DNA from: Synechococcus sp. UW105
Lineage (GTDB): Bacteria; Cyanobacteriota; Cyanobacteriia; PCC-6307; Cyanobiaceae
NCBI RefSeq assembly: GCF_900473935.1
Contig: NZ_UCNN01000030.1
Coordinates: 62,001-126,000, forward strand
DNA length: 64,000 nucleotides
Direction: 5' to 3'
Below are positions 1 to 64,000 of this stretch, one piece after another (the stretch's first letter is position 1; each line of letters opens with the position of its first letter). The notes beneath the pieces are model-generated. The model searched no databases, was not told the origin of the DNA, and saw only the letters and a program-made list of their open reading frames with translations. The position numbers and the translations under genes are program-made.

Positions 1-426
1 TGTTTCCGGTTCATGGCTTAACCAGAGGTCTCCGCATCGATAACTGGGCTGTTGAGGCAGGCCCTCGATCCGGCTGGAGCGGTCGTGGTTGCCTCCGATC
101 AACCTCACAGGGCAGCCACAGAGATCTGGAAGCGAGCGCAAGATTTGGCGCAACCTCTCGGTGAGCCCCAGTTCGCCATGGATCAGATCCCCAAGCACGA
201 TTAGCAGTTGAGGGCTGAAGCGTTGGCAGAGCTCGATTAAGGGGTTGAGGGTGCCTTGATCGCCATCGCTAGGGATCGGGATGCCATGGCGTTGAAACAG
301 TTCGGCCTTGCCGAGATGCAAATCAGCGACGAACAACTGGCTGGCCTTGGGTCTCCACAGAGCACGATCGGCCAGAAAAACCAGCTCCTCACGTTGCCAT
401 TGCCAGGTGTGACTTATCCCCGGCAT
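1..426 (-). CDS. pdeM: Ligase-associated DNA damage response endonuclease PdeM (C-terminus beyond window)
   Basis: Calcineurin-like metallophosphoesterase, read by reverse-complementing the left edge: 142 codons are open from ATG at 426 to base 1. Visible metal-binding motifs are VADLHLGK (Asp35, His37), VLGDLIHGE (Gly79-Asp80) and GGNHDR (Asn113, His114), the order expected for this fold. PdeM proteins are DNA nucleases usually encoded with a helicase, an ATP-dependent ligase and an MBL exonuclease. Those three partners are present at 6733-11966 on the same strand, which supports the specific name over a generic phosphoesterase. The last part of the protein, including any C-terminal GH motif, lies outside the window. 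Confidence 0.88.
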   Translation of the reverse strand, partial: MPGISHTWQWQREELVFLADRALWRPKASQLFVADLHLGKAELFQRHGIPIPSDGDQGTLNPLIELCQRFSPQLLIVLGDLIHGELGLTERLRQILRSLPDLCGCPVRLIGGNHDRSSRIEGLPQQPSYRCGDLWLSHEPET

Positions 427-548
427 GGGTCGAGCCTGATGTCAGATCCGCAGTGCATTTGAGCATCTTGGCGAATAACACCTGTATTGGCCAGCACATT
501 CCTTGAAGAAATGCCAATGTGCGTCCATGTAATTGCTGTGATTTCCGC

Positions 549-629
549 ATGACCCTGGCATTGCTTCTTGCTCTGGCTGGTTCGCTTGTGGCGATGGGCC
601 TGATTGTGCGACGTCTCGATCAGGGTTGA
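549..629 (+). CDS. Possible 26-residue single-helix membrane peptide
   Basis: A short ATG-to-TGA frame between divergent pdeM and the channel gene, ending 7 bases before the channel start. The product is almost wholly hydrophobic (leucine, alanine, valine, about 18 residues) and ends RRLDQG, so it would be one transmembrane helix with a basic tail. Size and shape recall the tiny subunits of photosystems and cytochrome b6f, but I do not recognise it as one. It could equally be chance or a leader for the downstream gene. Confidence 0.25.
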   Translation: MTLALLLALAGSLVAMGLIVRRLDQG

Positions 630-636
630 AGTTGTC

Positions 637-1707
637 ATGCAGCATCTGCGTCTTCTGCTGCTCGCGGTCATCCTTCTGGCCACCACACCTGTCGATGCCT
701 TTGCAAGGGTGCTTCGGGTTGGAATTAGTGGCACAGCTCCCTTTGTCGTGAGAGAGGGGAGTGTCTACAGCGGTATCAGTGTCGAAATCTGGCAGGACGT
801 ATCCACTCGCTTGAATCAGCCATTCGAGTGGGTTGGTCAGCCCAATACCGATGCGAGCCTGCGTGCACTTGCGAAGGGCGATCTTGACCTTGCTGTCGGT
901 CCGATCAGCATTACGCCTCAGCGACTGGCTGATCCGCTGATTGATTTCACCCAGCCCTACTTCCTGGCCGAAGAAGGCTTGTTGGTGCCAATCACTGCGC
1001 CGAGCCTGTTCCGTCGCCTCCAACCGTTCTTTGGGCTGGCGGCACTCTCCTCTGCTGGAATTTTGGTCTTCCTGCTGTTTGTTGTCGGCAACCTGATCTG
1101 GTTGGCTGAACGTCGCCGCAACAGCGATCAATTCCCCCGCGCCTACGCCCATGGTGTTGGCAATGGCATGTGGTTCGCGTTGGTCACACTGACCACTGTT
1201 GGCTACGGCGATCGTGCCCCCCAGTCCCGCACCGGCAGAGCGATTGCCGGTGCCTGGATGGTTCTTTCCCTCGTTGCCCTTTCCTCGATCACCGCGGGCC
1301 TGGCGACCGCCTTCACCGTGTCCTTCTCAAGGACGGCGCCATCAGGGATTGAGTCTCTCGATGACCTCAGCCAGATGTCGGTCGCAGTGGTCAAGGGCAC
1401 CAGTGGCGAATCGCTCGCACGCTTCTACCGGGCTAGGTCTGAAGTGGCGGAGACCCTTCCGGAGGCGGTCAAACTGCTCAAGAGCCACCAGGTGGAGGCC
1501 GTGATGTTCGATTCCGTTCAGCTTCGGTACTACCTCAGTCAAAATCCGAGATCTGGGCTCAAAGTCTCTCCGTTCTCTGTCGCCAAGCAGGCTTACGGAT
1601 TTTCAGTGCCTGTAGGCAGCCCATTGCGCACACCGATTGATGTGCAGTTGGTCAATATGCAGCTCGACGGCAGGATCAAAAACATCACCCGTCAGGCCTT
1701 GAAGTAA
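637..1707 (+). CDS. GluR0-like ligand-gated potassium channel with periplasmic binding domain
   Basis: Residues 1 to about 22 form a signal peptide. A solute-binding-like half (VLRVGISGTAPFVV onward, to about residue 125) is followed by a membrane helix near 128-150, a pore loop with TTVGYGD at 186-192, a second helix near 200-225, and the second half of the binding domain (SVAVVKGTSG onward). This split-lobe layout with a K+ selectivity filter is that of the prokaryotic ionotropic glutamate receptor GluR0 of Synechocystis. It should sit in the plasma membrane and pass K+ when an amino acid or similar ligand binds outside; the ligand here is unknown. The ATG at 637 is preferred to the upstream frame start at 604 because the signal peptide begins there. 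Confidence 0.88.
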   Translation: MQHLRLLLLAVILLATTPVDAFARVLRVGISGTAPFVVREGSVYSGISVEIWQDVSTRLNQPFEWVGQPNTDASLRALAKGDLDLAVGPISITPQRLADPLIDFTQPYFLAEEGLLVPITAPSLFRRLQPFFGLAALSSAGILVFLLFVVGNLIWLAERRRNSDQFPRAYAHGVGNGMWFALVTLTTVGYGDRAPQSRTGRAIAGAWMVLSLVALSSITAGLATAFTVSFSRTAPSGIESLDDLSQMSVAVVKGTSGESLARFYRARSEVAETLPEAVKLLKSHQVEAVMFDSVQLRYYLSQNPRSGLKVSPFSVAKQAYGFSVPVGSPLRTPIDVQLVNMQLDGRIKNITRQALK

Positions 1708-1741
1708 GAACCTTTCGGGCTTTGCAGAGCAGGGGACGGTT

Positions 1742-1978
1742 TCACACAAGGCTTTGGTGACGTCGGAGCCCATCCTCAATCAGAAAGGAGGCCAGGCTGC
1801 TGCAGCTGCGACCTTCTCGAAGGGCATGTTGCTTGAGTTGTCCCATCACCCCTCCCGGCAATGTCACGTTGAGACGTTCGGACTCAGCTGCCTCGGCGAC
1901 GTCTGCGGCGGAAGGTGATGGGGTCTCTGCTTCGAGGCGTTCCTGGAGCTCCTTCAGCAGTGATTGGAGGATTGACAC
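1742..1978 (-). CDS. Small ribbon-helix-helix-like protein
   Basis: 78 residues from a GTG start. The N-terminal half is an acidic, helical stretch (LLKELQERLEAE). The C-terminal half, RLNVTLPGGVMGQLKQHALREGRSCSSLASFLIEDGLRR, has a short beta strand followed by two helices as in CopG/Arc-type DNA-binding proteins. No toxin gene is adjacent, so an antitoxin role is not supported; it may be a small regulator. It converges on the channel gene and is divergent from the DUF296-glutaredoxin gene. Confidence 0.6.
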   Translation of the reverse strand: MSILQSLLKELQERLEAETPSPSAADVAEAAESERLNVTLPGGVMGQLKQHALREGRSCSSLASFLIEDGLRRHQSLV

Positions 1979-2077
1979 GTTTGCGTTACGGATTGGTAAC
2001 CAAATCGTAGCTCCTGTCGTTCGTCCGGCGGCTGAGGGTGCACGCGTTAATCTGTCCCGGACTTAAAGGGAGTTGTG

Positions 2078-2728
2078 ATGCGATCTCTGGCTATGAAGCT
2101 TGCCCCTGGCCAGGATCTGCGTCATGTCCTCGAAGCCCTGGCCCTCAGCCACAACGTGTCGGGTTATGTGCTTGGTGTGGTCGGCAACTTGTCGAGAGCG
2201 GCTTTTCAATGCCCAGGCCAGTCGGAGCCCAATGTTCTTGAGGGTGACCTCGAAATCATCACGCTTCAGGGCCATTTCTCACCCGATGGAGCTCATTTGC
2301 ACCTGAGCCTTTCGGATGCTGCTTGCCAGGTGTGGGGTGGCCATCTCGAGCCGGGCACGCTTGTGCTCAAGGGTGCTGACCTTCTCTTGGGTCTGCTCGA
2401 TCAACCTCTCCCCCAGGCTCCATCCACTCTGGATCCCAACCAACCGACTGAGGTTGAGCCGAAGCCTGTTGCACCCCTTGCTACTCCCCGCGTGGAGGTG
2501 GCCGTGCTTCCAGGTTGTCCCTGGTGTACACGTGCTATTCGCATTCTGCGCAGTCTCGACATTGCTCATGCGTTGATCACGGTCGACAGTGATGAGACCT
2601 ACAACGCATTGCATCAACGCAGTGCAATGACCACGTTCCCTCAGGTGTTCATCGACGGCGCTGTGATTGGCGGATACGACGCTCTTGCCCAGCTGCATGC
2701 GGATGGATCTCTGGACCAACTGCGTTGA
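2078..2728 (+). CDS. DUF296 (PPC/ARPC) domain fused to glutaredoxin
   Basis: Two domains in 216 residues. Residues 1 to about 105 match the DUF296/PPC fold (MKLAPGQDLRHVLEALA, a GxVGNLS-like segment, ISHxxGxHLHLSLSD-like core), found alone in many bacteria and in plant AT-hook proteins. A Pro-rich linker follows, then a glutaredoxin with CPWC at 147-150, TFPQVFIDG and GGYDAL, the cis-proline and glutathione-binding elements. The thiol motif predicts a dithiol glutaredoxin; what the PPC domain contributes is unknown. An AAAGGGAG ribosome site precedes ATG 2078; a GTG one codon earlier is also possible. The stop overlaps the next start. Confidence 0.8.
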   Translation: MRSLAMKLAPGQDLRHVLEALALSHNVSGYVLGVVGNLSRAAFQCPGQSEPNVLEGDLEIITLQGHFSPDGAHLHLSLSDAACQVWGGHLEPGTLVLKGADLLLGLLDQPLPQAPSTLDPNQPTEVEPKPVAPLATPRVEVAVLPGCPWCTRAIRILRSLDIAHALITVDSDETYNALHQRSAMTTFPQVFIDGAVIGGYDALAQLHADGSLDQLR

Positions 2729-2988
2729 CGGACCCTCCTTCTCCCCAGGCCTCATCTGATCAAACTGCTGACCTCTGGGCCCTCAAGCCCTGGTGGTGTC
2801 AACCCTGGTCAATCCTGCTGACAGGCCTTTGTATTTCGTTGGCCAGTTGGTGGTTCTTTCACCTTCTCTGGCTCACCATTGCCGTTTCGCTGGCGGTGTT
2901 GCTTTGGTGGCTGTTGTTTCTGGTGCTTGCACCGAGTGCTTATCGCTTGGCGGCGGAGCAAGACCAGTTGGATCGGAACATCCCATAA
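2725..2988 (+). CDS. Small two-helix membrane protein (cyanobacterial, possibly DUF6737)
   Basis: 87 residues starting at TTG inside TTGA, where TGA ends the preceding gene, so the two are translationally coupled. The sequence opens with a polar tail, then LKPWWCQPWSILLTG, two adjacent hydrophobic helices (about residues 28-44 and 48-68) and a charged end AAEQDQLDRN. The LKPWWCQPWSI segment is a signature I associate with a conserved cyanobacterial family, tentatively DUF6737; no function is known to me. Confidence 0.65.
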   Translation: MTDPPSPQASSDQTADLWALKPWWCQPWSILLTGLCISLASWWFFHLLWLTIAVSLAVLLWWLLFLVLAPSAYRLAAEQDQLDRNIP

Positions 2989-3024
2989 ACCCTGGTCTGA
3001 GGTGTTGGTTGAGCAGACGCTTGG

Positions 3025-3222
3025 TTAGGGCTGCTGCTCTAGCCGATAGCGCTGCTTTTCGCTCATCAGCTCGTTTTCCAATTGACCAATCAATCTGCTG
3101 ACGAGGGTTTGAAATTCGGGTTGGCATCCGCGGAATGCTGCTTTGTGGCGGATCGGCTCGTTGCGGGTGCGTAGATCGGTGAGCATCAGCTCCAGGGCGT
3201 CGATGCTGGCGTTGCTGTTCAT
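3025..3222 (-). CDS. Hypothetical small cytosolic protein
   Basis: 65 residues from ATG 3222 (MNSNASIDALELMLTDLR). It is soluble and predicted helical, with charged repeats (LIGQLENELMSEKQRYRLEQQ). The frame stays open further upstream to 3279, but that extension is Cys/Pro-rich and unlike coding sequence, so the internal ATG was chosen. It lies just downstream of the ABC ATPase and could be co-transcribed with it. I do not recognise the family. Confidence 0.55.
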   Translation of the reverse strand: MNSNASIDALELMLTDLRTRNEPIRHKAAFRGCQPEFQTLVSRLIGQLENELMSEKQRYRLEQQP

Positions 3223-3247
3223 GGCTCGGATCCACGTTCCCGAGAGG

Positions 3248-4045
3248 CTATGACAGGGGCATGACCTGGCGATAGCCACCAGCTTCGATCACCTGCAGCG
3301 ACGTGTCGAACAACGTCGTCAGCGCTTGGCCGTTCAGGATGTGATCCTTGGGGCCGTCTTGCATCACAGCCCCATCTTTGAGACAGATCACACGCGTGAT
3401 CTCGGGGATGATGGCCTCCACCTGATGGGTGATCATCACCAAAGTGGTTTGTGATTGACAGAGCTGACGCAGTTGGTTGAGCAGGCGGTGCTTTGCCCTG
3501 AGATCAAGTGCATTGGTCGGCTCGTCAAGCACCAGCACATCCGGTTGGTGGACGAGTGCCCTCGCGATCAGCACGCGACGGCGCTGGCCATCGGAGAGAC
3601 ACGTCCATCGTTCCTGGGCAAGCTCGGCGATGTCGAAGAGCTCTAAAAGCTGGAAAGCTCGATCCAGCTGGGTGTTGCTTGGTGTTTGATCTTGACGTAG
3701 CCCAATGGATCCAAAGAAGGCGGAAAGAACCAGATCGATCACACGCACGCGGCGGGGGACACGCTGCTCCAGTTCGGTTGATACCAGGCCAATCCGCCGC
3801 CGCAACTCCCACTGCAGGGGCAAGTCAGACCCGAGCAGTCGTAGGTGAGAGCCTGGTTTCACCACAGGATGAATGCTGCGGTCAATCAGTCGTACTAACG
3901 TGCTCTTCCCCGATCCATTCGGTCCGAGAATCGCGGTGTGCTCACCGGTGCGAAGGCTGAGAGTGAGATTGTGGAACACACATCTGGTTTCGATCCAGGC
4001 TTCAACGGCCTCCATCTCAAGCCAGGGGTGAGTGCTTTCTGTCAC
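3248..4045 (-). CDS. ABC transporter ATP-binding protein
   Basis: 265 residues with a complete nucleotide-binding domain: Walker A GPNGSGKST near residue 40, signature LSDGQRRRVLIARAL, Walker B VLVLDEPTNALDL and the H-loop TH(Q) near 205. The signature has LSDGQ in place of LSGGQ. No permease is adjacent, so the partner and substrate cannot be named; ModF/YfmL-like stand-alone ATPases and metal or cofactor importers look similar. Confidence 0.85.
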   Translation of the reverse strand: MTESTHPWLEMEAVEAWIETRCVFHNLTLSLRTGEHTAILGPNGSGKSTLVRLIDRSIHPVVKPGSHLRLLGSDLPLQWELRRRIGLVSTELEQRVPRRVRVIDLVLSAFFGSIGLRQDQTPSNTQLDRAFQLLELFDIAELAQERWTCLSDGQRRRVLIARALVHQPDVLVLDEPTNALDLRAKHRLLNQLRQLCQSQTTLVMITHQVEAIIPEITRVICLKDGAVMQDGPKDHILNGQALTTLFDTSLQVIEAGGYRQVMPLS

Positions 4046-4058
4046 TGAGTTGTTGTTG

Positions 4059-4268
4059 ATGTCGGCCGTCTGTTCGCAGTGTGGATCAAGATCATGGCGA
4101 GCGGATCGCTCTCTCGGTGGTCGCCTTGTTTGTGCCCGATGTGGAGCGCCTCAGGGCTCTGTTGTGGTTCGCTCTAGGCCTCGGGGTTCTCAACAACGCA
4201 TCCAGATCAGCTGGTGGTGGTGGTTGCTGCTGGGTCTTGCTTTTGTGGTCATCCTCCAGCTTCTTTGA
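4059..4268 (+). CDS. Small zinc-ribbon membrane protein
   Basis: 69 residues from ATG 4059. Two CxxC pairs (CSQCG and CARCG) separated by about 17 residues form a zinc ribbon, then a basic linker leads to a C-terminal helix ISWWWWLLLGLAFVVILQLL ending at the stop, so the ribbon would face the cytosol as a tail-anchored protein. The gene diverges from the ABC ATPase, and its last 20 bases overlap the end of the convergent Nudix gene. The longer frame to 4032 adds residues without a better start. Confidence 0.6.
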   Translation: MSAVCSQCGSRSWRADRSLGGRLVCARCGAPQGSVVVRSRPRGSQQRIQISWWWWLLLGLAFVVILQLL

Positions 4269-4716
4269 TCGGGTTCAGGTGGCTGTCAAAAGGGAGATTG
4301 GAGCGCAGCTGTTGAACCACCAACTTGAGGCAGCCTGCAAGCGCACGATTTTCGTTGAGTTGTCTGCTGTAGATCCTTCCTCCCTGGATCTGGCCCATGC
4401 TCGCAAGGGTTAGATCTTGTCCTTCCATCAGATTCAGTGACTCAACCGCCACTGGCAGTGGGCCCACGAAAACGTGCAACAGTCGCTCCCTGTTGTGGTG
4501 GGTGAACCAGGGCGTCAAGTGGCTGGCCCGCAGATTGATCTCTTCCAGCAATTCCCGTCTCAATCCAACTTCAGCAGACTCGCCTGCTTCGAGATGACCC
4601 CCGAACAGACCCCAACATCCGGGGGCAATGATCCCTTCGACGTCATCTCGGAGTTGCAGAAGCCAGCGGTTGTTCTGATGCAGCATGGCGACGGCTACCT
4701 CGGTGCGAGGAGTCAT
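4249..4716 (-). CDS. NUDIX hydrolase
   Basis: 155 residues. The Nudix box is intact: GGHLEAGESAEVGLRRELLEE fits G-x5-E-x7-REL-x-EE, which binds the catalytic magnesium and hydrolyses a nucleoside diphosphate linked to another moiety. The N-terminus (RTEVAVAMLHQNNRWLLQLRDD) is the usual first strand. Substrate cannot be told from sequence. The gene converges on the zinc-ribbon gene with a short overlap. Confidence 0.85.
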   Translation of the reverse strand: MTPRTEVAVAMLHQNNRWLLQLRDDVEGIIAPGCWGLFGGHLEAGESAEVGLRRELLEEINLRASHLTPWFTHHNRERLLHVFVGPLPVAVESLNLMEGQDLTLASMGQIQGGRIYSRQLNENRALAGCLKLVVQQLRSNLPFDSHLNPIKEAGG

Positions 4717-4793
4717 GGTTGAGCGGTTGTGTCGCTGTCATCAGCTTGATTCAGATCATTCACCTAGTCCATTGGCTCAAAGTGAAGTGTTGG

Positions 4794-5273
4794 TCAGATC
4801 AACTCGGGATGGTTGGGATCACCCTTGAAGGGGCCAATGACGGCTGAGCTGATCCAGCCTCCATAGAAGCCTCCCGGTTGCGGTATCACCGCTTCGTCAT
4901 TGAGCCAGCACCCATCCATCAGGCCTGGGTAAAGAGCGAACCAACCTCGTATCGCCGCAAAGGGAGGTGACGGTTGGTGATAACACCACACAGCTCTGGG
5001 CACTGTTCGGCTTTGGCTGCAGACGTCGAAGTAACTGGCGACACCTTTCCATTCGCAGAAACTGTGACCAGAGGTTGGCCGCAACAGTTGCCTCTTCGTC
5101 TGGTCCGGTGGAAGGTAATAGGTGGGTGGGTGAAAGGTCTCCAACACCTTCAAACAGCCAGTACCATCGAACAACACGTCATTGCCGATTTTTACAAGAA
5201 CGTGTTCAGTGGCCTCTTCAATTCTGGGAGGACGTGGATAGTCTCGGACATGTTGCAAGGAGATCAGCTGCAT
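4794..5273 (-). CDS. DUF427 domain-containing protein
   Basis: 159 residues. The pattern RIEEATEHVLVKIGNDVLFD, HPPTYYLPPDQ, FCEWKGVASYFDV and FYGGWIS is that of DUF427, a small beta-barrel family of unknown biochemical role found across bacteria and cyanobacteria. The family name is clear; no substrate is established. It is divergent from the lipase-like gene, leaving only about 25 bases between the two starts. Confidence 0.85.
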   Translation of the reverse strand: MQLISLQHVRDYPRPPRIEEATEHVLVKIGNDVLFDGTGCLKVLETFHPPTYYLPPDQTKRQLLRPTSGHSFCEWKGVASYFDVCSQSRTVPRAVWCYHQPSPPFAAIRGWFALYPGLMDGCWLNDEAVIPQPGGFYGGWISSAVIGPFKGDPNHPELI

Positions 5274-5298
5274 CAGCGTTCACCGATGATGGCGACGG

Positions 5299-6012
5299 AT
5301 GGTCAACACTGAGATGCCCAAATCTCCTCCCTTGCAACCGGTGGTCATCCTTGGAGGTTTCTTGATTACTCCGGAGGCCTATGCCGGTATCGCCTCTTGG
5401 CTACGTCACCAGGGTGCGGAGGTGGAGGTCGTGCCAGCCAGCCGGTTGGATTGGATGCTCACCACCTGGGCGTTGGGCTGGACGCGTTTGCTGGACAGGG
5501 TGCATGAGCTTGTGACGCACCTAGCGCGTCATTCGCCAACGGGGAAGGTGACACTCATCGGCCACAGTTCAGGTGGCGTGATGCTCAGGCTTTATCTCAC
5601 AAACGAGCTCTTCGCTGGTCGCTGTTATCGGGGCTCGGACGTCTGCAATCGACTGATCACCCTTGGTAGCCCTCATCAAGCCCAGCGCGCCACCCCGCTT
5701 AGGGCCATGGTTGATCGTCGCTTCCCTGGTGTAGCCGTCGACGGCATTGATTATTTGGCTGTCGCCGGTTGCCTTGATCTTGCCTCCGCGAATGCGAGTG
5801 GATTTAGCCGCCGCAGTGCTTCTGGTAGCTACCGAAACATTGCCGGAACGGTTGATGTCGACGGTGATGGACTGGTGCCCGTCGAGTCAGCGCTGCTGAC
5901 AGGAGCACGCCATTTGGTGCTGGCTGACACGGCCCATGGCGGTTTGTTTGGTTCGAGCTGGTATGGATCGGATGACCGGATTGGCTTGTGGGCGAATCAG
6001 ATCGGTTTGTAA
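5299..6012 (+). CDS. Alpha/beta hydrolase, lipase-like
   Basis: 237 residues. VVILGGFLITPEAYAGIASWLR at the start is the oxyanion-loop strand; the nucleophile elbow is LIGHSSGGVMLR (GHSSGG), and SVDVDGDGLVP and TAHGGLFG supply plausible acid and histidine of the triad. No signal peptide, so it should act in the cytosol or at a membrane face, on an ester or lipid not identifiable here. Similar proteins in cyanobacteria and plastids are annotated as lipases or PGAP1-like esterases. Its end overlaps the convergent DUF1543 gene by 16 bases. Confidence 0.8.
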   Translation: MVNTEMPKSPPLQPVVILGGFLITPEAYAGIASWLRHQGAEVEVVPASRLDWMLTTWALGWTRLLDRVHELVTHLARHSPTGKVTLIGHSSGGVMLRLYLTNELFAGRCYRGSDVCNRLITLGSPHQAQRATPLRAMVDRRFPGVAVDGIDYLAVAGCLDLASANASGFSRRSASGSYRNIAGTVDVDGDGLVPVESALLTGARHLVLADTAHGGLFGSSWYGSDDRIGLWANQIGL

Positions 6013-6563
6013 CCGACCCAGTCGGGTTGGAAGCTGCAGGACGTTTGATTCGGAGCGGGGACCAGATGAACCTGCCAACCTTGTAAGTCGTCGATGGGTA
6101 GGCAGTCGTCGACTCCCCCCAGCTGATCAATGGCATGCAAGTCGTCTTTGTGCTGCTGCAAGGCACCACACAGCCAACGTTGACGAGCTCTGGATTTGGC
6201 TGCCTCAGCAGTGGGTGCCACCACACACCCGCAATGATGCAGCTCCTGTAACGAATGGGCTTCATAGGCGCCCATGTTCACGAACCAGAGGCGCTGTTTC
6301 ACGGCTCCACCAGGACTGAATGGCGGCTTGCTTTGGCGTTGCCCCACCCGTTTCAATTCAATCGCATAGCCATCAACACAATGCATGGCGACGTAGCTGT
6401 CGATGTGCAGACCTCTACGACTGCCGAACCATTGCAGCTTCAGTTCTGAAAAGGTGTCGTCGATCCTCTCGCCAGCCACCCAACGCACGTCATGAAGCTC
6501 AACATGCGACTGGCGTGTGCGGCCACCGAGGACGACTAAAAAAAGAACCGTTTTCGTTCTCAT
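5997..6563 (-). CDS. DUF1543 domain-containing protein
   Basis: 188 residues from ATG 6563 (MRTKTVLFLVVLGGRT). The strand-forming start, HVELHDVRWVAGERIDDTF, GLHIDSYVAM and AYEAHSLQELHHCGCVVA fit DUF1543, a duplicated alpha/beta domain of unknown function. An upstream in-frame start at 6659 exists but adds a non-conserved-looking stretch. It converges on the lipase-like gene and lies just after the ligase-associated helicase in the same direction. Confidence 0.75.
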   Translation of the reverse strand: MRTKTVLFLVVLGGRTRQSHVELHDVRWVAGERIDDTFSELKLQWFGSRRGLHIDSYVAMHCVDGYAIELKRVGQRQSKPPFSPGGAVKQRLWFVNMGAYEAHSLQELHHCGCVVAPTAEAAKSRARQRWLCGALQQHKDDLHAIDQLGGVDDCLPIDDLQGWQVHLVPAPNQTSCSFQPDWVGYKPI

Positions 6564-6732
6564 GGCATCAGCGACCGACATGGCTGCAGCGGAGAGACGG
6601 ATGCTGACCGTAGCTTTCTCTGGGGAATTGGCCTGGTGCTGCTTGGCTTGCCGAAGCATTTCTAGGTCGGTACGGAGAAGCAGCCCTTAAACATTCGATC
6701 TCATTCACCATGCCAAGACATGCAGAACGGTC

Positions 6733-9186
6733 CTATCCCTCACGCTTCAAGGCATCGGCCTGCATGCGTTGAATCCGTTCCAGTATGGATTCATTACTCA
6801 TCCTGTTGTTCAGTCTCTCAACAAGAAGAGGGAAGGCCAGTGGCCCTGGTCGCGGTGTTGGTTGATGGATGATGTCGCTTTGAACCATCCGTTCTAGTGA
6901 TGCCTTGAGGCGGGGTAGTTCCAACTGTTCCTTCAGCACTTCCTCGCGGGCTTGGCGTAAGAGCAAGCTTGAAGGCTCATGTCGATTAAAGACATCGAAC
7001 AGGAGAGACCCGCTGATCTGGAGCTGACCCGTACTTTTGCTCTTACCCGGGTAACCCTGCACCAGCAGCCCAGCCACCTGGGCAATACTGCGGAATCGTC
7101 GCTTACACAGTTCTGAGAGATTGAGGGCTTGTTCCAGATCCTCCTCCAGGCATGCAACATCCAAAAGATGTTCCATGTGATGGTTGATCAGCTCAGCAAA
7201 TGGATAGTGGCGAGTAGCTAGTAGCTCGAAGCCGTAATCGTTCACCGAGACGGTGACCGTGCCTCGATGCAATCGTGTCAATCGGGTGGCAAACAGGAAG
7301 CCCAGTCCTTCGTGCACAAATCGGCCTTCAAACGGAAAGACGTAGAGATGGCTCCCTTCCTTTGTTTCACACGTTTCCAGCAGCAGCTGATCCGCCTGTG
7401 GAAGGACCGAGAGATCTTGCTGCCTTACAAACAACGGTTCTAAGGCTTGTAATTCGGCATTGTCCAACTCCCCTCGACCGGCCCTAGCAACCTCTTCCCG
7501 AAGCTGGTGGGTGAGGAGATCAGAAAGGGCCATCTGACCTCCGGCCCAGGCAGGAACAGTGGTGCTTTTTCGTGTGCTTGCTTTCACGTATGCGGTCATG
7601 TCGCGCAGACGGACAAATTCCAGTTGGCGGCCCGCGAAGAAAAAAACATCCTTCGCTTTCAGTTGACTGATAAAGGTTTCTTCCACATGCCCGAGAACAG
7701 CACCTCTGACAAAGCGGACTCGTATCGATGGTGCTGATGTGATCGTGCCAATGTTGAGACGGTGTAAGCGTGCGATGGGACTTTGCTTGACCACCAGTCG
7801 TCCCTGTTCGTCGACCTCGAGCTTGCGGTAGCGCGAATAAGCACCAAGGCATTCTCCGCCGTGCTGCAGAAAACGTAGACACCAGTTCCAGTCCTGATCA
7901 CTGAGCTGGCGGTAAGTGGCTGTGCCCCGAATGGCATGCAGGGTCTCCTCTGGGTGGAAGCCTGGACCGCAGCCCAGGGTCGTGAGATGTTGCAGCAACA
8001 CATCAAGGGGTTGATCGGGGGGGTGACGCTCCTCAACCAAGCCGGAGCAGAGCCCACGCCTCACGGCGCTCAGTTCAAGCAGCTCCAGGGCATTGGTTGG
8101 CATGAAGAGCACCTTTGAGGTGGCGCCTGGACGATGGCCGGATCGACCCGCCCGCTGCAGCAAGCGAGCCAGATTCTTGGGCGAACCGATCTGCACAACC
8201 CTCTCCACAGGTTGAAAGTCAACGCCGAGATCGAGCGAACTTGTGCAGACCACCCAAAGCAGTGTTCCCGCTTTGACGCCGGCTTCAATCGCTTCTCGTT
8301 CCTGTCGATCAACGGCGCTGTGGTGCAGGGCAAGCAACCCCTCCATCTCGGGGCAGGCGAAACGAAGACATTGAAACCAGCGTTCCGCCTGGTTTCGGGT
8401 ATTCGTGAAAAGCAGGGTGCTGATCGTTGGCACCAGCTGTCCCACCAGGTCTTCGTAACGACGGAGTCCGAGATGCCCTCCCCAAGGAAAACCATCGATG
8501 CTGTCTGGAAGGACGCTGCTCACTTCAAAACAGCGTTGTCCTCCTCGCGTGATCAGGACGGGCTGATTGTTTGGGCCGAGAGCATGGTGGGCGGCTGTCT
8601 GCAGGTTGCCGATCGTTGCGCTGATGGCCCAGGTCTGAAGCTTCCTGTTCTGCTGCCTCAACCAGCTCAGGGCCAGCTCCGTTTGGGTGCCACGTTTGCT
8701 GGCGATGAGCTCGTGCCATTCGTCCAGCACCACCGTGGTTACAGCGGCGAAAAGGCTGTTGGCATGCCGACTCGCCAACAGCACGCAAAGCGATTCTGGT
8801 GTGGTGATCAGGATCTGCGGTGGTGTCTTGATTTGTCGATTGCGTTCAGTTGTGCTGGTGTCGCCATTGCGGATGCCGACCCGCAATGGCCAGTTCATCG
8901 TCTTGATTGGTTCCTCTAGGGCGCTGGCCAGATCACGGCTGAGGGCACGCAATGGCGTGATGTACAAGAGCTGAATACCCTCTCTCGCTGGTGTTGCAGC
9001 GAGCATTTCCGCCATGGGCGCCATCACTGCGGCGTAGGTCTTTCCCGACCCTGTTGGCACCTGAATCAAGCCGGAGTGTCCAGCCAGATGGGACTGCCAG
9101 GCCTCCCGTTGAAACTGTTGAGGACTCCAACCCTTATGACTGAACCAAGCATGGATTGGCTCCAGAATCGACGTATCTGGGGTCAA
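6733..9186 (-). CDS. Ligase-associated DNA damage response DEXH-box helicase
   Basis: 817-residue superfamily 2 helicase of the Lhr-like group. Walker A TGSGKT ends at residue 50, the DExH box is DEWH near 155, motif III SAT near 190, and motif VI QRAGRSGHRPG near 340, followed by winged-helix and Lhr-type C-terminal domains. It starts inside ligase with an ATGA overlap (9183-9186), so the two are coupled. Family members unwind damaged or looped DNA and always travel with this ligase and nuclease set. Confidence 0.92.
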   Translation of the reverse strand: MTPDTSILEPIHAWFSHKGWSPQQFQREAWQSHLAGHSGLIQVPTGSGKTYAAVMAPMAEMLAATPAREGIQLLYITPLRALSRDLASALEEPIKTMNWPLRVGIRNGDTSTTERNRQIKTPPQILITTPESLCVLLASRHANSLFAAVTTVVLDEWHELIASKRGTQTELALSWLRQQNRKLQTWAISATIGNLQTAAHHALGPNNQPVLITRGGQRCFEVSSVLPDSIDGFPWGGHLGLRRYEDLVGQLVPTISTLLFTNTRNQAERWFQCLRFACPEMEGLLALHHSAVDRQEREAIEAGVKAGTLLWVVCTSSLDLGVDFQPVERVVQIGSPKNLARLLQRAGRSGHRPGATSKVLFMPTNALELLELSAVRRGLCSGLVEERHPPDQPLDVLLQHLTTLGCGPGFHPEETLHAIRGTATYRQLSDQDWNWCLRFLQHGGECLGAYSRYRKLEVDEQGRLVVKQSPIARLHRLNIGTITSAPSIRVRFVRGAVLGHVEETFISQLKAKDVFFFAGRQLEFVRLRDMTAYVKASTRKSTTVPAWAGGQMALSDLLTHQLREEVARAGRGELDNAELQALEPLFVRQQDLSVLPQADQLLLETCETKEGSHLYVFPFEGRFVHEGLGFLFATRLTRLHRGTVTVSVNDYGFELLATRHYPFAELINHHMEHLLDVACLEEDLEQALNLSELCKRRFRSIAQVAGLLVQGYPGKSKSTGQLQISGSLLFDVFNRHEPSSLLLRQAREEVLKEQLELPRLKASLERMVQSDIIHQPTPRPGPLAFPLLVERLNNRMSNESILERIQRMQADALKREG

Positions 9187-10889
9187 CGTCTCTCACCTCG
9201 TGGGCTGTTCAACAACTGCTCCGCACTCTCTAAGCAATCGGCACTTTGCGCCGTGCGGTCGTGGCGCCAACGCAGGATGCGTGGGAAGCGCACGGCTAGT
9301 CCGCACTTGTGTCTTTTGGAAGGTTGAATCCCCTCGAAGCCGAGTTCAAAGACCAGTTCTGGTTCCACGACCCTTGTCGGTCCGAACCGCTCGCGGGTAT
9401 GGCTCCTGATCCAGCGGTCAAGCGTCAGAATTTCAGCATCCCCAAGGCCGGAATAGGCCTTGGCGAAGGTCACCAATTTGGGCTTGTTGTTATCCGTCGC
9501 CCTGCAATCCCAAAGAGCGAAGGTGTAGTCCGTGAAAAGGTTTGCGCGGCGACCACTGCCTGCCTGGGCGTAGATCAAGACAGCATCCAGCCGCATGGGG
9601 TCAAGCTTGTATTTCCACCAGTGACCTCGTTGACGTCCTGCCAGATAGGGCGAACTCAGTTGTTTGAGCATCAACCCTTCGGCACCGCCTTCCCCTGCAA
9701 TTGTGCGCAGCTGCGCCAAGTGGTCCCAACTCTCTAGGCGATGGCCAGCACTGCGTTGCAGACGCCAGCTCTCCTCAATGTCTGCAACAGAGTTCAGGGC
9801 ATTAAGCGCAGTGAGGCGCTGAACAAGAGGATGTGCTCGGAGGTCCTTACCCTCTTGCTCAAGTAGGTCATAGGCGATGAACTGCACCGGGCATTCCTGA
9901 CGAATCTTTGCCCCGACATGCTTACGGCCGATCCGGCGTTGAAGGTTGCTGAAAGGAAGGGGACGGCATTGATCACGTTCCCAACAGATCACTTCACCAT
10001 CAAGCACAGTGTTGACCGGTAATGCTTTGGCCATCGTCACCAGCTCAGGGAAGCTGACATTCACCAGTTCCTCACCGCGGCTCCAAAGAAAGACGCCCTC
10101 TTTGCGATGGATCAGCTGCCCTCGGATCCCGTCCCATTTCCATTCAACCCACCAGTCTTCCGCTGGTGTGCAGACCATTCTCTCTAGTTGCACCGGACTA
10201 GCCAGAAAGAAGGGGTAAGGCACAGCCCCTCGATCGCGTCGCGTCTGCTTCGCCGGTGCTGTTAGTTGATCAAACCACTCGGCACTGGGTTCAACCTCTC
10301 CCATGAGTCGTTCCAGCACATCGGTGTTGCGTAGAGAGAAGGCAGCGGCAATGGCTTTCACCACGAGGCCGCGGGCCACACCAATGCGAAACCCACCGGT
10401 GATCAGTTTGTTGAGGAGCCAATGATGCTCTTCCGGAACCGTCGCCCAAATCGAGAGCATGGCCTCTTGTTGCTGGGTTGGGGAGGAACGCGCCAAGGAC
10501 GGCAATAACGTCTCCATCCACCAATGCAAGGCGGGTTTGTTCGCCACTGCTGCGAGGAGCTCGCGGAGTTGTGGATCCTTCAGTTCAGGCCGTTGGAGGC
10601 ATTGATCCTTCAACTGTGGCCATAACAGGCAGATCGTTTCAGCTGAATCGCCGACGTGGCTGTGGCATTCGTTGAATAACCACTCTGGAAATGCGACTGA
10701 CTCTTGCAGGATCTCGCGTAATCGCCGCCCCGTCAGCATCCGACGTCGGCGTTCCCCGAGCAGCAGTGCCAAGGCCCAGCATCCATCCTTGGGATCAACG
10801 GCGACGAGGTAGTGCTTGAGCAACTCCACTTTGCGCAAGGAGCTGCTGGTGCCATCCAAGCAATCGATTAATTCACCGAATGTTTCCAC
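9183..10889 (-). CDS. ATP-dependent DNA ligase (ligase-associated repair cassette)
   Basis: 568 residues. The adenylation motif is EWKWDGIRGQ with the AMP-accepting lysine at 251; ELVFELGFEGIQPSKRHKCGLAVRFPRILR covers motifs of the OB domain, and an N-terminal helical DNA-binding domain precedes. Bacterial NAD-dependent LigA normally does replication, so this enzyme probably works in repair. It sits between the MBL exonuclease (99 bases upstream) and the helicase (4-base overlap), the standard cassette order. Confidence 0.92.
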   Translation of the reverse strand: METFGELIDCLDGTSSSLRKVELLKHYLVAVDPKDGCWALALLLGERRRRMLTGRRLREILQESVAFPEWLFNECHSHVGDSAETICLLWPQLKDQCLQRPELKDPQLRELLAAVANKPALHWWMETLLPSLARSSPTQQQEAMLSIWATVPEEHHWLLNKLITGGFRIGVARGLVVKAIAAAFSLRNTDVLERLMGEVEPSAEWFDQLTAPAKQTRRDRGAVPYPFFLASPVQLERMVCTPAEDWWVEWKWDGIRGQLIHRKEGVFLWSRGEELVNVSFPELVTMAKALPVNTVLDGEVICWERDQCRPLPFSNLQRRIGRKHVGAKIRQECPVQFIAYDLLEQEGKDLRAHPLVQRLTALNALNSVADIEESWRLQRSAGHRLESWDHLAQLRTIAGEGGAEGLMLKQLSSPYLAGRQRGHWWKYKLDPMRLDAVLIYAQAGSGRRANLFTDYTFALWDCRATDNNKPKLVTFAKAYSGLGDAEILTLDRWIRSHTRERFGPTRVVEPELVFELGFEGIQPSKRHKCGLAVRFPRILRWRHDRTAQSADCLESAEQLLNSPRGERR

Positions 10890-10988
10890 CGATCGGGGTC
10901 AGGCTGAGGCCAAGGGCAAGGTGTTGCAGGTGTTGGCTGAGCAGAACAAGGACCAGCACAGGATTGACGAGCCGAGGTTGACGTTAGG

Positions 10989-11966
10989 TCAACTGAGTTC
11001 GCTGAGGGGAGTGGCGTCGATTCCTTCGACTTCCTTGAGGTAGCGCACCAGCACATCGTTCTGGCCGTGGGTCACAAACACCTTTTTCGCTTTGCTCTCC
11101 TTTACGGTTTGGATCAGTCCTTGCCAATCGGCGTGGTCACTGAGAACAAAGCCACGTTCATACCCCCGTCGGCGTCGCGCGCCGCGCACAGCCATCCAGC
11201 CTGAGGCAAAGCCGGTTTGTGGTGATTGAAATCGGCGCATCCAGCTCGACCTGTGGGCTGATGGTGGTGCCAGCACGAGTCGGCCAGCCAGGCTTTCGTT
11301 CTTAGCGACTTCACTCACTGGACGACTGGGCAACATCGCGACCTTCGCTGAGCGGTAATGACGTGTGACGGTCTCCACGGCTCCGTGCAGCAAGACCTCA
11401 TCATCAAGGCCAATTGCGGCGAGCTCTGCGAGGATTCTTTGGGCTTTGCCGAATGCATAACAGAACAGCAGAGACGGTCGCGTTGTGTCGCTTTTCCACC
11501 AGTTGCAGATGTCGTGCGCTATCGCTGCGCCATCAAGCCAGCGATAGATCGGTAGAGCGAACGTCGCTTCTGTGATCAACACATCGCAGCTCACAGGTTC
11601 GAAGGCAGAGCAGCTTGGATCGGCAGAACGTTTGTAATCGCCTGTGACCACCCACACCTCTCCATCGACCTCCACACGGATCTGAGCGCTGCCGAGAACA
11701 TGGCCAGCACTGTGAAAGGACAGGGTTGCCGCTCCGATGCGGTGCTGTTCCCCATAGGCCAGGGTCTGGAGATTGATGTTTTGCCCGAGACGTTGGCGCA
11801 GGATTCCAGCACTATTTGTGGTGGCCCAGTACTCCTCACACCCCGCCTTGGCATGGTCTGCATGCGCGTGGGTGATCAAAGCTCTACGCACGGGGCGGTG
11901 CGGGTCGATCCAGGCATCAGCCCTGCGGCAATACAGACCGCTATCGGTGAGCTCCATGACTGGCAT
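10989..11966 (-). CDS. Ligase-associated DNA damage response exonuclease (MBL fold)
   Basis: 325 residues, metallo-beta-lactamase/beta-CASP nuclease. The zinc motif is THAHADHA with His33, His35, Asp36 and His37; further ligands are in HSAGHVLGSAQ and VVTGDYKRSAD, and the C-terminal VLSDHADW and VFVTHGQ are beta-CASP motifs. It is the first gene of the exonuclease-ligase-helicase set. Two ATGs nine bases apart (11966 and 11957) are both possible starts. Confidence 0.9.
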   Translation of the reverse strand: MPVMELTDSGLYCRRADAWIDPHRPVRRALITHAHADHAKAGCEEYWATTNSAGILRQRLGQNINLQTLAYGEQHRIGAATLSFHSAGHVLGSAQIRVEVDGEVWVVTGDYKRSADPSCSAFEPVSCDVLITEATFALPIYRWLDGAAIAHDICNWWKSDTTRPSLLFCYAFGKAQRILAELAAIGLDDEVLLHGAVETVTRHYRSAKVAMLPSRPVSEVAKNESLAGRLVLAPPSAHRSSWMRRFQSPQTGFASGWMAVRGARRRRGYERGFVLSDHADWQGLIQTVKESKAKKVFVTHGQNDVLVRYLKEVEGIDATPLSELS

Positions 11967-12195
11967 GCAGACATTCTGACCTTGCGATCACTGGGATTGA
12001 GAGCCGATCGTTTGGGTGGAGTGCTGTTTGCTCGGCTTTGGCGAGCTCCGATTCAAGGCCGTTCTCCGCTTGGGATGCCCGGTTGTCGATCGCGTCGGCA
12101 CCATCCCAGCCCCTGTCCTGCCGCAATGGCGTACGGGGGCGATGACGTGTTCGTCGGAACGTCGGTGCTACGTATCTCAGAACGGCTGGTTCCGA

Positions 12196-13167
12196 TCAGC
12201 GACTCATCTCGAGCATTCGCTGGATCGGTGCTTCCGCTTGGGCGCGAAGGGATTCTTCCATGGTGATTTCTGGCGAGAGAGACACCAAGCACGCATGAAG
12301 CTTTTCGAGGGTATTGAGCCGCATGTAGGGGCAAGCGTTGCAGCTGCATCCATCAGTGCCAGGAACATCGAGGAAGTGCTTCTGAGGAAGCCTCCTCTTC
12401 ATTTGATGAATGATCCCAGGCTCAGTCAGAACGATGAACGTCTCAGAGGTGCTGGTTTCGGCGTATTGGAGAAGTTTGCTGGTGGAACCAATGAAATCTG
12501 CCTGTTCAAGCAGGGATTGGATGCACTCTGGATGGGCGATCACTTCGGCATCGGGATGACGCAGTTGCAATTTGAGAAGTGCCTCCTCGCTGAAGGTTTC
12601 ATGCACGATGCAGCGTCCAGGCCAAAGAGTGAGATCTCGGCCGCTCTGGTTCTGAACCCAACGGCCAAGATTGCGATCCGGAGCGAACAGAATGGGTCTG
12701 TCATCAGGAAGCTGTCGGACAAGATCAACGGCGTTGCTGCTTGTGCAGATCAGGTCGCTTTGAGCTTTCACCGCAGCACTGCAATTGATGTAACTCACCA
12801 CCAGATGATTGGGATGCTGCGCCTTAAAGGCAGCGAATTCATCCGGAGGGCAGTCATCGGCTAAGGAGCAGCCTGCCTCGAGATCAGGCAAGAGAACGGT
12901 TTTAGCTGGACTGAGAATTTTTGCTGTTTCTGCCATGAAGTGAACACCGCAAAACACGATCACATCGGCGTCGGTGTTGGCTGCCTTGCGTGAGAGTTCA
13001 AGCGAATCTCCGATGAAATCGGCGATGTCCTGCACCTCTGGCTCCTGGTAATAGTGCGCCAGGATCACCGCGTTGCGTTGGCGCCTCAGGGCGTCAATCG
13101 CCGCTGCCAGTTCCGTGGGTGGCGGAGGGGCTACCACGGCCGATGCGGGAACAGAAACAGCGGTCAT
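12196..13167 (-). CDS. nadA: Quinolinate synthase A
   Basis: About 324 residues. NadA condenses iminoaspartate (from NadB) with dihydroxyacetone phosphate to give quinolinate in NAD biosynthesis. Seen here: [55 protein letters not shown] and a C-terminal CSCNACPYM; cysteines in the CGVHF, NCSAAV and CNACPY segments are placed to hold the 4Fe-4S cluster. ATG 13167 (MTAVSVPAS) was preferred to ATG 13176 and to the long extension. It is divergent from the phosphoesterase gene. Confidence 0.93.
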
Positions 13168-13238
13168 TAGGACCATCTGCGGCAGGATGGGGATCAGCCT
13201 AGGCACCCCCCCTGACTGCAACGTCCCCAAGCCTGCGT

Positions 13239-14084
13239 GTGGCCATCGCTGGTGATCTGCATGGGGTTTGGTCTGATGCGGATGCACGTCTGCTTGATTG
13301 CCTTGCCCCCGATGCCGTTTTGTTTGTAGGTGACCTCAGCGACGGGGACCGACGCCTGACGAAGGCGATTACACGTCTCTCTTTTCCTGTGGCGGTGATC
13401 CTGGGGAATCACGATCGCGGCCGAGATCGCAGTGGGGCTGTTTTTCAACAACAGATTGATCTGTTGGGTGATCTGCACTGTGCCTGGCGGATGCGTCACT
13501 GGGACACCCCCTGCTTGGGTGTTGTTGGCTGTCGTCCAGGTACGGCTGGTGGAGGTTTTCACCTCTCCCCTGCTGTTGAGGCGGTTGTTGGTCCGCTCAC
13601 CATGGAACAGTCGGCCGATCGGATTGTGGAGGCATGTCGTGCGGTCCCTGACGATTGGCCGCTTGTTTTACTTGCGCACTGCGGACCGACCGGACTGGGG
13701 TCTGAGGCTGGTGATCCCTGCGGCAGGGATTGGAAGGCTCCAGCCTGTGACTGGGGGGATGGTGATCTCGCTTTGGCCATCGATCGCCTGAGCTGCCAAC
13801 GTCGTCCCCAGTTGGTGGTGTTTGGTCACATGCACCATCAATTGAAAGCGAAACAAGGGCAGCGCCGCACTTTTTACCGCGACCGTCATGGCACTGTTTA
13901 CCTCAATGCGGCTTGTGTCCCTCGTCGAGGCCTGGATGGGGACGATCGCACCCTGACCCACTTCTCCTGGGTCGAGTTCGGGCATGGTCAGCTCAATCAT
14001 GTGAGTCATCGCTGGTACCTGCCCGATGGATCTTTGGCCTACGCCGAAACCCTTTATCAAGTTGGCGAAGGCATCCCGTCATGA
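13239..14084 (+). CDS. TIGR04168-type metallophosphoesterase
   Basis: 281 residues from GTG 13239; an in-frame TAG at 13200 excludes a much longer start. Calcineurin-like motifs are [34 protein letters not shown] and VFGHMHHQL, a full set of metal ligands. The family is conserved in cyanobacteria and plastids; the substrate is unknown to me. The stop overlaps the next gene as ATGA, so both are likely made together. Confidence 0.85.
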
Positions 14085-15175
14085 AGGTGCTCGTTTATCT
14101 CGCTCTCAGCAGTCATGGCTACGGCCACGCTGCCCGTCAGGCGGCCGTGGTTTCGGCTTTACATGCGTTGCATCCGCTCTGGCGCTTCGTCGTCAGTTCC
14201 AAAGTGGATCCAGCTTTCCTCAAGCTTGTTTTCGCGGGTTTGCCCGTTCTCTTTCGGCAGCTGCGCTGGGATGTGGGGATGGTGCAGGCCGATGCTCTCC
14301 ATTGTGATGAGCAGGCCACCTTGATGGCTCTGCGGACCCTGGAACACCATCTCCCGGAGCAGATTGACGAGGAAGCTCGCTGGATCAGGGCTCAGGGGCT
14401 GCCTGTTGTGGTGCTCGGGGACATTCCACCTGCGATCAGTACGTTGGCCCGACGCATCCATGCCCAGCTGGTATGGATGGGAAATTTTGGCTGGGACGAC
14501 ATTTACTCCCCGCTGGGGAGAGCCTTTCAGCCTCCCTGCCTTGAGGCCAGGGAGGCTTATGCCAGCGGTGATCGTCTGTTGCGCATGCCTTTCGATCTGG
14601 CGATGGACTGGGGTGTGCCTGAACGCAGCATCGGACTGATTTCGGCCCAGCCCAGACCTGTGCCTTTGGATTTTCAGCATTGCCTCAGCAGCCTTCAAAC
14701 CCGATTGGTGTTTGTTGGCTTTGGTGGTTTGGGCCTCTCGATTGATCCCCGATTGTTTGATCTCTGGCCCGACCATCATTTCCTGATGGCGCCTCCTTCA
14801 GATCCCCGTCATGCCGACAACCTGCGGGCCATCACCAACGTGACGTTGCTTCCAGCTGGAGTTCGACCTGTCGATGTCATGCCCATGTGTGAGCGCTTGC
14901 TGGGCAAACCTGGTTTCAGCACTTTCTCTGAGGCGCTGAGCGCTGGGTTGGGTTTGCATGTCGTTGAGAGAGAGGGATTCGCAGAGGCGAGGGCGTTGAT
15001 GCAAGGTCTGCGTCGTCATGGTTGTCATCGTCTTCTCTCAGCCCGCGGCTTTGCGGAGGGTGATTGGCAGCTGAATCAGCCCTTGATTCCATCCACGGAA
15101 TCACCGTTACCGGCGAACGGTGCTGAGGTTGCAGCCCTGGAGATTTCCCGCCTTGTGATGCGGGGATCCGCTTAA
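14081..15175 (+). CDS. Putative glycosyltransferase, GT28/MurG-like fold
   Basis: 364 residues starting at ATG 14081 inside ATGA. The N-terminus [20 protein letters not shown] resembles the glycine-rich acceptor loop of GT-B enzymes; the C-terminal part LPAGVRPVDVMPMCERLLGKPGFSTFSEALSAG matches the donor-binding region where MurG and UGT proteins read a nucleotide sugar. Neither donor nor acceptor can be assigned. Coupling to the upstream phosphoesterase suggests a shared process. Confidence 0.7.
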   Translation: MKVLVYLALSSHGYGHAARQAAVVSALHALHPLWRFVVSSKVDPAFLKLVFAGLPVLFRQLRWDVGMVQADALHCDEQATLMALRTLEHHLPEQIDEEARWIRAQGLPVVVLGDIPPAISTLARRIHAQLVWMGNFGWDDIYSPLGRAFQPPCLEAREAYASGDRLLRMPFDLAMDWGVPERSIGLISAQPRPVPLDFQHCLSSLQTRLVFVGFGGLGLSIDPRLFDLWPDHHFLMAPPSDPRHADNLRAITNVTLLPAGVRPVDVMPMCERLLGKPGFSTFSEALSAGLGLHVVEREGFAEARALMQGLRRHGCHRLLSARGFAEGDWQLNQPLIPSTESPLPANGAEVAALEISRLVMRGSA

Positions 15176-15230
15176 ACCACTCTGAGATAAGCCTTTCTTA
15201 TTCAAAAGCCGCATGGTTTCTTGCGTCGGC

Positions 15231-15470
15231 TCAAAGCCAAGTCTCAAGGGCTAGCTGAGCGGCGAGATGCGATTCAAAAACCGACATCAATGCCAGGACG
15301 GTTGCCTCACTGTCCGGCGTGGGATGGGCAATGGTGATTCTTTCGGGAGAGTTCGGTTGACAACGGACATGAGTTTTTCTGCTTAATTCAGAAATCTCTT
15401 CCTTGTTGTGGGTTCCATCCGCTTCTGGTTCTCCACTGGTGTGTTCAACACCGTTGCTCCCTGAACGCAA
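15231..15470 (-). CDS. Doubtful small ORF
   Basis: A 79-codon frame without ATG (TTG start) in the 298-base gap between the glycosyltransferase and lysozyme-like genes. The N-terminal half is low-quality polar sequence, but the last 35 residues (EATVLALMSVFESHLAAQLALETWL) could form a helix. No family is recognised. The gap may otherwise only hold the promoter of the gene at 15474. Confidence 0.2.
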   Translation of the reverse strand: MRSGSNGVEHTSGEPEADGTHNKEEISELSRKTHVRCQPNSPERITIAHPTPDSEATVLALMSVFESHLAAQLALETWL

Positions 15471-15473
15471 TTC

Positions 15474-16217
15474 ATGACTTTTCTTGCTCCGACCACCTGC
15501 CGTGTTCTTGCAGGGGCCGTCGCAAGCACTTGTGTCTTCATTCCATCGGTTGCAGGGCAGGCAGCAACCATTCCATTCCCTTCTCCTGAGACCTCAGCAC
15601 GTTCTCTCTCCGTTCAATTACCCGAGGAAGCCCCGGCAATCGGGCTTCCTTATGTGATCACACCTGAGCGCCGTGCCCTTCTCAATACCATCCGTTTCGC
15701 TGAAGGAACCTGGAAGGGAGGTCTTGACCTTGGTTATCGCGTCATGTTCGGAGGCGGCCTGATGGCTTCCCTCGAACGTCACCCCAACCGCGTGATTTAT
15801 TCCTCTCGTTATGCCAGTGCAGCTGCGGGTGCTTATCAATTCATGCCCTTCACCTGGGAGATGGTGCAACGCAGCATTGGCGTGCGTGGTTTTGGTCCTG
15901 AAGCCCAGGACCAGGGCGCGATTTATCTGATCCAACGCCGGAAGGCCCTTCCCTTGGCTGATACCGGCAACTTGACCCCCAAACTCGCTGCTCTGCTTGC
16001 TCCTGAGTGGGCCTCGTTCCCAACCCTTCGCGGCGTCAGTTACTACGGACAACCGGTGAAACGTTTTACCCGGTTGCATAGCTTTTACAACGTTAGCCTG
16101 GCTCAACTTCGTCGTGTGCGCGATCAGCGCCGAGAAGCTCTCTCTACAGATCAAGACGAGACTGCCAAGCCTTCAGGTCCTGTTTGCAGGCCTCCGACCA
16201 TCCTCTGCGGCTTCTGA
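15474..16217 (+). CDS. Exported lysozyme-like glycoside hydrolase
   Basis: 247 residues with an N-terminal signal peptide (about residues 1-32, ending VAGQAA). The mature part has LLNTIRFAEGTWKGG, where the glutamate in FAEGT is the likely catalytic acid, YRVMFGGG, and SAAAGAYQFMPFTWE, the core of phage-lysozyme-like muramidases (GH24/GH104 type). It should cleave peptidoglycan in the periplasm, for wall remodelling. The C-terminus has a Cys pair (CRPPTILC) that may form a disulphide. Confidence 0.82.
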   Translation: MTFLAPTTCRVLAGAVASTCVFIPSVAGQAATIPFPSPETSARSLSVQLPEEAPAIGLPYVITPERRALLNTIRFAEGTWKGGLDLGYRVMFGGGLMASLERHPNRVIYSSRYASAAAGAYQFMPFTWEMVQRSIGVRGFGPEAQDQGAIYLIQRRKALPLADTGNLTPKLAALLAPEWASFPTLRGVSYYGQPVKRFTRLHSFYNVSLAQLRRVRDQRREALSTDQDETAKPSGPVCRPPTILCGF

Positions 16218-16246
16218 TTTCCGCTGCTCACACACCTTCAGCCCCT

Positions 16247-17053
16247 TCAGGAACCATCGGATTCTTCCAGCTTCCGACCAACGGTCGCCTGTGCAATCAA
16301 ATAGGCCAGCACGGCACCTCCAAGGAATCCCATGCCATTGCGAAGCACGGGCAGTAGATCACTGGTTCGGGTCACCACCGGTGCGATTCCGAAGATGCCA
16401 AACAACATCACCCACAAAGGAGACAGCAGCAGCAGCCACGGCCAGGCGATCAGATCGCTTTTCTCTCTGGGGTAAGCAGCGAATCCGGCGATCAACCCAC
16501 CCAGCACAGAGGTGGTGAGGGTCCAGAGCCACTGCTCCAGCGGTAGCCCCGGTACAACCTGGCAACCGCCACGATCCAGGCAAACCTCAACGGCATCTAG
16601 GGCTGCATAGATCGATCCGTCTTCACCGTTGTCACGCACATAGAACTGATTGCCGTATCGCGTCTGCAGTTCCACCCACCAGGTGCGTGGCATCAGAGCG
16701 AAAAAGGCATCACCCACATTGAAATTGAGCAGGTTGCCGCCGCGAGGATCTGCGATCAGCAAAACGCTGCGCTCATCAAGGCCCCAGAACTCCTTGACCG
16801 CCACTCCCGGAGTGCGCTCGTATTGAGTCAGCACACGCAGCTTCCATCCGGTGCGTTGCTCAAATGCTGTCAGGTTGGATTCGAGCTCTGTGCGCTGCCG
16901 ATCGCTGAGGGCTCTTGCCAGATCGATGACGGGGGTGGGGTGATCCGGCAGCAATTCCGGATTGTCGCTGGCCCAGGCCGGACTGCCTGCGATGAGCAGA
17001 ACAATCAGGGAGAGCATCGCCAGGACAGGGCGAAAGCCTCGGTGTGCTCCCAT
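16247..17053 (-). CDS. psb32: TPM-domain protein, likely photosystem II repair protein Psb32
   Basis: About 268 residues from ATG 17053. A signal peptide (FRPVLAMLSLIVLLIAGSPAWA) precedes a TPM domain at about 30-155 (VIDLARALSDRQRTELESNLTAFEQRTGWKLRVLTQYER, then VLLIADPRGGNLLNFNVGD), followed by C-terminal membrane helices. In cyanobacteria this architecture is Psb32, a thylakoid-lumen-facing protein that protects and helps repair photosystem II. It starts 31 bases from the divergent methyltransferase gene. Other TPM proteins cannot be fully excluded. Confidence 0.8.
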   Translation of the reverse strand: MGAHRGFRPVLAMLSLIVLLIAGSPAWASDNPELLPDHPTPVIDLARALSDRQRTELESNLTAFEQRTGWKLRVLTQYERTPGVAVKEFWGLDERSVLLIADPRGGNLLNFNVGDAFFALMPRTWWVELQTRYGNQFYVRDNGEDGSIYAALDAVEVCLDRGGCQVVPGLPLEQWLWTLTTSVLGGLIAGFAAYPREKSDLIAWPWLLLLSPLWVMLFGIFGIAPVVTRTSDLLPVLRNGMGFLGGAVLAYLIAQATVGRKLEESDGS

Positions 17054-17084
17054 AGCTCCAGTGCAGTGAACGGCATTCTCTCGA

Positions 17085-18302
17085 ATGGAAAGCCTCGGTG
17101 CGCCTTGTCCGGCCTGGATGGTCACGCGGTTTGAAGAGGCCGGCGGCACCATCTCCTTCCGTCGCTTCATGGAGTTGGCTCTGCATGATCCCGACCATGG
17201 CGCCTACGGAGCCGGAATCCTGCGCGTTGGGCCTGATGGCGATTTCGTGACCTCTCCATCCATGGGTCCAGATTTCGCGGCTCTCTTGGCGCTGCAACTG
17301 GTGCAATGGTTCGATCAACTGGCGGTTCTTCATCCAGAGGTTCCTCTTTGCCTTGTGGACATCGGTCCGGGAGAAGGAGATCTAGCCGCTGATCTCATCA
17401 CTGAGTTGAATCGCTTGCAACCGGAGTGGCTTGATCGCCTTGAGTTGATTCTGGTGGAACTCAATCAAGGGATGGCTGCTCGCCAACGGAAGCGCCTCGA
17501 TCAGGTCGACTCGCTGGCGGTGACCTGGCGCAGTCTTGAGCAATTGTCTTCGCAACCGCTCATCGGGGTCTTTCTGGCTCACGAATTACTCGATGCACTG
17601 CCCGTGGAACGACTTGTGAATCGAGAGGGAGAGCTGAATCAGTTGTTGGTCACTGCAGCCATGGGGTCTGATCAGACAGTGCGGCTTCAGTGGGCTGAGC
17701 AACCTTTGCCTGAGGCTCTGGAACAGCAACTGCAATGGGCAGAGCATCAGTGCGATTTGGTCCTGCCTCCGGCGGGCGCCCCAGAGGGTTGGACCACGGA
17801 ATGGCATCACAGTGTTCCCGACTGGCTCCAGTCAGCGGCAGGTGCCTTAGGCCAGGGAGTGCTGCTGATTGTTGACTACGCCCATGAGGCAGCTCGTTAT
17901 TACAGCGCCCTGCGCAGCGCCGGTACCTTGCTTGCCTACCGCCATCAGAAGGTGTCGAACGATCTGCTCGGCCAGGCAGGTTTGACAGATCTGACAGCGC
18001 ACCTTTGCATCGATACACTCATCGCCCAGGCGCGCCAGCGGGGCTGGCTCTGCCTGGGTCACTGCCGACAGGGGGAGGCACTGCTGTCACTCGGCCTGGC
18101 TGAACGCTTGCACAATCTGCAGAGATTGCCCACGGACCAGTTGGCTCTCGCTTTGCAGCGCCGGGAGGCATTGCTTCGTCTTGTGGATCCTGGTTCTCTT
18201 GGTGACTTTCGCTGGATTGCTCTGCAGCGTTGCCGAGATCTTTCGGACGATCCTCTGCCTTTGCAGGCGCGATTCCTGGAGCCTCCGTTGGAGATCAGCT
18301 GA
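17085..18302 (+). CDS. MidA/NDUFAF7-like class I SAM-dependent methyltransferase
   Basis: 405 residues. [14 protein letters not shown] near residue 30, [14 protein letters not shown] (SAM-binding glycine loop) near 90, [16 protein letters not shown] near 165 and [15 protein letters not shown] near 265 match the SAM-dependent MidA/NDUFAF7 family (formerly DUF185). The mitochondrial member dimethylates an arginine of complex I; a link to the related NDH-1 complex in cyanobacteria is inference only. The last 8 bases overlap the convergent aroB. Confidence 0.85.
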
Positions 18303-19389
18303 GACAGTCCAGACAAGATCTGATTTCTTCGCTGCTGACATCAGAAGCGATATGGACAGAACCGATGGTGGAGGGAATCACGAATCTGACTCGACCGTCT
18401 TGAACCTTCTTATCTCCTTGAAGGGTGTCGAGAACGGCATCCTGTGCCAAGGCCGGCCAAATCGCGGGTAAGCCGCATTTCCGCACCAATCGGCGTTGTC
18501 GATCTGCATCGAGGCGACTCCAGTCGCCACGTAGAACCGCAAGCTCTCCAACGGCCACCATGCCGATGGCAACGGCTTCTCCATGCAGCCAGGTTCCGTA
18601 TCCAGTGAGATTTTCGACCACATGCCCGAAGGTGTGACCGTAATTGAGGATTGCGCGGCGACCGCCCTCGCGCTCATCGGCCGCTACCACCTCGGCCTTG
18701 GCCTGGGTGGATCGTTCGAGAATGGTTTGCAGGTTTTGTTCGCCTAGACCAGAAGCATCACTGAGTGTCTCGATGTTTTCGAGAAGAGCAAACAGCTCGG
18801 GATCTCCGATCACTCCGTATTTGATCACTTCTGCCATCCCGGCACGGAATTCCCTGGCTGGCAGTGTGTTGAGTGTTAACGGATCAATGAGCACCAGTTT
18901 GGGTTGATGAAAAGCCCCGATCAGGTTTTTCCCCCCCGGGTGATTCACGCCGGTTTTTCCTCCGATCGCTGCATCCACCATTGCGAGCAGCGTGGTTGGC
19001 ACCTGCACAACCGCGATACCCCTTAACCAGGTTGCCGCTGCAAAGCCCGTCATGTCTCCGACGACCCCACCACCGAGGGCAACCATCAAGGAACCGCGTT
19101 CGAGCCGTAAGCGATGGGCTGCATCGTGAATCCTGCTCACCGTGTCCAGATGCTTCTGGTCTTCTCCGGCCTCGATGACCAGCAGTTCCGGTTCGTAGCC
19201 GCTTTCTCGCAGGCTCTTCAAGCAAGTCTCCCCATAGGGAGCGGCCACATCCGGGTTGCTGACAACAAGCACCTTGCGAGGTGCAGGGCGATCTGTGCGC
19301 AGAAGCTCCTCGCCCAGACTCTGAAGTGATCCACTCCCGATCACAACGTTGTATGGGTTCAACGCGAGTTTGACGGGGATGCGTTGCAT
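18295..19389 (-). CDS. aroB: 3-dehydroquinate synthase
   Basis: 364 residues from ATG 19389 ([20 protein letters not shown]). AroB turns DAHP into 3-dehydroquinate, the second shikimate step. The NAD-binding [19 protein letters not shown], the [25 protein letters not shown] substrate loop and the zinc histidines in NYGHTFGH and [10 protein letters not shown] are all present. The frame remains open to 19671, but that extension has no conserved character and would overlap the divergent permease. Confidence 0.95.
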
Positions 19390-19489
19390 CAGAGGGCAAT
19401 CAGCGCCATGGGGCGCGGCTGAAGACCGCTCCACTCTGCCGTCTAGATCGGCCATCCCGCCTAACCTCCGCGAAGAATGCTGAGAGTGC

Positions 19490-20389
19490 ATGGGCCGCAG
19501 GCTTGATCTAGGCAAATGGCGCCAGACAATCACGGCTTGGTCTTTTCTCGTACCTGCGCTGGTGTTGTTGGCCATTTCGGTGCTCGTGCCCGCTTTGATG
19601 GCCTTGGTGATGACCTTCACCCAGACAGGCCTTGATGTTTCCGAACCACTGCGTTTTGTCGGCTTCGCCAATCTGCACAGGTTGAGTTTGGATCCGATGT
19701 TTTATCGGGTGCTCATCACCACGTTGCTCTATTTGATTGGGATCGTTCCCCCCATCGTTTTGGGGTCACTCGCTCTGGCGGTTCTGGTCAACCGTCGTTT
19801 ACCGGGCATGTATGTCCTCCGTGCAGGCTTCTACACACCAGTGCTCGTTTCGATTGTGGTGGCAGCCATCGCGTTCCGATGGCTCTACGCCGAAAACGGT
19901 CTGGTGAACGGCTGGATGGTGGCGTTGCTAGGAGACGCATTTGCGCCAATCGGGTTTCTCACTAACCCGCTTCTGGCACTCCCCTCGGTGATGCTCGTGA
20001 CGTTGTGGAAGGGGCTTGGGTATTACATGGTGATTTTTCTCGCAGGCTTGCAGGGCATCCCTCAGGAGCTCTATGAAGCTGCTGAGCTGGATGGCAGCGA
20101 TGGCTGGCGTAAACATGTTGATATCACTCTTCCCCTTTTGCGCCCGTATATCACTCTTGTTTCAGTGATTTCTGCGATCGCGGCCACCAAGGTTTTTGAG
20201 GAGGTGTTTCTCATGACCCAGGGTGGGCCAGCCGATTCGACCCGCACCCTTGTCTATTACGTCTATGACCAGGCGTTTTCGGAACTCGAGATCAGCTATG
20301 CCTGCACAGTTGGCTTGGCCTTATTCCTGCTGGTGATGGTCCTGACTCTGTTTCGTTTGGTTTTCGCCGGCGAGCGAGGATTGATCTGA
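19490..20389 (+). CDS. Sugar ABC transporter permease, MalF/UgpA-like
   Basis: 299 residues with about six membrane helices. The EAA loop [24 protein letters not shown] near 210 docks the ATPase. It belongs to the MalFG-type carbohydrate permeases, one of which is also encoded in the ggt cluster at 56982-57845. No second permease, binding protein or ATPase is adjacent, so its partners must lie elsewhere and the substrate (sugar or compatible solute) is unknown. It is divergent from aroB and 26 bases upstream of purK. Confidence 0.85.
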
Positions 20390-20415
20390 ACACCATCAGC
20401 CACAACCCCCTTTTC

Positions 20416-21600
20416 ATGACCAGCGCAGCAGCTGACAACCGACTCTCCCGGATAGGCGTCGTTGGCGGTGGTCAGCTGGCACGGATGCTCGTTGATGCCT
20501 CTCGTCAGCGGAATGTGGAGGTGATCGTCCAGACCCCTTCTCTGGCTGATCCAGCTGCCCAGATTGCGGCGGACGTCATTGAGGCGGATCCTGTTGATGC
20601 TGACGCCACTCAGGCATTGCTGAAGCGATGTAGCAGCATCACCTTTGAGAATGAGTGGGTCAGCATTGAAGCCCTGACAGCTCTTGAGCGCAAAGGAGCT
20701 CGGTTTCGGCCCTCGCTGGCCAGTCTGAAACCCCTGGTGAACAAGCTTCACCAACGTCAACTGCTCGATCGGTTATCCATTCCAAGTCCTGACTGGGTTG
20801 AACTGATCTCTATCGATCCAGGTGCTCCGTCATTACCCAAGGGCTGGTCGTTCCCTGTAATGGCCAAGGCCGTGACCGGTGGCTACGACGGCAGGGGCAC
20901 CAGGGTGTTGAAAACCATTGACTGCCTGGCTGAACTGTTGCGATCTGTCGATCCTGACGACTGGATTTTGGAAGCCTGGGTCGATTACGAGAGCGAACTG
21001 GCCCTGGTGGTCAGTCGCGATCAGTCCGGCCGGGTTCGGGCTCTGCCTTTGGCTCAGACGCACCAATCGAACCAGGTTTGTGATTGGGTGTTTGCGCCGG
21101 CCGATGTTGAGCAGCTCGTTGAGGCCACTGCATACAATATTGCTGCATCCCTTCTCACCACATTGGACTACGTGGGTGTGATGGCGATTGAGATGTTTTA
21201 CGGATCTAAGGGGTTACTTGTGAATGAAATTGCTCCACGCACTCACAATTCGGGCCATTTCTCGATTGAGGCCTGTCACAGTAGTCAGTTTGATCAACAA
21301 CTTTGCATTGCAGCTGGCCTCGACATTCCCGATCCTGTCCTCAAGGTGCCCGGGGCATTGATGGTCAATCTGTTGGGGTTGCCTGCCGATCAAGCGACTC
21401 CTCTGGATCAACGCCTTTCAGCCCTGCGTGCTGAACCTTCCCTCAATCTTCATTGGTATGACAAGCACGGTGAAAGTCCTGGTCGAAAACTGGGTCATGT
21501 CACTGTTGTGCTCGATGGCGAGGACGCATCCAGTCGCTGGCGTCAGGCCATGGACGCCTTGCAACGGGTTCGCTCTATCTGGCCTTTGCCCTTAAATTGA
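20416..21600 (+). CDS. purK: N5-carboxyaminoimidazole ribonucleotide synthase
   Basis: 394 residues. RIGVVGGGQLARMLVDASRQR opens the pre-ATP-grasp domain; FPVMAKAVTGGYDGRGT is the ATP-binding loop, and NEIAPRTHNSGHFSIEAC carries the metal and substrate ligands. PurK makes N5-CAIR from AIR, ATP and bicarbonate in purine synthesis. It is the last conserved gene before the peptide island; a small minus-strand frame overlaps its final 9 bases. Confidence 0.94.
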   Translation: MTSAAADNRLSRIGVVGGGQLARMLVDASRQRNVEVIVQTPSLADPAAQIAADVIEADPVDADATQALLKRCSSITFENEWVSIEALTALERKGARFRPSLASLKPLVNKLHQRQLLDRLSIPSPDWVELISIDPGAPSLPKGWSFPVMAKAVTGGYDGRGTRVLKTIDCLAELLRSVDPDDWILEAWVDYESELALVVSRDQSGRVRALPLAQTHQSNQVCDWVFAPADVEQLVEATAYNIAASLLTTLDYVGVMAIEMFYGSKGLLVNEIAPRTHNSGHFSIEACHSSQFDQQLCIAAGLDIPDPVLKVPGALMVNLLGLPADQATPLDQRLSALRAEPSLNLHWYDKHGESPGRKLGHVTVVLDGEDASSRWRQAMDALQRVRSIWPLPLN

Positions 21601-21877
21601 TGAGGGACTGCTGTGTTGGTGACGGCCTTTCTCTAGTGCTCTGATCTGACTCTCTATCGACTTGGGGCGACTGTCGTGACGGTGCCGTAAACCGGCCTCG
21701 TAGCCGGAAACGAATCCCCGCTTTGTTGCCCCTTCTGGTTCTTCCAGGTCGATCACTGGGGCTCGCACGGCACAGCGGTTCACCCTCCTCAAAACCTAAG
21801 CTCTGACAAGGTTTAGCTCTTTGCGTCTGTTGAAGTGGAATACTCAAACCACTAACTAAGAGCACTAACCAGAGCAA
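21592..21877 (-). pseudogene. Small exported protein gene, apparently frameshifted
   Basis: Two open segments abut in different frames. The upstream one (from TTG 21877) encodes a signal-peptide-like stretch (LLWLVLLVSGLSIPLQQTQ then KPCQSLGF). The downstream one, open from about 21792 to 21592, reads VNRCAVRAPVIDLEEPEG, KRGFVSGYEAGLRHRHD and PKSIESQIRALEKG, which looks like true coding sequence. A single indel near 21775-21800 would join them into a protein of about 95 residues. Alternatively only the 66-residue downstream part is real. It overlaps the purK stop, convergent. No family recognised. Confidence 0.4.
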
Positions 21878-22316
21878 AACAAATGACGATTGATGAAATG
21901 TCCCTCTATGGGCTTCGCAAGTGAGGGGGCTGTCCCCTTGCCGTCTGGCAGCAGGGAGTGAGCACAGCTCGCCCTTATGGGCTTCGCAGAAGCTCAGCTA
22001 CGAACTCACCAGCGGGACGTATGGCGACGAAGGCGGCATCGAGCCACTCCCTAGAAGCTCATTCAGGTGAGTTCTATAGCGCTTCGACACCTACGTGCAG
22101 AAGGCTCGGCCGCCGAACCCCAAGGAGTGACAAGCGACTGGGAAGAGACCAAACCTCATCTGTCGTAACTCTGCTTCACCCCCTGCAGAGGCCAAGAACA
22201 GGGCTACAAGTCCACCAGCTCACAGTTATGGATATTGCCATCACAGCAGTGATTGCTGTCAGCCGCACCCAGAGTGGAACCATTGCCTTCAGTGAGATCG
22301 GAAGAGATAGCCCCAA
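21878..22316. other. Gene-free junction at the left edge of the peptide island
   Basis: No intact gene is supported. A 13-bp direct repeat (TATGGGCTTCGCA) occurs at 21908 and 21977. One plus frame reads KLSYELTSGTYGDEGG then a stop, and a nearby one reads RFDTYVQKARPPNPKE then a stop, which could be remains of a decayed gene, but I cannot name it. A 145-codon plus frame over 21958-22395 is rich in Ser, Arg and Pro and runs antisense through the peptide gene at 22317, so it was not accepted. Confidence 0.35.
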
Positions 22317-22490
22317 TCAGCTCAGACCTTGGGCACTGACGCCACGAGCACCAGCTCTTAAGGCAGCGATCCTGCCTCCGACATTCTGGTTCTGAACTTT
22401 GCCTAGATGGTGACCCCCAGCCACCTTCTTCAGTTCTTCATTTGAAAGATCTTCTCTGCTGCCTTCCTTGTTGAATTGGTCTTCTGACAT
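22317..22490 (-). CDS. Double-glycine leader peptide precursor, cysteine-free core
   Basis: 57 residues from ATG 22490. The leader reads MSEDQFNKEG, then LSNEELKKVAGG at residues 15-26, a double-glycine site of the kind cut by C39 peptidase exporters; one is encoded at 31148-33391. The 31-residue core begins HHLGKVQNQNVGG and continues basic and Gly/Ala-rich (RIAALRAGARGVSAQGLS). It has no Cys, so it cannot form lanthionines, and fits an unmodified class II or microcin-like peptide better. It is divergent from the peptide gene at 22622 (131-base gap). A decayed copy lies at 23265-23321. Target unknown. Confidence 0.6.
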   Translation of the reverse strand: MSEDQFNKEGSREDLSNEELKKVAGGHHLGKVQNQNVGGRIAALRAGARGVSAQGLS

Positions 22491-22621
22491 GGGATAGGTA
22501 CGAATACAGTAGTCATAGCAGCGTTTCCTTAGCTAGGCTGCTTGGCATCGAGTTAAGTAATTAGTAGAACCAGGCAAGGGTCGTGAATCACAACTAACTT
22601 TGGAAGAGAGTATTAATACCC

Positions 22622-22834
22622 ATGCCTGAAAAGAACTCTGACAAGGAACTCTCAATTGATGAGCTGAAAACTATCACTGGCGCTGGATATAGTCCGGAAG
22701 ACGATGACCTAGAGTTTTCAAACTTTGTAGGTACTGAAAATTGCAACGAAATCCTTGGTCAGGACAAGGCAGTCAGGAAGATATCAAATGACAAAAAATT
22801 TGTAGGCAATCCTTATCCATCACCAATTGCTTAG
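22622..22834 (+). CDS. Leader-type secreted peptide precursor, NPY-x-SP tail
   Basis: 70 residues. The start MPEKNSDKELSIDELKTITGAG resembles double-glycine leaders (ELSIDELKTITG) but ends Gly-Ala-Gly. The putative core is acidic (YSPEDDDLEF), has one Cys, and closes with KKFVGNPYPSPIA. A GGAAGAGAG ribosome site lies about 14 bases before ATG. The stop is only 6 bases from the next small frame, which ends NPYASPF, so the two look like related, co-transcribed peptides. Export by the neighbouring C39 system is an inference; the single Cys argues against lanthipeptide chemistry. Confidence 0.5.
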   Translation: MPEKNSDKELSIDELKTITGAGYSPEDDDLEFSNFVGTENCNEILGQDKAVRKISNDKKFVGNPYPSPIA

Positions 22835-22840
22835 AAAAGC

Positions 22841-22957
22841 ATGATGATTATTAGACCATCGAATGAGTATGAAAAGTTCGCTTCAGAGATGGCCTTAGAA
22901 CAAGAGGAGGCTGGTGTAGTGGGGTTGTGCCTTAATCCATATGCATCCCCCTTCTAG
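22841..22957 (+). CDS. 38-residue peptide ORF sharing the NPY-x-SP tail
   Basis: Frame from ATG 22841 to TAG 22955. It reads MMIIRPSNEYEKFASEM, ALEQEEAGVVG, then LCLNPYASPF. The last residues mirror the end of the upstream peptide (NPYPSP against NPYASP), and the distance from its stop is 6 bases. There is no clear double-glycine leader, although EEAGVVG might be a worn one. It may be a second peptide, a decayed duplicate, or an immunity partner. Confidence 0.35.
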   Translation: MMIIRPSNEYEKFASEMALEQEEAGVVGLCLNPYASPF

Positions 22958-23752
22958 GCCCTTAATTAGATAAAATTAGTAGCTAGGTAGCTAGGGATTA
23001 TCAGAGCAGTTTTTCGTAATCTGTAGGGTTCATGGAATCTCAGTTGTGTTGTGTATTCAGTGTTCGTTAGTGATCGTTATGGGCGATGACCTACTCAGTT
23101 CTCCAAGTTATTAAAAACCCCCGCATCGCGAGGCCAATCTAACATGCCAGAGTCATTCATCTCAACCATGGCAATTGTACCTAGCTGGATGGCTAAAGAT
23201 TGCTGAGAGGTACTTTGCGGCTTAAGATCTACACCCTATGCACTGATGCTGGCTTCCTCTTTGGTTATGCAGTAATGCTGCCGGAGAAATTCTTGTTCTG
23301 CAGCTTGCCTAGCTGATGGCCGTTAACTGGCGGAGATGTTCAGCCAGATTACTTCACCTATTTTTACATAACTAAGCTCATCTGTGCGGGTATCGGATCA
23401 CCTTTGGGTGTAGTTAGGCAGGGATTAGACAAATAAATAAACGCTGATTTTGCAGGGCATTTTGGTGAGTGGGATGACTCTTAGATCTACAATACTGACG
23501 CTAGAAGTTAGATTGAATATAATAAGGAAATGTCAACAAACGGATCAAAGAGCGTAATCAGGTTGATTCTGTAAGCAGCAGTTGCTCTCACATGAGACGG
23601 GATAAACTTAATCGAATAACCACGCATCTCAGTTGCTTGGTGTCGATGTTAGGGAAGTAAAAGCAGAACTGGTTGATGCTTGCTCTATGCTAGGAAAGCC
23701 ATTGGTTATCGTGGCCCTATTCGTCGAAATCTCTTTTTAGAATTAGTTGATT
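22958..23752. other. AT-rich gap with decayed sequence
   Basis: No intact gene is supported in about 800 bases. It contains the relic precursor listed separately. A 36-codon plus frame between stops, about 23612-23740, reads LLGVDVREVKAELVDACSML and ends ALFVEISF; it has no ATG at its head and may be the tail of a lost gene. A small tandem repeat (TAGCTAGG twice) occurs near 22980-22995. The high stop density in all frames fits gene decay. Confidence 0.4.
23265..23321 (-). pseudogene. Decayed copy of the cysteine-free peptide core
   Basis: Minus-strand frame GHQLGKLQNKNFSGSITA followed by TAA. Aligned to the core of the precursor at 22317-22490 (HHLGKVQNQNVGGRIAA) it keeps 10 of 17 residues with no gap. 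The leader is lost: the frame meets a stop seven codons upstream, and no double glycine precedes the core. This shows the family was duplicated here and one copy has died. Confidence 0.5.
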
Positions 23753-24064
23753 TTAGCAGGGAGGGTTTTTGATACTTGGAGTTGTTGGGTGCGGACAGAG
23801 ACCGGCTGCACTCGCTCCAGAACCAAGACAGGTCAATCTACAAGGCCTCCCACCACCGGCGACGTCTTCAACTTCTTCATCTGTAAGGTCAAACTCTTGA
23901 TTCGGTGATAAGGGATTAAGCAGGATTCCTGGAGGAACTAGAAATCCTTCATCTTTGGCGATCTGTGAAACTGTATCGGCGTCTGCGGCTGCTTTGAGCT
24001 TGTCCTGCAATGTGAGATCACCTTTGACCTTCATCAGAAACAATTTGAGCTGCTCTTCAGACAT
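23753..24064 (-). CDS. Nif11-leader lanthipeptide precursor (prochlorosin-like), 4 Cys
   Basis: 103 residues. Residues 1 to about 50 are a Nif11-type leader (MSEEQLKLFLMKVKGDL, then LKAAADADTVSQIAKDEGF), and LTDEEVEDVAGG ends the 71-residue leader. The 32-residue core has Cys at core positions 4, 8, 19 and 32, Thr at 7, 23, 24 and Ser at 11, 14, 26, and is Pro-rich at the end (PHPTTPS, NPPC). LanM at 25745 would dehydrate Ser/Thr and add Cys thiols, up to four rings. The gene is divergent from the second precursor, 236 bases away. Ring pattern and activity are unknown. Confidence 0.88.
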   Translation of the reverse strand: MSEEQLKLFLMKVKGDLTLQDKLKAAADADTVSQIAKDEGFLVPPGILLNPLSPNQEFDLTDEEVEDVAGGGRPCRLTCLGSGASAAGLCPHPTTPSIKNPPC

Positions 24065-24300
24065 CGTTGGCCTGCATAACTATTATTGGTATAGCATCAG
24101 ATCGAAGAATTGTCACTAATCGGACCAAGCACCCATTGATGCCGACTGTTTCTATTCAGTCAAGCTGACCGGTCGAAACAGTCTTTCTCAATAGGATTAG
24201 GACTTAAATGCCACTGAGCAGTCAAGTCGGCTCTCATGAATTATTGTTTAAATTGATCTGAAACGTAGCGGCCTGACTATATTAGAAAAAAATCAAATTA
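24065..24300. promoter_or_regulatory. Shared intergenic region of the divergent lanthipeptide precursors
   Basis: The 236 bases between the two opposed precursor starts must carry both promoters. The segment is AT-rich, especially next to the plus-strand start, where no Shine-Dalgarno sequence is visible (ATTAGAAAAAAATC before ATG). A TATACCAAT element about 25 bases upstream of the minus-strand ATG could be a -10 box. No operator repeat stands out. Confidence 0.3.
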
Positions 24301-24570
24301 ATGACCGTCGATCAGCTTAAATCATTTATTGAAAAGGTGAAAAACGATCGCGCTCTTCAGCTCAGGTTAAAAGCAGTGGAAACCGATGCCGATTGGTGTG
24401 CAATTGCCAAGGAAGAGGGCTTTTCGATCAGTGTTCAAGATTATCGAAAAGGCTGCGATGAACTAACCGATGAGGAGATGGAGGGTATTGCAGGAGGTGG
24501 CACTTGCTGGTGCGGTAAAACCAAGAAAGTCTGTCGATTCGACTCGAAGGATTGGATTTGGGAGTGCTGA
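24301..24570 (+). CDS. Nif11-leader lanthipeptide precursor, 4 Cys and 3 Ser/Thr in core
   Basis: 89 residues. Leader: MTVDQLKSFIEKVKND, LRLKAVETDADWCAIAKEEGF and ELTDEEMEGIAGG, 66 residues, same Nif11 family as the neighbour. The 23-residue core starts GTCWCGKTKKVC and ends with Cys; Cys at core 3, 5, 12 and 23, Thr 2 and 8, Ser 16, with three aromatic Trp. Four Cys against three Ser/Thr means at most three lanthionine rings and one free Cys. The leader itself holds two Cys, unusual for a cleaved leader. Processing by LanM and the C39 exporter is inferred from neighbourhood and leader type. Confidence 0.88.
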   Translation: MTVDQLKSFIEKVKNDRALQLRLKAVETDADWCAIAKEEGFSISVQDYRKGCDELTDEEMEGIAGGGTCWCGKTKKVCRFDSKDWIWEC

Positions 24571-24611
24571 TAAGTCGCCCTTTATTGTCTTGTTAAGCTG
24601 TAATTGGTCTT

Positions 24612-24722
24612 TTAGGCTTTTTTATAACAGGCCACGACTGGGATAATCAAATCTGTCTTAGCCTCATTAACTTTCTTGCTTTCAAGTCCATTGCCTGTCG
24701 AAATTGGACAGCTATAAGGCAT
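24612..24722 (-). CDS. Possible 36-residue ORF with CPIS start
   Basis: ATG 24722 to TAA 24612, reading MPYSCPISTGNGLESKKVNE, then AKTDLIIPVVACYKKA. The opening (SCPIS...VNE) faintly recalls the N-terminus of DUF4395 membrane proteins, which would make this a remnant; it may also be an unrelated short peptide with two Cys. It converges on the second lanthipeptide precursor, 41 bases away. Composition looks more protein-like than the surrounding gap. Confidence 0.25.
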   Translation of the reverse strand: MPYSCPISTGNGLESKKVNEAKTDLIIPVVACYKKA

Positions 24723-25744
24723 AAGTATTGATCTAATGAGCCAATATCGATTGCTTTTAGATTTTTCATTCCTTGGTTTTCAGGATGTTACTGTGATGGG
24801 CGAATAGGCCTAAGGTTTTCTTTCGGTAATTGCTAAAAGCCAATCGCTTATTGTGGATTGTTTAGCCTTCTTCCTTTCGTTAAAACTGCATTTGCCGGGT
24901 TCTTGTAATCATGTAAGTTCCAGTAGCCTCACTTGCCTGGCCATGCGCTCAAAGGCTTTGGTGAATAAATGCCTTCTTCATTCAACTCGTTGATTTCAAT
25001 ATTGTCCGCCAGCCTTGTTCGCTTCCTGTAAGGCTTTCGTCTGCTTACCTGCAGCAATCAGTTATGGTGAGCACTTCTATCTCGTATTGATTTGGGCCCG
25101 CTTGCTTTTGTGCCTAGTATTCGTTTCTGGTGTGTCTTGTATATCTATTCTGTGCTATCCATGAGAAATTTTACTGCCCTTGGATCGACCTATGGATCGT
25201 CTGTGTTGATGAACTAGTGGTTTGTGTAACCTCAGCGATGATTCCTCTCTTGCCTTAACCCAGGAAGTTCTTGCTCAAACTTACTCTTGCTTTGGCTCAC
25301 AGGATATAGTGTGACTTGGCTTTGATTTCTGCCTGTTAGTAAAGGGCCAGTTCGAATGAATTTTGCTTGTTTATATCCTGTATGTTTGCTGGATGATGCT
25401 GTCTGTATCGACTGTCGGGATTTGCCACCCTTAAACGAAACTCTCTATCAAGAGGCCGTCAGCTTGCCTTGCATGAGATCCATAGAATTCACCAATGCCT
25501 AACAAGATTGAGCGGAAGCTTGACCAAGCCCATACTGTCCTTCCTGTTGAAGCCACTTCTCCTCTTTGGATCCAAAAATCACGAACATCTAGCCTGTAAA
25601 GATCGTGCTCACCCCTCTCTCGATCGCTACATCTGGAACTCGTCTATGGCCTCAGATGACCTACCTCTGCTTAGATTATTGGCAGATTGATGCCAACGGC
25701 TCAATCCCTACTTAGCGTACAAGCACGTACACGCATCGTTTCCC
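24723..25744. other. Long leader gap upstream of lanM
   Basis: About 1 kb of AT-rich sequence without a convincing gene. A minus frame near 24942-25060 reads RLADNIEINELNEEGIYSP and ends PLSAWPGK, possibly a remnant. The frame of lanM itself is open from 25397 to 25687 (97 codons, no ATG until near its end), closed by TGA at 25688. ATG 25690 starts a 21-codon frame that ends at the lanM TTG. The lanM promoter is presumably here. Confidence 0.4.
25356..25502 (+). CDS. Possible 48-residue cysteine-rich ORF upstream of lanM
   Basis: Frame MNFACLYPVCLLDDAVCIDC, RDLPPLNETLYQEAVSLPC, then MRSIEFTNA and TAA. Five Cys in 48 residues and an AAAGGG ribosome site about 9 bases before ATG make it noticeable, and it lies between the precursors and lanM. 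It has no Nif11 or double-glycine leader. Chance is a real possibility in so short a frame. Confidence 0.2.
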   Translation: MNFACLYPVCLLDDAVCIDCRDLPPLNETLYQEAVSLPCMRSIEFTNA

Positions 25745-28700
25745 TTGAAAAATAACTGGCAGCACCAGTGGGTAGAAGCGATTGTTCCGGATGAACCGCA
25801 TAAGTTCTCTCGTCGTTTGCTCTGGGATTGCTACAGCCAGGAGGACTTCCTTCAGTATCTTCAATCACCAGGTCAAAGCCGAAATACCACTGGCCTGAAC
25901 TGGGAGAGTTGTCTACTTGAGTGTAGGCGTGCACTCAAGAAATCATGGGATCAGTCGCTACTGCCTGTTGGCAGCGACGAAGAGCAACTTGCCTTCGTGG
26001 ATCTTTGGTGGCCTATTCGTTGTCATGCCAAATTAGTGCTGACGAACCGATTGAAATCTCGCCCTGGGTCTGAATATTTTTTACTACAGGTGTTTGATCA
26101 GTTGGCCGATAGCCTGTTGACAAGGCTTTGCAGTCTTGGGGAACAAGTGCTTTGGGAGGAATTCAATTCGGAACGCACTCCAGGAACCATGCTTCTGGCC
26201 CATCTTGGTAGTAGCGGAGACGGTTCCGGCCCTCCTGTGCGGGATCATTACGAACGTTTCATTCACCGTCACCGTAAGGATGGTCTTGAGCATCTGCTGG
26301 AGGAGTTTCCAGAACTTGGTCGGTTTGTTGGCACGGTGGTGATTCTTTGGTTGCAGTCAAGCACTGAAATGCTGGAGCGGATCTGTGATGACCGTGATGT
26401 GCTGGAACGATTGTTCTCGATTCCTATGACTCATTCATTGCTGGCAGTGCAACAAGGTCTAAGCGATCCTCATCGAGGAGGACGCGCTGTAGCAGTTCTC
26501 AGCTTTGGCTCAGAGATGAAGGCAGAGCAAAAGGTTGTGTATAAACCAAAGGATATGGGTGTGGATTCAGCTTATCAATCGTTGTTAACTGATCTTAATC
26601 GTCATAGCATATTAGCTCCGCTTCGCACCCTCACTATCCACAATGCTGATGGATATGGCTACATGGAGTATGTACCACATCTACTTGTCAAGGACGATAT
26701 TGAGATGGAGCGGTTTTACGTTAATGCTGGTCGACTCACTGCTGTTCTGCATCTTCTCGGTTGCACAGATTGCCATCATGAGAATCTGATCGCATGCGGT
26801 GATCAGATATTGCTGATCGATACCGAAACACTGCTTGAGGCTGATGTACCCGATCATGTCAGCGAAACGAAAGAAAATCAGCAAGAGGCACAACAATCGA
26901 CACTTGCAAAGCGATTTCAAAGCTCTGTTCTTCGTTCGGGTTTGATGCCCCAGTGGATGTTTCTCGGCGGCGCAAAGACTGCTGTGGATATCAGTGCTCT
27001 CGGTATGTCTCCAGCCAAGGAAGCCACTTATCTGGCACACGGCTGGCTTGGACTTAACAGCGACGGGATGATGCCTGGGCGTGTCAGCAAAACATCAGAG
27101 ATCCCTACAAGTCTCCCTGTTGGTGTAGGTAGTGATAATCCGTTCAAGCGATTCATCACTCCATTCTGTACAGGGTTTCAAGATCAGAGCGACAGTTTGA
27201 TCAAGATGCGGCATTCGTGGCTTGCCTCCGATGGCCCCCTCGAGCTTTTTGCAGGACTTCGACGACGGATTGTACTGCGCGCCACCAGGGTGTATTTCAC
27301 GATTCAGCGCCAACAACTAGAACCAGCAGCTTTGCGCTCTCCTCTTGTTCAATCCTTGAAAATTGAGCAATTGGCTCGCAGTTTCCTGCTTTCGGAATCC
27401 AAGCCACTCCATTGGCCGGTGTTCTGCGCAGAGAGGGAACAGATGCAGCAGCTCGATATTCCTTTCTTTACTCATGTGATTGATGGTGATTCTTTGGATC
27501 TGAATCAAAGCGGAGAAACGCTTTCTGATTTCATCAAAACAAGCGGCCTGAGTGCCGCCCGTGACCGCCTCTTGAATTTGAATCAGGAGGAGATTTCCTT
27601 TCAGCTTCGTCTGATCCGTGGTGCCTGTACTGCAAAGCAAATGCGTAGGAGCTCTGAAGAGATACTAACTGACGTAACTAGTACTGATGGATTTATTGTG
27701 GATCAGCAAAATAGTGAAATTGAAAGCATCTCAAAGGTTGTAGATAAAATCAATGATCTCGCAATCCATGATGCCAATGGCCAGGTCGAATGGTTGGGAA
27801 TGGATCTGGGAGGCGATGGTGAATCATTCTCGTTTGGTCCTGTAGGACTCTCCCTTTATGGAGGTTCTATTGGTATTGCTTGCTTAATGGAAAGGATGCA
27901 CAGTTCTATCAATACTGGCAACCTTCGTGTCTCAATCCTCAAGCCACTCTCACAACTCCTCGAACAAGCTAACGACGACGAACGACTTCGTTGGTGGCGT
28001 GATCAACCGCTTGGCTTAAGCGGTTGTGGCGGAATCTTGTTGGCCTTGCATGAGCTCAGCCTCCCCAACTGGGTGGACGAGCTTCTCCTCTCAGCTCGTT
28101 CACGTTTCATCGACTCCGATCAGCAATTAGACCTGATTGGTGGCAGCGCCGGCCTCATCGCCCCCTTACTAACGTGCTCTAGCGATCACGCCCTTGCAGT
28201 GGCAACTGAAGCCGGCGATCACCTTTTAGCCACACAAACAGAGCGTGGCTGCTGGGATCAGCCACGCTCGAGGAACCCTGGCTTATTGGGATTCTCCCAT
28301 GGGACTGCTGGTAATGCCGCTGCTCTTGCACAATTGCATCGAGCAACTGGAGAATCACGCTTTTTAAATGGAGCTCAGGCTGCATTGCTCTATGAGAGAG
28401 CTCACTACAATCAGTCAAAAGGAAATTGGCCTGATTTCCGTGAATCTGATCAAGATCTCAATTACATGGTGAGCTGGTGCCATGGAGCCCCAGGTATCGG
28501 CTTAGCCCGTTCATGCTTATGGGGCACCTCCTTATGGGATGACACTTGCCTAGAGGAAATATCAATTGCTACAGCCACCACAACCACTTTTGCTTCTTCG
28601 GGGCAGGCCACCGATCACCTATGTTGCGGCAGCCTTGGACTGATGCTGACACTTGAAGCCCTTACGATGGGGCCTTGGCGTTTGGACGCCTCTGTGGTTG

Positions 28701-28924
28701 ATGATGCACGATTGGCTGCTAATCGCATCAGGAGCGATGCATTGAAGCGGAGTACAGGCAAGGATCTTGAGTTACGTTGTTTCGGAACTCGAGAATCGAC
28801 TCTTCTGCTTCCAGGATTCTTCACAGGCTTGAGTGGCATGGCAATGGCTTTGATGCAGGATCCTGCATCAAAGAAAACAACACTGAATTTACTAACAGGT
28901 GGCCTCTGGTCTTTATCAAGATGA
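25745..28924 (+). CDS. lanM: Class II lanthipeptide synthetase LanM, ProcM-like (CCG type)
   Basis: 1,059 residues from TTG 25745. The N-terminal half is the DUF4135 dehydratase (ATP-dependent phosphorylation and elimination of Ser/Thr): QKVVYKPKDMGVDSAYQSLL and DCHHENLIACGDQILLIDTE carry the kinase-like Lys, His/Asn and Asp. The C-terminal LanC cyclase has GFSHGTAGNAAAL, then zinc ligands Cys912 (SWCHGAPG) and Cys960-Cys961 (CCGSLG). Cys-Cys-Gly instead of Cys-His-Gly marks the ProcM group, which modifies many prochlorosins. The start is weak: no ATG, no ribosome site. Adding one A to the A5 run at 25748-25752 would join it to ATG 25690 and give about 1,078 residues. It converges on the exporter operon. 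Confidence 0.93.
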   Translation: MKNNWQHQWVEAIVPDEPHKFSRRLLWDCYSQEDFLQYLQSPGQSRNTTGLNWESCLLECRRALKKSWDQSLLPVGSDEEQLAFVDLWWPIRCHAKLVLTNRLKSRPGSEYFLLQVFDQLADSLLTRLCSLGEQVLWEEFNSERTPGTMLLAHLGSSGDGSGPPVRDHYERFIHRHRKDGLEHLLEEFPELGRFVGTVVILWLQSSTEMLERICDDRDVLERLFSIPMTHSLLAVQQGLSDPHRGGRAVAVLSFGSEMKAEQKVVYKPKDMGVDSAYQSLLTDLNRHSILAPLRTLTIHNADGYGYMEYVPHLLVKDDIEMERFYVNAGRLTAVLHLLGCTDCHHENLIACGDQILLIDTETLLEADVPDHVSETKENQQEAQQSTLAKRFQSSVLRSGLMPQWMFLGGAKTAVDISALGMSPAKEATYLAHGWLGLNSDGMMPGRVSKTSEIPTSLPVGVGSDNPFKRFITPFCTGFQDQSDSLIKMRHSWLASDGPLELFAGLRRRIVLRATRVYFTIQRQQLEPAALRSPLVQSLKIEQLARSFLLSESKPLHWPVFCAEREQMQQLDIPFFTHVIDGDSLDLNQSGETLSDFIKTSGLSAARDRLLNLNQEEISFQLRLIRGACTAKQMRRSSEEILTDVTSTDGFIVDQQNSEIESISKVVDKINDLAIHDANGQVEWLGMDLGGDGESFSFGPVGLSLYGGSIGIACLMERMHSSINTGNLRVSILKPLSQLLEQANDDERLRWWRDQPLGLSGCGGILLALHELSLPNWVDELLLSARSRFIDSDQQLDLIGGSAGLIAPLLTCSSDHALAVATEAGDHLLATQTERGCWDQPRSRNPGLLGFSHGTAGNAAALAQLHRATGESRFLNGAQAALLYERAHYNQSKGNWPDFRESDQDLNYMVSWCHGAPGIGLARSCLWGTSLWDDTCLEEISIATATTTTFASSGQATDHLCCGSLGLMLTLEALTMGPWRLDASVVDDARLAANRIRSDALKRSTGKDLELRCFGTRESTLLLPGFFTGLSGMAMALMQDPASKKTTLNLLTGGLWSLSR

Positions 28925-28985
28925 AGTGAATTTGCCTATGAATAGTCCGGCTTCTTGTCACAACTTCGTAAAAGGACTGATCAAG

Positions 28986-31151
28986 CTAATGGCTATTTAA
29001 CATTCTCATTAAATAACCGTGAGATTTGAGTTCATTCCAGCTACCTGTTTCGGCTTGTTTTCCTTTTTCGAGAACTACAATCTGATCAGCTCCTTGAATC
29101 GTGGAAAGCCTGTGGGCGATGCTAATGCGAGTAATCCCTAGGCCATTAATGACCTCGGTGATATGTTGCTGTGAGCGATTATCAAGCGCACTTGTCGCTT
29201 CATCCAGAATGAGTACTTTTGGATTAGTGATCAGCGCCCGCGCGATGGCAATTCGCTGAACCTGTCCACCTGAGATGTTCCCACCTGAGTCACTCAACAA
29301 TGTCTCTAATTGCATAGGCATGGATCGAATTTCGTCGGCAACAGCAGCACGTTCTAAAGCATCCCATATCTGCTCTTCTGTGTAATTGATACCTCCGCAG
29401 ATTACGTCATAGATTGAACCTGCATTCAATCTTGCTGTCTGCATGACCACACCGAGTTGACGGCGATATGAACGAATGGCGAGTTGAGGTAGTGGTATTC
29501 CATCGACAAGTACTTCTCCGGCCATCGGCAGGATAAATCCGAGTAACATTCGTACCAAGGTTGTTTTTCCGCAACCACTAGCACCTGTGATTGCGGTATG
29601 TTTCCCATCAGGAATCAGAAATGATAGGTCTTTAAATAAAGGTTCAGCACTTCCTGGAAACTCATATCCAAGATGCTGAAGGCGAAATTCGCCTTTCAAT
29701 CGATGATGAAGAGCATCTGGCCGATACCCTTCCTCAACATCCGCATACATCACTGGTTCAGCCCTTTTCCAAAGTACAGCTGCCTTGCCTGCTGTATTTG
29801 CAATTAGGTTGGCTGCATTTGTAATCGAACCATTGAAACTATTGAATGCGGCATTAAATGCTATGAAAGCAATGATTTGTTGATTCAGATCAACAGCTCC
29901 AGAAGAAGACAGGATGCGATAGGCAACTACAGAAAAAAGAAATAAAGATGCTAAGGGCGAGACAAGTGTGCCATATTGCTCAATAGCGTCATTGTAAATA
30001 TTATTGCGTAGCTGTAACAGGGCATATCGATTGATCTCGCGCAACCAGCGAAGTAGCAAAAATGGCTCAGCTCCAGCGCTTCGGATTTGTGGCATTCCCA
30101 TTACGGACTGTAGGGAAAAGTTCGTTATTTCAGCGCCACTTTCAAGCAGAGGCAGCTGCAAAACAATTGAACGCCATGTAAGAAAAAGTACGCAGATTGT
30201 AGCGATTAGAGTGAAGCCGCAGGCCCAGATTGCTAGCTCGCGGTCATAGGCAAACATTAGCACAAAATAACTGACGGAAAAAAGAGTAGATAGCAAAGTT
30301 GTAAGAACTCCAGTTCCTAGTATTTGGCGTAGTTCGCTAACTGAGCTAACTCTGGATGCAAGGTCGCCAGTCGTGTATCGACTAATGAAACTCATTGGTA
30401 GTCTCATTAAACGATCCCAAACTGCAGATTGAAGTCGCAGATCTGCAACGCTCTCCAATCGCAGCATCATTAAATTTTGCAGAAACGATGCTGTTACAGA
30501 TCCAATCACAATTAGACCAACAACTATCATCCCTTCTACTAGCAATTGCTGGTCATTCTGAGGAAGTATATCCGACACCAACGTTTTTGTTAGCATTGGG
30601 ATTGATAGGTTGAACAGCATCACCACGGCAGACGTAATGACTAGTGCTGCAATCGGTATCAGTTCAGGAGAAAACGCAAATTTTAGTACTGATATTGGGC
30701 CCGTTACAACAGCAGGAAGTGAGGGATAGATTTCATAAGCATCATCCATAAGGATGATGCTTTGATCTGCATGTTTATGCTCCTGACGAAACGCACTATA
30801 TAACCAGTTCTCACCCCTATACCGGTACAAAGCTTGAGGCTCTCCATTCTTGGAGTCAAAAACGATCATTAATGGAAATTCATTGTCATTCGTTGGATCT
30901 AAGTCCCAGTGCTTCGTTGTCAGATCTCGGGGGGCTGAAATACGGCGATGGTGAATGTCGTTATGATCAAGTAGTTGCACAATATCGGCACCGGGCAGAT
31001 ATTCGAGGTGCTGATCACGTCGGCCCAAAGTAGCCATGCAGAAACCTAACAGTCTCAATTCGGGGTATTGATCGTGCTCAGCCTCTGCGCTGAAGAGAAG
31101 TTCCTCCTCTAGCAATCGAGCCGCAATGAGTGCTTGACGGGAGGTGCTCAT
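28986..31151 (-). CDS. NHLM-type bacteriocin exporter, ABC permease/ATPase without C39 peptidase
   Basis: About 721 residues, last gene of the export operon, starting at ATG 31151 within an ATGA overlap. An N-terminal non-peptidase domain (about 1-150) is followed by a six-helix exporter domain (LIPIAALVITSAVVMLF onward) and a nucleotide-binding domain with ITGASGCGKTTLVRML, signature ISGGQVQRIAIARAL and Walker B VLILDEATSALD. It matches the second ABC protein of NHLM/Nif11 peptide secretion systems, which probably pairs with the peptidase-bearing one. Composition is AT-richer than flanking chromosome genes. Confidence 0.88.
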   Translation of the reverse strand: MSTSRQALIAARLLEEELLFSAEAEHDQYPELRLLGFCMATLGRRDQHLEYLPGADIVQLLDHNDIHHRRISAPRDLTTKHWDLDPTNDNEFPLMIVFDSKNGEPQALYRYRGENWLYSAFRQEHKHADQSIILMDDAYEIYPSLPAVVTGPISVLKFAFSPELIPIAALVITSAVVMLFNLSIPMLTKTLVSDILPQNDQQLLVEGMIVVGLIVIGSVTASFLQNLMMLRLESVADLRLQSAVWDRLMRLPMSFISRYTTGDLASRVSSVSELRQILGTGVLTTLLSTLFSVSYFVLMFAYDRELAIWACGFTLIATICVLFLTWRSIVLQLPLLESGAEITNFSLQSVMGMPQIRSAGAEPFLLLRWLREINRYALLQLRNNIYNDAIEQYGTLVSPLASLFLFSVVAYRILSSSGAVDLNQQIIAFIAFNAAFNSFNGSITNAANLIANTAGKAAVLWKRAEPVMYADVEEGYRPDALHHRLKGEFRLQHLGYEFPGSAEPLFKDLSFLIPDGKHTAITGASGCGKTTLVRMLLGFILPMAGEVLVDGIPLPQLAIRSYRRQLGVVMQTARLNAGSIYDVICGGINYTEEQIWDALERAAVADEIRSMPMQLETLLSDSGGNISGGQVQRIAIARALITNPKVLILDEATSALDNRSQQHITEVINGLGITRISIAHRLSTIQGADQIVVLEKGKQAETGSWNELKSHGYLMRMLNSH

Positions 31152-33391
31152 GACCATACCTCTCTTGGAGCAGACTCTGACTGCTCGTTATCGACAAGAT
31201 TTTTAAATGCTCCAGGTTTCTGCATAAGTTCATTGGGGGAACCTTGCTCCACTACAGAGCCGTTTTGCATCACAAGAACATAGTCACTGCGTAGTGCAGC
31301 ATCAAGGCGATGTGCAACATTGACTACAGTGATGCCACGTTTCTTGAGTGCATCCAGAACTCTTGACTGCGTTGCATTATCAAGTGCACTGGTTGCCTCA
31401 TCAAATAGAAGGATCGTGGGCTTTCTTACTAAAGCACGACAAATTTCTAGTCTCTGGCGCTCTCCACCGCTAAGGTCACTACCATTATCATGAAGCTCAC
31501 GTTGAAATGATTCTGGGTGATCATTGATTGTGCCTAGAATTTGTGCATCATTTGCCGCCTCCTCAAGATCACCAAGCGTGTATCCAGGCCGCCAGAGCGT
31601 GATGTTGTCATGAACACTTGCATTAAACACGAAAACTTGTTGAGGGACATAGGCAAGGCTCTTTCGCATCACACCATCGCCATGTGATACCCAAGGCGCT
31701 CCGTCATAAAGAATCTCACCTGATGAAGGCTGATAGAGGCCTGCAAGAATGCGGACTAGTGTTGTTTTTCCTGATCCACTTCCGCCAACAATCGCCAATT
31801 GTGAGCCTGCGGGTACGACAAGATCTAATCCTTGGATGAAAGGGTTTGAGATTGCATCGAAGGCGAACGATAGGTTACGAAGTTCGATCGAGCCATCTAG
31901 ACGCCGATCAATAGGATCTGATTCTGGCTGTGAGGATTCCAAGCTAGGATTCACCTCAGGATCTTCTTTGAGCTGAAAGGCCCGTACAAGAGGATCGTTC
32001 TCGTTTTTACGCAGATCTTCTAACCTGCCTAGATCACCTATCACTCTTTGAAGTACTGAATTGATCTGTGGAAGTGATGCTATAGGAGCAGTCAGTTGTC
32101 CTTGTAAAAATTGAAAAGCAACAAGAGTTCCCAGTGAAATTTTTCCGGCAATAATTAGAAATCCTCCGACAGTAAGTACTAATCCGCTAAGAAGGAATGT
32201 GCTGCCACTGGCTGCAATCGAGGACAATGCCATTTGAGCCCCAAGTTTTTGGTTCTGCATCACTACATTTCCAAAACTGCCTTGCCATTGACTGAGAAAT
32301 TCAAATTCAAGTCCAGAAGCCTTTAATGTTTCAATATTATTGACACCCTGTAATCCCTTGCCTTGGGCTTTCCCTTGTTCGATCGCAAGTTTGCGGTTAG
32401 CGTCATAACGTCTTTCGGTCAACCACCAGTTCAGTGCTAAATTTGAGATCATTACTACTAATACAAGTAACGCCAGCCAAACAGAAACAAGAACTGAAAT
32501 CATCAGGACAAGTAGGCCGATCCAAAGACTCACCGCAAAACGTAGAAGTTGCGCTACGACAACCTGTGTCATTTCCATCCCTAGAAGCATCCGACTCGCT
32601 ATTTCGCCCTGAAAACGAGCCTGATAGAAGCCATAGGTAACCTGAAAAAGTTTACGGAATAGATCTGCTGTCAGCTTCTTTGAAAGAAGTAATTCCATTC
32701 TTCTCAGAAGAACGAACTGTACACTTAGTAATGCGATCCATGACAATACTGTAAGAAGTAATAGCCAGATAATTGGAATGCCGAAATAAAGCCGTTGGTT
32801 CTGGAGAAAACTGTCTATAAATGTTGAAGTTAATCCAGCCACTAGTAAGGCGATCACACCCTGACCAGTGGCGATTATTATTAACTGAAGTAACGCCACT
32901 CTGTACGGCTTTAACGTGGCAAACAAACCCCATAAAGGTGAATGTTCCTTACCCCCAGGAGTGAATTCAGGGCCAGGTTCGAATTCGAGCACTACGCCTG
33001 TGAAATTGTCAAGAAACTCCTCCATCAACACCCGTACTCGTCCTTGTCCAGGATCACTCAGAAAAACATGCTCCCCTTCAAAGCCTTCTACAACGAGGAA
33101 ATGATTGAAACCCCAGAAGACAACACAGGGGAAAAGACCGTCCGATCGTAGTTGTTCACCTGAGCAGCGATAAGCCCTTGTCTTCAGACCATATCCCCTT
33201 GCAGCGATGAGGACTTGTTTGGCATTGGATCCATCACGATTGACTCCACATGCCGACCTCAATTCACTGAGATCGACGATTCGGCCAAAGTAGCCAAGGA
33301 TTGTCCCCAAGGACGCTGCACCGCACTCCGCCGCCTCGTACTGCAAACGCGTGCGTGCTTTGACACGCCGGCGTTGAAGCTGGCTAGTCAT
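31148..33391 (-). CDS. Peptidase-containing ABC exporter (C39, NHLM bacteriocin system)
   Basis: 747 residues. The C39 domain (about 1-140) has the catalytic Cys23 in LQYEAAECGAASLGTIL, His in FNHFLVVEGF and Asp in FLSDPGQGRV. Then a six-helix membrane domain and an ATPase with IVGGSGSGKTTLVRIL, LSGGERQRLEICRAL and LLFDEATSALD. PCAT proteins cut leaders after double glycine and export the core; sites VAGG, IAGG and VAGG occur in three nearby precursors. It is coupled by ATGA to HlyD upstream and the second ABC gene downstream. Confidence 0.93.
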   Translation of the reverse strand: MTSQLQRRRVKARTRLQYEAAECGAASLGTILGYFGRIVDLSELRSACGVNRDGSNAKQVLIAARGYGLKTRAYRCSGEQLRSDGLFPCVVFWGFNHFLVVEGFEGEHVFLSDPGQGRVRVLMEEFLDNFTGVVLEFEPGPEFTPGGKEHSPLWGLFATLKPYRVALLQLIIIATGQGVIALLVAGLTSTFIDSFLQNQRLYFGIPIIWLLLLTVLSWIALLSVQFVLLRRMELLLSKKLTADLFRKLFQVTYGFYQARFQGEIASRMLLGMEMTQVVVAQLLRFAVSLWIGLLVLMISVLVSVWLALLVLVVMISNLALNWWLTERRYDANRKLAIEQGKAQGKGLQGVNNIETLKASGLEFEFLSQWQGSFGNVVMQNQKLGAQMALSSIAASGSTFLLSGLVLTVGGFLIIAGKISLGTLVAFQFLQGQLTAPIASLPQINSVLQRVIGDLGRLEDLRKNENDPLVRAFQLKEDPEVNPSLESSQPESDPIDRRLDGSIELRNLSFAFDAISNPFIQGLDLVVPAGSQLAIVGGSGSGKTTLVRILAGLYQPSSGEILYDGAPWVSHGDGVMRKSLAYVPQQVFVFNASVHDNITLWRPGYTLGDLEEAANDAQILGTINDHPESFQRELHDNGSDLSGGERQRLEICRALVRKPTILLFDEATSALDNATQSRVLDALKKRGITVVNVAHRLDAALRSDYVLVMQNGSVVEQGSPNELMQKPGAFKNLVDNEQSESAPREVWS

Positions 33392-34800
33392 GGCATGTTT
33401 CCTTTGATTCGAGTCTCTCCGTTAGGGGGAGAAGCCTCTGGTACATCTGGAGGTGCCATCCCAAAAAAGCTACGGATCGCCGGAAGAACAAGGGCAATCG
33501 GAGCAACGCGACGTGTTGTAATTTCAACGTCTATTCGATCACCAGGCGTGGGAGGGAAGGGAAGGGAGGAGTTCGACGTCCAGACATAACCCCCGCTGTT
33601 TTTAGAGACATTCGCCTCAGACCGCTCCAGAGCAAGGATCGCCAAAGCTGGCGAGGGATGGCGTGAAACAATGGTTTCAGCTAGGGCTTTGACCCCGATT
33701 CTTGCTGATACTTCATCAAGACCACTAGGCAATTTAGCCATCGAAATAACCTCCCCTTTAATTCCTCCAACCTCAGCGCGTTTATATCCCGATGGTGTCG
33801 CCAAAGCGCTCATGCCAGGGAAGACTTGAGCCATTTGCTTGCTACTAAGAAATACTGGTACCATTTGAGGTTGGTCAAGTATATCATCGCTTAACTTCAA
33901 TAGAATCTTGCCTTTGTTGACCGTCTCCCCATTATTTGGAATCACACTAGAGAGATATACATTTCTCGGAGAAAATATTAGTTGTCTGTCGATCACCATG
34001 GCTAATTCATTTCTGAGTTTCCGATAAGCTTGGTCTCTTTCGCTTTCAACCTTAATCAGCTCTGTATCAAGGGTGTGTAGATTTGACTTAATGTTGTCAA
34101 CCTTTGATTGGTTCTGTAAGATCTCTTGCGTCGATACATAACCTTTTTGGGCCAGGCTTTGCATGCCAGATAGATAGGCTGATTGGCTTGCAAGTTCTTC
34201 GCGTAGAATATTTTGCTTCGCATTGATGTTTTGGGTCTGTTGGTCTGTCTTACGTAGAAGGCGATTTAGTTGATCAATCTCGCTGCTAAGTTGTTCCAAT
34301 TCTGCTGATGAGCGTACCCAGATCAATAAACGTCCCTTCTTGACTGGTAAACCCTTAAAAGTTTGCTGTAGATTCTGAGTGAACCGATTTGAGGACGTCA
34401 TCTTTGAAAAATCCCTTGCTGATGACAATACAAATTGGCTCGCTTGAAACACATCGTTGGCAAGCTCAGCCATCTCCTGATCACTAAATATATCTGGGGA
34501 GTGCATAAAACGCCTGGCCTCATCATGCCAAGGTTCGTTGAGCTTGTTAAACATGTAAAAGGCTTCGCCATCAGTCGCACTGAGGCTGGAGTTGATCGTA
34601 CTTACAGGAAGCAATATCCCAGTTCCTTTGACGCTGACTGGAATTCGTGCGAAAGTGGCCCAAAGGGCTCCACATATCGCAATTAAAGAGCCAAGGCCTA
34701 AGGTGGCACGCAACGGAGGTGTTAATAAAGTAACTGGACCATTGCGATCGCCAGCACGGTGACGGTTTTTAAGCGCACGTTCGTTAAAAAGGTTAGTCAT
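33388..34800 (-). CDS. HlyD-family periplasmic adaptor of the peptide exporter
   Basis: 470 residues. One membrane helix near 31-52 (TLGLGSLIAICGALWATFARIPVSVKG) is followed by a short barrel segment, a long coiled-coil hairpin (about 165-265, SSAELEQLSSEIDQLNRLLRKTDQQ onward), lipoyl and beta-barrel parts (PNNGETVNKGKILLKLSDD) and a C-terminal RIDVEITTRRVAPIALVLP. It should bridge the inner-membrane ABC protein and TolC. ATGA overlaps on both sides place it in the four-gene operon. Confidence 0.9.
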   Translation of the reverse strand: MTNLFNERALKNRHRAGDRNGPVTLLTPPLRATLGLGSLIAICGALWATFARIPVSVKGTGILLPVSTINSSLSATDGEAFYMFNKLNEPWHDEARRFMHSPDIFSDQEMAELANDVFQASQFVLSSARDFSKMTSSNRFTQNLQQTFKGLPVKKGRLLIWVRSSAELEQLSSEIDQLNRLLRKTDQQTQNINAKQNILREELASQSAYLSGMQSLAQKGYVSTQEILQNQSKVDNIKSNLHTLDTELIKVESERDQAYRKLRNELAMVIDRQLIFSPRNVYLSSVIPNNGETVNKGKILLKLSDDILDQPQMVPVFLSSKQMAQVFPGMSALATPSGYKRAEVGGIKGEVISMAKLPSGLDEVSARIGVKALAETIVSRHPSPALAILALERSEANVSKNSGGYVWTSNSSLPFPPTPGDRIDVEITTRRVAPIALVLPAIRSFFGMAPPDVPEASPPNGETRIKGNMP

Positions 34801-36436
34801 TGGTTGCCCTCCTCACGCATATTCATAAGACGTTGATCAACCTTACCCTTTGTATCACTTGGCCATGTTGATGTGTAGCGATATAAATCAGCTATTGCAT
34901 TGTTGTGGTTTAATATGGAATCCGCAAGTTGAACAGAAGTTTGTGAGACCCTGGCAGTGGCTTGAACTACGGTTGTAATATTTTCGACACCCACTTCATA
35001 GCGTGCTTTTGCCGCCTGTTCGGCTAGTTGAGCACTTTGATAACCCTGTCGTGAACTTTCAATAGCCACCTTGGCTGTCAATAGCTGTCCGTAACTTGCA
35101 CGAACTTGGCGGATCACTTCATTTTCTTTTATTGTTTTGTCTGCAAGATATCCGCGGCTATTAGCAAAGGAAGACTGTGCATTAGCAGCTTTGATACCAC
35201 CATCAAAAAGTTGCCATTCAAATTCAATGGCGATGGAAGTAGACCAATTTCTACTTGCTTGGTAGGATGTTCCAGGATCATTGCTTAATGGTACTTCTTG
35301 ATATCCATTAGTACCCGTAAGTGATCCATTGCCAGCGAGGCTGAAGACAGGCAGGTATCTACGCATTTCTGAAACTCCTAACCACTTGGATGACTCCGCT
35401 TGTGCCAGAGCGGCGAGAAGCTCTTCTCGCTGAGATATAGCTTCTACGATTGTATCTTCAAGAGGCTTGCTCCAAGCTCCAAAGGGTGCAGCAGGTTCAC
35501 TAGGGATAGCAATTGCATCAGGTGATAGTGCAATCAGCTCAGAAAGTTCAGCTGTTTCAGTGATATAGTTTCTTGTATATCCAATTAATTGGCTTAAATT
35601 GGTGAATAGCTGTGAGCGGATTTGCTCAACTTCAAGTACTGTTGCCATTCCGATCTCCTTTCTGGCTTCTATCGTTTCGAGCTCTATTCTGTTGTTTGTA
35701 TAAATCTTCTGAAAACTTGAAATCAATTGTGCTGTGCTCTGCACCCTGAAATAGGACTTTTGTATTTCAAGAATAAGTGACCTAGCGGATGAAAGGAATA
35801 TGTATTGTTGTTGTCTTAATGATGCTTCTTGAGCATTGATCGAAGGTTGTCGCGAAGGATCGAGAAATCTCCATGCAACCTTGATGTTTGGATTGAAGAT
35901 AAAGCGTTGTCCACTACTGGCTCGATTTTGCGATCTGTCGGCTCGTGCTTTGGAGTTAGGCTTAGGATTTTGTGAGTAAAATTCACCAGCATTTCCGTAT
36001 TCGTCGCGGATGAAGCTTGTCCATGTATAGCTAGGGGATTGGAGGTTTGTAATGCTGATCTGGGGATACCACGCTCTCTGCGATGCTATGAGCTTCCACT
36101 CACGAGCCTGGAGCAACGCGTAATTTTTTGATAAAGTTGGATTATTTTCTAGTCCTATCGCGATTGCCTGGTCGAGTTTAATAGGAATTCCTCTTGCTTT
36201 AATCTCTTTCTGTAGACGTTCCAGGCTCTCGACTAAAAGGTCAGGGCTGATTGCTTTTGACCTCTCTTCGGTGAGAGCCGTTGATGGCGCTAGATTGCCA
36301 GAAACATGTAGCTGTTCCGTTACAGAGGAAGCTTTTGCAGTGCTGCTTATAGCAGTACACGTAAGAAAAGCTACAGCGCCCAGCCGCGAAAAGAAAGCAG
36401 ATTTTATCGAATTTTTGAAAACGCTTCGGTAACCAT
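34797..36436 (-). CDS. TolC-family outer membrane channel of the peptide exporter (5' end irregular)
   Basis: Outer membrane efflux protein: GIPIKLDQAIAIGLENNPTL near the N-terminus, paired coiled-coil segments (SYGQLLTAKVAIESSRQGYQ; AEQAAKARYEVGVENITTVVQATARV) and a C-terminal half-repeat are typical. It is the first gene of the operon and would complete the trans-envelope path. In the main frame the only ATG/GTG/TTG start is TTG 36116, yet the frame encodes a signal peptide (SRLGAVAFLTCTAISSTAKA) upstream. ATG 36436 opens a frame joined to it if one A is added to the A5 run (36412-36416), giving MVTEAFSKNSIKSAFF. So the gene is given from 36436; strictly the uninterrupted ORF is 34797-36116. 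Confidence 0.8.
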
Positions 36437-37132
36437 AGCTGTAATTGAACGGATTTCAAGGGTCAGAACGAATTCAACATATGTCGGCGCTTCCTTCCCG
36501 CTCTGAGTCGCTCCTTAGGTAATTCGAACCAATTTCGGTCCGTAGAAATTTCAATATGGGGAGCGCTCGTCATTGCCTCGATTGCGATTGCATTTTTCGT
36601 AATGCCTCCCTCCGGTCTCTTTGTTGTTCTTTTTCTCATGTTTCCTTTGGTCAATCACAAATTGTGTAATGTCTCCTCCGATTCCTCCGCTGCTTGGGTT
36701 GGCTTTGGTCCAATCGTTGTCATCAGGTAGAAATTTAGGTTGTTCTCTTCAGATTTGATTTCTGTTTCACGATAGGCCTAAGTGGAATTGATCGCATTGC
36801 CATCGTAATGATGATCACTTTCGTGTGTATCGCCAACGTTCCAACTTTTGAATCCACGGCCTTGCTTTTCTCTCTTCGGTCATTTCAGAAAGGATATGTT
36901 TTTTAAGAGTTTTGATGATCATGCTTTTTCCTCGGCTGATCCGTCAATCCCGGCATTTTCGCTAATCCATAGAAATGGTTATCGAGATAATTCGAATTTG
37001 TTTTCAATGCTCTATTGCGTCACTTTTTCTTAGAGTCTTTTAATTGCTCTTGCTCTTGTTCTTTGATTTAAGTTTTAATGCTTCTGTTGTAACAAATTAA
37101 CAGATCTATTTTTGTCCTCCTTCGGCTGGCTT
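36437..37132. other. AT-rich gap at the right edge of the island
   Basis: About 700 bases without a convincing gene. A plus frame open from 36449 to 36730 (93 codons) contains a hydrophobic hairpin (SIWGALVIASIAIAFFV, SGLFVVLFLMFPLVN) but its first ATG is at 36602, leaving 42 residues. An opposing 63-codon minus frame at 36463-36654 is basic and unremarkable. The tolC promoter should be at the left end. No repeat or attachment site was recognised. Confidence 0.35.
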
Positions 37133-37294
37133 TCAGTGCCAGTTGCCATCGCGAGTGCGGCGCTGTTGGGGATTGAACTGATCGATGGTGTTGCTTGCGG
37201 TGCCCATCGGCGTCATGTCGCCGATCAGTTCAAGGAACCGCTTCAGCTGAAGCTTGACCCACTGTTGTTTGGTTTGAGGCCTTTCATCCTTCAT
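37133..37294 (-). CDS. Small hypothetical protein, 53 residues
   Basis: ATG 37294 to TGA 37133. The product, starting MKDERPQTKQQWVKLQLKRF then LELIGDMTPMGTASNTIDQF and NPQQRRTRDGNWH, is soluble and well-formed, with base composition like the conserved flank rather than the island. It is too short for long-ORF filters. I do not recognise a family. It marks the return to core-like sequence. Confidence 0.5.
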   Translation of the reverse strand: MKDERPQTKQQWVKLQLKRFLELIGDMTPMGTASNTIDQFNPQQRRTRDGNWH

Positions 37295-37461
37295 TTCTGC
37301 TCTCACGTTTTGTTAGTAGAAGTCTGAAGCCATCTAAGGTCTCTGATTCCGTTTCGTATATCAGTGTCATGGTGCTTGTTCAGATATCGGTTTTTTCTGC
37401 TTCCCTCTGAGCGGAATACCGCCTCACCCACCACTGTGCTTTCTCGAACAGCCTTGGCCGA

Positions 37462-37758
37462 TCATCGCCCTTTCATCGACCCCGCACGTTGGCATGCATC
37501 GATCCTGCATTGCAATTCTTCAGCCTCCAGGTCTGTCACCACAAAAACTTCCTGCACCGTGGCTCCCCTTCGCGCGACAAGCTTGTAACCGCCAAGCATC
37601 GGGGTTGAGAGCCGTAGCCTTAATCCTTGGGATCGCCCCCGTACCCTGGCGATCACAGCCGGTGTGATGGTCTGGATCTCCTCATCATCAGCGAGGGCCC
37701 TTAGCCAAGGAATCAAGCCCTCCAGGTATGTGCTGTGCGTGATTACCAGACGGCCCAA
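37462..37758 (-). CDS. DUF2103 predicted metal-binding protein
   Basis: 98 residues. GRLVITHSTYLEGLIPWLRALA and ITPAVIARVRGRSQGLRLRLSTP followed by GYKLVARRGATVQEVFVVT match DUF2103, conserved in cyanobacteria and archaea and predicted to bind metal or nucleic acid. The first histidine (THS) is a candidate ligand. No operon partner is evident. Confidence 0.8.
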   Translation of the reverse strand: MGRLVITHSTYLEGLIPWLRALADDEEIQTITPAVIARVRGRSQGLRLRLSTPMLGGYKLVARRGATVQEVFVVTDLEAEELQCRIDACQRAGSMKGR

Positions 37759-37829
37759 GGTGATGTAGGTCTTCAGAGTTGCCTGAAGCTAGCGACTTTG
37801 GCTACGACAAAGAGAGAGGACGCTCGTGC

Positions 37830-38060
37830 ATGATGCTCAAATCTGTGGACACACTTCGCAGGCTGGTGGCAGAACCCTTGCTCCAACGCCTTGGGCCCGA
37901 TGCTTGCGTGCTCACAACAGAGATTCATGGCCCCGAGGTGCGAGGTCTTGCTTTCTGCCCAGGCCGCATTCTCCGTTACGTGCTGCACCATCAAAGCAAT
38001 CAGTTGCGCACGTCAGAGCTTCTGCGTCTGGCAGGTTCAAGAACGATTCCTGCCGCTTGA
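37830..38060 (+). CDS. Hypothetical protein
   Basis: 76 residues from ATG 37830 (MMLKSVDTLRRLVAEPLLQR), continuing LGPDACVLTTEIHGPEVRGLAF and a basic tail HHQSNQLRTSELLRLAGS. The sequence looks coding, is soluble, and converges on the PucC-family gene, with 18 bases between stops. A longer frame from 37779 exists with a poor start. No family recognised; an opposing frame at 37773-37994 is judged a shadow. Confidence 0.45.
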   Translation: MMLKSVDTLRRLVAEPLLQRLGPDACVLTTEIHGPEVRGLAFCPGRILRYVLHHQSNQLRTSELLRLAGSRTIPAA

Positions 38061-38078
38061 AAAGGCTGACGCATACGA

Positions 38079-39470
38079 TCATTCTAATTCCTCTGCAGCC
38101 ACCGATCCCAAGGCCTGGTCGACTTTGGTCTTGAACAGACTTGTATCGACTTTCAGCAACATCAGACCTGCCAAGAACAGGCCAATGGCTTGAAGGCTAA
38201 AAACGCCTGCATACGCAGCAAACGTGTTTTGCCCCCCTGTCAAGCTTCCGAAGATGCTGAGTAATGTCCCTCCGCTGACGGTTGCTGCTCCTCGTGCATA
38301 GGCCTGCGCGAGACCCCACACACCAATGAATGTCCCAGCCATTAGGGGCGATGTCAGACCAAGCATCAACGTCAGGCTGGCGTTTGTGCTTACACCGGCG
38401 CTGTAGCCGAAGAGCAGCAATGCAATCTTGAAATAGCTTTCCGACCCGATCCCCCCTGAGAGCACCATTGAAATCACGAAGACAGCTGAAAGCAGTCCTC
38501 CGATCAGAGCAGTGCGTTGGGGCCCTAAGCGAGGAACCAGGAGGAATCCCGTTGTGGAGACACCGATCAGCGTTCCGATGCCCCACCATTTATTCAGTTC
38601 CGTGGTTTCGCAGAGATTCATGCCGAACACGGCACCCCCATAGGGCTCGAGTACCGCTTCTTGTAGAAACAGAGAGAAGGTGAACAAGAAGAGAACAGCG
38701 AAGAAATAACCAACTTGAGGTGAGGCTTTGACGACTCGCCAGGCCTGGCTTAGGGAGAGTTCTGCGCTTGGTTTCTGGGGCAGAGCATTGGTGACGGACT
38801 TTCCGCTGTCAATGGATGGTTCGACTCCAATGATTGAAATCAGCACAAGAGCGAAGATCACCAGTGGAGCCACCACGATCAGGCGTTCAACGCCAGAGAT
38901 GACCACGCTCAGATCAGCGTTTTCACAAGTTTTGCCGAGAAAGGCACTCAAGAGGTTTGCGCCGACAACGATTCCCACCATGAGCATCGACCAGACGATC
39001 GATACCAGTGCTGGACGTTGTTTTTCCGTACTCACATCAACAAGCAGTGCTGCAAAGGGCGTCGAACTGGCTGAAATGGCAAGGCCGTAGCCCACAAAAA
39101 CAACAGCGAGAAGCAGCCCTCGGACCATGACTGCTGAGCTGTCACCGGCCAGCGAGGCTGCTCCGACCCAGAGGACGGTACGGCCGGCAACCCAGGCCAG
39201 TAAACAGAACACAACAGCGCCACTGAGAATGAATGGTGTGCGTCTGAGGCCCTTCCATCGACACCGATCTGATCGTTGACCAAACCACACCCTCGAAAAG
39301 GCCACCAGTTGCTGTCCACCGATGGCTAGGGCCGTCAGAGCCGCAGGAACATCAAACTCTTCGATCAGTAAGCGGTTGAAGATTCCAAGCGTGAGAACGG
39401 AGAGTGCTCCCAGACAGGCCTGAAATAAGCCGAGTCGGAAGGCCTGGGCAATGAATCGAGCCGATCCCAC
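38079..39470 (-). CDS. PucC/BCD-family MFS transporter
   Basis: 463 residues, about twelve membrane helices. FRLGLFQACLGALSVLTLGIFNRLLIEE, VAFSRVWFGQRSDR and GLRRTPFILSG are hallmarks of the PucC/LhaA (BCH2) group, chlorophyll or bacteriochlorophyll carriers linked to light-harvesting and photosystem assembly; cyanobacterial members may deliver chlorophyll to photosystem proteins. The exact cargo is not established here. Confidence 0.88.
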   Translation of the reverse strand: MGSARFIAQAFRLGLFQACLGALSVLTLGIFNRLLIEEFDVPAALTALAIGGQQLVAFSRVWFGQRSDRCRWKGLRRTPFILSGAVVFCLLAWVAGRTVLWVGAASLAGDSSAVMVRGLLLAVVFVGYGLAISASSTPFAALLVDVSTEKQRPALVSIVWSMLMVGIVVGANLLSAFLGKTCENADLSVVISGVERLIVVAPLVIFALVLISIIGVEPSIDSGKSVTNALPQKPSAELSLSQAWRVVKASPQVGYFFAVLFLFTFSLFLQEAVLEPYGGAVFGMNLCETTELNKWWGIGTLIGVSTTGFLLVPRLGPQRTALIGGLLSAVFVISMVLSGGIGSESYFKIALLLFGYSAGVSTNASLTLMLGLTSPLMAGTFIGVWGLAQAYARGAATVSGGTLLSIFGSLTGGQNTFAAYAGVFSLQAIGLFLAGLMLLKVDTSLFKTKVDQALGSVAAEELE

Positions 39471-39529
39471 CGGGACTCTCCAGAGATATTGATTCCGACG
39501 CTACCCGCTTCCTGGATGGCTGGGCCAGG

Positions 39530-39826
39530 TCAACACCGCTCAATCGGCGCCATGGTCAAGCCCTCTGCACCGAGCTGTTGGTGGTAGAGCTCAGCTTGCT
39601 CGAGTGGGCCGCACCAGACCTCAGCTGAGCCCTCATTATCGATTTTGTGAGCAAGTTTCCAGGCCCGATCTTTGCCCATTCCTGGAATGATCCGGCACAG
39701 GCAATCCACGACGTGCTCAAAGGTGTTCACGTCGTCATTCAGAACGATCACCCTGGCCTGGGGATAGCCCTGCGTGGTGCGCGAACGTTCCAGCAGGGTG
39801 GCGGAGCCGGCAGTGGAGCCTGTCAT
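39530..39826 (-). CDS. clpS: ATP-dependent Clp protease adaptor ClpS
   Basis: 98 residues from ATG 39826. YPQARVIVLNDDVNTFEHVVDCLCRIIPGM is the ClpS signature (NDD-NTFEHVV), and KLAHKIDNEGSAEVWCGPLEQAE completes the fold. ClpS hands N-degron substrates to the ClpC/ClpA unfoldase; a clpP is at 42286. It is divergent from petN, sharing a 70-base promoter region. Confidence 0.93.
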   Translation of the reverse strand: MTGSTAGSATLLERSRTTQGYPQARVIVLNDDVNTFEHVVDCLCRIIPGMGKDRAWKLAHKIDNEGSAEVWCGPLEQAELYHQQLGAEGLTMAPIERC

Positions 39827-39896
39827 GAGAATCAACAGTACTGGCGGATTGAGGCAGGAGGCTAGTTAAAATCCTCGCACTCGCATCACGCCTTCC

Positions 39897-39998
39897 ATGC
39901 TGTTCACCTTTGCCTGGGCATCCCTGGCCGCCATGTTCAGCTTCTCAATCGCCATGGTGGTGTGGGGTCGCAATGGTGACGGCACACTGAATTTCTGA
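39897..39998 (+). CDS. petN: Cytochrome b6f complex subunit PetN
   Basis: 33 residues, one membrane helix: [19 protein letters not shown] then [14 protein letters not shown], which closely matches marine cyanobacterial PetN ([14 protein letters not shown]). PetN (subunit VIII) is needed for assembly and stability of the b6f complex in the thylakoid. Too short for ordinary ORF filters. The next small gene starts one to four bases after its stop. Confidence 0.92.
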
Positions 39999-39999
39999 G

Positions 40000-40161
40000 G
40001 TGTTGTCTGAAGCGCTGCAGTCGCCAGTCCTGAGTCAAGGCCTGGCTATCACAGCAGCAACACTGCTGGTTTTTGTCAGTGTTGCTGTGATTTACCTCTC
40101 CATAATTGAATGGCGGGATCGTGGCCGTCGGCGCAAAGGAAAAGGATCTGGCAAGGCCTGA
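40000..40161 (+). CDS. Small single-helix membrane protein downstream of petN
   Basis: 53 residues from GTG 40000 (or 52 from TTG 40003). SEALQSPVLSQG leads into a helix LAITAATLLVFVSVAVIYLSI, then EWRDRGRRRKGKGSGKA, a strongly basic cytosolic tail. Tight spacing to petN suggests co-transcription. The end overlaps the start of the DUF3352 gene by 52 bases in another frame. Function unknown; a link to the b6f complex is only a guess from position. Confidence 0.6.
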   Translation: MLSEALQSPVLSQGLAITAATLLVFVSVAVIYLSIIEWRDRGRRRKGKGSGKA

Positions 40162-41531
40162 TCGGTTCTGTTGGCCGATCTCCTTGGTCGGTAGGTGGCC
40201 TTGGGCTTCTCCTATCGGTTTCCCTCCTTGGTGTGTGTTGCACCACAGCTTCGGTTGGCACAGCTCGACGCGCCGGCCTGCTGAGGTTGTCCTCAGCCGC
40301 GGCACTGCTGCAAAGTTTCCAAGGCGATCCGACCCAGGCTCCACCACCGCTTTGGTACCAAAGGCTTGGTGTGAAGCCTGCTTTATCCCTCTGGAAGCGA
40401 CTTGGACGAGGGATCTGGTGGCAAGCCTGGACTGCAGATGGTCAGAACTACCTGGCACTACCTACTCACCTGCTCACATCGAGCGAACGTTCCAAGCTCT
40501 TCGCACGAGATCTTGATGGGTTAATCCTCATCAGTGCAGATGCGCTCAATCAACAGCATCTCGAGCAATGGCTGGGCCAAGAAGGCACGGCTCCGGCTGT
40601 TGTGTCCCCTCTTCAAGACGCCTGCATCCGCCGTCTTGACCGTTCTGCTTCGGTGCAATGGCGGCCTGAGGGTCTGGCTCGGCTCAGTGGGGCACTCTCT
40701 CCGTTGTTGCAGCAGGCCCGTCACGGCTGTCTCGCTCTGCGCATGCGCGGTCGTCAACTCCAGTGGCATGGCTGGGTTGGTCTCCGTGATTTTGCTGCTG
40801 CGCCTCCGTCCCTTGCTGTGCGGGATACCTTTTCGGACCCTGAGCTTGCGTTGTCGTCGCTCAGCACTGAATCCGGCTCCAATTCGCTCAAACCGTTACT
40901 GCAGATCCAGGGGCGGAGCATCGGTTTGCTGATGTCGGCCTTGATCTCGCGCCAGATCATTCGTCAACCCCTGGAACAGCTTTATGGATTGGGGCGTCGA
41001 AAACGTACTCAACTGTTGCAGTCACCATTCCAGTTAGTGCTTGTCCCGCAGACGCCAGCGTTCTTTCAAGCCGGGGTTCAATTGCAGTTGAAGCCGGAAG
41101 CTGAACAACAGTTCTTTCAAGCGTCACTTGATGCCATCAGTGGACGACTGCGTGATCAGGGCCTTCAGTCAATGCCTGCGACGGCTGTTCTGTGGACGGA
41201 TCCCCTGACGCAAGAAGGGACTGTGGCTGGAGGTTGGCAATGGCTTCAGCTCCCCTCGAATCAGGCCTTGCTCAGCATCGGTCTTGGCATGGCACCGGCT
41301 CAACAACCGTTTCCACCGTTGCTTCCTGAAAAGACACCAGACCTCAGATTGATCCTTTTGGCTGATCCCGCTCAGATCGTTCGGCACAAGCTGCTGAGCG
41401 GCAGCTGGCCGAGGGTGTTGAGGCAATCCTCAGCATTGCAGCTTTCGTTGCATACCCTTGGCACTGCTGGCGAACCTGAGTGGTTTGAGCTGCGAGGTCA
41501 GCTTTCGCTGCCCGTTGCAGGAGCCTCCTGA
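40110..41531 (+). CDS. DUF3352-like exported or membrane-anchored protein
   Basis: 473 residues as the ORF reads; a later start after the upstream small gene is possible. An N-terminal anchor (SVGGLGLLLSVSLLGVCCTTASVG, about 27-50) is followed by a large extracytoplasmic domain with SSAAALLQSFQGD, RPEGLARLSGALSPLL and a C-terminal LQLSLHTLGTAGEPEWFELRGQLSLP. This layout fits DUF3352, common in cyanobacteria, of unknown function. It converges on thf1 with a 34-base overlap. Confidence 0.65.
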   Translation: MAGSWPSAQRKRIWQGLIGSVGRSPWSVGGLGLLLSVSLLGVCCTTASVGTARRAGLLRLSSAAALLQSFQGDPTQAPPPLWYQRLGVKPALSLWKRLGRGIWWQAWTADGQNYLALPTHLLTSSERSKLFARDLDGLILISADALNQQHLEQWLGQEGTAPAVVSPLQDACIRRLDRSASVQWRPEGLARLSGALSPLLQQARHGCLALRMRGRQLQWHGWVGLRDFAAAPPSLAVRDTFSDPELALSSLSTESGSNSLKPLLQIQGRSIGLLMSALISRQIIRQPLEQLYGLGRRKRTQLLQSPFQLVLVPQTPAFFQAGVQLQLKPEAEQQFFQASLDAISGRLRDQGLQSMPATAVLWTDPLTQEGTVAGGWQWLQLPSNQALLSIGLGMAPAQQPFPPLLPEKTPDLRLILLADPAQIVRHKLLSGSWPRVLRQSSALQLSLHTLGTAGEPEWFELRGQLSLPVAGAS

Positions 41532-42220
41532 GATTCTGTGGTGTCGTCTTGTCGTTCGCGCTTGCGTCGATCGGCAGCAAGGGTCTCTTCCATCAGTTCA
41601 ACGGCCTGAGCCATCCTCTCCAGATTGCGGTTGTAGATGCCCAGATCCTTTTCAACTCGGTCCTTCGTCATCCCAAGCGGTTCACTCAGTTCGTGAGCCA
41701 GCTTGGCTAGTTCGGCAGGGTCCGAGCTTTGCTCTCCCTGAGCTTTTGCTAGCAGGGTGAGCAGACCGACTGCCATCAAGCGCGAATAGTGAAAATTTGG
41801 CTGATTGGCCTGATCCAATGCCTTGGCCATCGCTTCTGGCGCTCCAGCACCTTTCTCGCGGACCCAGCCTTGAACGTCCTCGACTGAATGGCTTTCCACA
41901 GCCGATTCACTATCTTCAGCGAGTTTGATCAGCTCCTCTCCATCGAAGCCGTTGCAGCTGCAAAGCGCCATGAACAGGGGCTTCCGATGCTGATCAGGGC
42001 GATAACCCTGAGTGAAGGCGTTGAACACCTGGTTCAGCCCCACAGCGAACAGGGCATCAGCTGTGAAAAATTTCTGATGGCTGAGCAAGTGCAGCTCGAC
42101 CAGCAACTCATCGGCTGTCCGCCGATACAGCGAGGGAATCACATGAGGGAACGCGCTGTGAAAGGCCCTTTTGCTGTCAGCAATGGTCAGATGCTCACCC
42201 AAGTGCTTGCACCAAAACAA
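41498..42220 (-). CDS. thf1: Thf1/Psb29, thylakoid formation and photosystem II biogenesis protein
   Basis: 240 residues. TIADSKRAFHSAFPHVIPSLYRRTADELLVELHLLSHQ is the conserved start of Thf1 (Psp29), with GYRPDQHRKPLFMALCSCNGFD in the middle and a C-terminal coiled coil (YNRNLERMAQAVELMEETLAADRRKRE). Thf1 binds FtsH and supports photosystem II turnover; ftsH is encoded nearby at 43007. The true start may be a few codons inside the ORF. Divergent from clpP. Confidence 0.92.
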   Translation of the reverse strand: MFWCKHLGEHLTIADSKRAFHSAFPHVIPSLYRRTADELLVELHLLSHQKFFTADALFAVGLNQVFNAFTQGYRPDQHRKPLFMALCSCNGFDGEELIKLAEDSESAVESHSVEDVQGWVREKGAGAPEAMAKALDQANQPNFHYSRLMAVGLLTLLAKAQGEQSSDPAELAKLAHELSEPLGMTKDRVEKDLGIYNRNLERMAQAVELMEETLAADRRKRERQDDTTESQEAPATGSES

Positions 42221-42285
42221 ATTGGATAAGACCCTAGCGCCGCTGAAGCCGCCGTTAGGATTACGGCAACCACCAGCAGAGCAAC

Positions 42286-42876
42286 ATGATCCCGATCGTG
42301 ATCGAAGAATCAGGCCGGGGTGAGAGGGCCTTCGATATCTATTCCCGATTGCTTCGAGAGCGGATTGTTTTTTTGGGAGAGCCAGTCACCAGTGACTCTG
42401 CCAATCGCATCGTTGCTCAGCTTCTTTTTCTGGAAGCAGAGGATCCTGAAAAGGATATCTACCTCTATATCAATTCTCCTGGTGGATCGGTTTATGACGG
42501 ATTAGGCATATTCGATACCATTCAGCACATCAAACCTGACGTTCATACAGTCTGTGTTGGCCTCGCCGCCAGCATGGGTGCGTTTTTGCTCTGTGCTGGC
42601 ACTAAGGGGAAAAGAAGCAGCCTGCGTCACTCCCGAATCATGATTCACCAGCCACTTGGTGGCGCAAGCGGTCAGGCTAGTGATATCCGTATCCAAGCGG
42701 ATGAAATTCTATTCCTTAAAGACAAGCTCAATAGAGAGTTGTCTGATCGCACCTCTCAACCTCTTGACAAGATTCAGTTGGATACTGATCGCGATTTCTT
42801 TATGTCACCTCAAGAGGCTGTTGACTACGGTCTGATCGACTCCGTGATTGATCGGCGTCCTGTTCACTCGGTCTAG
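42286..42876 (+). CDS. clpP: ATP-dependent Clp protease proteolytic subunit
   Basis: 196 residues. The serine protease triad is Ser96 (AASMGAF), His121 (MIHQP) and an Asp near 170 (LDTDRDFF). [21 protein letters not shown] is the characteristic strand. ClpP forms a 14-mer that degrades proteins delivered by Clp ATPases. Cyanobacteria have several paralogues, so the number (clpP1/2/3) is left open. A bidirectional terminator follows. Confidence 0.95.
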
Positions 42877-42934
42877 TTGTTGACTCAGTCTTAGAACTCA
42901 GACTGAGGTTGCGGTTCTTCAACTGATTTGGATG

Positions 42935-42967
42935 AAAAAAAAACCCCGCGTTTGCGGGGTTTTTTTT
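42935..42967. terminator. Bidirectional rho-independent terminator between clpP and ftsH
   Basis: A9, CCCCGC, loop GTTT, GCGGGG, T8. The GC stem is flanked by A and T runs on both sides, so it can end transcription from clpP on the plus strand and from ftsH on the minus strand, the two genes that converge here. Confidence 0.92.
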
Positions 42968-43006
42968 GCTCGGTCATGTTTTTTTGAGGCCGAAAGGGAG
43001 AATCCC

Positions 43007-44923
43007 TTAGTTGTCGAGAATGGGGACTGTGCGCTCTTTGTCTGGAATTGTGGTGAACTCTGAAACCAAGGCTCGGAATTCATCACCATCCATGGTTTCG
43101 ATCTCGATCAATCGCTCGACGAGTTGATCCATTGCTTCCCGATGCTCAGCCACTAGTTCCACGGTTTGTTCATAGCAGCGCTTCACCATTGCACGAACTT
43201 GCTCATCAATCTGTTTGGAAATTGCATCAGAGATGTCACTACGAGTCATCAAATCTCGGCCGAGAAACACCTCTTGGTTGCCTCCCTCTAGCGCAACAGG
43301 TCCCAGATCAGACATGCCAAACCGTGTGACCATTTGCCTGGCCATCGATGCAACCTGTTGAATGTCTCCACCAGCCCCTGTGGTGACTTCCTCGTAGCCG
43401 AAGACGACATCCTCCGCTGCGCGACCTCCGAGCGCTCCCATAATGCGGGCCTTCAATTGAGCACGAGATACAAGCATCTGCTCTTCATCCGGCGAGAACC
43501 AAGTCAGCCCTTGTGCCTGCCCTCTCGGAATCAGCGTGACCTTTTGGACAGGGTCATGGGCTTTGACCAATGTTCCAACCAGGGCATGACCCACTTCGTG
43601 ATAGGCGATCAACCTCTTGCTGCGGCCATCGGTGAGGGGCTGCCCCTCCATTCCTGCAATGATCCGATCAACGGCATCATCGATTTCACTGAGACCGATG
43701 CAATCTTTGCGGCGGCGTGCAGTGAGAATCGCTGCCTCATTGAGAAGGTTGGCAAGATCAGCCCCGGTGAAGCCAGGCGTGCGTCGGGCAATGCTCTCAA
43801 GCGAGAGTTCAGCATCGATCTTTTTGTTACGGGCATGCACTTCGAGAATCGAAAGTCTGCCTTTGATGTCTGGTGCGTCGACGCTCACCTGGCGATCAAA
43901 CCTGCCTGGACGCATCAAGGCTGAATCCAGGACATCGGGGCGGTTGGTCGCCGCCAAAATGATGATGCCGCTGTTGCCCTCGAAGCCATCCATCTCAGTG
44001 AGAAGCTGGTTCAGGGTTTGCTCTCGTTCGTCGTTACCGCCGCCGATACCAGCACCGCGTTGGCGACCGACAGCATCAATCTCGTCGATGAAAATCAAGC
44101 AAGGGCTGTTTTCCTTTGCGCGTTTGAAAAGGTCGCGAACGCGACTGGCGCCCACACCCACAAACATCTCAACAAATTCAGAACCAGAGAGCGAGAAAAA
44201 GGGAACTCCTGCTTCGCCAGCAATGGCCTTGGCGAGCAGTGTTTTGCCGGTTCCAGGGGGGCCAACAAGCAAAACGCCTTTAGGGATTTGGGCTCCAACT
44301 GACGTGAATCGTTCCGGTTGCTTGAGGAAAGTGACGACTTCCTGCAGGTCTTGCTTGGCTTCTGCAACGCCAGCGACATCATCAAATTTGACTCCTGTCT
44401 CTGCCTCCATGGCAAAACGGGCCTTGGTCTTGCCGAACTGCATGGCCTGACCTGGCCCTCCCGGCATCCCATTCGAACGACGAGCAAGGAAGATCAGCGA
44501 ACCGATCAGAAGCAAAGGGAAGAGCAGGTTCCCTAGCAAGCCCAAGGCAGGTGGGGCCGTGCGGGGAGGGTGAATATCAAAGCTGATTCCCTCCTCTTTC
44601 AACGTATTGATCAGCTCTGGTGCAAGGCCAGGCAGATCAACGCGGAGACGCTGTACACGGTTGTCGATTTCAGGGTCAACAGTTTCGACAACGGCATTGC
44701 GGCCCCCGTCATAGATATCCACCGCTGTGATTCGTCCCGCTTCCACGGCATCGAGAAAACGCCCATAACCCATGCGACCAACGGCGGCATTCCGAGGGGC
44801 CTCTGTCGTTTGATTGGGGTTAAGAGCCTGGAGCCCACCGCTACCGATTAGCTGCCAACCCAGAAGCAACGCAACGCCGATGGGAAGAATCCAGAGAGCG
44901 ATCTGACGCCAGCGTTGATTCAT
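43007..44923 (-). CDS. ftsH: ATP-dependent zinc metalloprotease FtsH
   Basis: 638 residues. Two N-terminal membrane helices (about 8-26 and 127-147) enclose a lumenal or periplasmic domain; the AAA domain has Walker A GPPGTGKT at 221-228, [21 protein letters not shown] pore loop and [15 protein letters not shown]; the protease zinc site is HEVGH near 440. Thylakoid FtsH degrades damaged D1 of photosystem II. Its neighbours thf1 and clpP are also protein quality-control genes. Confidence 0.96.
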
Positions 44924-45006
44924 GGAAGATACGAAAGTGTGTCGACTTTAAGAGTTGCGAATGCACAAATGCCGGCTTTATGGCCAGATCCGTCAGTCGG
45001 ATGGCT

Positions 45007-46242
45007 TCAGAGGCTGCGCAGGGCAACGATGGGGTCAAGACGAGCAGCCCGACGGGCCGGAATCACCCCGAAGAACAGCCCGATTGATCCGGACAGGGTC
45101 ACAGTCACCAAGACAACCGATGCTCCAATGGTTGCTGGCAGTGGTGTTAGAGCCGCCACCACCGCAACGGTGCCGAGTCCGGTGGCTGTGCCAATCACAC
45201 CACCCAGTGTTGCCAGCACGAGCGATTCGACCAGGAACTGGCTGAGCACATCGGAACTGCGTGCTCCAAGAGCCTTGCGAAGGCCTATCTCCTCGGTGCG
45301 TTCACTGACCGAGACGAGCATGATATTCATGATTCCAATTCCTCCGACCAGTAACGAAACGCCGCCGATCGCAGCCAGCATCAACGTGAGGCCCCCAGTG
45401 ATGGTGCTGACAATCGTGAGCGCATCCTTCTGCGACCGCACAGCGAAATCATCATCACGAAGAATGCGATGGCGCTGGCGTAGAAGATTGGTGATCTGAA
45501 ACTTCGCCGCTCCTGTGCTGGCCTCATCCAGAGCTTCGACGCTGATGAAGCTGAGGCTCACGCCGTAGGTCGGGTCCCTGCCGGTTAAACGACTCACCAT
45601 GGTTGAGAGAGGGATATAGGCGTTTTCGTCTTGGTTGTTCCCGAAAACCGCCCCTTTGGGTGCCATCACTCCGATCACGCTGAAGCTCTGGTCCTTGATG
45701 CGAAGGCTCTGACCAATCGCTTGTCCTGTCGGGAACAGTTTGTCGCGCAGATCCGGGCCAATCACAACGACACTGCGGGCGCTGCGTAAATCTTGTTGGC
45801 TGATGAAGCGACCTCGAGCAACTTCGAAGCTGCGTACGGGTAAGAAGGCTGGAGTGACTCCAGAAATCGAGCTGCTGGAACTACGTGATCCGGCTTGCAC
45901 AACTGCGGTGGTGGAGATCTGAGGTGCCACACGCTTCACACTGGGCACCTGCTCTGCAATTGCCTCAGAGTCTTCAAGCACCAGGGTTTTAGGAAAGGCG
46001 ACCCCCCGGCGTCGGGCGTCATTGTTGCCAGGCACAACAAAGAGCACATTGGCTCCAAGATTGCTCAGCTGTTCTTCAGCCAGATTCTGCGCACCACGGC
46101 CGACACCGACCAGGGTGATCACCGATGCATTGCCAATCACGATCCCGAGCATCGTCAGCAAGCTGCGCAGTCGATTGGCTCTCAGGGTGTTGAGGGCCAT
46201 GCCAACGGTTTCGTTCAGTGGCAGCTTGCGTGCCATAGGCAA
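45007..46242 (-). CDS. MacB-like ABC transporter permease (FtsX domain)
   Basis: 411 residues. ALNTLRANRLRSLLTMLGIVIGNASVITLVGVGRGAQ is the first helix region, a large periplasmic MacB-type domain follows (VLFVVPGNNDARRRG, VVIGPDLRDKLFP), and three C-terminal helices begin at GGLTLMLAAIGGVSLLVGGIGIMNIMLVSVSERTEEIGLRKALGA, the FtsX signature. Such permeases drive mechanotransmission or lipoprotein-type export with an ATPase not encoded next door. Four bases upstream lies the end of pyk, same strand. Confidence 0.88.
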   Translation of the reverse strand: MPMARKLPLNETVGMALNTLRANRLRSLLTMLGIVIGNASVITLVGVGRGAQNLAEEQLSNLGANVLFVVPGNNDARRRGVAFPKTLVLEDSEAIAEQVPSVKRVAPQISTTAVVQAGSRSSSSSISGVTPAFLPVRSFEVARGRFISQQDLRSARSVVVIGPDLRDKLFPTGQAIGQSLRIKDQSFSVIGVMAPKGAVFGNNQDENAYIPLSTMVSRLTGRDPTYGVSLSFISVEALDEASTGAAKFQITNLLRQRHRILRDDDFAVRSQKDALTIVSTITGGLTLMLAAIGGVSLLVGGIGIMNIMLVSVSERTEEIGLRKALGARSSDVLSQFLVESLVLATLGGVIGTATGLGTVAVVAALTPLPATIGASVVLVTVTLSGSIGLFFGVIPARRAARLDPIVALRSL

Positions 46243-46246
46243 ACAA

Positions 46247-48013
46247 TCAGATCGCTGTGTTGCTGCTGGTGCCGCGGTGGACGAGACCGTCCTTCACCTG
46301 GATGGTGACGACCTCGCCCTGTAGCAAGTCTCGAGTTGCATTGGAGACTCCCGTGATGACCGGGATCCCAAGCCGCTTGGCAATCACCGCTGCATGCGAT
46401 GTCTCGGCAGGCTCTTCAGTGACGATTGCAGAGGCCTCACGGATCGCATCAAGATCATCTGCGTCGGTGTCACGCACCACAAGAATTTCACCCTTTTCAA
46501 TCTTGCAGGTATCCCCTGGGCATTGGGCAAGGCGAACCTTGCCACTCACTGTTCCGGTACCGATTCCTTGGCCGCGTCCAAGCACAGCACTGACGATGCC
46601 TACTTTGACCAGGTCGGTTGAACCCGACACTTCTGGGAGTGTGCCTGCGGTCTGAACAACAAGATCTCCCTCCTTCAGCCAGCCCAGATCTTGGGCGATG
46701 CCCATGGCCGTACTGAACGTGCCAGTGGTGCTCTTCTGTTGATGAATCAATAATGGGGTGACTCCCCACACCAGCTGCAGCTTGCGTGCCACGCCGATCT
46801 CACTGGTGATGGCCAGGATCGGAGCAGCTGGGCGAAATTTGCTCACGTTGTGTGCTGTCGAGCCGCTTTTGGTGAGTGGAAGGATCGCCGCTGCATTCAG
46901 TTGGCTGGCAATTGTGCTGACTGCGCTGCTGATGGCATTGGGAATTGTGCTGGGCAGATGACTATCGATGCTGCGCTGCGGGTAGTCCTTCTCGATGCGA
47001 CGGGCAATGGTGGCCATGGTTTCCACTGCCTCGACTGGGAAATCGCCCACAGCGGTCTCATTGGAGAGCATCACTGCGTCAGTACCGTCGAGAATGGCGT
47101 TGGCCACGTCGCTGACCTCGGCACGGGTTGGACGAGGACTCGCTGCCATCGAGTCGAGCATCTGGGTGGCGGTAATGATCGGAATGCCAAGGCTGTTGGC
47201 TTTCTGAATCAGATCTTTCTGCAACAGGGGAACTTCTTCTGCAGGCATTTCGACCCCAAGGTCACCCCGAGCCACCATCACGCCATCACAGAGAGGAAGG
47301 ATGGCATCGATCTGATCAATCGCTTCGAACTTCTCGATCTTTGCGACCACTGGGGTGGTGTGCCCGTGCTTGCGGATCAGTTCGCGAATCTCCTGCATGT
47401 CTGAGGGATTACGAACAAAACTGAGTGCAACCCAGTCAACCCCTTGCTGCAATCCGAAGGCCAGGTCAGTGCGGTCTTTGTCGGTCAATGCCCGAACAGA
47501 CAACTGCACATCGGGGAAATTGACCCCTTTGTTATTGGACAGGACACCACCAACGGTGACTGTGCAGTGCAAGGTCTGCTCGGATTGTTCCACCGTGTCG
47601 ACCTTCATCTCCACCCTGCCGTCATCGAGCAGGATGCGGCTACCTGCGGTGACCTCGTCGGCAAGTTTGTCGTAAGTGACCGTGGCAATGCTCTGATTGC
47701 AGCTCACCGATCGGGATGTGAGGGTAAATGGATCTCCATTGGCCAGAGTGATCGGCCCATCGGCGAAGCGACCCAGGCGAATCTTTGGCCCCTGGAGATC
47801 CTGAAGGATCCCAATGTGCTGACCCAGTTCTGATGCCACCTGACGGATCGTGGCAATACGGGTGGCGTGTTCGCTGTGGTCGCCGTGGGAGAAGTTGAGG
47901 CGGAACGTAGTCGCACCAGCCTCAATGAGCTGCCTCAGACGTTCAGGGCTTTCTGTGGCAGGACCGATGGTGGCCACGATCTTGGTTCTACGGGAAAGAT
48001 CGATGTGAGCCAT
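46247..48013 (-). CDS. pyk: Pyruvate kinase with C-terminal PEP-utiliser domain
   Basis: 588 residues from ATG 48013 (MAHIDLSRRTKIVATIGPAT). Active-site signature VVAKIEKFEAIDQIDAIL is present, and MVARGDLGVEMPAEEVPLLQK and ITATQMLDSM complete the barrel. After the usual C-terminal domain comes a phosphohistidine-swivel module (IVTEEPAETSHAAVIAKRLGIPVITGV), found in many bacterial and plastid-type enzymes. It makes pyruvate and ATP from PEP. Divergent from mazG by 50 bases. Confidence 0.95.
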   Translation of the reverse strand: MAHIDLSRRTKIVATIGPATESPERLRQLIEAGATTFRLNFSHGDHSEHATRIATIRQVASELGQHIGILQDLQGPKIRLGRFADGPITLANGDPFTLTSRSVSCNQSIATVTYDKLADEVTAGSRILLDDGRVEMKVDTVEQSEQTLHCTVTVGGVLSNNKGVNFPDVQLSVRALTDKDRTDLAFGLQQGVDWVALSFVRNPSDMQEIRELIRKHGHTTPVVAKIEKFEAIDQIDAILPLCDGVMVARGDLGVEMPAEEVPLLQKDLIQKANSLGIPIITATQMLDSMAASPRPTRAEVSDVANAILDGTDAVMLSNETAVGDFPVEAVETMATIARRIEKDYPQRSIDSHLPSTIPNAISSAVSTIASQLNAAAILPLTKSGSTAHNVSKFRPAAPILAITSEIGVARKLQLVWGVTPLLIHQQKSTTGTFSTAMGIAQDLGWLKEGDLVVQTAGTLPEVSGSTDLVKVGIVSAVLGRGQGIGTGTVSGKVRLAQCPGDTCKIEKGEILVVRDTDADDLDAIREASAIVTEEPAETSHAAVIAKRLGIPVITGVSNATRDLLQGEVVTIQVKDGLVHRGTSSNTAI

Positions 48014-48063
48014 CCACCGGGCCGGAAACACAGCGGAATCTACCCTCCAGACAGTTCGGGCCA

Positions 48064-48432
48064 ATGATGGTCTTGGATGTCAACGAATCAGGACAGCGCT
48101 TGATGGAGCTCAATCGTTATCAGAACGAGGCTCGTAAAACGGCCCGATATCCAGACGTGGGCTCCAATCCGATTTACCCCACGCTTGGACTCGCTGGAGA
48201 AGCCGGTGAGGTGGCTGACAAGGTCAAGAAGGTGCTGAGGGACAACGGTGGTGCTTTTGATCTTGAAGTGCGCAACGCGATCAAGCTTGAGTTGGGTGAC
48301 GTGCTTTGGTACGTGGCCCAGCTGTCGAGTGAATTGGGTTTAAGCCTCGAGGAGGTCGCCGAGGCAAACCTCGGGAAGTTGGCGAGCAGAGCGCAGCGAG
48401 GCAAGCTCTCAGGCAGTGGAGACAGTCGCTGA
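48064..48432 (+). CDS. MazG-like nucleotide pyrophosphohydrolase
   Basis: 122 residues. The metal-binding pattern GLAGEAGEVADKVKKVLRD (ExxE) and ELGDVLWYVAQLSSELG (ExxD) is that of MazG-type house-cleaning NTP pyrophosphatases. It should hydrolyse NTPs or dNTPs to monophosphates, exact substrate unknown. The second ATG (48067) is an equally good start. It converges on yggT with 23 bases between stops. Confidence 0.88.
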   Translation: MMVLDVNESGQRLMELNRYQNEARKTARYPDVGSNPIYPTLGLAGEAGEVADKVKKVLRDNGGAFDLEVRNAIKLELGDVLWYVAQLSSELGLSLEEVAEANLGKLASRAQRGKLSGSGDSR

Positions 48433-48455
48433 TCGCTCTCTTCTGCCTTTCTCAA

Positions 48456-48767
48456 TCAGCTGTAGAACGATGGGCTGTTCAGCAGTGCCATCTGGGCATT
48501 GCCGAGGGCCCACTGAAAAACGTTCAGAGCAATAAAGGCCAGGATCGCTGAGAGATCGAGGCCGCCAAGGGGAGGGATGATCCCCCGGAAGGCATTCAAA
48601 TAAGGATCGGTGATCGAGCTGAGCGTGCTGATCAGTGGATTGCTCTGGTCCACATTCGGGAACCAGCTGAGGAGCACTCTGATCACAAGCACATAAAAGT
48701 AGATCTCCAGTGCGCTGGAGATCACACCAAGGAGATTGACGAGATATCCGATCACTTCGGCCGACAT
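48456..48767 (-). CDS. YggT family membrane protein
   Basis: 103 residues from ATG 48767. Two hydrophobic segments (LVNLLGVISSALEIYFYVLVIRVLLSWF and LDLSAILAFIALNVFQWALG) flank the conserved NPLISTLSSITDPYLNAFRGIIPPLGGLD. In plastids and cyanobacteria YggT/CCB3-like proteins have been tied to cytochrome b6 haem attachment and to thylakoid or nucleoid organisation; which applies here is not known. It lies 25 bases after scpB. Confidence 0.85.
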   Translation of the reverse strand: MSAEVIGYLVNLLGVISSALEIYFYVLVIRVLLSWFPNVDQSNPLISTLSSITDPYLNAFRGIIPPLGGLDLSAILAFIALNVFQWALGNAQMALLNSPSFYS

Positions 48768-48792
48768 GGTGTTCTGCGCAGAAGTCTCAACT

Positions 48793-49326
48793 TTATGCAG
48801 CCTGCGTTGATTCGGCTTGAAGTGAAGGCGCTTCAACCTCTTCAGGCCCTGTGGTTGGCAGCACAGAGAAGGTGCGATGGAACTTATCCGTGAGGTTGAT
48901 CCAGTAGGACCGCCCTTCACTTTGCCGTTTGCGTTCGATGAAGTTCTGAGCGAGAAGCTCCTTGATGTGGTCATAGGCACCAGAACCACGCAAGTCGACA
49001 AGGTCTGATTGGAGGATCCGCTTCTTCAGAGCAATGGTGGCGAGCGTTCGCAGTGCTGCTGTGGAGAGATTGACGGGTAGGAGATCCCGCACCAGTTCCC
49101 CAAGGCCAGCCCGGAGTTGAAGGCTGTAGGTGCCGCTGCCCACCACGATGTCTAACGCTGTGTCCCGCTGGGCATAACTCGCTTCCAAGGCCAACATGGC
49201 CTGTTCAACCTGTTGTTCAGATGTGTCCGCCAAACGTGCCAGTTCGTTCAGGCTGACTGGGGTGCCTTTGAGGTAAAGAATCGCCTCGAGCCGTGCAGGC
49301 AATGAGATTTGCAGCGGCTCTGCCAT
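48793..49326 (-). CDS. scpB: Segregation and condensation protein B
   Basis: 177 residues. LPARLEAILYLKGTPVSLNELARL opens the first winged helix, and LSTAALRTLATIALKKRILQSDLVDLRGSGAYDHIKELLAQNFI the second. ScpB joins ScpA and SMC in the condensin complex that compacts and separates chromosomes. Start set at ATG 49326; the ORF begins one codon earlier with GTG. Confidence 0.92.
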   Translation of the reverse strand: MAEPLQISLPARLEAILYLKGTPVSLNELARLADTSEQQVEQAMLALEASYAQRDTALDIVVGSGTYSLQLRAGLGELVRDLLPVNLSTAALRTLATIALKKRILQSDLVDLRGSGAYDHIKELLAQNFIERKRQSEGRSYWINLTDKFHRTFSVLPTTGPEEVEAPSLQAESTQAA

Positions 49327-49370
49327 CACGCTTTGGCGATCAACGCTTCAAACTATCGCCTGTTCTGACA

Positions 49371-50918
49371 TCAGCCAGGTGTTGACTGCCCAAGGAAGAG
49401 ACGGTATGCGGGGTTGCCAGTTTCCTCCCAGCTCGGATACCCAACATCCCTGAGGAAGTTGTTCCAGTCGTCGAGTTCCGACTGTTTCACCAACACCCCA
49501 ACCACGATTCGTCCGACATCAGCTCCGTGATTGCGGTAGTGGAAAATGCTGATGGTCCATTCCGGCCGAAGCGCGGTGACAAACGTCATCAGGGCTCCCG
49601 GACGCTCAGGGAATTCAAATCGATACAACAGTTCAAGACAGCCATCATCCTGTTTGCATTGGGCCGAGGCGGGTAGTCGTCCCCCCACCATGTGACGTAG
49701 ATGCACCTTGGCCAATTCATCATCACTGAGGTCTTGGCAGCTGAATCCTTGGTTCTGCAGTAATTGGATTAAGGCTCGTCGGTCTTCATGGTTCTGCACT
49801 TGAACTCCCATGAAGATCTGAGCCTGAGGTCCGTCACTCATGCGGTAACTGAATTCGGTGAGGCTGCGGCGATCGAGGCACTCGCACAGCGCTCTAAGGC
49901 TCCCGGCTCTCTCCGGTATCTGCACGGCGAGCATCGCTTCTCGCTCTTCACCGAGCTCCGCCCGCTCGGCCACGAAACGCAACCGATCGAAGTTCATGTT
50001 GGCACCGCAGGCGACTGCCACCAGAACCTGATTCTTCAAACCACGGCGCGCTACATCGGCTTTGAGGCCAGCGATGGCTAAGGCACCTGCTGGTTCAAGG
50101 ATCGAACGGGTGTCTTCAAAAACATCCTTAATCGCGGCACAGATCTCATCGGTTCCCACCGTCACCATCGCGTCGACATAGCGTTGTGCGAGGGCGAAGG
50201 TGTTTTCTCCGACCTGGCGAACGGCCACGCCATCGGCGAACAGGCCCACCTGTGGAAGACGGATCCGCTCACCGGCCTCGAGGGAAAGGGTCATGGCGGC
50301 AGCGTCATGGGGTTCAACGCCAATCACCTGCACATCCGGCCAAAGGCTCTTCACGTAAGCGGCGATACCTCCGATGAGGCCACCACCACCGACAGCCACA
50401 TAAATCGCGTGGGGAGGCTGGGGGATTTGGCGCAGAATTTCCATCCCAATCGTGCCTTGACCCGCAATCACCTCGGGATCATCAAAAGGATGAATGAAAC
50501 AGAGACCCTCGTCTTCGCTTCGTCGTTTGGCTTCCGCGTAGGCCTCGTCGTAGGTCTCGCCATGCAGCACGACCTCTGCGCCTCGGTTGCGCACGGCCTC
50601 CACCTTCACCACTGGAGTGGTGATCGGCATCACAATCAGCGCCTTGCACTGAAGCTGCTGGGCGCTCAGTGCCACGCCCTGGGCATGGTTCCCGGCACTG
50701 GAGGCGATCACTCCCCGCTCGAGCTCTTCAGCACTGAGCTGGGCCATGCGGTTGTATGCGCCACGCAACTTGAACGAGAAGACGGGTTGGAGGTCTTCGC
50801 GCTTGAACCAGATGTCGTTATTGAGTCGGCGGCTCAGGCTGATCGCTTGCTCTAGCGGCGTCTCCCGGGCCACGTCATAGACACGTGCTCGAAGAATGCG
50901 AGGCAGGTAGTGATCCAT
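49371..50918 (-). CDS. ilvA: Threonine ammonia-lyase, biosynthetic
   Basis: 515 residues. PLP lysine is Lys50 in FKREDLQPVFSFKLRGAYN; the phosphate loop is VAVGGGGLIGG. Two C-terminal ACT-like domains (about 335-515, starting IPERAGSLRALCECL and FPERPGALMTFVTAL) are the allosteric part that binds isoleucine and valine. The enzyme makes 2-oxobutanoate from threonine for isoleucine synthesis. Divergent from dxs. Confidence 0.95.
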   Translation of the reverse strand: MDHYLPRILRARVYDVARETPLEQAISLSRRLNNDIWFKREDLQPVFSFKLRGAYNRMAQLSAEELERGVIASSAGNHAQGVALSAQQLQCKALIVMPITTPVVKVEAVRNRGAEVVLHGETYDEAYAEAKRRSEDEGLCFIHPFDDPEVIAGQGTIGMEILRQIPQPPHAIYVAVGGGGLIGGIAAYVKSLWPDVQVIGVEPHDAAAMTLSLEAGERIRLPQVGLFADGVAVRQVGENTFALAQRYVDAMVTVGTDEICAAIKDVFEDTRSILEPAGALAIAGLKADVARRGLKNQVLVAVACGANMNFDRLRFVAERAELGEEREAMLAVQIPERAGSLRALCECLDRRSLTEFSYRMSDGPQAQIFMGVQVQNHEDRRALIQLLQNQGFSCQDLSDDELAKVHLRHMVGGRLPASAQCKQDDGCLELLYRFEFPERPGALMTFVTALRPEWTISIFHYRNHGADVGRIVVGVLVKQSELDDWNNFLRDVGYPSWEETGNPAYRLFLGQSTPG

Positions 50919-50986
50919 CAGAGCAGTCTGGCTCGCCGCTGCTGCCGGGGGCCCCGTAGATTGCCTAGAACGGTCGGTGGAAGGGC

Positions 50987-52921
50987 ATGCATCTCAGCGA
51001 GTTGACCCATCCGAATCAGCTGCACGGTTTGTCTGGGCTGGAGCTGGAGGAGATTGCCGCGCAGATCCGCGAACGTCATCTCGAGGTCGTGTCCAACAGT
51101 GGTGGACATCTGGGGCCGGGTCTGGGGGTGGTGGAACTCACTCTCGCGCTCTATCAGACCCTTGATCTCGATCACGACAAGGTTGTCTGGGATGTAGGGC
51201 ACCAGGCCTATCCACACAAATTGATCACCGGTCGCTATGGCGATTTTCATACCTTGCGTCAGCAAGGCGGTGTGGCTGGTTACCTCAAACGTTGTGAAAG
51301 TCATTTCGACCATTTCGGGGCAGGACACGCCAGTACTTCCATCTCCGCAGCGCTGGGGATGGCCATCGCCAGAGACCGTCGTGGTGAGTCCTACAAATGC
51401 GTCGCTGTGATTGGCGATGGCGCACTGACTGGAGGCATGGCCCTCGAGGCGATTAACCATGCTGGACACCTGCCGAACACACCACTTCTGGTGGTTCTCA
51501 ACGACAACGACATGTCGATTTCCCCTCCTGTTGGGGCCCTGTCGACCTATCTCAATCGCATGCGGCTGAGTCCCCCCATGCAGTTTCTCTCAGGCAGTGT
51601 GGAAGAGAGCATGAAGCATCTCCCCTTCATGGGCGGAGAGCTCCCTCCCGAACTGAACCGACTCAAGGAGAGCATGCGCCGTCTTGCTGTGCCGAAGGTT
51701 GGTGCTGTGTTTGAGGAGCTGGGCTTCACCTATATGGGTCCGATTGATGGTCATGACATCTCGGAAATGACCCGCACCTTCCAGGCCGCGCATCGCGTTG
51801 GAGGCCCGGTGATGGTGCATGTGGTGACCACCAAGGGCAAGGGATATCCCTATGCGGAAGCTGACCAAGTCGGTTACCACGCCCAGTCGGCATTCGACTT
51901 GGACACTGGCAAAGCTCGTCCGAGTAAGACCCCAAAACCGCCTAGCTACAGCAAGGTGTTTGGCCAAACTCTCGTCAAGCTCTGCGAACAGGATTCAACC
52001 GTGATCGGCATCACTGCCGCCATGGCCACGGGAACGGGTCTTGACATCCTGCAGAAGGCGATCCCTGCTCAATACGTCGATGTTGGGATCGCCGAGCAGC
52101 ATGCAGTCACCCTTGCTGGTGGCATGGCCTGTCAGGGTCTCAAACCAGTCGTTGCTATCTACAGCACGTTCTTGCAGCGAGCGTTCGACCAGCTGATTCA
52201 TGACATCGGCATTCAAAAACTACCGGTCACCTTTGTGCTCGATCGTGCTGGCATTGTTGGAGCTGATGGCCCAACCCACCAGGGCCAGTACGACATCAGT
52301 TATTTCCGCGCCATTCCGAATTTCACGGTGATGGCTCCTCGTGATGAGGCCGAATTACAGCGGATGCTGGTCACCTGCCTACAGCATGACGGCCCTGCGG
52401 CTTTGCGCATCCCCCGTGGTCCCGGAGAAGGAGTGCCGCTGATGGAGGAAGGCTGGGAACCCCTGCCGATCGGTTGTGGAGAAACGCTCTGCAGTGGCGA
52501 TGATTTGCTCATCGTTGCCTATGGCTCCATGGTCAGCCGTGCCTTGGCCACAGCTGATTTACTTCGAGCCAGTGGCATCGAAGCCACGGTGGTGAATGCA
52601 CGCTTCCTGCGGCCTCTGGATGAAGCACTGATTCATCCGTTAGCCCGTCGCATCGGCAAGGTTGTGACGATGGAGGAAGGGGCCTTGTCTGGAGGTTTTG
52701 GTGCTGCCCTGCTCGAATCCTTGAGCGATCACGATTTGATGCTGCCTCTTCTCCGTTTGGGCATCCCTGATCAATTGGTGGATCATGCCACTCCCCAACA
52801 GAGTTTTGAAGCTCTTGGTCTTACCCCGGAGCAAATGAAAGAACGGATTTGCAATCGGTTTGAATGGGAAGCCAGCAAAACCGGCACCACTCCTGAGACC
52901 CCGTCACTTCTTAAGCGCTGA
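50987..52921 (+). CDS. dxs: 1-deoxy-D-xylulose-5-phosphate synthase
   Basis: 644 residues. [15 protein letters not shown], the thiamine-binding [18 protein letters not shown] with [12 protein letters not shown], and the pyrimidine-domain [17 protein letters not shown] and [18 protein letters not shown] are all intact. It condenses pyruvate and glyceraldehyde-3-phosphate, the first step of the MEP pathway feeding carotenoids, phytol and quinones. A terminator follows within 30 bases. Confidence 0.97.
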
Positions 52922-52938
52922 CGGGAAAGCTCAGATAC

Positions 52939-52973
52939 AAAAAAAAAAGACCAGCCCTAAGGGCTGATCTTTT
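52939..52973. terminator. Bidirectional terminator between dxs and psaK
   Basis: An A-run (52939-52948) precedes a hairpin with CAGCCC and GGGCTG arms around a TAA loop, one mismatch at its base, then GATCTTTT. Runs on both sides allow it to serve dxs (plus) and psaK (minus), which converge here. Confidence 0.85.
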
Positions 52974-53017
52974 CTCATGGGTTTAAGAGGGGCAAAAAGC
53001 CCCAAGGTTGCATCTCC

Positions 53018-53275
53018 TCAGAGAATGCCGCGGGCAGCCAGACCTTGGATTGCACCGATTCCGATGATGTGACCCAGGCTGGTGGTGCCGAGCATGGCTG
53101 CATGGCCAAATCCACCGAAGTATTTGGAGCCAGGAAGACCTGCGCCCTCAGAGGGGTGCTTGATAGTCGCCTTGCCGACGCCAATAGCGATGACGTTGCA
53201 CAGAATCATCACCAGGGCAACCTTCGGCGACCAGGAGAAGGAGGCGGGAGCGATGGCTAGAAGCGGGGAGAACAT
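53018..53275 (-). CDS. psaK: Photosystem I reaction center subunit PsaK
   Basis: 85 residues, two membrane helices (SPKVALVMILCNVIAIGVGKATI and GFGHAAMLGTTSLGHIIGIGAI) joined by a stromal loop HPSEGAGLPGSKYFGG, the PsaK fold. The N-terminus MFSPLLAIAPAS resembles the short presequence removed from PsaK. PsaK sits at the edge of photosystem I and affects energy transfer from phycobilisomes or antenna. Confidence 0.93.
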   Translation of the reverse strand: MFSPLLAIAPASFSWSPKVALVMILCNVIAIGVGKATIKHPSEGAGLPGSKYFGGFGHAAMLGTTSLGHIIGIGAIQGLAARGIL

Positions 53276-53339
53276 GCAAACCCTGAAGAGACACCGTATT
53301 TTCCGCTTTCAGGCAGCACTCTTCGCAGTCTCGTAAGAG

Positions 53340-53669
53340 TTATTCACCCGCGCCTTGTGATCCGTGTTGGTTGAGACGCTGCATCAAGCCGGCAACGATC
53401 AGCGCATTGCTCAGGGTCAGGAAGGCCTCCGCTCCGCCGTGGAGACGATCGACTGCCACGAGTTCTGAATCGAAATAACGCAGAGCAATGATTGCTGCTG
53501 CAATCGTGACGGCAACAAACAGGAGGGTCAGACGAAAACCGAGTTGGGTGAAGCGATGCACGCTCTTGCATTGACCGAGCCAATGCAGAAACAGCAGATA
53601 GGGCAGCAGTGAGCCTGCAAAGAACAGGCTTGGGTCAACCGCTGAGAGCTGTGTGATCCAGTTGATCAT
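53340..53669 (-). CDS. DUF3593 membrane protein
   Basis: 109 residues from ATG 53669 inside ATGA, overlapping the end of the DUF2499 gene. Three hydrophobic segments: SLFFAGSLLPYLLFLHWLGQ, LTLLFVAVTIAAAIIALRYF and EAFLTLSNALIVAGLMQRL. DUF3593 and DUF2499 are adjacent in many cyanobacteria and have plastid relatives, so they probably work together in the thylakoid or plasma membrane; the role is unknown. Confidence 0.85.
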   Translation of the reverse strand: MINWITQLSAVDPSLFFAGSLLPYLLFLHWLGQCKSVHRFTQLGFRLTLLFVAVTIAAAIIALRYFDSELVAVDRLHGGAEAFLTLSNALIVAGLMQRLNQHGSQGAGE

Positions 53670-54004
53670 GCTGCGTGGTCCCCCTCGTTCGCATGACCCG
53701 CAGGGGAATCCATCCGTTCCCTGCGCAGCAGATTCCACGCCGCCAGTGCCAGGCAAGCATTGCCAAGCGCTGTGCAGCCAGCCTGAAGCACCACTAGTCC
53801 GCGCAACTGTTCGCTGTTATCGAAAAAATGCCAGGTACATGCAGCCATGGCACTCACCAGGGCTGGAGTCATTGCCAAGGCAAGCCAAAGCAGGGCTGGT
53901 TTGCCCTCCCGTTGTGCCTGACGCTGCAGCAAGGCAATCGCAGCAATCCATTCAAGAACGGAGGCCACATGGATCCACCATGTGCCAAGAGACAAGGCGT
54001 GCAT
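53666..54004 (-). CDS. DUF2499 membrane protein
   Basis: 112 residues. HALSLGTWWIHVASVLEWIAAIALL is the conserved start; two more helices follow (LLWLALAMTPALVSAMAACTWHFF and LVVLQAGCTALGNACLALAAW). It is coupled to DUF3593 by a four-base overlap. Known only as a cyanobacterial and plastid family of unknown function. Divergent from csaB. Confidence 0.87.
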   Translation of the reverse strand: MHALSLGTWWIHVASVLEWIAAIALLQRQAQREGKPALLWLALAMTPALVSAMAACTWHFFDNSEQLRGLVVLQAGCTALGNACLALAAWNLLRRERMDSPAGHANEGDHAA

Positions 54005-54074
54005 CGAAGCCTGTGGTTGATGCGAGCCTAGAACTTGCTAGCGGTCGATAATGCTGAGGTCAGGTCAAGGCTGA

Positions 54075-55187
54075 ATGGCGGTGACGCGTAGGACCCAGAG
54101 CCCTCAGGTGCTGTTATGCGGCTATTACGGCGAGCACAACCTTGGTGATGATGCACTGCTTGCTGTCTTGCTCGATCAGATCCCTTCCCCATGGATGTCT
54201 CGGGTTACAGCCCACGACAGCGAGGCGGTTCAAGGGCTGCATCAAGGCTACGGGGTTCGTGCTGTGCAGAGGAGATCGCTGAAGGCCACGGCTCAGGCTC
54301 TGATCCATTCAGATGCCTTGGTGCTTGGAGGAGGAAGTCTTCTTCAGGACAGCACCAGTTTCAAGAGCCTGATCTATTACATCTGCTTACTGGCATTGGC
54401 CAGGCTAAGGAGCATTCCCGTCATTCTCTGGGGTCAGGGGCTTGGCCCCCTGAATCGTTGGACCAGTCGCCTTTTGGTCCGACTGATCCTGCCGGGGGTC
54501 AGAGCCATCGGTTGGCGTGACCCCGCTTCAAAGCGGCTTGCTGACCAATGGCATGTCTCTGTGCCAACCCTTGTTGCTGCTGACCCTGTCTGGAGTTTTC
54601 CTGGCTTGGTTTGGGATGGTCAGCACTGCGCCGACGCAGAGCGAAGCGGCATCGTTCTCTGCTGGCGGCCAACGCGTCAGCTCAATCTGCATGAGTGGGC
54701 CCGTCTGATTGAGGTGGTGAATCAACTTGCAGAAGACCAAAGCCTGCCTGTCACATGGCTTGCGTTCCACAAGCATCAAGATCATCCCCTGCCAGGTTGG
54801 CTCGAAACGCACGGTTTGATGCCAGAAACTCTTGCCCGTCGTTCGCGCTTTCAGCTAGCTGAATCGCTGGATCAGGTCTTAACGCTGTTCTCTCGCTCTC
54901 AACTCGTCCTGCCGATGCGTTTACACGCATTGATTTTGTCTCAGTTGGCAGGGGCCCCCTGTGCTGCTCTCAGTTATGACCCCAAAGTCGCTGAGGCAGC
55001 TGCCATGGCCAAGCTCGATTGCGTCGATTTAGATCATCTCCCTTCGTTTGACGATTTGATGAGACGTTGGACAGATCAATTGATGCATCCGGTCGATGCC
55101 CACACGATCGATTGCATCAAAGAGGATGCTGGCCGTCATGGCGCAATGTTGCATCGGGAGCTCTCACGAATCATGAGCAGCCACTAG
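54075..55187 (+). CDS. csaB: Polysaccharide pyruvyl transferase CsaB
   Basis: 370 residues. LLCGYYGEHNLGDDALLAVLL is the signature loop; DALVLGGGSLLQDSTSF and VILWGQGLGPL follow, and the C-terminal LPMRLHALILSQLAGAPCAALSYDPKV carries the catalytic-region histidine. CsaB adds pyruvate ketals to cell-wall polysaccharide, anchoring S-layer (SLH) proteins. Its TAG shares the CTAG palindrome with the TAG of the convergent ggtA. Confidence 0.92.
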   Translation: MAVTRRTQSPQVLLCGYYGEHNLGDDALLAVLLDQIPSPWMSRVTAHDSEAVQGLHQGYGVRAVQRRSLKATAQALIHSDALVLGGGSLLQDSTSFKSLIYYICLLALARLRSIPVILWGQGLGPLNRWTSRLLVRLILPGVRAIGWRDPASKRLADQWHVSVPTLVAADPVWSFPGLVWDGQHCADAERSGIVLCWRPTRQLNLHEWARLIEVVNQLAEDQSLPVTWLAFHKHQDHPLPGWLETHGLMPETLARRSRFQLAESLDQVLTLFSRSQLVLPMRLHALILSQLAGAPCAALSYDPKVAEAAAMAKLDCVDLDHLPSFDDLMRRWTDQLMHPVDAHTIDCIKEDAGRHGAMLHRELSRIMSSH

Positions 55188-56158
55188 GCCGTAAGCCTCT
55201 TACCGCTTCTGGCGTTGAAGCGATGCTCCTGTTCCGGTGCCCAACTCACCTGGATCGATTCCGGAACAGTCTGTTCCGATCCCACATGCATTCGCAGTGG
55301 CCCCAGACGGGAGTCCAGCTGCCAGATTTGGCTGGCTCCGAGCCATTCTCTGTGCAGCAGCTCGCAGGCAATTCCCCCAGCCTGAAGCTTCAGAGCTTCA
55401 GGTCGAATGGCCTTGATGACACCCTGCTCAGGTGGCAAAACATTGATTTGGGGCCGACCGATAAATTCGGCTACGTACAACGAAGCGGGATGCTTGTACA
55501 ACTCGATGGGGTTCGCAACCTGCTCAATCTGGCCATCCTTCAAGACAGCAATGCGATCAGCGATTGCCATCGCCTCATGCTGATCGTGGGTGACATAAAT
55601 GACAGGTTTTTGATCTCGTAGCACCAGTCTGCGTAGTTCTGGTCTGAGCTCTTCTCTTAATTGTGCATCGAGATTGCTCATCGGTTCATCAAGCAGATAC
55701 ACCAGTGGGTCCCGAAGTAGAGCTCTTGCCAGGGCAACTCTTTGGCGCTGTCCGCCAGAGAGTTGGGCTGGTTTCTGACTGGCCCGCTCCTCAAGTTGCA
55801 CCAGTTGCAGAACCTGGCGAACGCGTTGTTGGCGCTCTGATGGGGCGACTCCGCGTACTTTCAGACCCAGTTCGAGATTGGCAGCCACACTGAGGTGAGG
55901 GAAGAGGGCGTAGCTTTGAAACACCATGCCCACTTTGCGATCAACCGCTGCGGTGGAGGTGACATCAGTGCCGTCGATAGTGATGGATCCCTCGTCGGCT
56001 TGATCTAAGCCAGCGATGATTCGAAGCGTCGTACTTTTCCCGCAGCCGCTAGCCCCCACAAGTGCCAGACATTCACCATTTTGAATCTCTAGATCCAAGT
56101 GGCGAAGAATCCACCGACCGTCAATTCGACGTCCAAGATTATTGAGCTTAAGACTCAT
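55184..56158 (-). CDS. ggtA: Glucosylglycerol ABC transporter ATPase GgtA
   Basis: 324 residues. LVGASGCGKSTTLRIIAGLDQ, LSGGQRQRVALARALLRDP, VYLLDEPMSNLDA and the His of VTHDQHEAMA form a MalK/UgpC-type ATPase, followed by an OB-like regulatory domain. It is the last gene of ggpS-ggtB-ggtC-ggtD-ggtA and starts inside ggtD with an ATGA overlap. Its assignment rests on that context; MalK-type domains alone do not reveal substrate. Confidence 0.88.
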   Translation of the reverse strand: MSLKLNNLGRRIDGRWILRHLDLEIQNGECLALVGASGCGKSTTLRIIAGLDQADEGSITIDGTDVTSTAAVDRKVGMVFQSYALFPHLSVAANLELGLKVRGVAPSERQQRVRQVLQLVQLEERASQKPAQLSGGQRQRVALARALLRDPLVYLLDEPMSNLDAQLREELRPELRRLVLRDQKPVIYVTHDQHEAMAIADRIAVLKDGQIEQVANPIELYKHPASLYVAEFIGRPQINVLPPEQGVIKAIRPEALKLQAGGIACELLHREWLGASQIWQLDSRLGPLRMHVGSEQTVPESIQVSWAPEQEHRFNARSGKRLTA

Positions 56159-56979
56159 CCCTTCACCGCTCCACTCGTGAGACCGGAGACAATCGATTTC
56201 TGGAAGATTAGGACCAATGCAATCAATGGAATTGAACCGAGAACCGTGGCAGCTGCGTAGGCACCATAGGGAACTGAATAGATGGAAGATCCAGCGATGC
56301 GAGCCATGGCGACCGGAAGGGTCAGCAGGCTGGAATCGCTAAGCCAAGTCAATGCAATCGGATATTCATTCCAGGCGAATAAAAATACGAGAATGGCGGT
56401 GCTAGCAGTGGCTGGAGCGATCAGAGGAATCAGGACCCAACGCAATCGAGACCATAGGCCTAATCCTTCCAGACGTGCTGCATCTTCTAAATCGATCGGA
56501 AGGTCTCGGAATGCGGCTGAGAGCAGCAGAATTGCCAAGGGTTGAGACAACGCTGCATATGGGATTGTTAGGGCAAGAAGGTGATTGCCCAGATGTAGGC
56601 TTCGAGCCACTTCCAGCAGGGCAAGAAACAGCAACACATAGGGGAACAGGGCTGCAACGATGAGCATGGTTTGCGCCACATTCGTGATCGTGCCCCTGGA
56701 CCGTGTAATCGCATAGGCAGCGGGTGTTGCGATGCAAAGGGTGAGAATGGTGCTGCCTGTTCCCACAATCAGGCTGTTGATGAGATACCTCCAGAACGGC
56801 GGATTGCCGGTGAGGACATCTTTATAATGGTTCAGAGTCCAGCGGTGATCAATGTTGGCGAAGGGGGTGATCAGAGCTTCGTTGGTGCTGAAAGAGGTAT
56901 AAAGCTGCCAAAGCAATGGGCCGAGTGACCAGCTGAGCAACAACACAATCAGCAATCGCCGTACCGGGAGAGTCTTCAC
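56155..56979 (-). CDS. ggtD: Glucosylglycerol ABC transporter permease GgtD
   Basis: 274 residues if GTG 56979 (MKTLPVRRLLIVLLLSW) is the start; an ORF start at 57027 would add 16 residues and overlap ggtC by 46 bases. Six helices, EAA loop EDAARLEGLGLWSRLRWVLIPLIAP near 185, MalG type. GTG 56979 lies in the loop of a long hairpin whose 5' arm contains its ribosome site, two bases after the ggtC stop. This arrangement suggests its translation depends on ribosomes finishing ggtC. Confidence 0.88.
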   Translation of the reverse strand: MKTLPVRRLLIVLLLSWSLGPLLWQLYTSFSTNEALITPFANIDHRWTLNHYKDVLTGNPPFWRYLINSLIVGTGSTILTLCIATPAAYAITRSRGTITNVAQTMLIVAALFPYVLLFLALLEVARSLHLGNHLLALTIPYAALSQPLAILLLSAAFRDLPIDLEDAARLEGLGLWSRLRWVLIPLIAPATASTAILVFLFAWNEYPIALTWLSDSSLLTLPVAMARIAGSSIYSVPYGAYAAATVLGSIPLIALVLIFQKSIVSGLTSGAVKG

Positions 56980-57002
56980 CGTCAGACTCTCCCGGTACGG
57001 CG
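56957..57002 (-). promoter_or_regulatory. Perfect 18-bp inverted repeat at the ggtC-ggtD junction
   Basis: Arms 56957-56974 and 56985-57002 are exact reverse complements around a 10-base loop. In the mRNA the loop is UGACGGUGAA: UGA is the ggtC stop and GUG the probable ggtD start. The likely ribosome site GGGAG sits in the 5' arm. The arms also encode GgtC residues RRTGRV and GgtD residues TLPVRR. A coupling switch or RNase-processing site is inferred. Confidence 0.8.
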
Positions 57003-57845
57003 TTGAAGACGAATCAGAAAGGACCAACTAATCAGGCAGAGCAGTAGTAGCAAGATGAAACTGCCGATCATCACTGTGGCGCTATAGCCGAAATCAAGGA
57101 AGCGCATGGCATTGATGTAAGCGTAGAGCGCCAGGCTTTCAGTGCTGCTGGCAGGTCCACCTCCAGTCATGACCTGCACGAGATCAAAGACACCAAAGGC
57201 CTGAGCGAGTCGAAACAGGAGAGCAAGCGCGATGTAGGGCTTCAGCAGAGGCAGGGTGATGCGCAGGAAACAGGTTCGCTGGGATGCACCTTCAAGACGC
57301 AGCGCCTCGTAGAGATCCGTTGGGATGGTTTGAAGGCCGGCTAGGAGAATTAAGGCGGCGAAGGGGGTGGTTTTCCAGACATCGGCCAACACCGTTGCCA
57401 TCCATGTGATCGATGGATTGGAAAGGATATTGAGAGGAGCGACCCCCAAGAGAGACGCCGTTTGATTCAGAGGTCCGTAGGGGGTGTTGAAGATCCAGCG
57501 CCAGCCCAGCGCCATCACTGTGGTGGGCAGAGCCCATGGAATGAGCGTCAGTGCTCGGGCCACACCACGGCCTCTCCAGCGCTGATCGAGTAACAGGGCA
57601 ATGGCAAGTGCCAGAAGCACTTCAAGGCTGACCGACACGACGGTGAAACGAAGTGTCTGGCCTGCATCCTGCCAAAAACGTTGATCGCTGACTAAACGAA
57701 GCCAATTGGCCCCCTGATTCGGAATTGGTACTAACCCGGTGAGCACCGAGTTGGCGTGAGCACTGAGCCACACGTAGTGCAGCATCGGAGCCACAAACAC
57801 CACTGCCAGCAGGACGGCGGCTGGCACAAGAAGAAGCAGCATCAA
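56982..57845 (-). CDS. ggtC: Glucosylglycerol ABC transporter permease GgtC
   Basis: 287 residues, six helices, MalF/UgpA type. The EAA loop is EALRLEGASQRTCFLRITLPLLKP near 190, and FDLVQVMTGGGPASSTESLALYAY near 235 is the conserved exit helix region. It pairs with GgtD as the membrane pore. It starts within ggtB (ATGA overlap) and ends inside the hairpin loop described at the ggtD start. Confidence 0.88.
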   Translation of the reverse strand: MMLLLLVPAAVLLAVVFVAPMLHYVWLSAHANSVLTGLVPIPNQGANWLRLVSDQRFWQDAGQTLRFTVVSVSLEVLLALAIALLLDQRWRGRGVARALTLIPWALPTTVMALGWRWIFNTPYGPLNQTASLLGVAPLNILSNPSITWMATVLADVWKTTPFAALILLAGLQTIPTDLYEALRLEGASQRTCFLRITLPLLKPYIALALLFRLAQAFGVFDLVQVMTGGGPASSTESLALYAYINAMRFLDFGYSATVMIGSFILLLLLCLISWSFLIRLQRRTGRV

Positions 57846-59128
57846 CGCCGATCTCCTGCAGAACGCATGATCACAGTGCTGGTATTGGTGGCATTTTTCA
57901 TTCCCTGTTCTGCACTGACTTCGCCAGTGAGAACGCCACTCAGTTCCCTCTGGAGAACATCACTCAATTGTGCATAGAGAGGGGTTTCAGGTCTGGCTTT
58001 TGTGTGTTCTAGAGCCTCCGCAAGCTTTGGCAGGGTGGGATTCACCTTGATCAGTTCCTGATCCTGAAAGAGCGACACGAGTACGGGTGTGTAGCCATGA
58101 GAGAGAAAGAGTGTCTTTTGGGCTTCTTCTGAGGTGAGGAAGCGAATGGCCTCTGCCGTTGCATCTTGATGGGCACTGCTCTCCAACAAAGCAAGACCCC
58201 AACTCCCCAGGGTTGCTGTTGAGGAGGATGCTTCCTTGGCCACCATGGTGCTGATGCCTACCTTCCCTTTGACCTCACTGTCGGGCTTCTGCAACTCTGC
58301 CCAGGCATAGGGCCAATTCCGCATCAAGGCTGAATCCCCTACCTTGAAACTCTGCAGTGCATCTGGCTCGGCGTAATTGGTGACTGCTTGGGGACTAATG
58401 CCAGAACTGATGAGATGGCGAAGCCAGGTCGCTGCTTCAACTCCATTGCGTTTGTCGAGACCGAAGGCGCCGTTTTCTGGATCCATCCAATAACCACCGA
58501 AGCCGTCGATGATTTCAAGGAAAACACAGCTGAGGCCTTCATATTGACGCCCTTGCCATACGTATCCCCAAGGAACCTTTTGATCGGCTTGAAGCTTCAC
58601 GCTGATGGCTTCGAGTTGCTCAGGGGTTTCGGGTGGCCGATCCATTAGATCAGTGCGCCAGTAGAGCAGGCCCATGCTTGCCACGAAGGGCCAGCGGTAG
58701 AGAGTGCCCTGGTAGGTGTTTCCCTCGCGAGCACCAGTGGCAAGTGTCTCCACATCCGATGCGTCGAACCAGGGATCGAGAGATTGAAGCCATCCTGCAG
58801 CTGCATATTTCGGCAGCCAGGTCACATCCATCAAAAGCGCATCGAAGGGTGTATCACCTAGAAGCAGACTGCTGATGGCCAAATCAGAAATCGCTTCTGT
58901 TTCAAACGGTCCGCGAATCACGTCAAGGTGAATATTGCCTTTGTGCAAGCGGTTGAATTGTTCCACCAATGGCCTGGTTGCATCGGCGAACGGAGCCGGC
59001 ATCAGGATGTTGATGCGTTCAACGTGCCGAAACGGTGCCGATGCCAGGCCGATGGGGATGATGAGCAGCGCCAGCAGTGCAGCCAGAAGACGTGGACGCA
59101 GCGCAACAACCCTCTGCAGTGGCGTCAT
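57842..59128 (-). CDS. ggtB: Glucosylglycerol ABC transporter substrate-binding protein GgtB
   Basis: 428 residues. An N-terminal hydrophobic segment (LLAALLALLIIPIGLASAPF, about 14-33) is a signal or anchor without a lipobox Cys. The mature part, FADATRPLVEQFNRLHKGNIHLDVIRG, DALLMDVTWLPKYAAAGWL and a later AMNG-like lobe, is an extracellular sugar-binding (family 1) fold. It would capture leaked or external glucosylglycerol for GgtCD. ATGA overlaps couple it to ggpS and ggtC. Confidence 0.9.
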   Translation of the reverse strand: MTPLQRVVALRPRLLAALLALLIIPIGLASAPFRHVERINILMPAPFADATRPLVEQFNRLHKGNIHLDVIRGPFETEAISDLAISSLLLGDTPFDALLMDVTWLPKYAAAGWLQSLDPWFDASDVETLATGAREGNTYQGTLYRWPFVASMGLLYWRTDLMDRPPETPEQLEAISVKLQADQKVPWGYVWQGRQYEGLSCVFLEIIDGFGGYWMDPENGAFGLDKRNGVEAATWLRHLISSGISPQAVTNYAEPDALQSFKVGDSALMRNWPYAWAELQKPDSEVKGKVGISTMVAKEASSSTATLGSWGLALLESSAHQDATAEAIRFLTSEEAQKTLFLSHGYTPVLVSLFQDQELIKVNPTLPKLAEALEHTKARPETPLYAQLSDVLQRELSGVLTGEVSAEQGMKNATNTSTVIMRSAGDRR

Positions 59129-60618
59129 CGAGGCGATAACTCGAGGCTTCCCATCTGTTCTTCAGCCCAGTCTTGAACCGTAAAAGCTTCTACCGCGGCA
59201 GTCATAGTTCGCATCCGTCGCTTTTGCTCATTTTCGGGCATCTCCAGGGCCAATTCAATCGCGTCGTCCATCCGTCTGTGCGAATAGGGATTAGTCAAGA
59301 CAGCACCGTCAAGAACCACAGAGGCACCTGTGAATTCTGACAACACCAATACGCCTCCTTGATTCTTGCGTGCGGCTGCATATTCCTTGGCCACGAGATT
59401 CAAGCCATCTCGCAAAGGAGTAATCCAGCAGATATCAGATTGAGTAAACCATGCCACCATCTCTTCATAGGGAATGCGGCGAGTCGAAAAACGAATCGGC
59501 ACCCAGTCAATGAGGCTGAAACGGCCATTAATTCGTCCTGCCATTTCCTCAATTGAACGCTGTGTGTCTTCGTAAATTTTCATGCCGCTGGCTGCAGAGA
59601 CACAGGCAAGCATTAACACCACTTTTCCATGAAGATCCTTCCGCCGTTCGAGAAGTCGCTCAAAGGCTAGGAGTAGTTCTTCATTACCTTTGGTGTAGTC
59701 GACTCTGCTGGCAGAAAGGATCAGCTTCCTCCCCTTTCTAGTGTCTTCTTCAATATGAACACCAAGATTTTTGGTCTCCTGATCGTTGACCAGTGCTTGA
59801 ATCACATCAGGAGACGTTCCTACTGGTGACGAAACAAGCTGGATCGTTCGCCCCTCGTAAGTAAGCCAAGGGGTTTCTGAAGGCTCTGTGAGCGCCGTAC
59901 CAGTACTAAGAAAACGAGGGTTCACAGCACGTTTTGGGCCCTTCTTGGCCCCAAGAAGACAGTTTGCCGCTCGTGCAAAGTTTTCTGTGTAACGGGGAAT
60001 ATGGAACCCGACCAAATCACAGCAGAGAAGGCTTTCGAGGATCTGTTGACGCCAAGGAAGAATTGCAAAGACATCGTTCCCCGGGAATGGGGTGTGATGA
60101 AAAAAGGCAATCTTTAGATCGGGGCGTTCGGCTCTGATGTAACCAGGAGCTAGCCAAAGATTGTAGTCATGAATCCAAACAGTCGCACCCACTGCGGCTT
60201 CTTTGCATGCCGCCTCTGCAAAACGACGGTTGACGTCTTCGAAAATCCCCCAGTCGGCATTGTTAACTTCGAAGTGGGTGGGGAAAGTATGGAGAATGGG
60301 CCAGAACGATTCCTTTGATGTGACGTGATAGAAGCTAGAAATCTGGTATTGCTCGAGTGGAATACGCCTCAAAGTAAAGGGAGAAGGATTCTCCATCGAG
60401 ATCCTTTCGTCAACGCTGGTACTAACCTCGTCTACCTGACGCCATGCAATCCAGGTGCCATCATGATGATTGCGAAATAGGTTTCTTAGAGTTGGAATGA
60501 TACCGTTTGGACTTTTCTGGTCTCCCCAACTTCGATTTCCCTTGTCATCAATGACCTCATCAAAAGGGGTTCGATGGTAGAGAAGAATAAAAGAACTCTT
60601 TCCTTCGTCGTTCAGCAT
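59125..60618 (-). CDS. ggpS: Glucosylglycerol-phosphate synthase
   Basis: 497 residues, GT20 family. FILLYHRTPFDEV...SPNGIIPTLRNLF, FYHVTSKESFWPILHTFPTHF, WIHDYNLWLAPGYIR, FFHHTPFPGNDVFAILPWR and ITPLRDGLNLVAKEYAAA follow the Synechocystis GgpS sequence closely as I recall it. It joins ADP-glucose and glycerol-3-phosphate to make the compatible solute precursor under salt stress. First gene of the ggpS-ggtBCDA operon. The phosphatase partner (ggpP) is not in this window. Confidence 0.94.
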   Translation of the reverse strand: MLNDEGKSSFILLYHRTPFDEVIDDKGNRSWGDQKSPNGIIPTLRNLFRNHHDGTWIAWRQVDEVSTSVDERISMENPSPFTLRRIPLEQYQISSFYHVTSKESFWPILHTFPTHFEVNNADWGIFEDVNRRFAEAACKEAAVGATVWIHDYNLWLAPGYIRAERPDLKIAFFHHTPFPGNDVFAILPWRQQILESLLCCDLVGFHIPRYTENFARAANCLLGAKKGPKRAVNPRFLSTGTALTEPSETPWLTYEGRTIQLVSSPVGTSPDVIQALVNDQETKNLGVHIEEDTRKGRKLILSASRVDYTKGNEELLLAFERLLERRKDLHGKVVLMLACVSAASGMKIYEDTQRSIEEMAGRINGRFSLIDWVPIRFSTRRIPYEEMVAWFTQSDICWITPLRDGLNLVAKEYAAARKNQGGVLVLSEFTGASVVLDGAVLTNPYSHRRMDDAIELALEMPENEQKRRMRTMTAAVEAFTVQDWAEEQMGSLELSPR

Positions 60619-60713
60619 GAAAGCCCTCTAAGTGCCATGTGCCTTGGTAGGCATCTGGTTGACTGCTATTTTCCCACATGCTCCACGACGCAATGGTGTG
60701 AACCACAGTGTTC

Positions 60714-61271
60714 TTAGGCCAATGCGTTGTCCTTATAGGTTTTGAGGGTTTCAAGCACGTCTTTGGCATGCCCTGTTGGCCGAACCCCTGTCCAAGTCTG
60801 ACGAATCGTCCCGGTTGGATCGATTAAAAACGTATGGCGCAGCGAATACGGTGCCATCCATGAGCCATAGGCTTTGCTCACCCGGCCGTCCATGTCGGAC
60901 AGCAGCAAGAAATCAAGCTCTTCCGAACTGCAGAAGGAGGCATGGTCGTCGACGCCATCAGCGCTGATGCCCACAATTGACGCTCCAGACTGCTCAAACT
61001 GATCGTTCAATTGCTGAAAACCGTGGGCTTCAATCGTGCAGCCCGACGTAAAATCGCGTGGGTAGAAATAAAGCACGATCCATCGACCCCGAAACTGATC
61101 AAGGCTCCAGATGTCTTGATCCTGTTGGCCTCGCACCGTTCCTGGCAGTGAAAAATCAGGAGCGCGCTGGTCAATGGACGGTAAAGGGCCCCCTAAAGCT
61201 TTTGTAGGCCTTGGGGCCAACAGCAAAGCCCCGAAAGCAGCGAGCCGACGGATGAATTGACGTCGGTTCAT
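60714..61271 (-). CDS. Exported PrxQ/Bcp-like peroxiredoxin
   Basis: 185 residues. An N-terminal MNRRQFIRRLAAFGALLLAP looks like a twin-arginine-type signal, placing it in the lumen or periplasm. Peroxidatic Cys78 lies in YPRDFTSGCTIEAHGF with the PxxxTxxC-type pocket. The position five residues later, where Bcp enzymes carry the resolving Cys, is His83, so resolution may use another Cys (SFCSSEELD) or an outside thiol. It reduces hydroperoxides with electrons from thioredoxin or similar. Confidence 0.87.
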   Translation of the reverse strand: MNRRQFIRRLAAFGALLLAPRPTKALGGPLPSIDQRAPDFSLPGTVRGQQDQDIWSLDQFRGRWIVLYFYPRDFTSGCTIEAHGFQQLNDQFEQSGASIVGISADGVDDHASFCSSEELDFLLLSDMDGRVSKAYGSWMAPYSLRHTFLIDPTGTIRQTWTGVRPTGHAKDVLETLKTYKDNALA

Positions 61272-61317
61272 GCTGGTTTCGGGGCTGAAGAGATGGCTGC
61301 TGCCAGTGGCTTGGAAC

Positions 61318-61554
61318 TCAGAGCTTGCTCAGATCCACACCAAGAGAACGAGCATAGGCACCCAGGCCTTTCTTTTGAATGGTCTTGAGGGCTCGTGTGG
61401 TCACACGAAGCTTCACCCAGCGATTGCCTTCTGCCCACCACAGCCGCCTCTGTTGCAGATTGGCTTGCTGCAGTTTCTTCGTACGGATATGTGAATGGCT
61501 CACGGCCATGCCGTTGTTAGCCCGAGTACCGGTGAGCTGACACACCCGTGACAT
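61318..61554 (-). CDS. rpmB: 50S ribosomal protein L28
   Basis: 78 residues from ATG 61554: [20 protein letters not shown], then a basic [19 protein letters not shown] and [21 protein letters not shown], the L28 pattern. The frame extends upstream to 61623 without conserved character. It follows htpG on the same strand by 61 bases. Confidence 0.96.
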
Positions 61555-61615
61555 GATGAACTTCCTGTAGAGCAGTGGCACTAAGCCAAGAGTTGATCCT
61601 ACCAAAGAGGGACGC

Positions 61616-63520
61616 TCACACACCTCTCTCCATCAGTTCTGACATCAGTTTGGTGCTACGGGACTGAAAGCCTGCGAGCTCATTGGGCTCCAGCCCTCCG
61701 ACCGACAACCGGGCCATGTCATAGAGATGCTGGGCTAGGGATGCCGCTAGTTGCTGGCTTGGAGAACTGGTCTCATTGCTGACGAGAACGCTGCCCGCAT
61801 TCAGTTTCAAGAGACCTTCCACCATGGGATGACGGCGATTCACCAGCAGAACATGATGGTCTGGTAATCCGGGGAGACGTTGCTCCATCAGAGCACCGAT
61901 GTCATTCATACGGCGCATCTGCTCAGGAAGAAGGATGAGTGCCGCAGGAGAATCAGCACCACCTTTCAGTGCTTGCACCTGGATCGTGACCTTGTCGTTG
62001 TTGAGCGCTTTTTTAATCAAGCCACGCAGGTTTTCACTTGGGCTTTCACCATCTTGATCGGTCAGTTCAGGTTGTTCATCGCGCAGGCTCTCGTCGAGCT
62101 CGGCATCAACACGCTGAAATTTGAGCTCACTATGCTTCGATTCAAGCCAAGGAATGAATTGACTGTCGATCACTGTTTCGGCGAGGAGAACTTCCGCTCC
62201 CTGGCCTTTCCAAAGGCTAAGAGCCCCTGCTTGTGCAATTTCGTCAGTGCAGTAAAGAACGCGATTGACATGATCGCTCGCTTGGCGGGCTCGATAGCCC
62301 GCCAAAGTTGTAAAGGCTTGATCCCCTACGGCAATGGGTTCTTCTGTTTCGCTTGGATTTGGTGGTGCGGTTGTGCCAAACAAGATGAGCTCACTGACCT
62401 GATCGGCAAACTTTTCATCCTCCATGGCCCCGATCTTCACGAATGGAGCCAAGGCATCCCATGCCTCGGCGTAGGACTTGGCATCCTCTTGCTTGAGGTT
62501 GCGTAGACGATCTGCAACTTTCTTGGCTACAAAATTGCCAATAGACCGCACTCTGCGGTCAGTCTGCAATGCGCTGCGACTGACGTTCAGAGGAATGTCT
62601 GGTGAGTCGATCACGCCTCGCAGTGGCAATAGATATCGAGGAACTATTTCCTTGATTGAATCGCTAACGAAGACTTGATTGCAGTAGAGACGGATCTCGC
62701 CCTTTTCCCAGTCGGCCCGACCACTCACTTTCGGGAAGAAGAGAATTCCTTGCAGTGCATAGGGGTAATCTGTATTGAGGTGAACCCAAAGCAATGGGTC
62801 ACCCTGGAATGGATAAAGATATCGATAAAGTTCGATGTAGTCCTCGTCAGTTAGCTCTCTTGGTGATTGCCTCCATGGTGCTATTTTTTTGTTGACTGGC
62901 TCTCCTTCTAGCTCCACTGTGACCGGCATGAAGTCGCAATACTGCGTGATCAGATTGCGCAGGCGGGCTGGCTCGAGGTATTCAACTTCTTCGTCGAGAA
63001 GATGCAGAATCACGTCTGTGCCTGGTTCACTCCGCTCAGCAGCTTCAAGGCTGAAGTTGGGGGAACCGTCACAACACCAGCGCACAGGCTCTGAGTTGGG
63101 TCGAGCTGAACAGGTAATCAGCTCAACTTCTCGGGCGACCATAAAACTTGAATAAAACCCTAGGCCGAAATGTCCAATAATTGCGTCGTCTTCTTTCTTG
63201 TACTTTTCCAGGAAATCTTCTGCACTTGAGAATGCAACCTGATTGATATAGCGCTTTACTTCATCGGCGGTCATGCCAATGCCGTTATCTGTGATGGTGA
63301 TCGTTTTCTTTTCGCGATCAACCCGAATTGAGACGGTGCCTTCGGCTCCTTCGCTGCAGTCTCCCGCCATCGCTGCCATTCGACGCTTGCTAATGGCATC
63401 AGCAGCGTTGCTGACTAGTTCGCGTAAAAAGACCTCATGGCCGGAATAAACCGCCTTCTTGATAATCGGGAAAATATTTTCGGTATGGATCTGAATCTGA
63501 CCCTGTTCTAGAACGGTCAT
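61616..63520 (-). CDS. htpG: Molecular chaperone HtpG (Hsp90)
   Basis: 634 residues. The GHKL ATPase start [64 protein letters not shown] and the middle-domain [19 protein letters not shown] are all clear. Cyanobacterial HtpG helps in heat, light and oxidative stress and interacts with phycobilisome linkers. It lies upstream of rpmB. Confidence 0.96.
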
Positions 63521-63609
63521 GGCACGAGATCGAACAAGGCGAGATTAGGGATGTCCCTTCAGCTGCTCAAGCCTTTTGTTGGTGAGGTCTCCGTACCTCG
63601 CCCGTAGGG

Positions 63610-63834
63610 TTAGGGAGTGCGCTGGAGATCAGAGCGTTCTTCAGCAAGAATTGCACCCTCCACCGGACAGACTTGCAGACAGATGCCGCAGTCGATGCAG
63701 GTATCGAAATCAATCCAGTAGAACTCGGTACCTTTCTTGTTGCGGCCTTGGCCTGCCTGGATGCAGGCGACAGGACACGCATCAAGGCAATCGGCGATGC
63801 CTTCGCAGACATCGGTCACGATTGTGTGGGCCAT
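63610..63834 (-). CDS. Bacterial-type two-cluster ferredoxin
   Basis: 74 residues. Cys10, 16, 20, 24 (VCEGIADCLDACPVAC) and Cys46, 49, 52, 56 (CIDCGICLQVCP) give ligands for two clusters. The wider first spacing (Cys-x5-Cys-x3-Cys) resembles 7Fe ferredoxins with one 3Fe-4S centre. It is not PsaC, whose motifs are regular CxxCxxCxxxCP. Electron partner unknown. It is upstream of htpG on the same strand. Confidence 0.9.
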   Translation of the reverse strand: MAHTIVTDVCEGIADCLDACPVACIQAGQGRNKKGTEFYWIDFDTCIDCGICLQVCPVEGAILAEERSDLQRTP

Positions 63835-63879
63835 GGGGCACTCAGAGCGACGTTGATCCTAGTCAGCCGTTGATCCCAC

Positions 63880-64000
63880 TCAGCTCGGTAACCAGACAAG
63901 AGAGCTACATCGACGCGTTGCCAGTAGTGACTCTGCGTGATCGGAACTCTCCACTGGATCCAGTTCGATCATGGCGTTCATCCCCTTGCCGTGAAGCTCC
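63880..64000 (-). CDS. C-terminal end of an unidentified gene (possibly hisZ)
   Basis: A minus frame enters from the right edge and stops at TGA 63880; 40 codons are visible: ELHGKGMNAMIELDPVESSD then HAESLLATRRCSSLVWLPS. The ending, with a small helix and a strand SSLVWL, resembles the C-terminus of HisZ, which I recall near htpG in picocyanobacteria, but the match is too short to name. Bases 63835-63879 separate it from the ferredoxin gene. Confidence 0.45.
   Translation of the reverse strand, partial: ELHGKGMNAMIELDPVESSDHAESLLATRRCSSLVWLPS

Follow-up and report, generated by a model that had tools for sequence, protein, structure and literature searches.

Two prochlorosin-type precursors beside a LanM gene in Synechococcus sp. 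UW105: a core with a surplus cysteine and its conserved paralogue

Introduction

Two-peptide lantibiotics, of which roseocin is an example, are made by a class II LanM, with two precursors encoded beside it. The closest described relatives of the genes treated here are the prochlorosins of Prochlorococcus MIT9313 (ProcA/ProcM) and the synechococsins of Synechococcus MITS9509 (SyncA/SyncM). Altogether 484 putative ProcA/SyncA-type precursors have been reported, their genes being scattered or in tandem, and the CCG motif was present in all the LanMs identified in that work (PMC10783134).

We analysed a window of 64,000 nucleotides (positions 62,001 to 126,000 of contig NZ_UCNN01000030.1 of Synechococcus sp. 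UW105), in which an earlier note had singled out two precursors with unlike cores, one of them with more Cys than Ser/Thr. Both belong to a known family and are unremarkable members of it, save for a genuine peculiarity, a surplus thiol; the analysis also yielded something useful, a pair of paralogues with a conserved core.

Results

Two Nif11-leader ORFs were found between positions 23753 and 24570, as the earlier note had claimed (Table 1). Since both score above the curated cut-off of the NCBIfam Nif11 leader model TIGR03798 (32.3 bits), they are no chance ORFs. The leaders end in ...DVAGG and ...GIAGG, and with the cut placed after the first GG, core 1 was read as GRPCRLTCLGSGASAAGLCPHPTTPSIKNPPC and core 2 as GTCWCGKTKKVCRFDSKDWIWEC. 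The boundary between leader and core carries GGG, which leaves each core length uncertain by one residue; within that margin, the lengths of 32 and 23 residues and the four Cys in each core were confirmed. The two cores are without similarity, as proposed: their local score was 14, against a median of 15 over 5,481 other core pairs. The leaders had been called the same, but they are 46% identical (33 of 72 columns) and hence of the same family only. The ring partners of Cys3, Cys5, Cys12 and Cys23 in core 2 are indeed limited to Thr2, Thr8 and Ser16, and the claim of a surplus thiol held: the core's own Ser/Thr can close at most three of the four.

Core 1 and the core of another precursor, L016, look alike in the pattern RPxRxxCLG that follows the GG. 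The local score gave this pair no edge (a fraction of 0.53 of 300 shuffles equalled it), and the match was rejected on that measure. When the alignment was anchored at the core start, L016 ranked first of 188 other cores, a rank that is not independent, as the likeness had prompted the test. A relationship between core 1 and L016 is possible.

Two more ORFs of the window have bacteriocin-like leaders, one at 22622-22834 on the forward strand (ELSIDELKTITGAG) and one at 22317-22490 on the reverse strand (LSNEELKKVAGG). Their family matches were weak and below the cut-offs (CCRG-2, 22.7 bits with a cut-off of 24; TIGR04149/CTB, 14.2 bits each), and their putative cores contain one Cys and no Cys.

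Table 1. Positions of the precursor, LanM and export features in the window
Feature	Positions	Strand	Details
Nif11-leader precursor 1	23753..24064	-	103 aa; TIGR03798 47.8 bits, E 1.3e-12
Precursor 1 leader	24064-23852	-	71 residues
Precursor 1 core	23851-23756	-	32 aa; Cys 4, 8, 19, 32; six Ser/Thr
Nif11-leader precursor 2	24301..24570	+	89 aa; TIGR03798 69.5 bits, E 2.2e-19
Precursor 2 leader	24301-24498	+	66 residues; Cys33 and Cys52 inside
Precursor 2 core	24499-24567	+	23 aa; Cys 3, 5, 12, 23; Thr 2, Thr 8, Ser 16
Class II lanthipeptide synthetase LanM, ProcM-like	25745..28924	+	TIGR03897 763.2 bits, cut-off 304; coordinates assume a TTG start
Second ABC exporter subunit	28986..31157	-	TIGR03797 539.2 bits, below equivalog cut-off 709.4
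ABC exporter with N-terminal C39 peptidase, LanT-like	31148..33391	-	TIGR03796 692.9 bits, below equivalog cut-off 853.3
HlyD-like adaptor	33388..34800	-	TIGR03794 91.1 bits, below cut-off 156.2
TolC-like outer-membrane channel	34797..36116	-	TIGR01844 E 1e-19, 70.8 bits, below cut-off 225.15

The source genome (2.66 Mb in 31 contigs, 99.9% complete) contains 31 Nif11 matches at E<=0.1, 26 of them over the cut-off. From the best 20 of these matches, at least 17 prochlorosin-type precursors were recognised, 16 with leaders that end in GG and one, L012, with TGS. Three were set aside: L017 and L020, which lack a GG boundary, and L019, in which a GG is present but the leader is of another kind and no Cys follows. 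The count is a lower bound because 11 weaker matches stand outside it. Precursors 1 and 2 are therefore two of at least 17 prochlorosin-type precursors in a genome with a single LanM, and the earlier picture of two cores behind one leader takes in merely a slice of the set.

The LanM lies about 1.2 kb downstream of precursor 2 and is the sole LanM match in the 99.9% complete genome. Its translation contains SWCHGAPG and HLCCGSLG, the latter with the CCG zinc motif, which was present in all 19 LanMs compared (that of the window and 18 relatives). Among its relatives with solved structures are LicM2 (6st5) and CylM (5dzt). A LanM was found in 12 of the 31 genomes of the genus, the source genome counted, and in 5 of 6 further genomes picked for strong precursor matches. 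The single LanM of the source genome presumably serves its prochlorosin-type precursors.

The window LanM is 59% identical to that of genome G100, which also encodes cores that we recognise as Pcn2.8 and Pcn1.7 (prochlorosins 2.8 and 1.7) and which, judged by its cores, we take to be MIT9313-like. In a tree of the 19 LanMs, drawn with a midpoint root for display only and with several long branches and 4 of its 16 inner forks open, the window LanM paired with that of G005 (support 95/93). A separate group of seven rows (100/100) comprised one of the two LanMs of G008 together with those of G012, G016, G023, G025, G028 and G208. The window LanM stands outside this group (the one with G008a, G028, G025 and G016), which we assume to hold the SyncM type.

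A contig search with the LanM gave a single locus, in the alphaproteobacterium Roseovarius lutimaris DSM 28463 (L102, NZ_FOVP01000019.1); the cyanobacterial LanMs came from a separate genome search. The locus encodes a CCG LanM (9986-13183, 56% identical to the window LanM) and, beside it, a Nif11-leader precursor (13346-13633; TIGR03798 44.8 bits, over the cut-off) whose sequence ends in ELEGCCASTGTVKTGISLCKDCE. This LanM is sister to those of G100, G147 and G059 (99/99), which suggests transfer of LanM between marine cyanobacteria and Roseobacteraceae. It may also be noted that the two LanMs of the 3.3-Mb genome G008 (L032 and L034) fall into different parts of the tree; a first look at this genome gave 261 precursor candidates. 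A published strain, BIOS-E1-4, has two ProcM-like enzymes (PMC10783134), and G008 may be that strain.

Taken with the Nif11-like leaders and their double-Gly ends, the single CCG LanM among many precursors, a TIGR03897 score above the cut-off for a class II enzyme and the unlike cores, the two genes are near certain to be procA/syncA-type members of the prochlorosin/synechococsin family. The YcaO cyclodehydratase of YcaO/LAP RiPPs was not matched in the genome at E<=0.001. The hypervariable prochlorosin pattern that had been proposed for the locus stood as regards the one CCG LanM and the many Nif11 precursors; it failed for core 2, which has a paralogue with a conserved core (see below).

Four exporter genes follow on the strand opposite to LanM, and the best family match of each is under the curated cut-off. 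The translation of the ABC exporter at 31148..33391 contains AAECGAAS and NHFLVVEG..SDPG, which we take to hold the Cys and the His/Asp of a C39 peptidase; it is a candidate for both leader peptidase and exporter. No C39 domain was seen by eye at the N-terminus of the other subunit.

The frequency of a surplus Cys was assessed in related cores. From the window and loci L001-L142, 249 distinct Nif11 proteins were drawn, of which 40 were dropped (25 with no Met start, 7 with no recognised cut, 4 incomplete, 3 with a low score and 1 for core length). The cut sites of the remaining 209 distinct cores were set by pattern, the loci had mostly been collected for their similarity to the window precursors, and shared ancestry among these cores is possible. 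Exactly four Cys were present in 22 of the 209. Cys outnumbered Ser/Thr in 11, core 2 among them. Another of these occurs in the source genome (TDIELRCLGGGVNENYGRFVQC) and another in G100 (MQAGSCNWICFVNGVYINDGRMANKAI); the core FHACACI, found here in L131, has already been published as a Cys-excess core of KORDI-100 (PMC10783134). Core 2 is therefore not alone in its excess.

Among the 197 cores of 8 to 40 residues, 10 (core 2 included) had a Cys excess and about 38 were expected; none of 5,000 permutations, in which Ser/Thr counts were shuffled within length classes, gave a value as low. When cores with fewer than two Cys were left out, 10 of the remaining 141 had an excess, against 24 expected (0 of 3,000 permutations as low). 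When 171 two-residue combinations were compared over the 197 cores, Ser+Thr tracked the Cys count best, with a partial rank correlation of 0.40 after correction for length. As the excess is rarer than expected and Ser+Thr tracks Cys, cores in general have their residues balanced for closing rings, and core 2 is an exception to this trend. The tracking is a sign of selection for ring closure. No enrichment of CC or CxC was found in the Cys-excess cores: 5 of the 11 have one of these, as do 40 of the 136 other cores (Fisher p 0.31).

A paralogue of precursor 2, L015, was found on contig 27 of the source genome. It is a Nif11-leader protein (TIGR03798 63.4 bits, over the cut-off), identical to the precursor 2 leader at 45 of 66 positions (68%). 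The two leaders have in common two Cys, in the motifs ADWC and KGC, which occur in 2 of the 209 leaders. Its core, ASWWKKKRCHFGSKHYIYEC, aligned with core 2 over 20 positions, 10 of them identical. None of 300 shuffles reached the score of 51, which was fifth of the 5,481 pairs with leader identity of at least 0.65 (median 15).

The alignment keeps Thr2/Ser2, Cys12/Cys9, Ser16/Ser13 and Cys23/Cys20 (core 2/L015), and both proteins stop directly after ...EC, which counts against an origin of the last Cys by frameshift. The L015 core is balanced, with two Ser and two Cys. Cys3, Cys5 and Thr8 occur in core 2 and not in L015: Cys3 and Thr8 stand opposite Trp and Lys, and the stretch Cys5-Gly6-Lys7 is unmatched, through an insertion in one or a deletion in the other. 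The L015 core has a charge of +4, reached by 6 of the 197 cores, and core 2 a charge of +2, reached by 39. An antimicrobial activity of L015, guessed from this charge, is a lead, no more.

For the leaders of precursor 2 and L015, dN was 0.22 and dS was 1.57. The codons of the two cores differ at 8 of their 10 synonymous sites and at 14 of their 50 nonsynonymous ones (Fisher p 0.003; 60 sites of one pair from one genome, with synonymous change saturated). These changes suggest a constraint on the core of the pair.

No other leader close to this type was found in 400 genomes of the family or 299 of the order (overlapping sets), where scoring was limited to the top 13 to 17 candidates of each genome and a miss is possible, and none in viral contigs. 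A leader model built from the pair scored its own members at 188.8 and 176.3 bits and the next best protein at 74.1. When core 2 alone was searched against the 31 genomes of the genus, matches other than itself were weak (best E 0.048; L015, E 0.27). Over the 300 bases on each side of precursor 2 and of L015, no alignable stretch was found beyond short chance matches.

The stretch around L015 (L152) has three Nif11 precursors, L015 being one, and at 3113-3352 an ORF that resembles CCRG-2 (19.8 bits, under the cut-off of 24). A recombinase of the phage-integrase family is encoded at 1860-2630 on the forward strand, about 3.5 kb from L015 (PF00589 42.4 bits, cut-off 27.1).

Pairs with leader identity of at least 0.70 were examined with 200 shuffles each, a limit below which the core 2/L015 pair falls and which leaves it outside this comparison; 36 of 3,528 pairs had a core p<=0.005, about the chance level. 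Most pairs with similar leaders have unrelated cores, while a few cores, including that of core 2/L015, are conserved. Cores are usually regarded as hypervariable, and a search for function would best start from the conserved-core pairs.

Two other cores recurred. The sequence CQVNSA(K/Q)LSFPPYC(D/E)FP is nearly identical in L051 (G346), L078 (G208) and L142 (G028), that is, in three genomes of two genera, behind leaders only about 65% identical; by this comparison it is a conserved prochlorosin core. The cores CGAWSIKSVGTYQCQGNPQDG and CSPWSINSVGTFGCL are related, with a score of 56 between L009/L005 (source genome, C29) and L026, a precursor that adjoins the LanM of G022.

Discussion

We consider it quite probable that both products are matured by the single ProcM-like LanM and are cut and exported through the neighbouring genes. 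The LanM would bind the Nif11 leader, dehydrate Ser/Thr of the core and close thioether rings with Cys. The C39 ABC exporter would then cut after GG, and the product would leave by the HlyD/TolC-type channel encoded alongside.

For core 2, the paralogue suggests a frame of two rings, Thr2-Cys12 and Ser16-Cys23 (Ser2-Cys9 and Ser13-Cys20 in L015). A third ring may join Thr8 to Cys5 or Cys3, and the leftover thiol would be free, oxidised, or bound to a metal or a partner. An equally simple layout would pair Thr2 with Cys5, Thr8 with Cys12 and Ser16 with Cys23, so that Cys3 has no partner. The suggested two-ring frame is reasonable by analogy with ProcA2.8, in which the C-terminal ring, Ser13/Cys19, is the first that ProcM forms, and with Pcn2.8, whose two rings do not overlap (PMC10306099). 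The homology of the Thr2-Cys12 ring is weak because three unmatched residues sit inside it. Moreover, ring patterns in this family depend mostly on the conformation of the core itself (PMC10306099), and the rings that SyncM makes can run in either direction and overlap (PMC9872173), so that a layout by homology may fail. SyncM also left Ser15 of SyncA2 undehydrated (PMC9872173). Core 2 allows 24 three-ring layouts; 18 of them join no adjacent residues, and in 9 of those no rings cross. We judge that Ser16-Cys23 rather likely forms a ring, while either full layout is doubtful. By the composition of the core, every layout leaves at least one thiol without a partner within it. Core 2 offers a straightforward way to learn how the enzyme treats a partnerless thiol, and no study of the fate of a surplus Cys in a prochlorosin was found in the open-licence literature searched.

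The rival reading that survives best concerns the surplus Cys alone and does not conflict with membership of the family. It takes core 2 to be a mis-matched or decaying core, in which Cys residues gained by chance serve no purpose and LanM makes only some of the rings. This has a real chance of being right, though clearly less than an even one. Insertion-deletion has been proposed as the way in which prochlorosin cores diversify (PMC10783134), and the residues of core 2 that L015 does not match include two of its Cys; yet the reading frame is intact up to the shared stop, and in the core of this pair synonymous change is proportionally above nonsynonymous change. Likewise, the 11 of 209 cores with a Cys excess indicate that such cores are tolerated, whereas the shortfall against permutation indicates that selection seems usually to remove the excess.

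Export of the precursors as Nif11-leader peptides without lanthionine rings appears very unlikely. Other Nif11-related precursors are encoded in 206 of 287 RiPP clusters (PMC10783134), L017 and L020 are examples without a GG boundary in the source genome, and two nearby ORFs have leaders ended by GG or GAG with one Cys and no Cys after them. Precursors 1 and 2, however, adjoin a LanM and have both Cys and Ser/Thr in their cores, and the tracking of Cys by Ser+Thr over the core set is what thioether pairing predicts.

The least credible reading is that the extra Cys serve another modification, such as an azoline made by YcaO, with or without LanM: YcaO and SagB-like genes occur in some Synechococcus prochlorosin clusters and FHACACI, a core with an excess of Cys, is known from KORDI-100 (PMC10783134), but the source genome gave no YcaO match (PF02624, E<=0.001) in a search positive in 5 of 14 control genomes and no match to the Trp halogenase PF04820, which makes an azoline from the surplus Cys unlikely, and no other modification gene was seen near the precursors in ORF lists read by eye, of which a minority of the ORFs was scanned against family libraries. 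Halogenation of the products, for which PMC11791876 and PMC10286304 were consulted, was rejected on the same absence of a PF04820 match in the genome.

Maturation by the LanM is thus the reading we prefer. Within it, a more specific idea may be put forward as a long shot. Core 2 and L015 would form a small conserved-scaffold branch with its own leader, in which one member carries the extra Cys3-x-Cys5 and gives a product with a deliberate spare thiol beside its rings, and the cationic, aromatic L015 would be a candidate for direct activity. If so, the spare thiol of core 2 could be free, bind a metal or link two peptides.

With the two-peptide lantibiotics, the window shares two precursors beside a LanM; it differs in that its cores are two of at least 17, lie on opposite strands and give no sign of pairing. 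The YcaO/LAP Nif11 clusters of Synechococcus KORDI-100 are alike in their Nif11 leaders and in the known Cys-excess core FHACACI, and unlike in that the source genome has no YcaO match. The synechococsins are of the same family, with precursors scattered over the genome, but the window LanM goes with that of G005, outside the group assumed to be of the SyncM type. The at least 17 precursors of the source genome compare with about 79 reported for the SyncM strain (PMC9872173). The prochlorosins of MIT9313 likewise have Nif11 leaders with a GG end, a multitude of unlike cores and one CCG LanM. The likeness extends to the LanM itself, through its 59% identity to that of G100, presumably MIT9313-like. 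The window departs from them in its core sequences, in a core 2 with one Cys above its Ser/Thr and in a conserved-core paralogue in the same genome.
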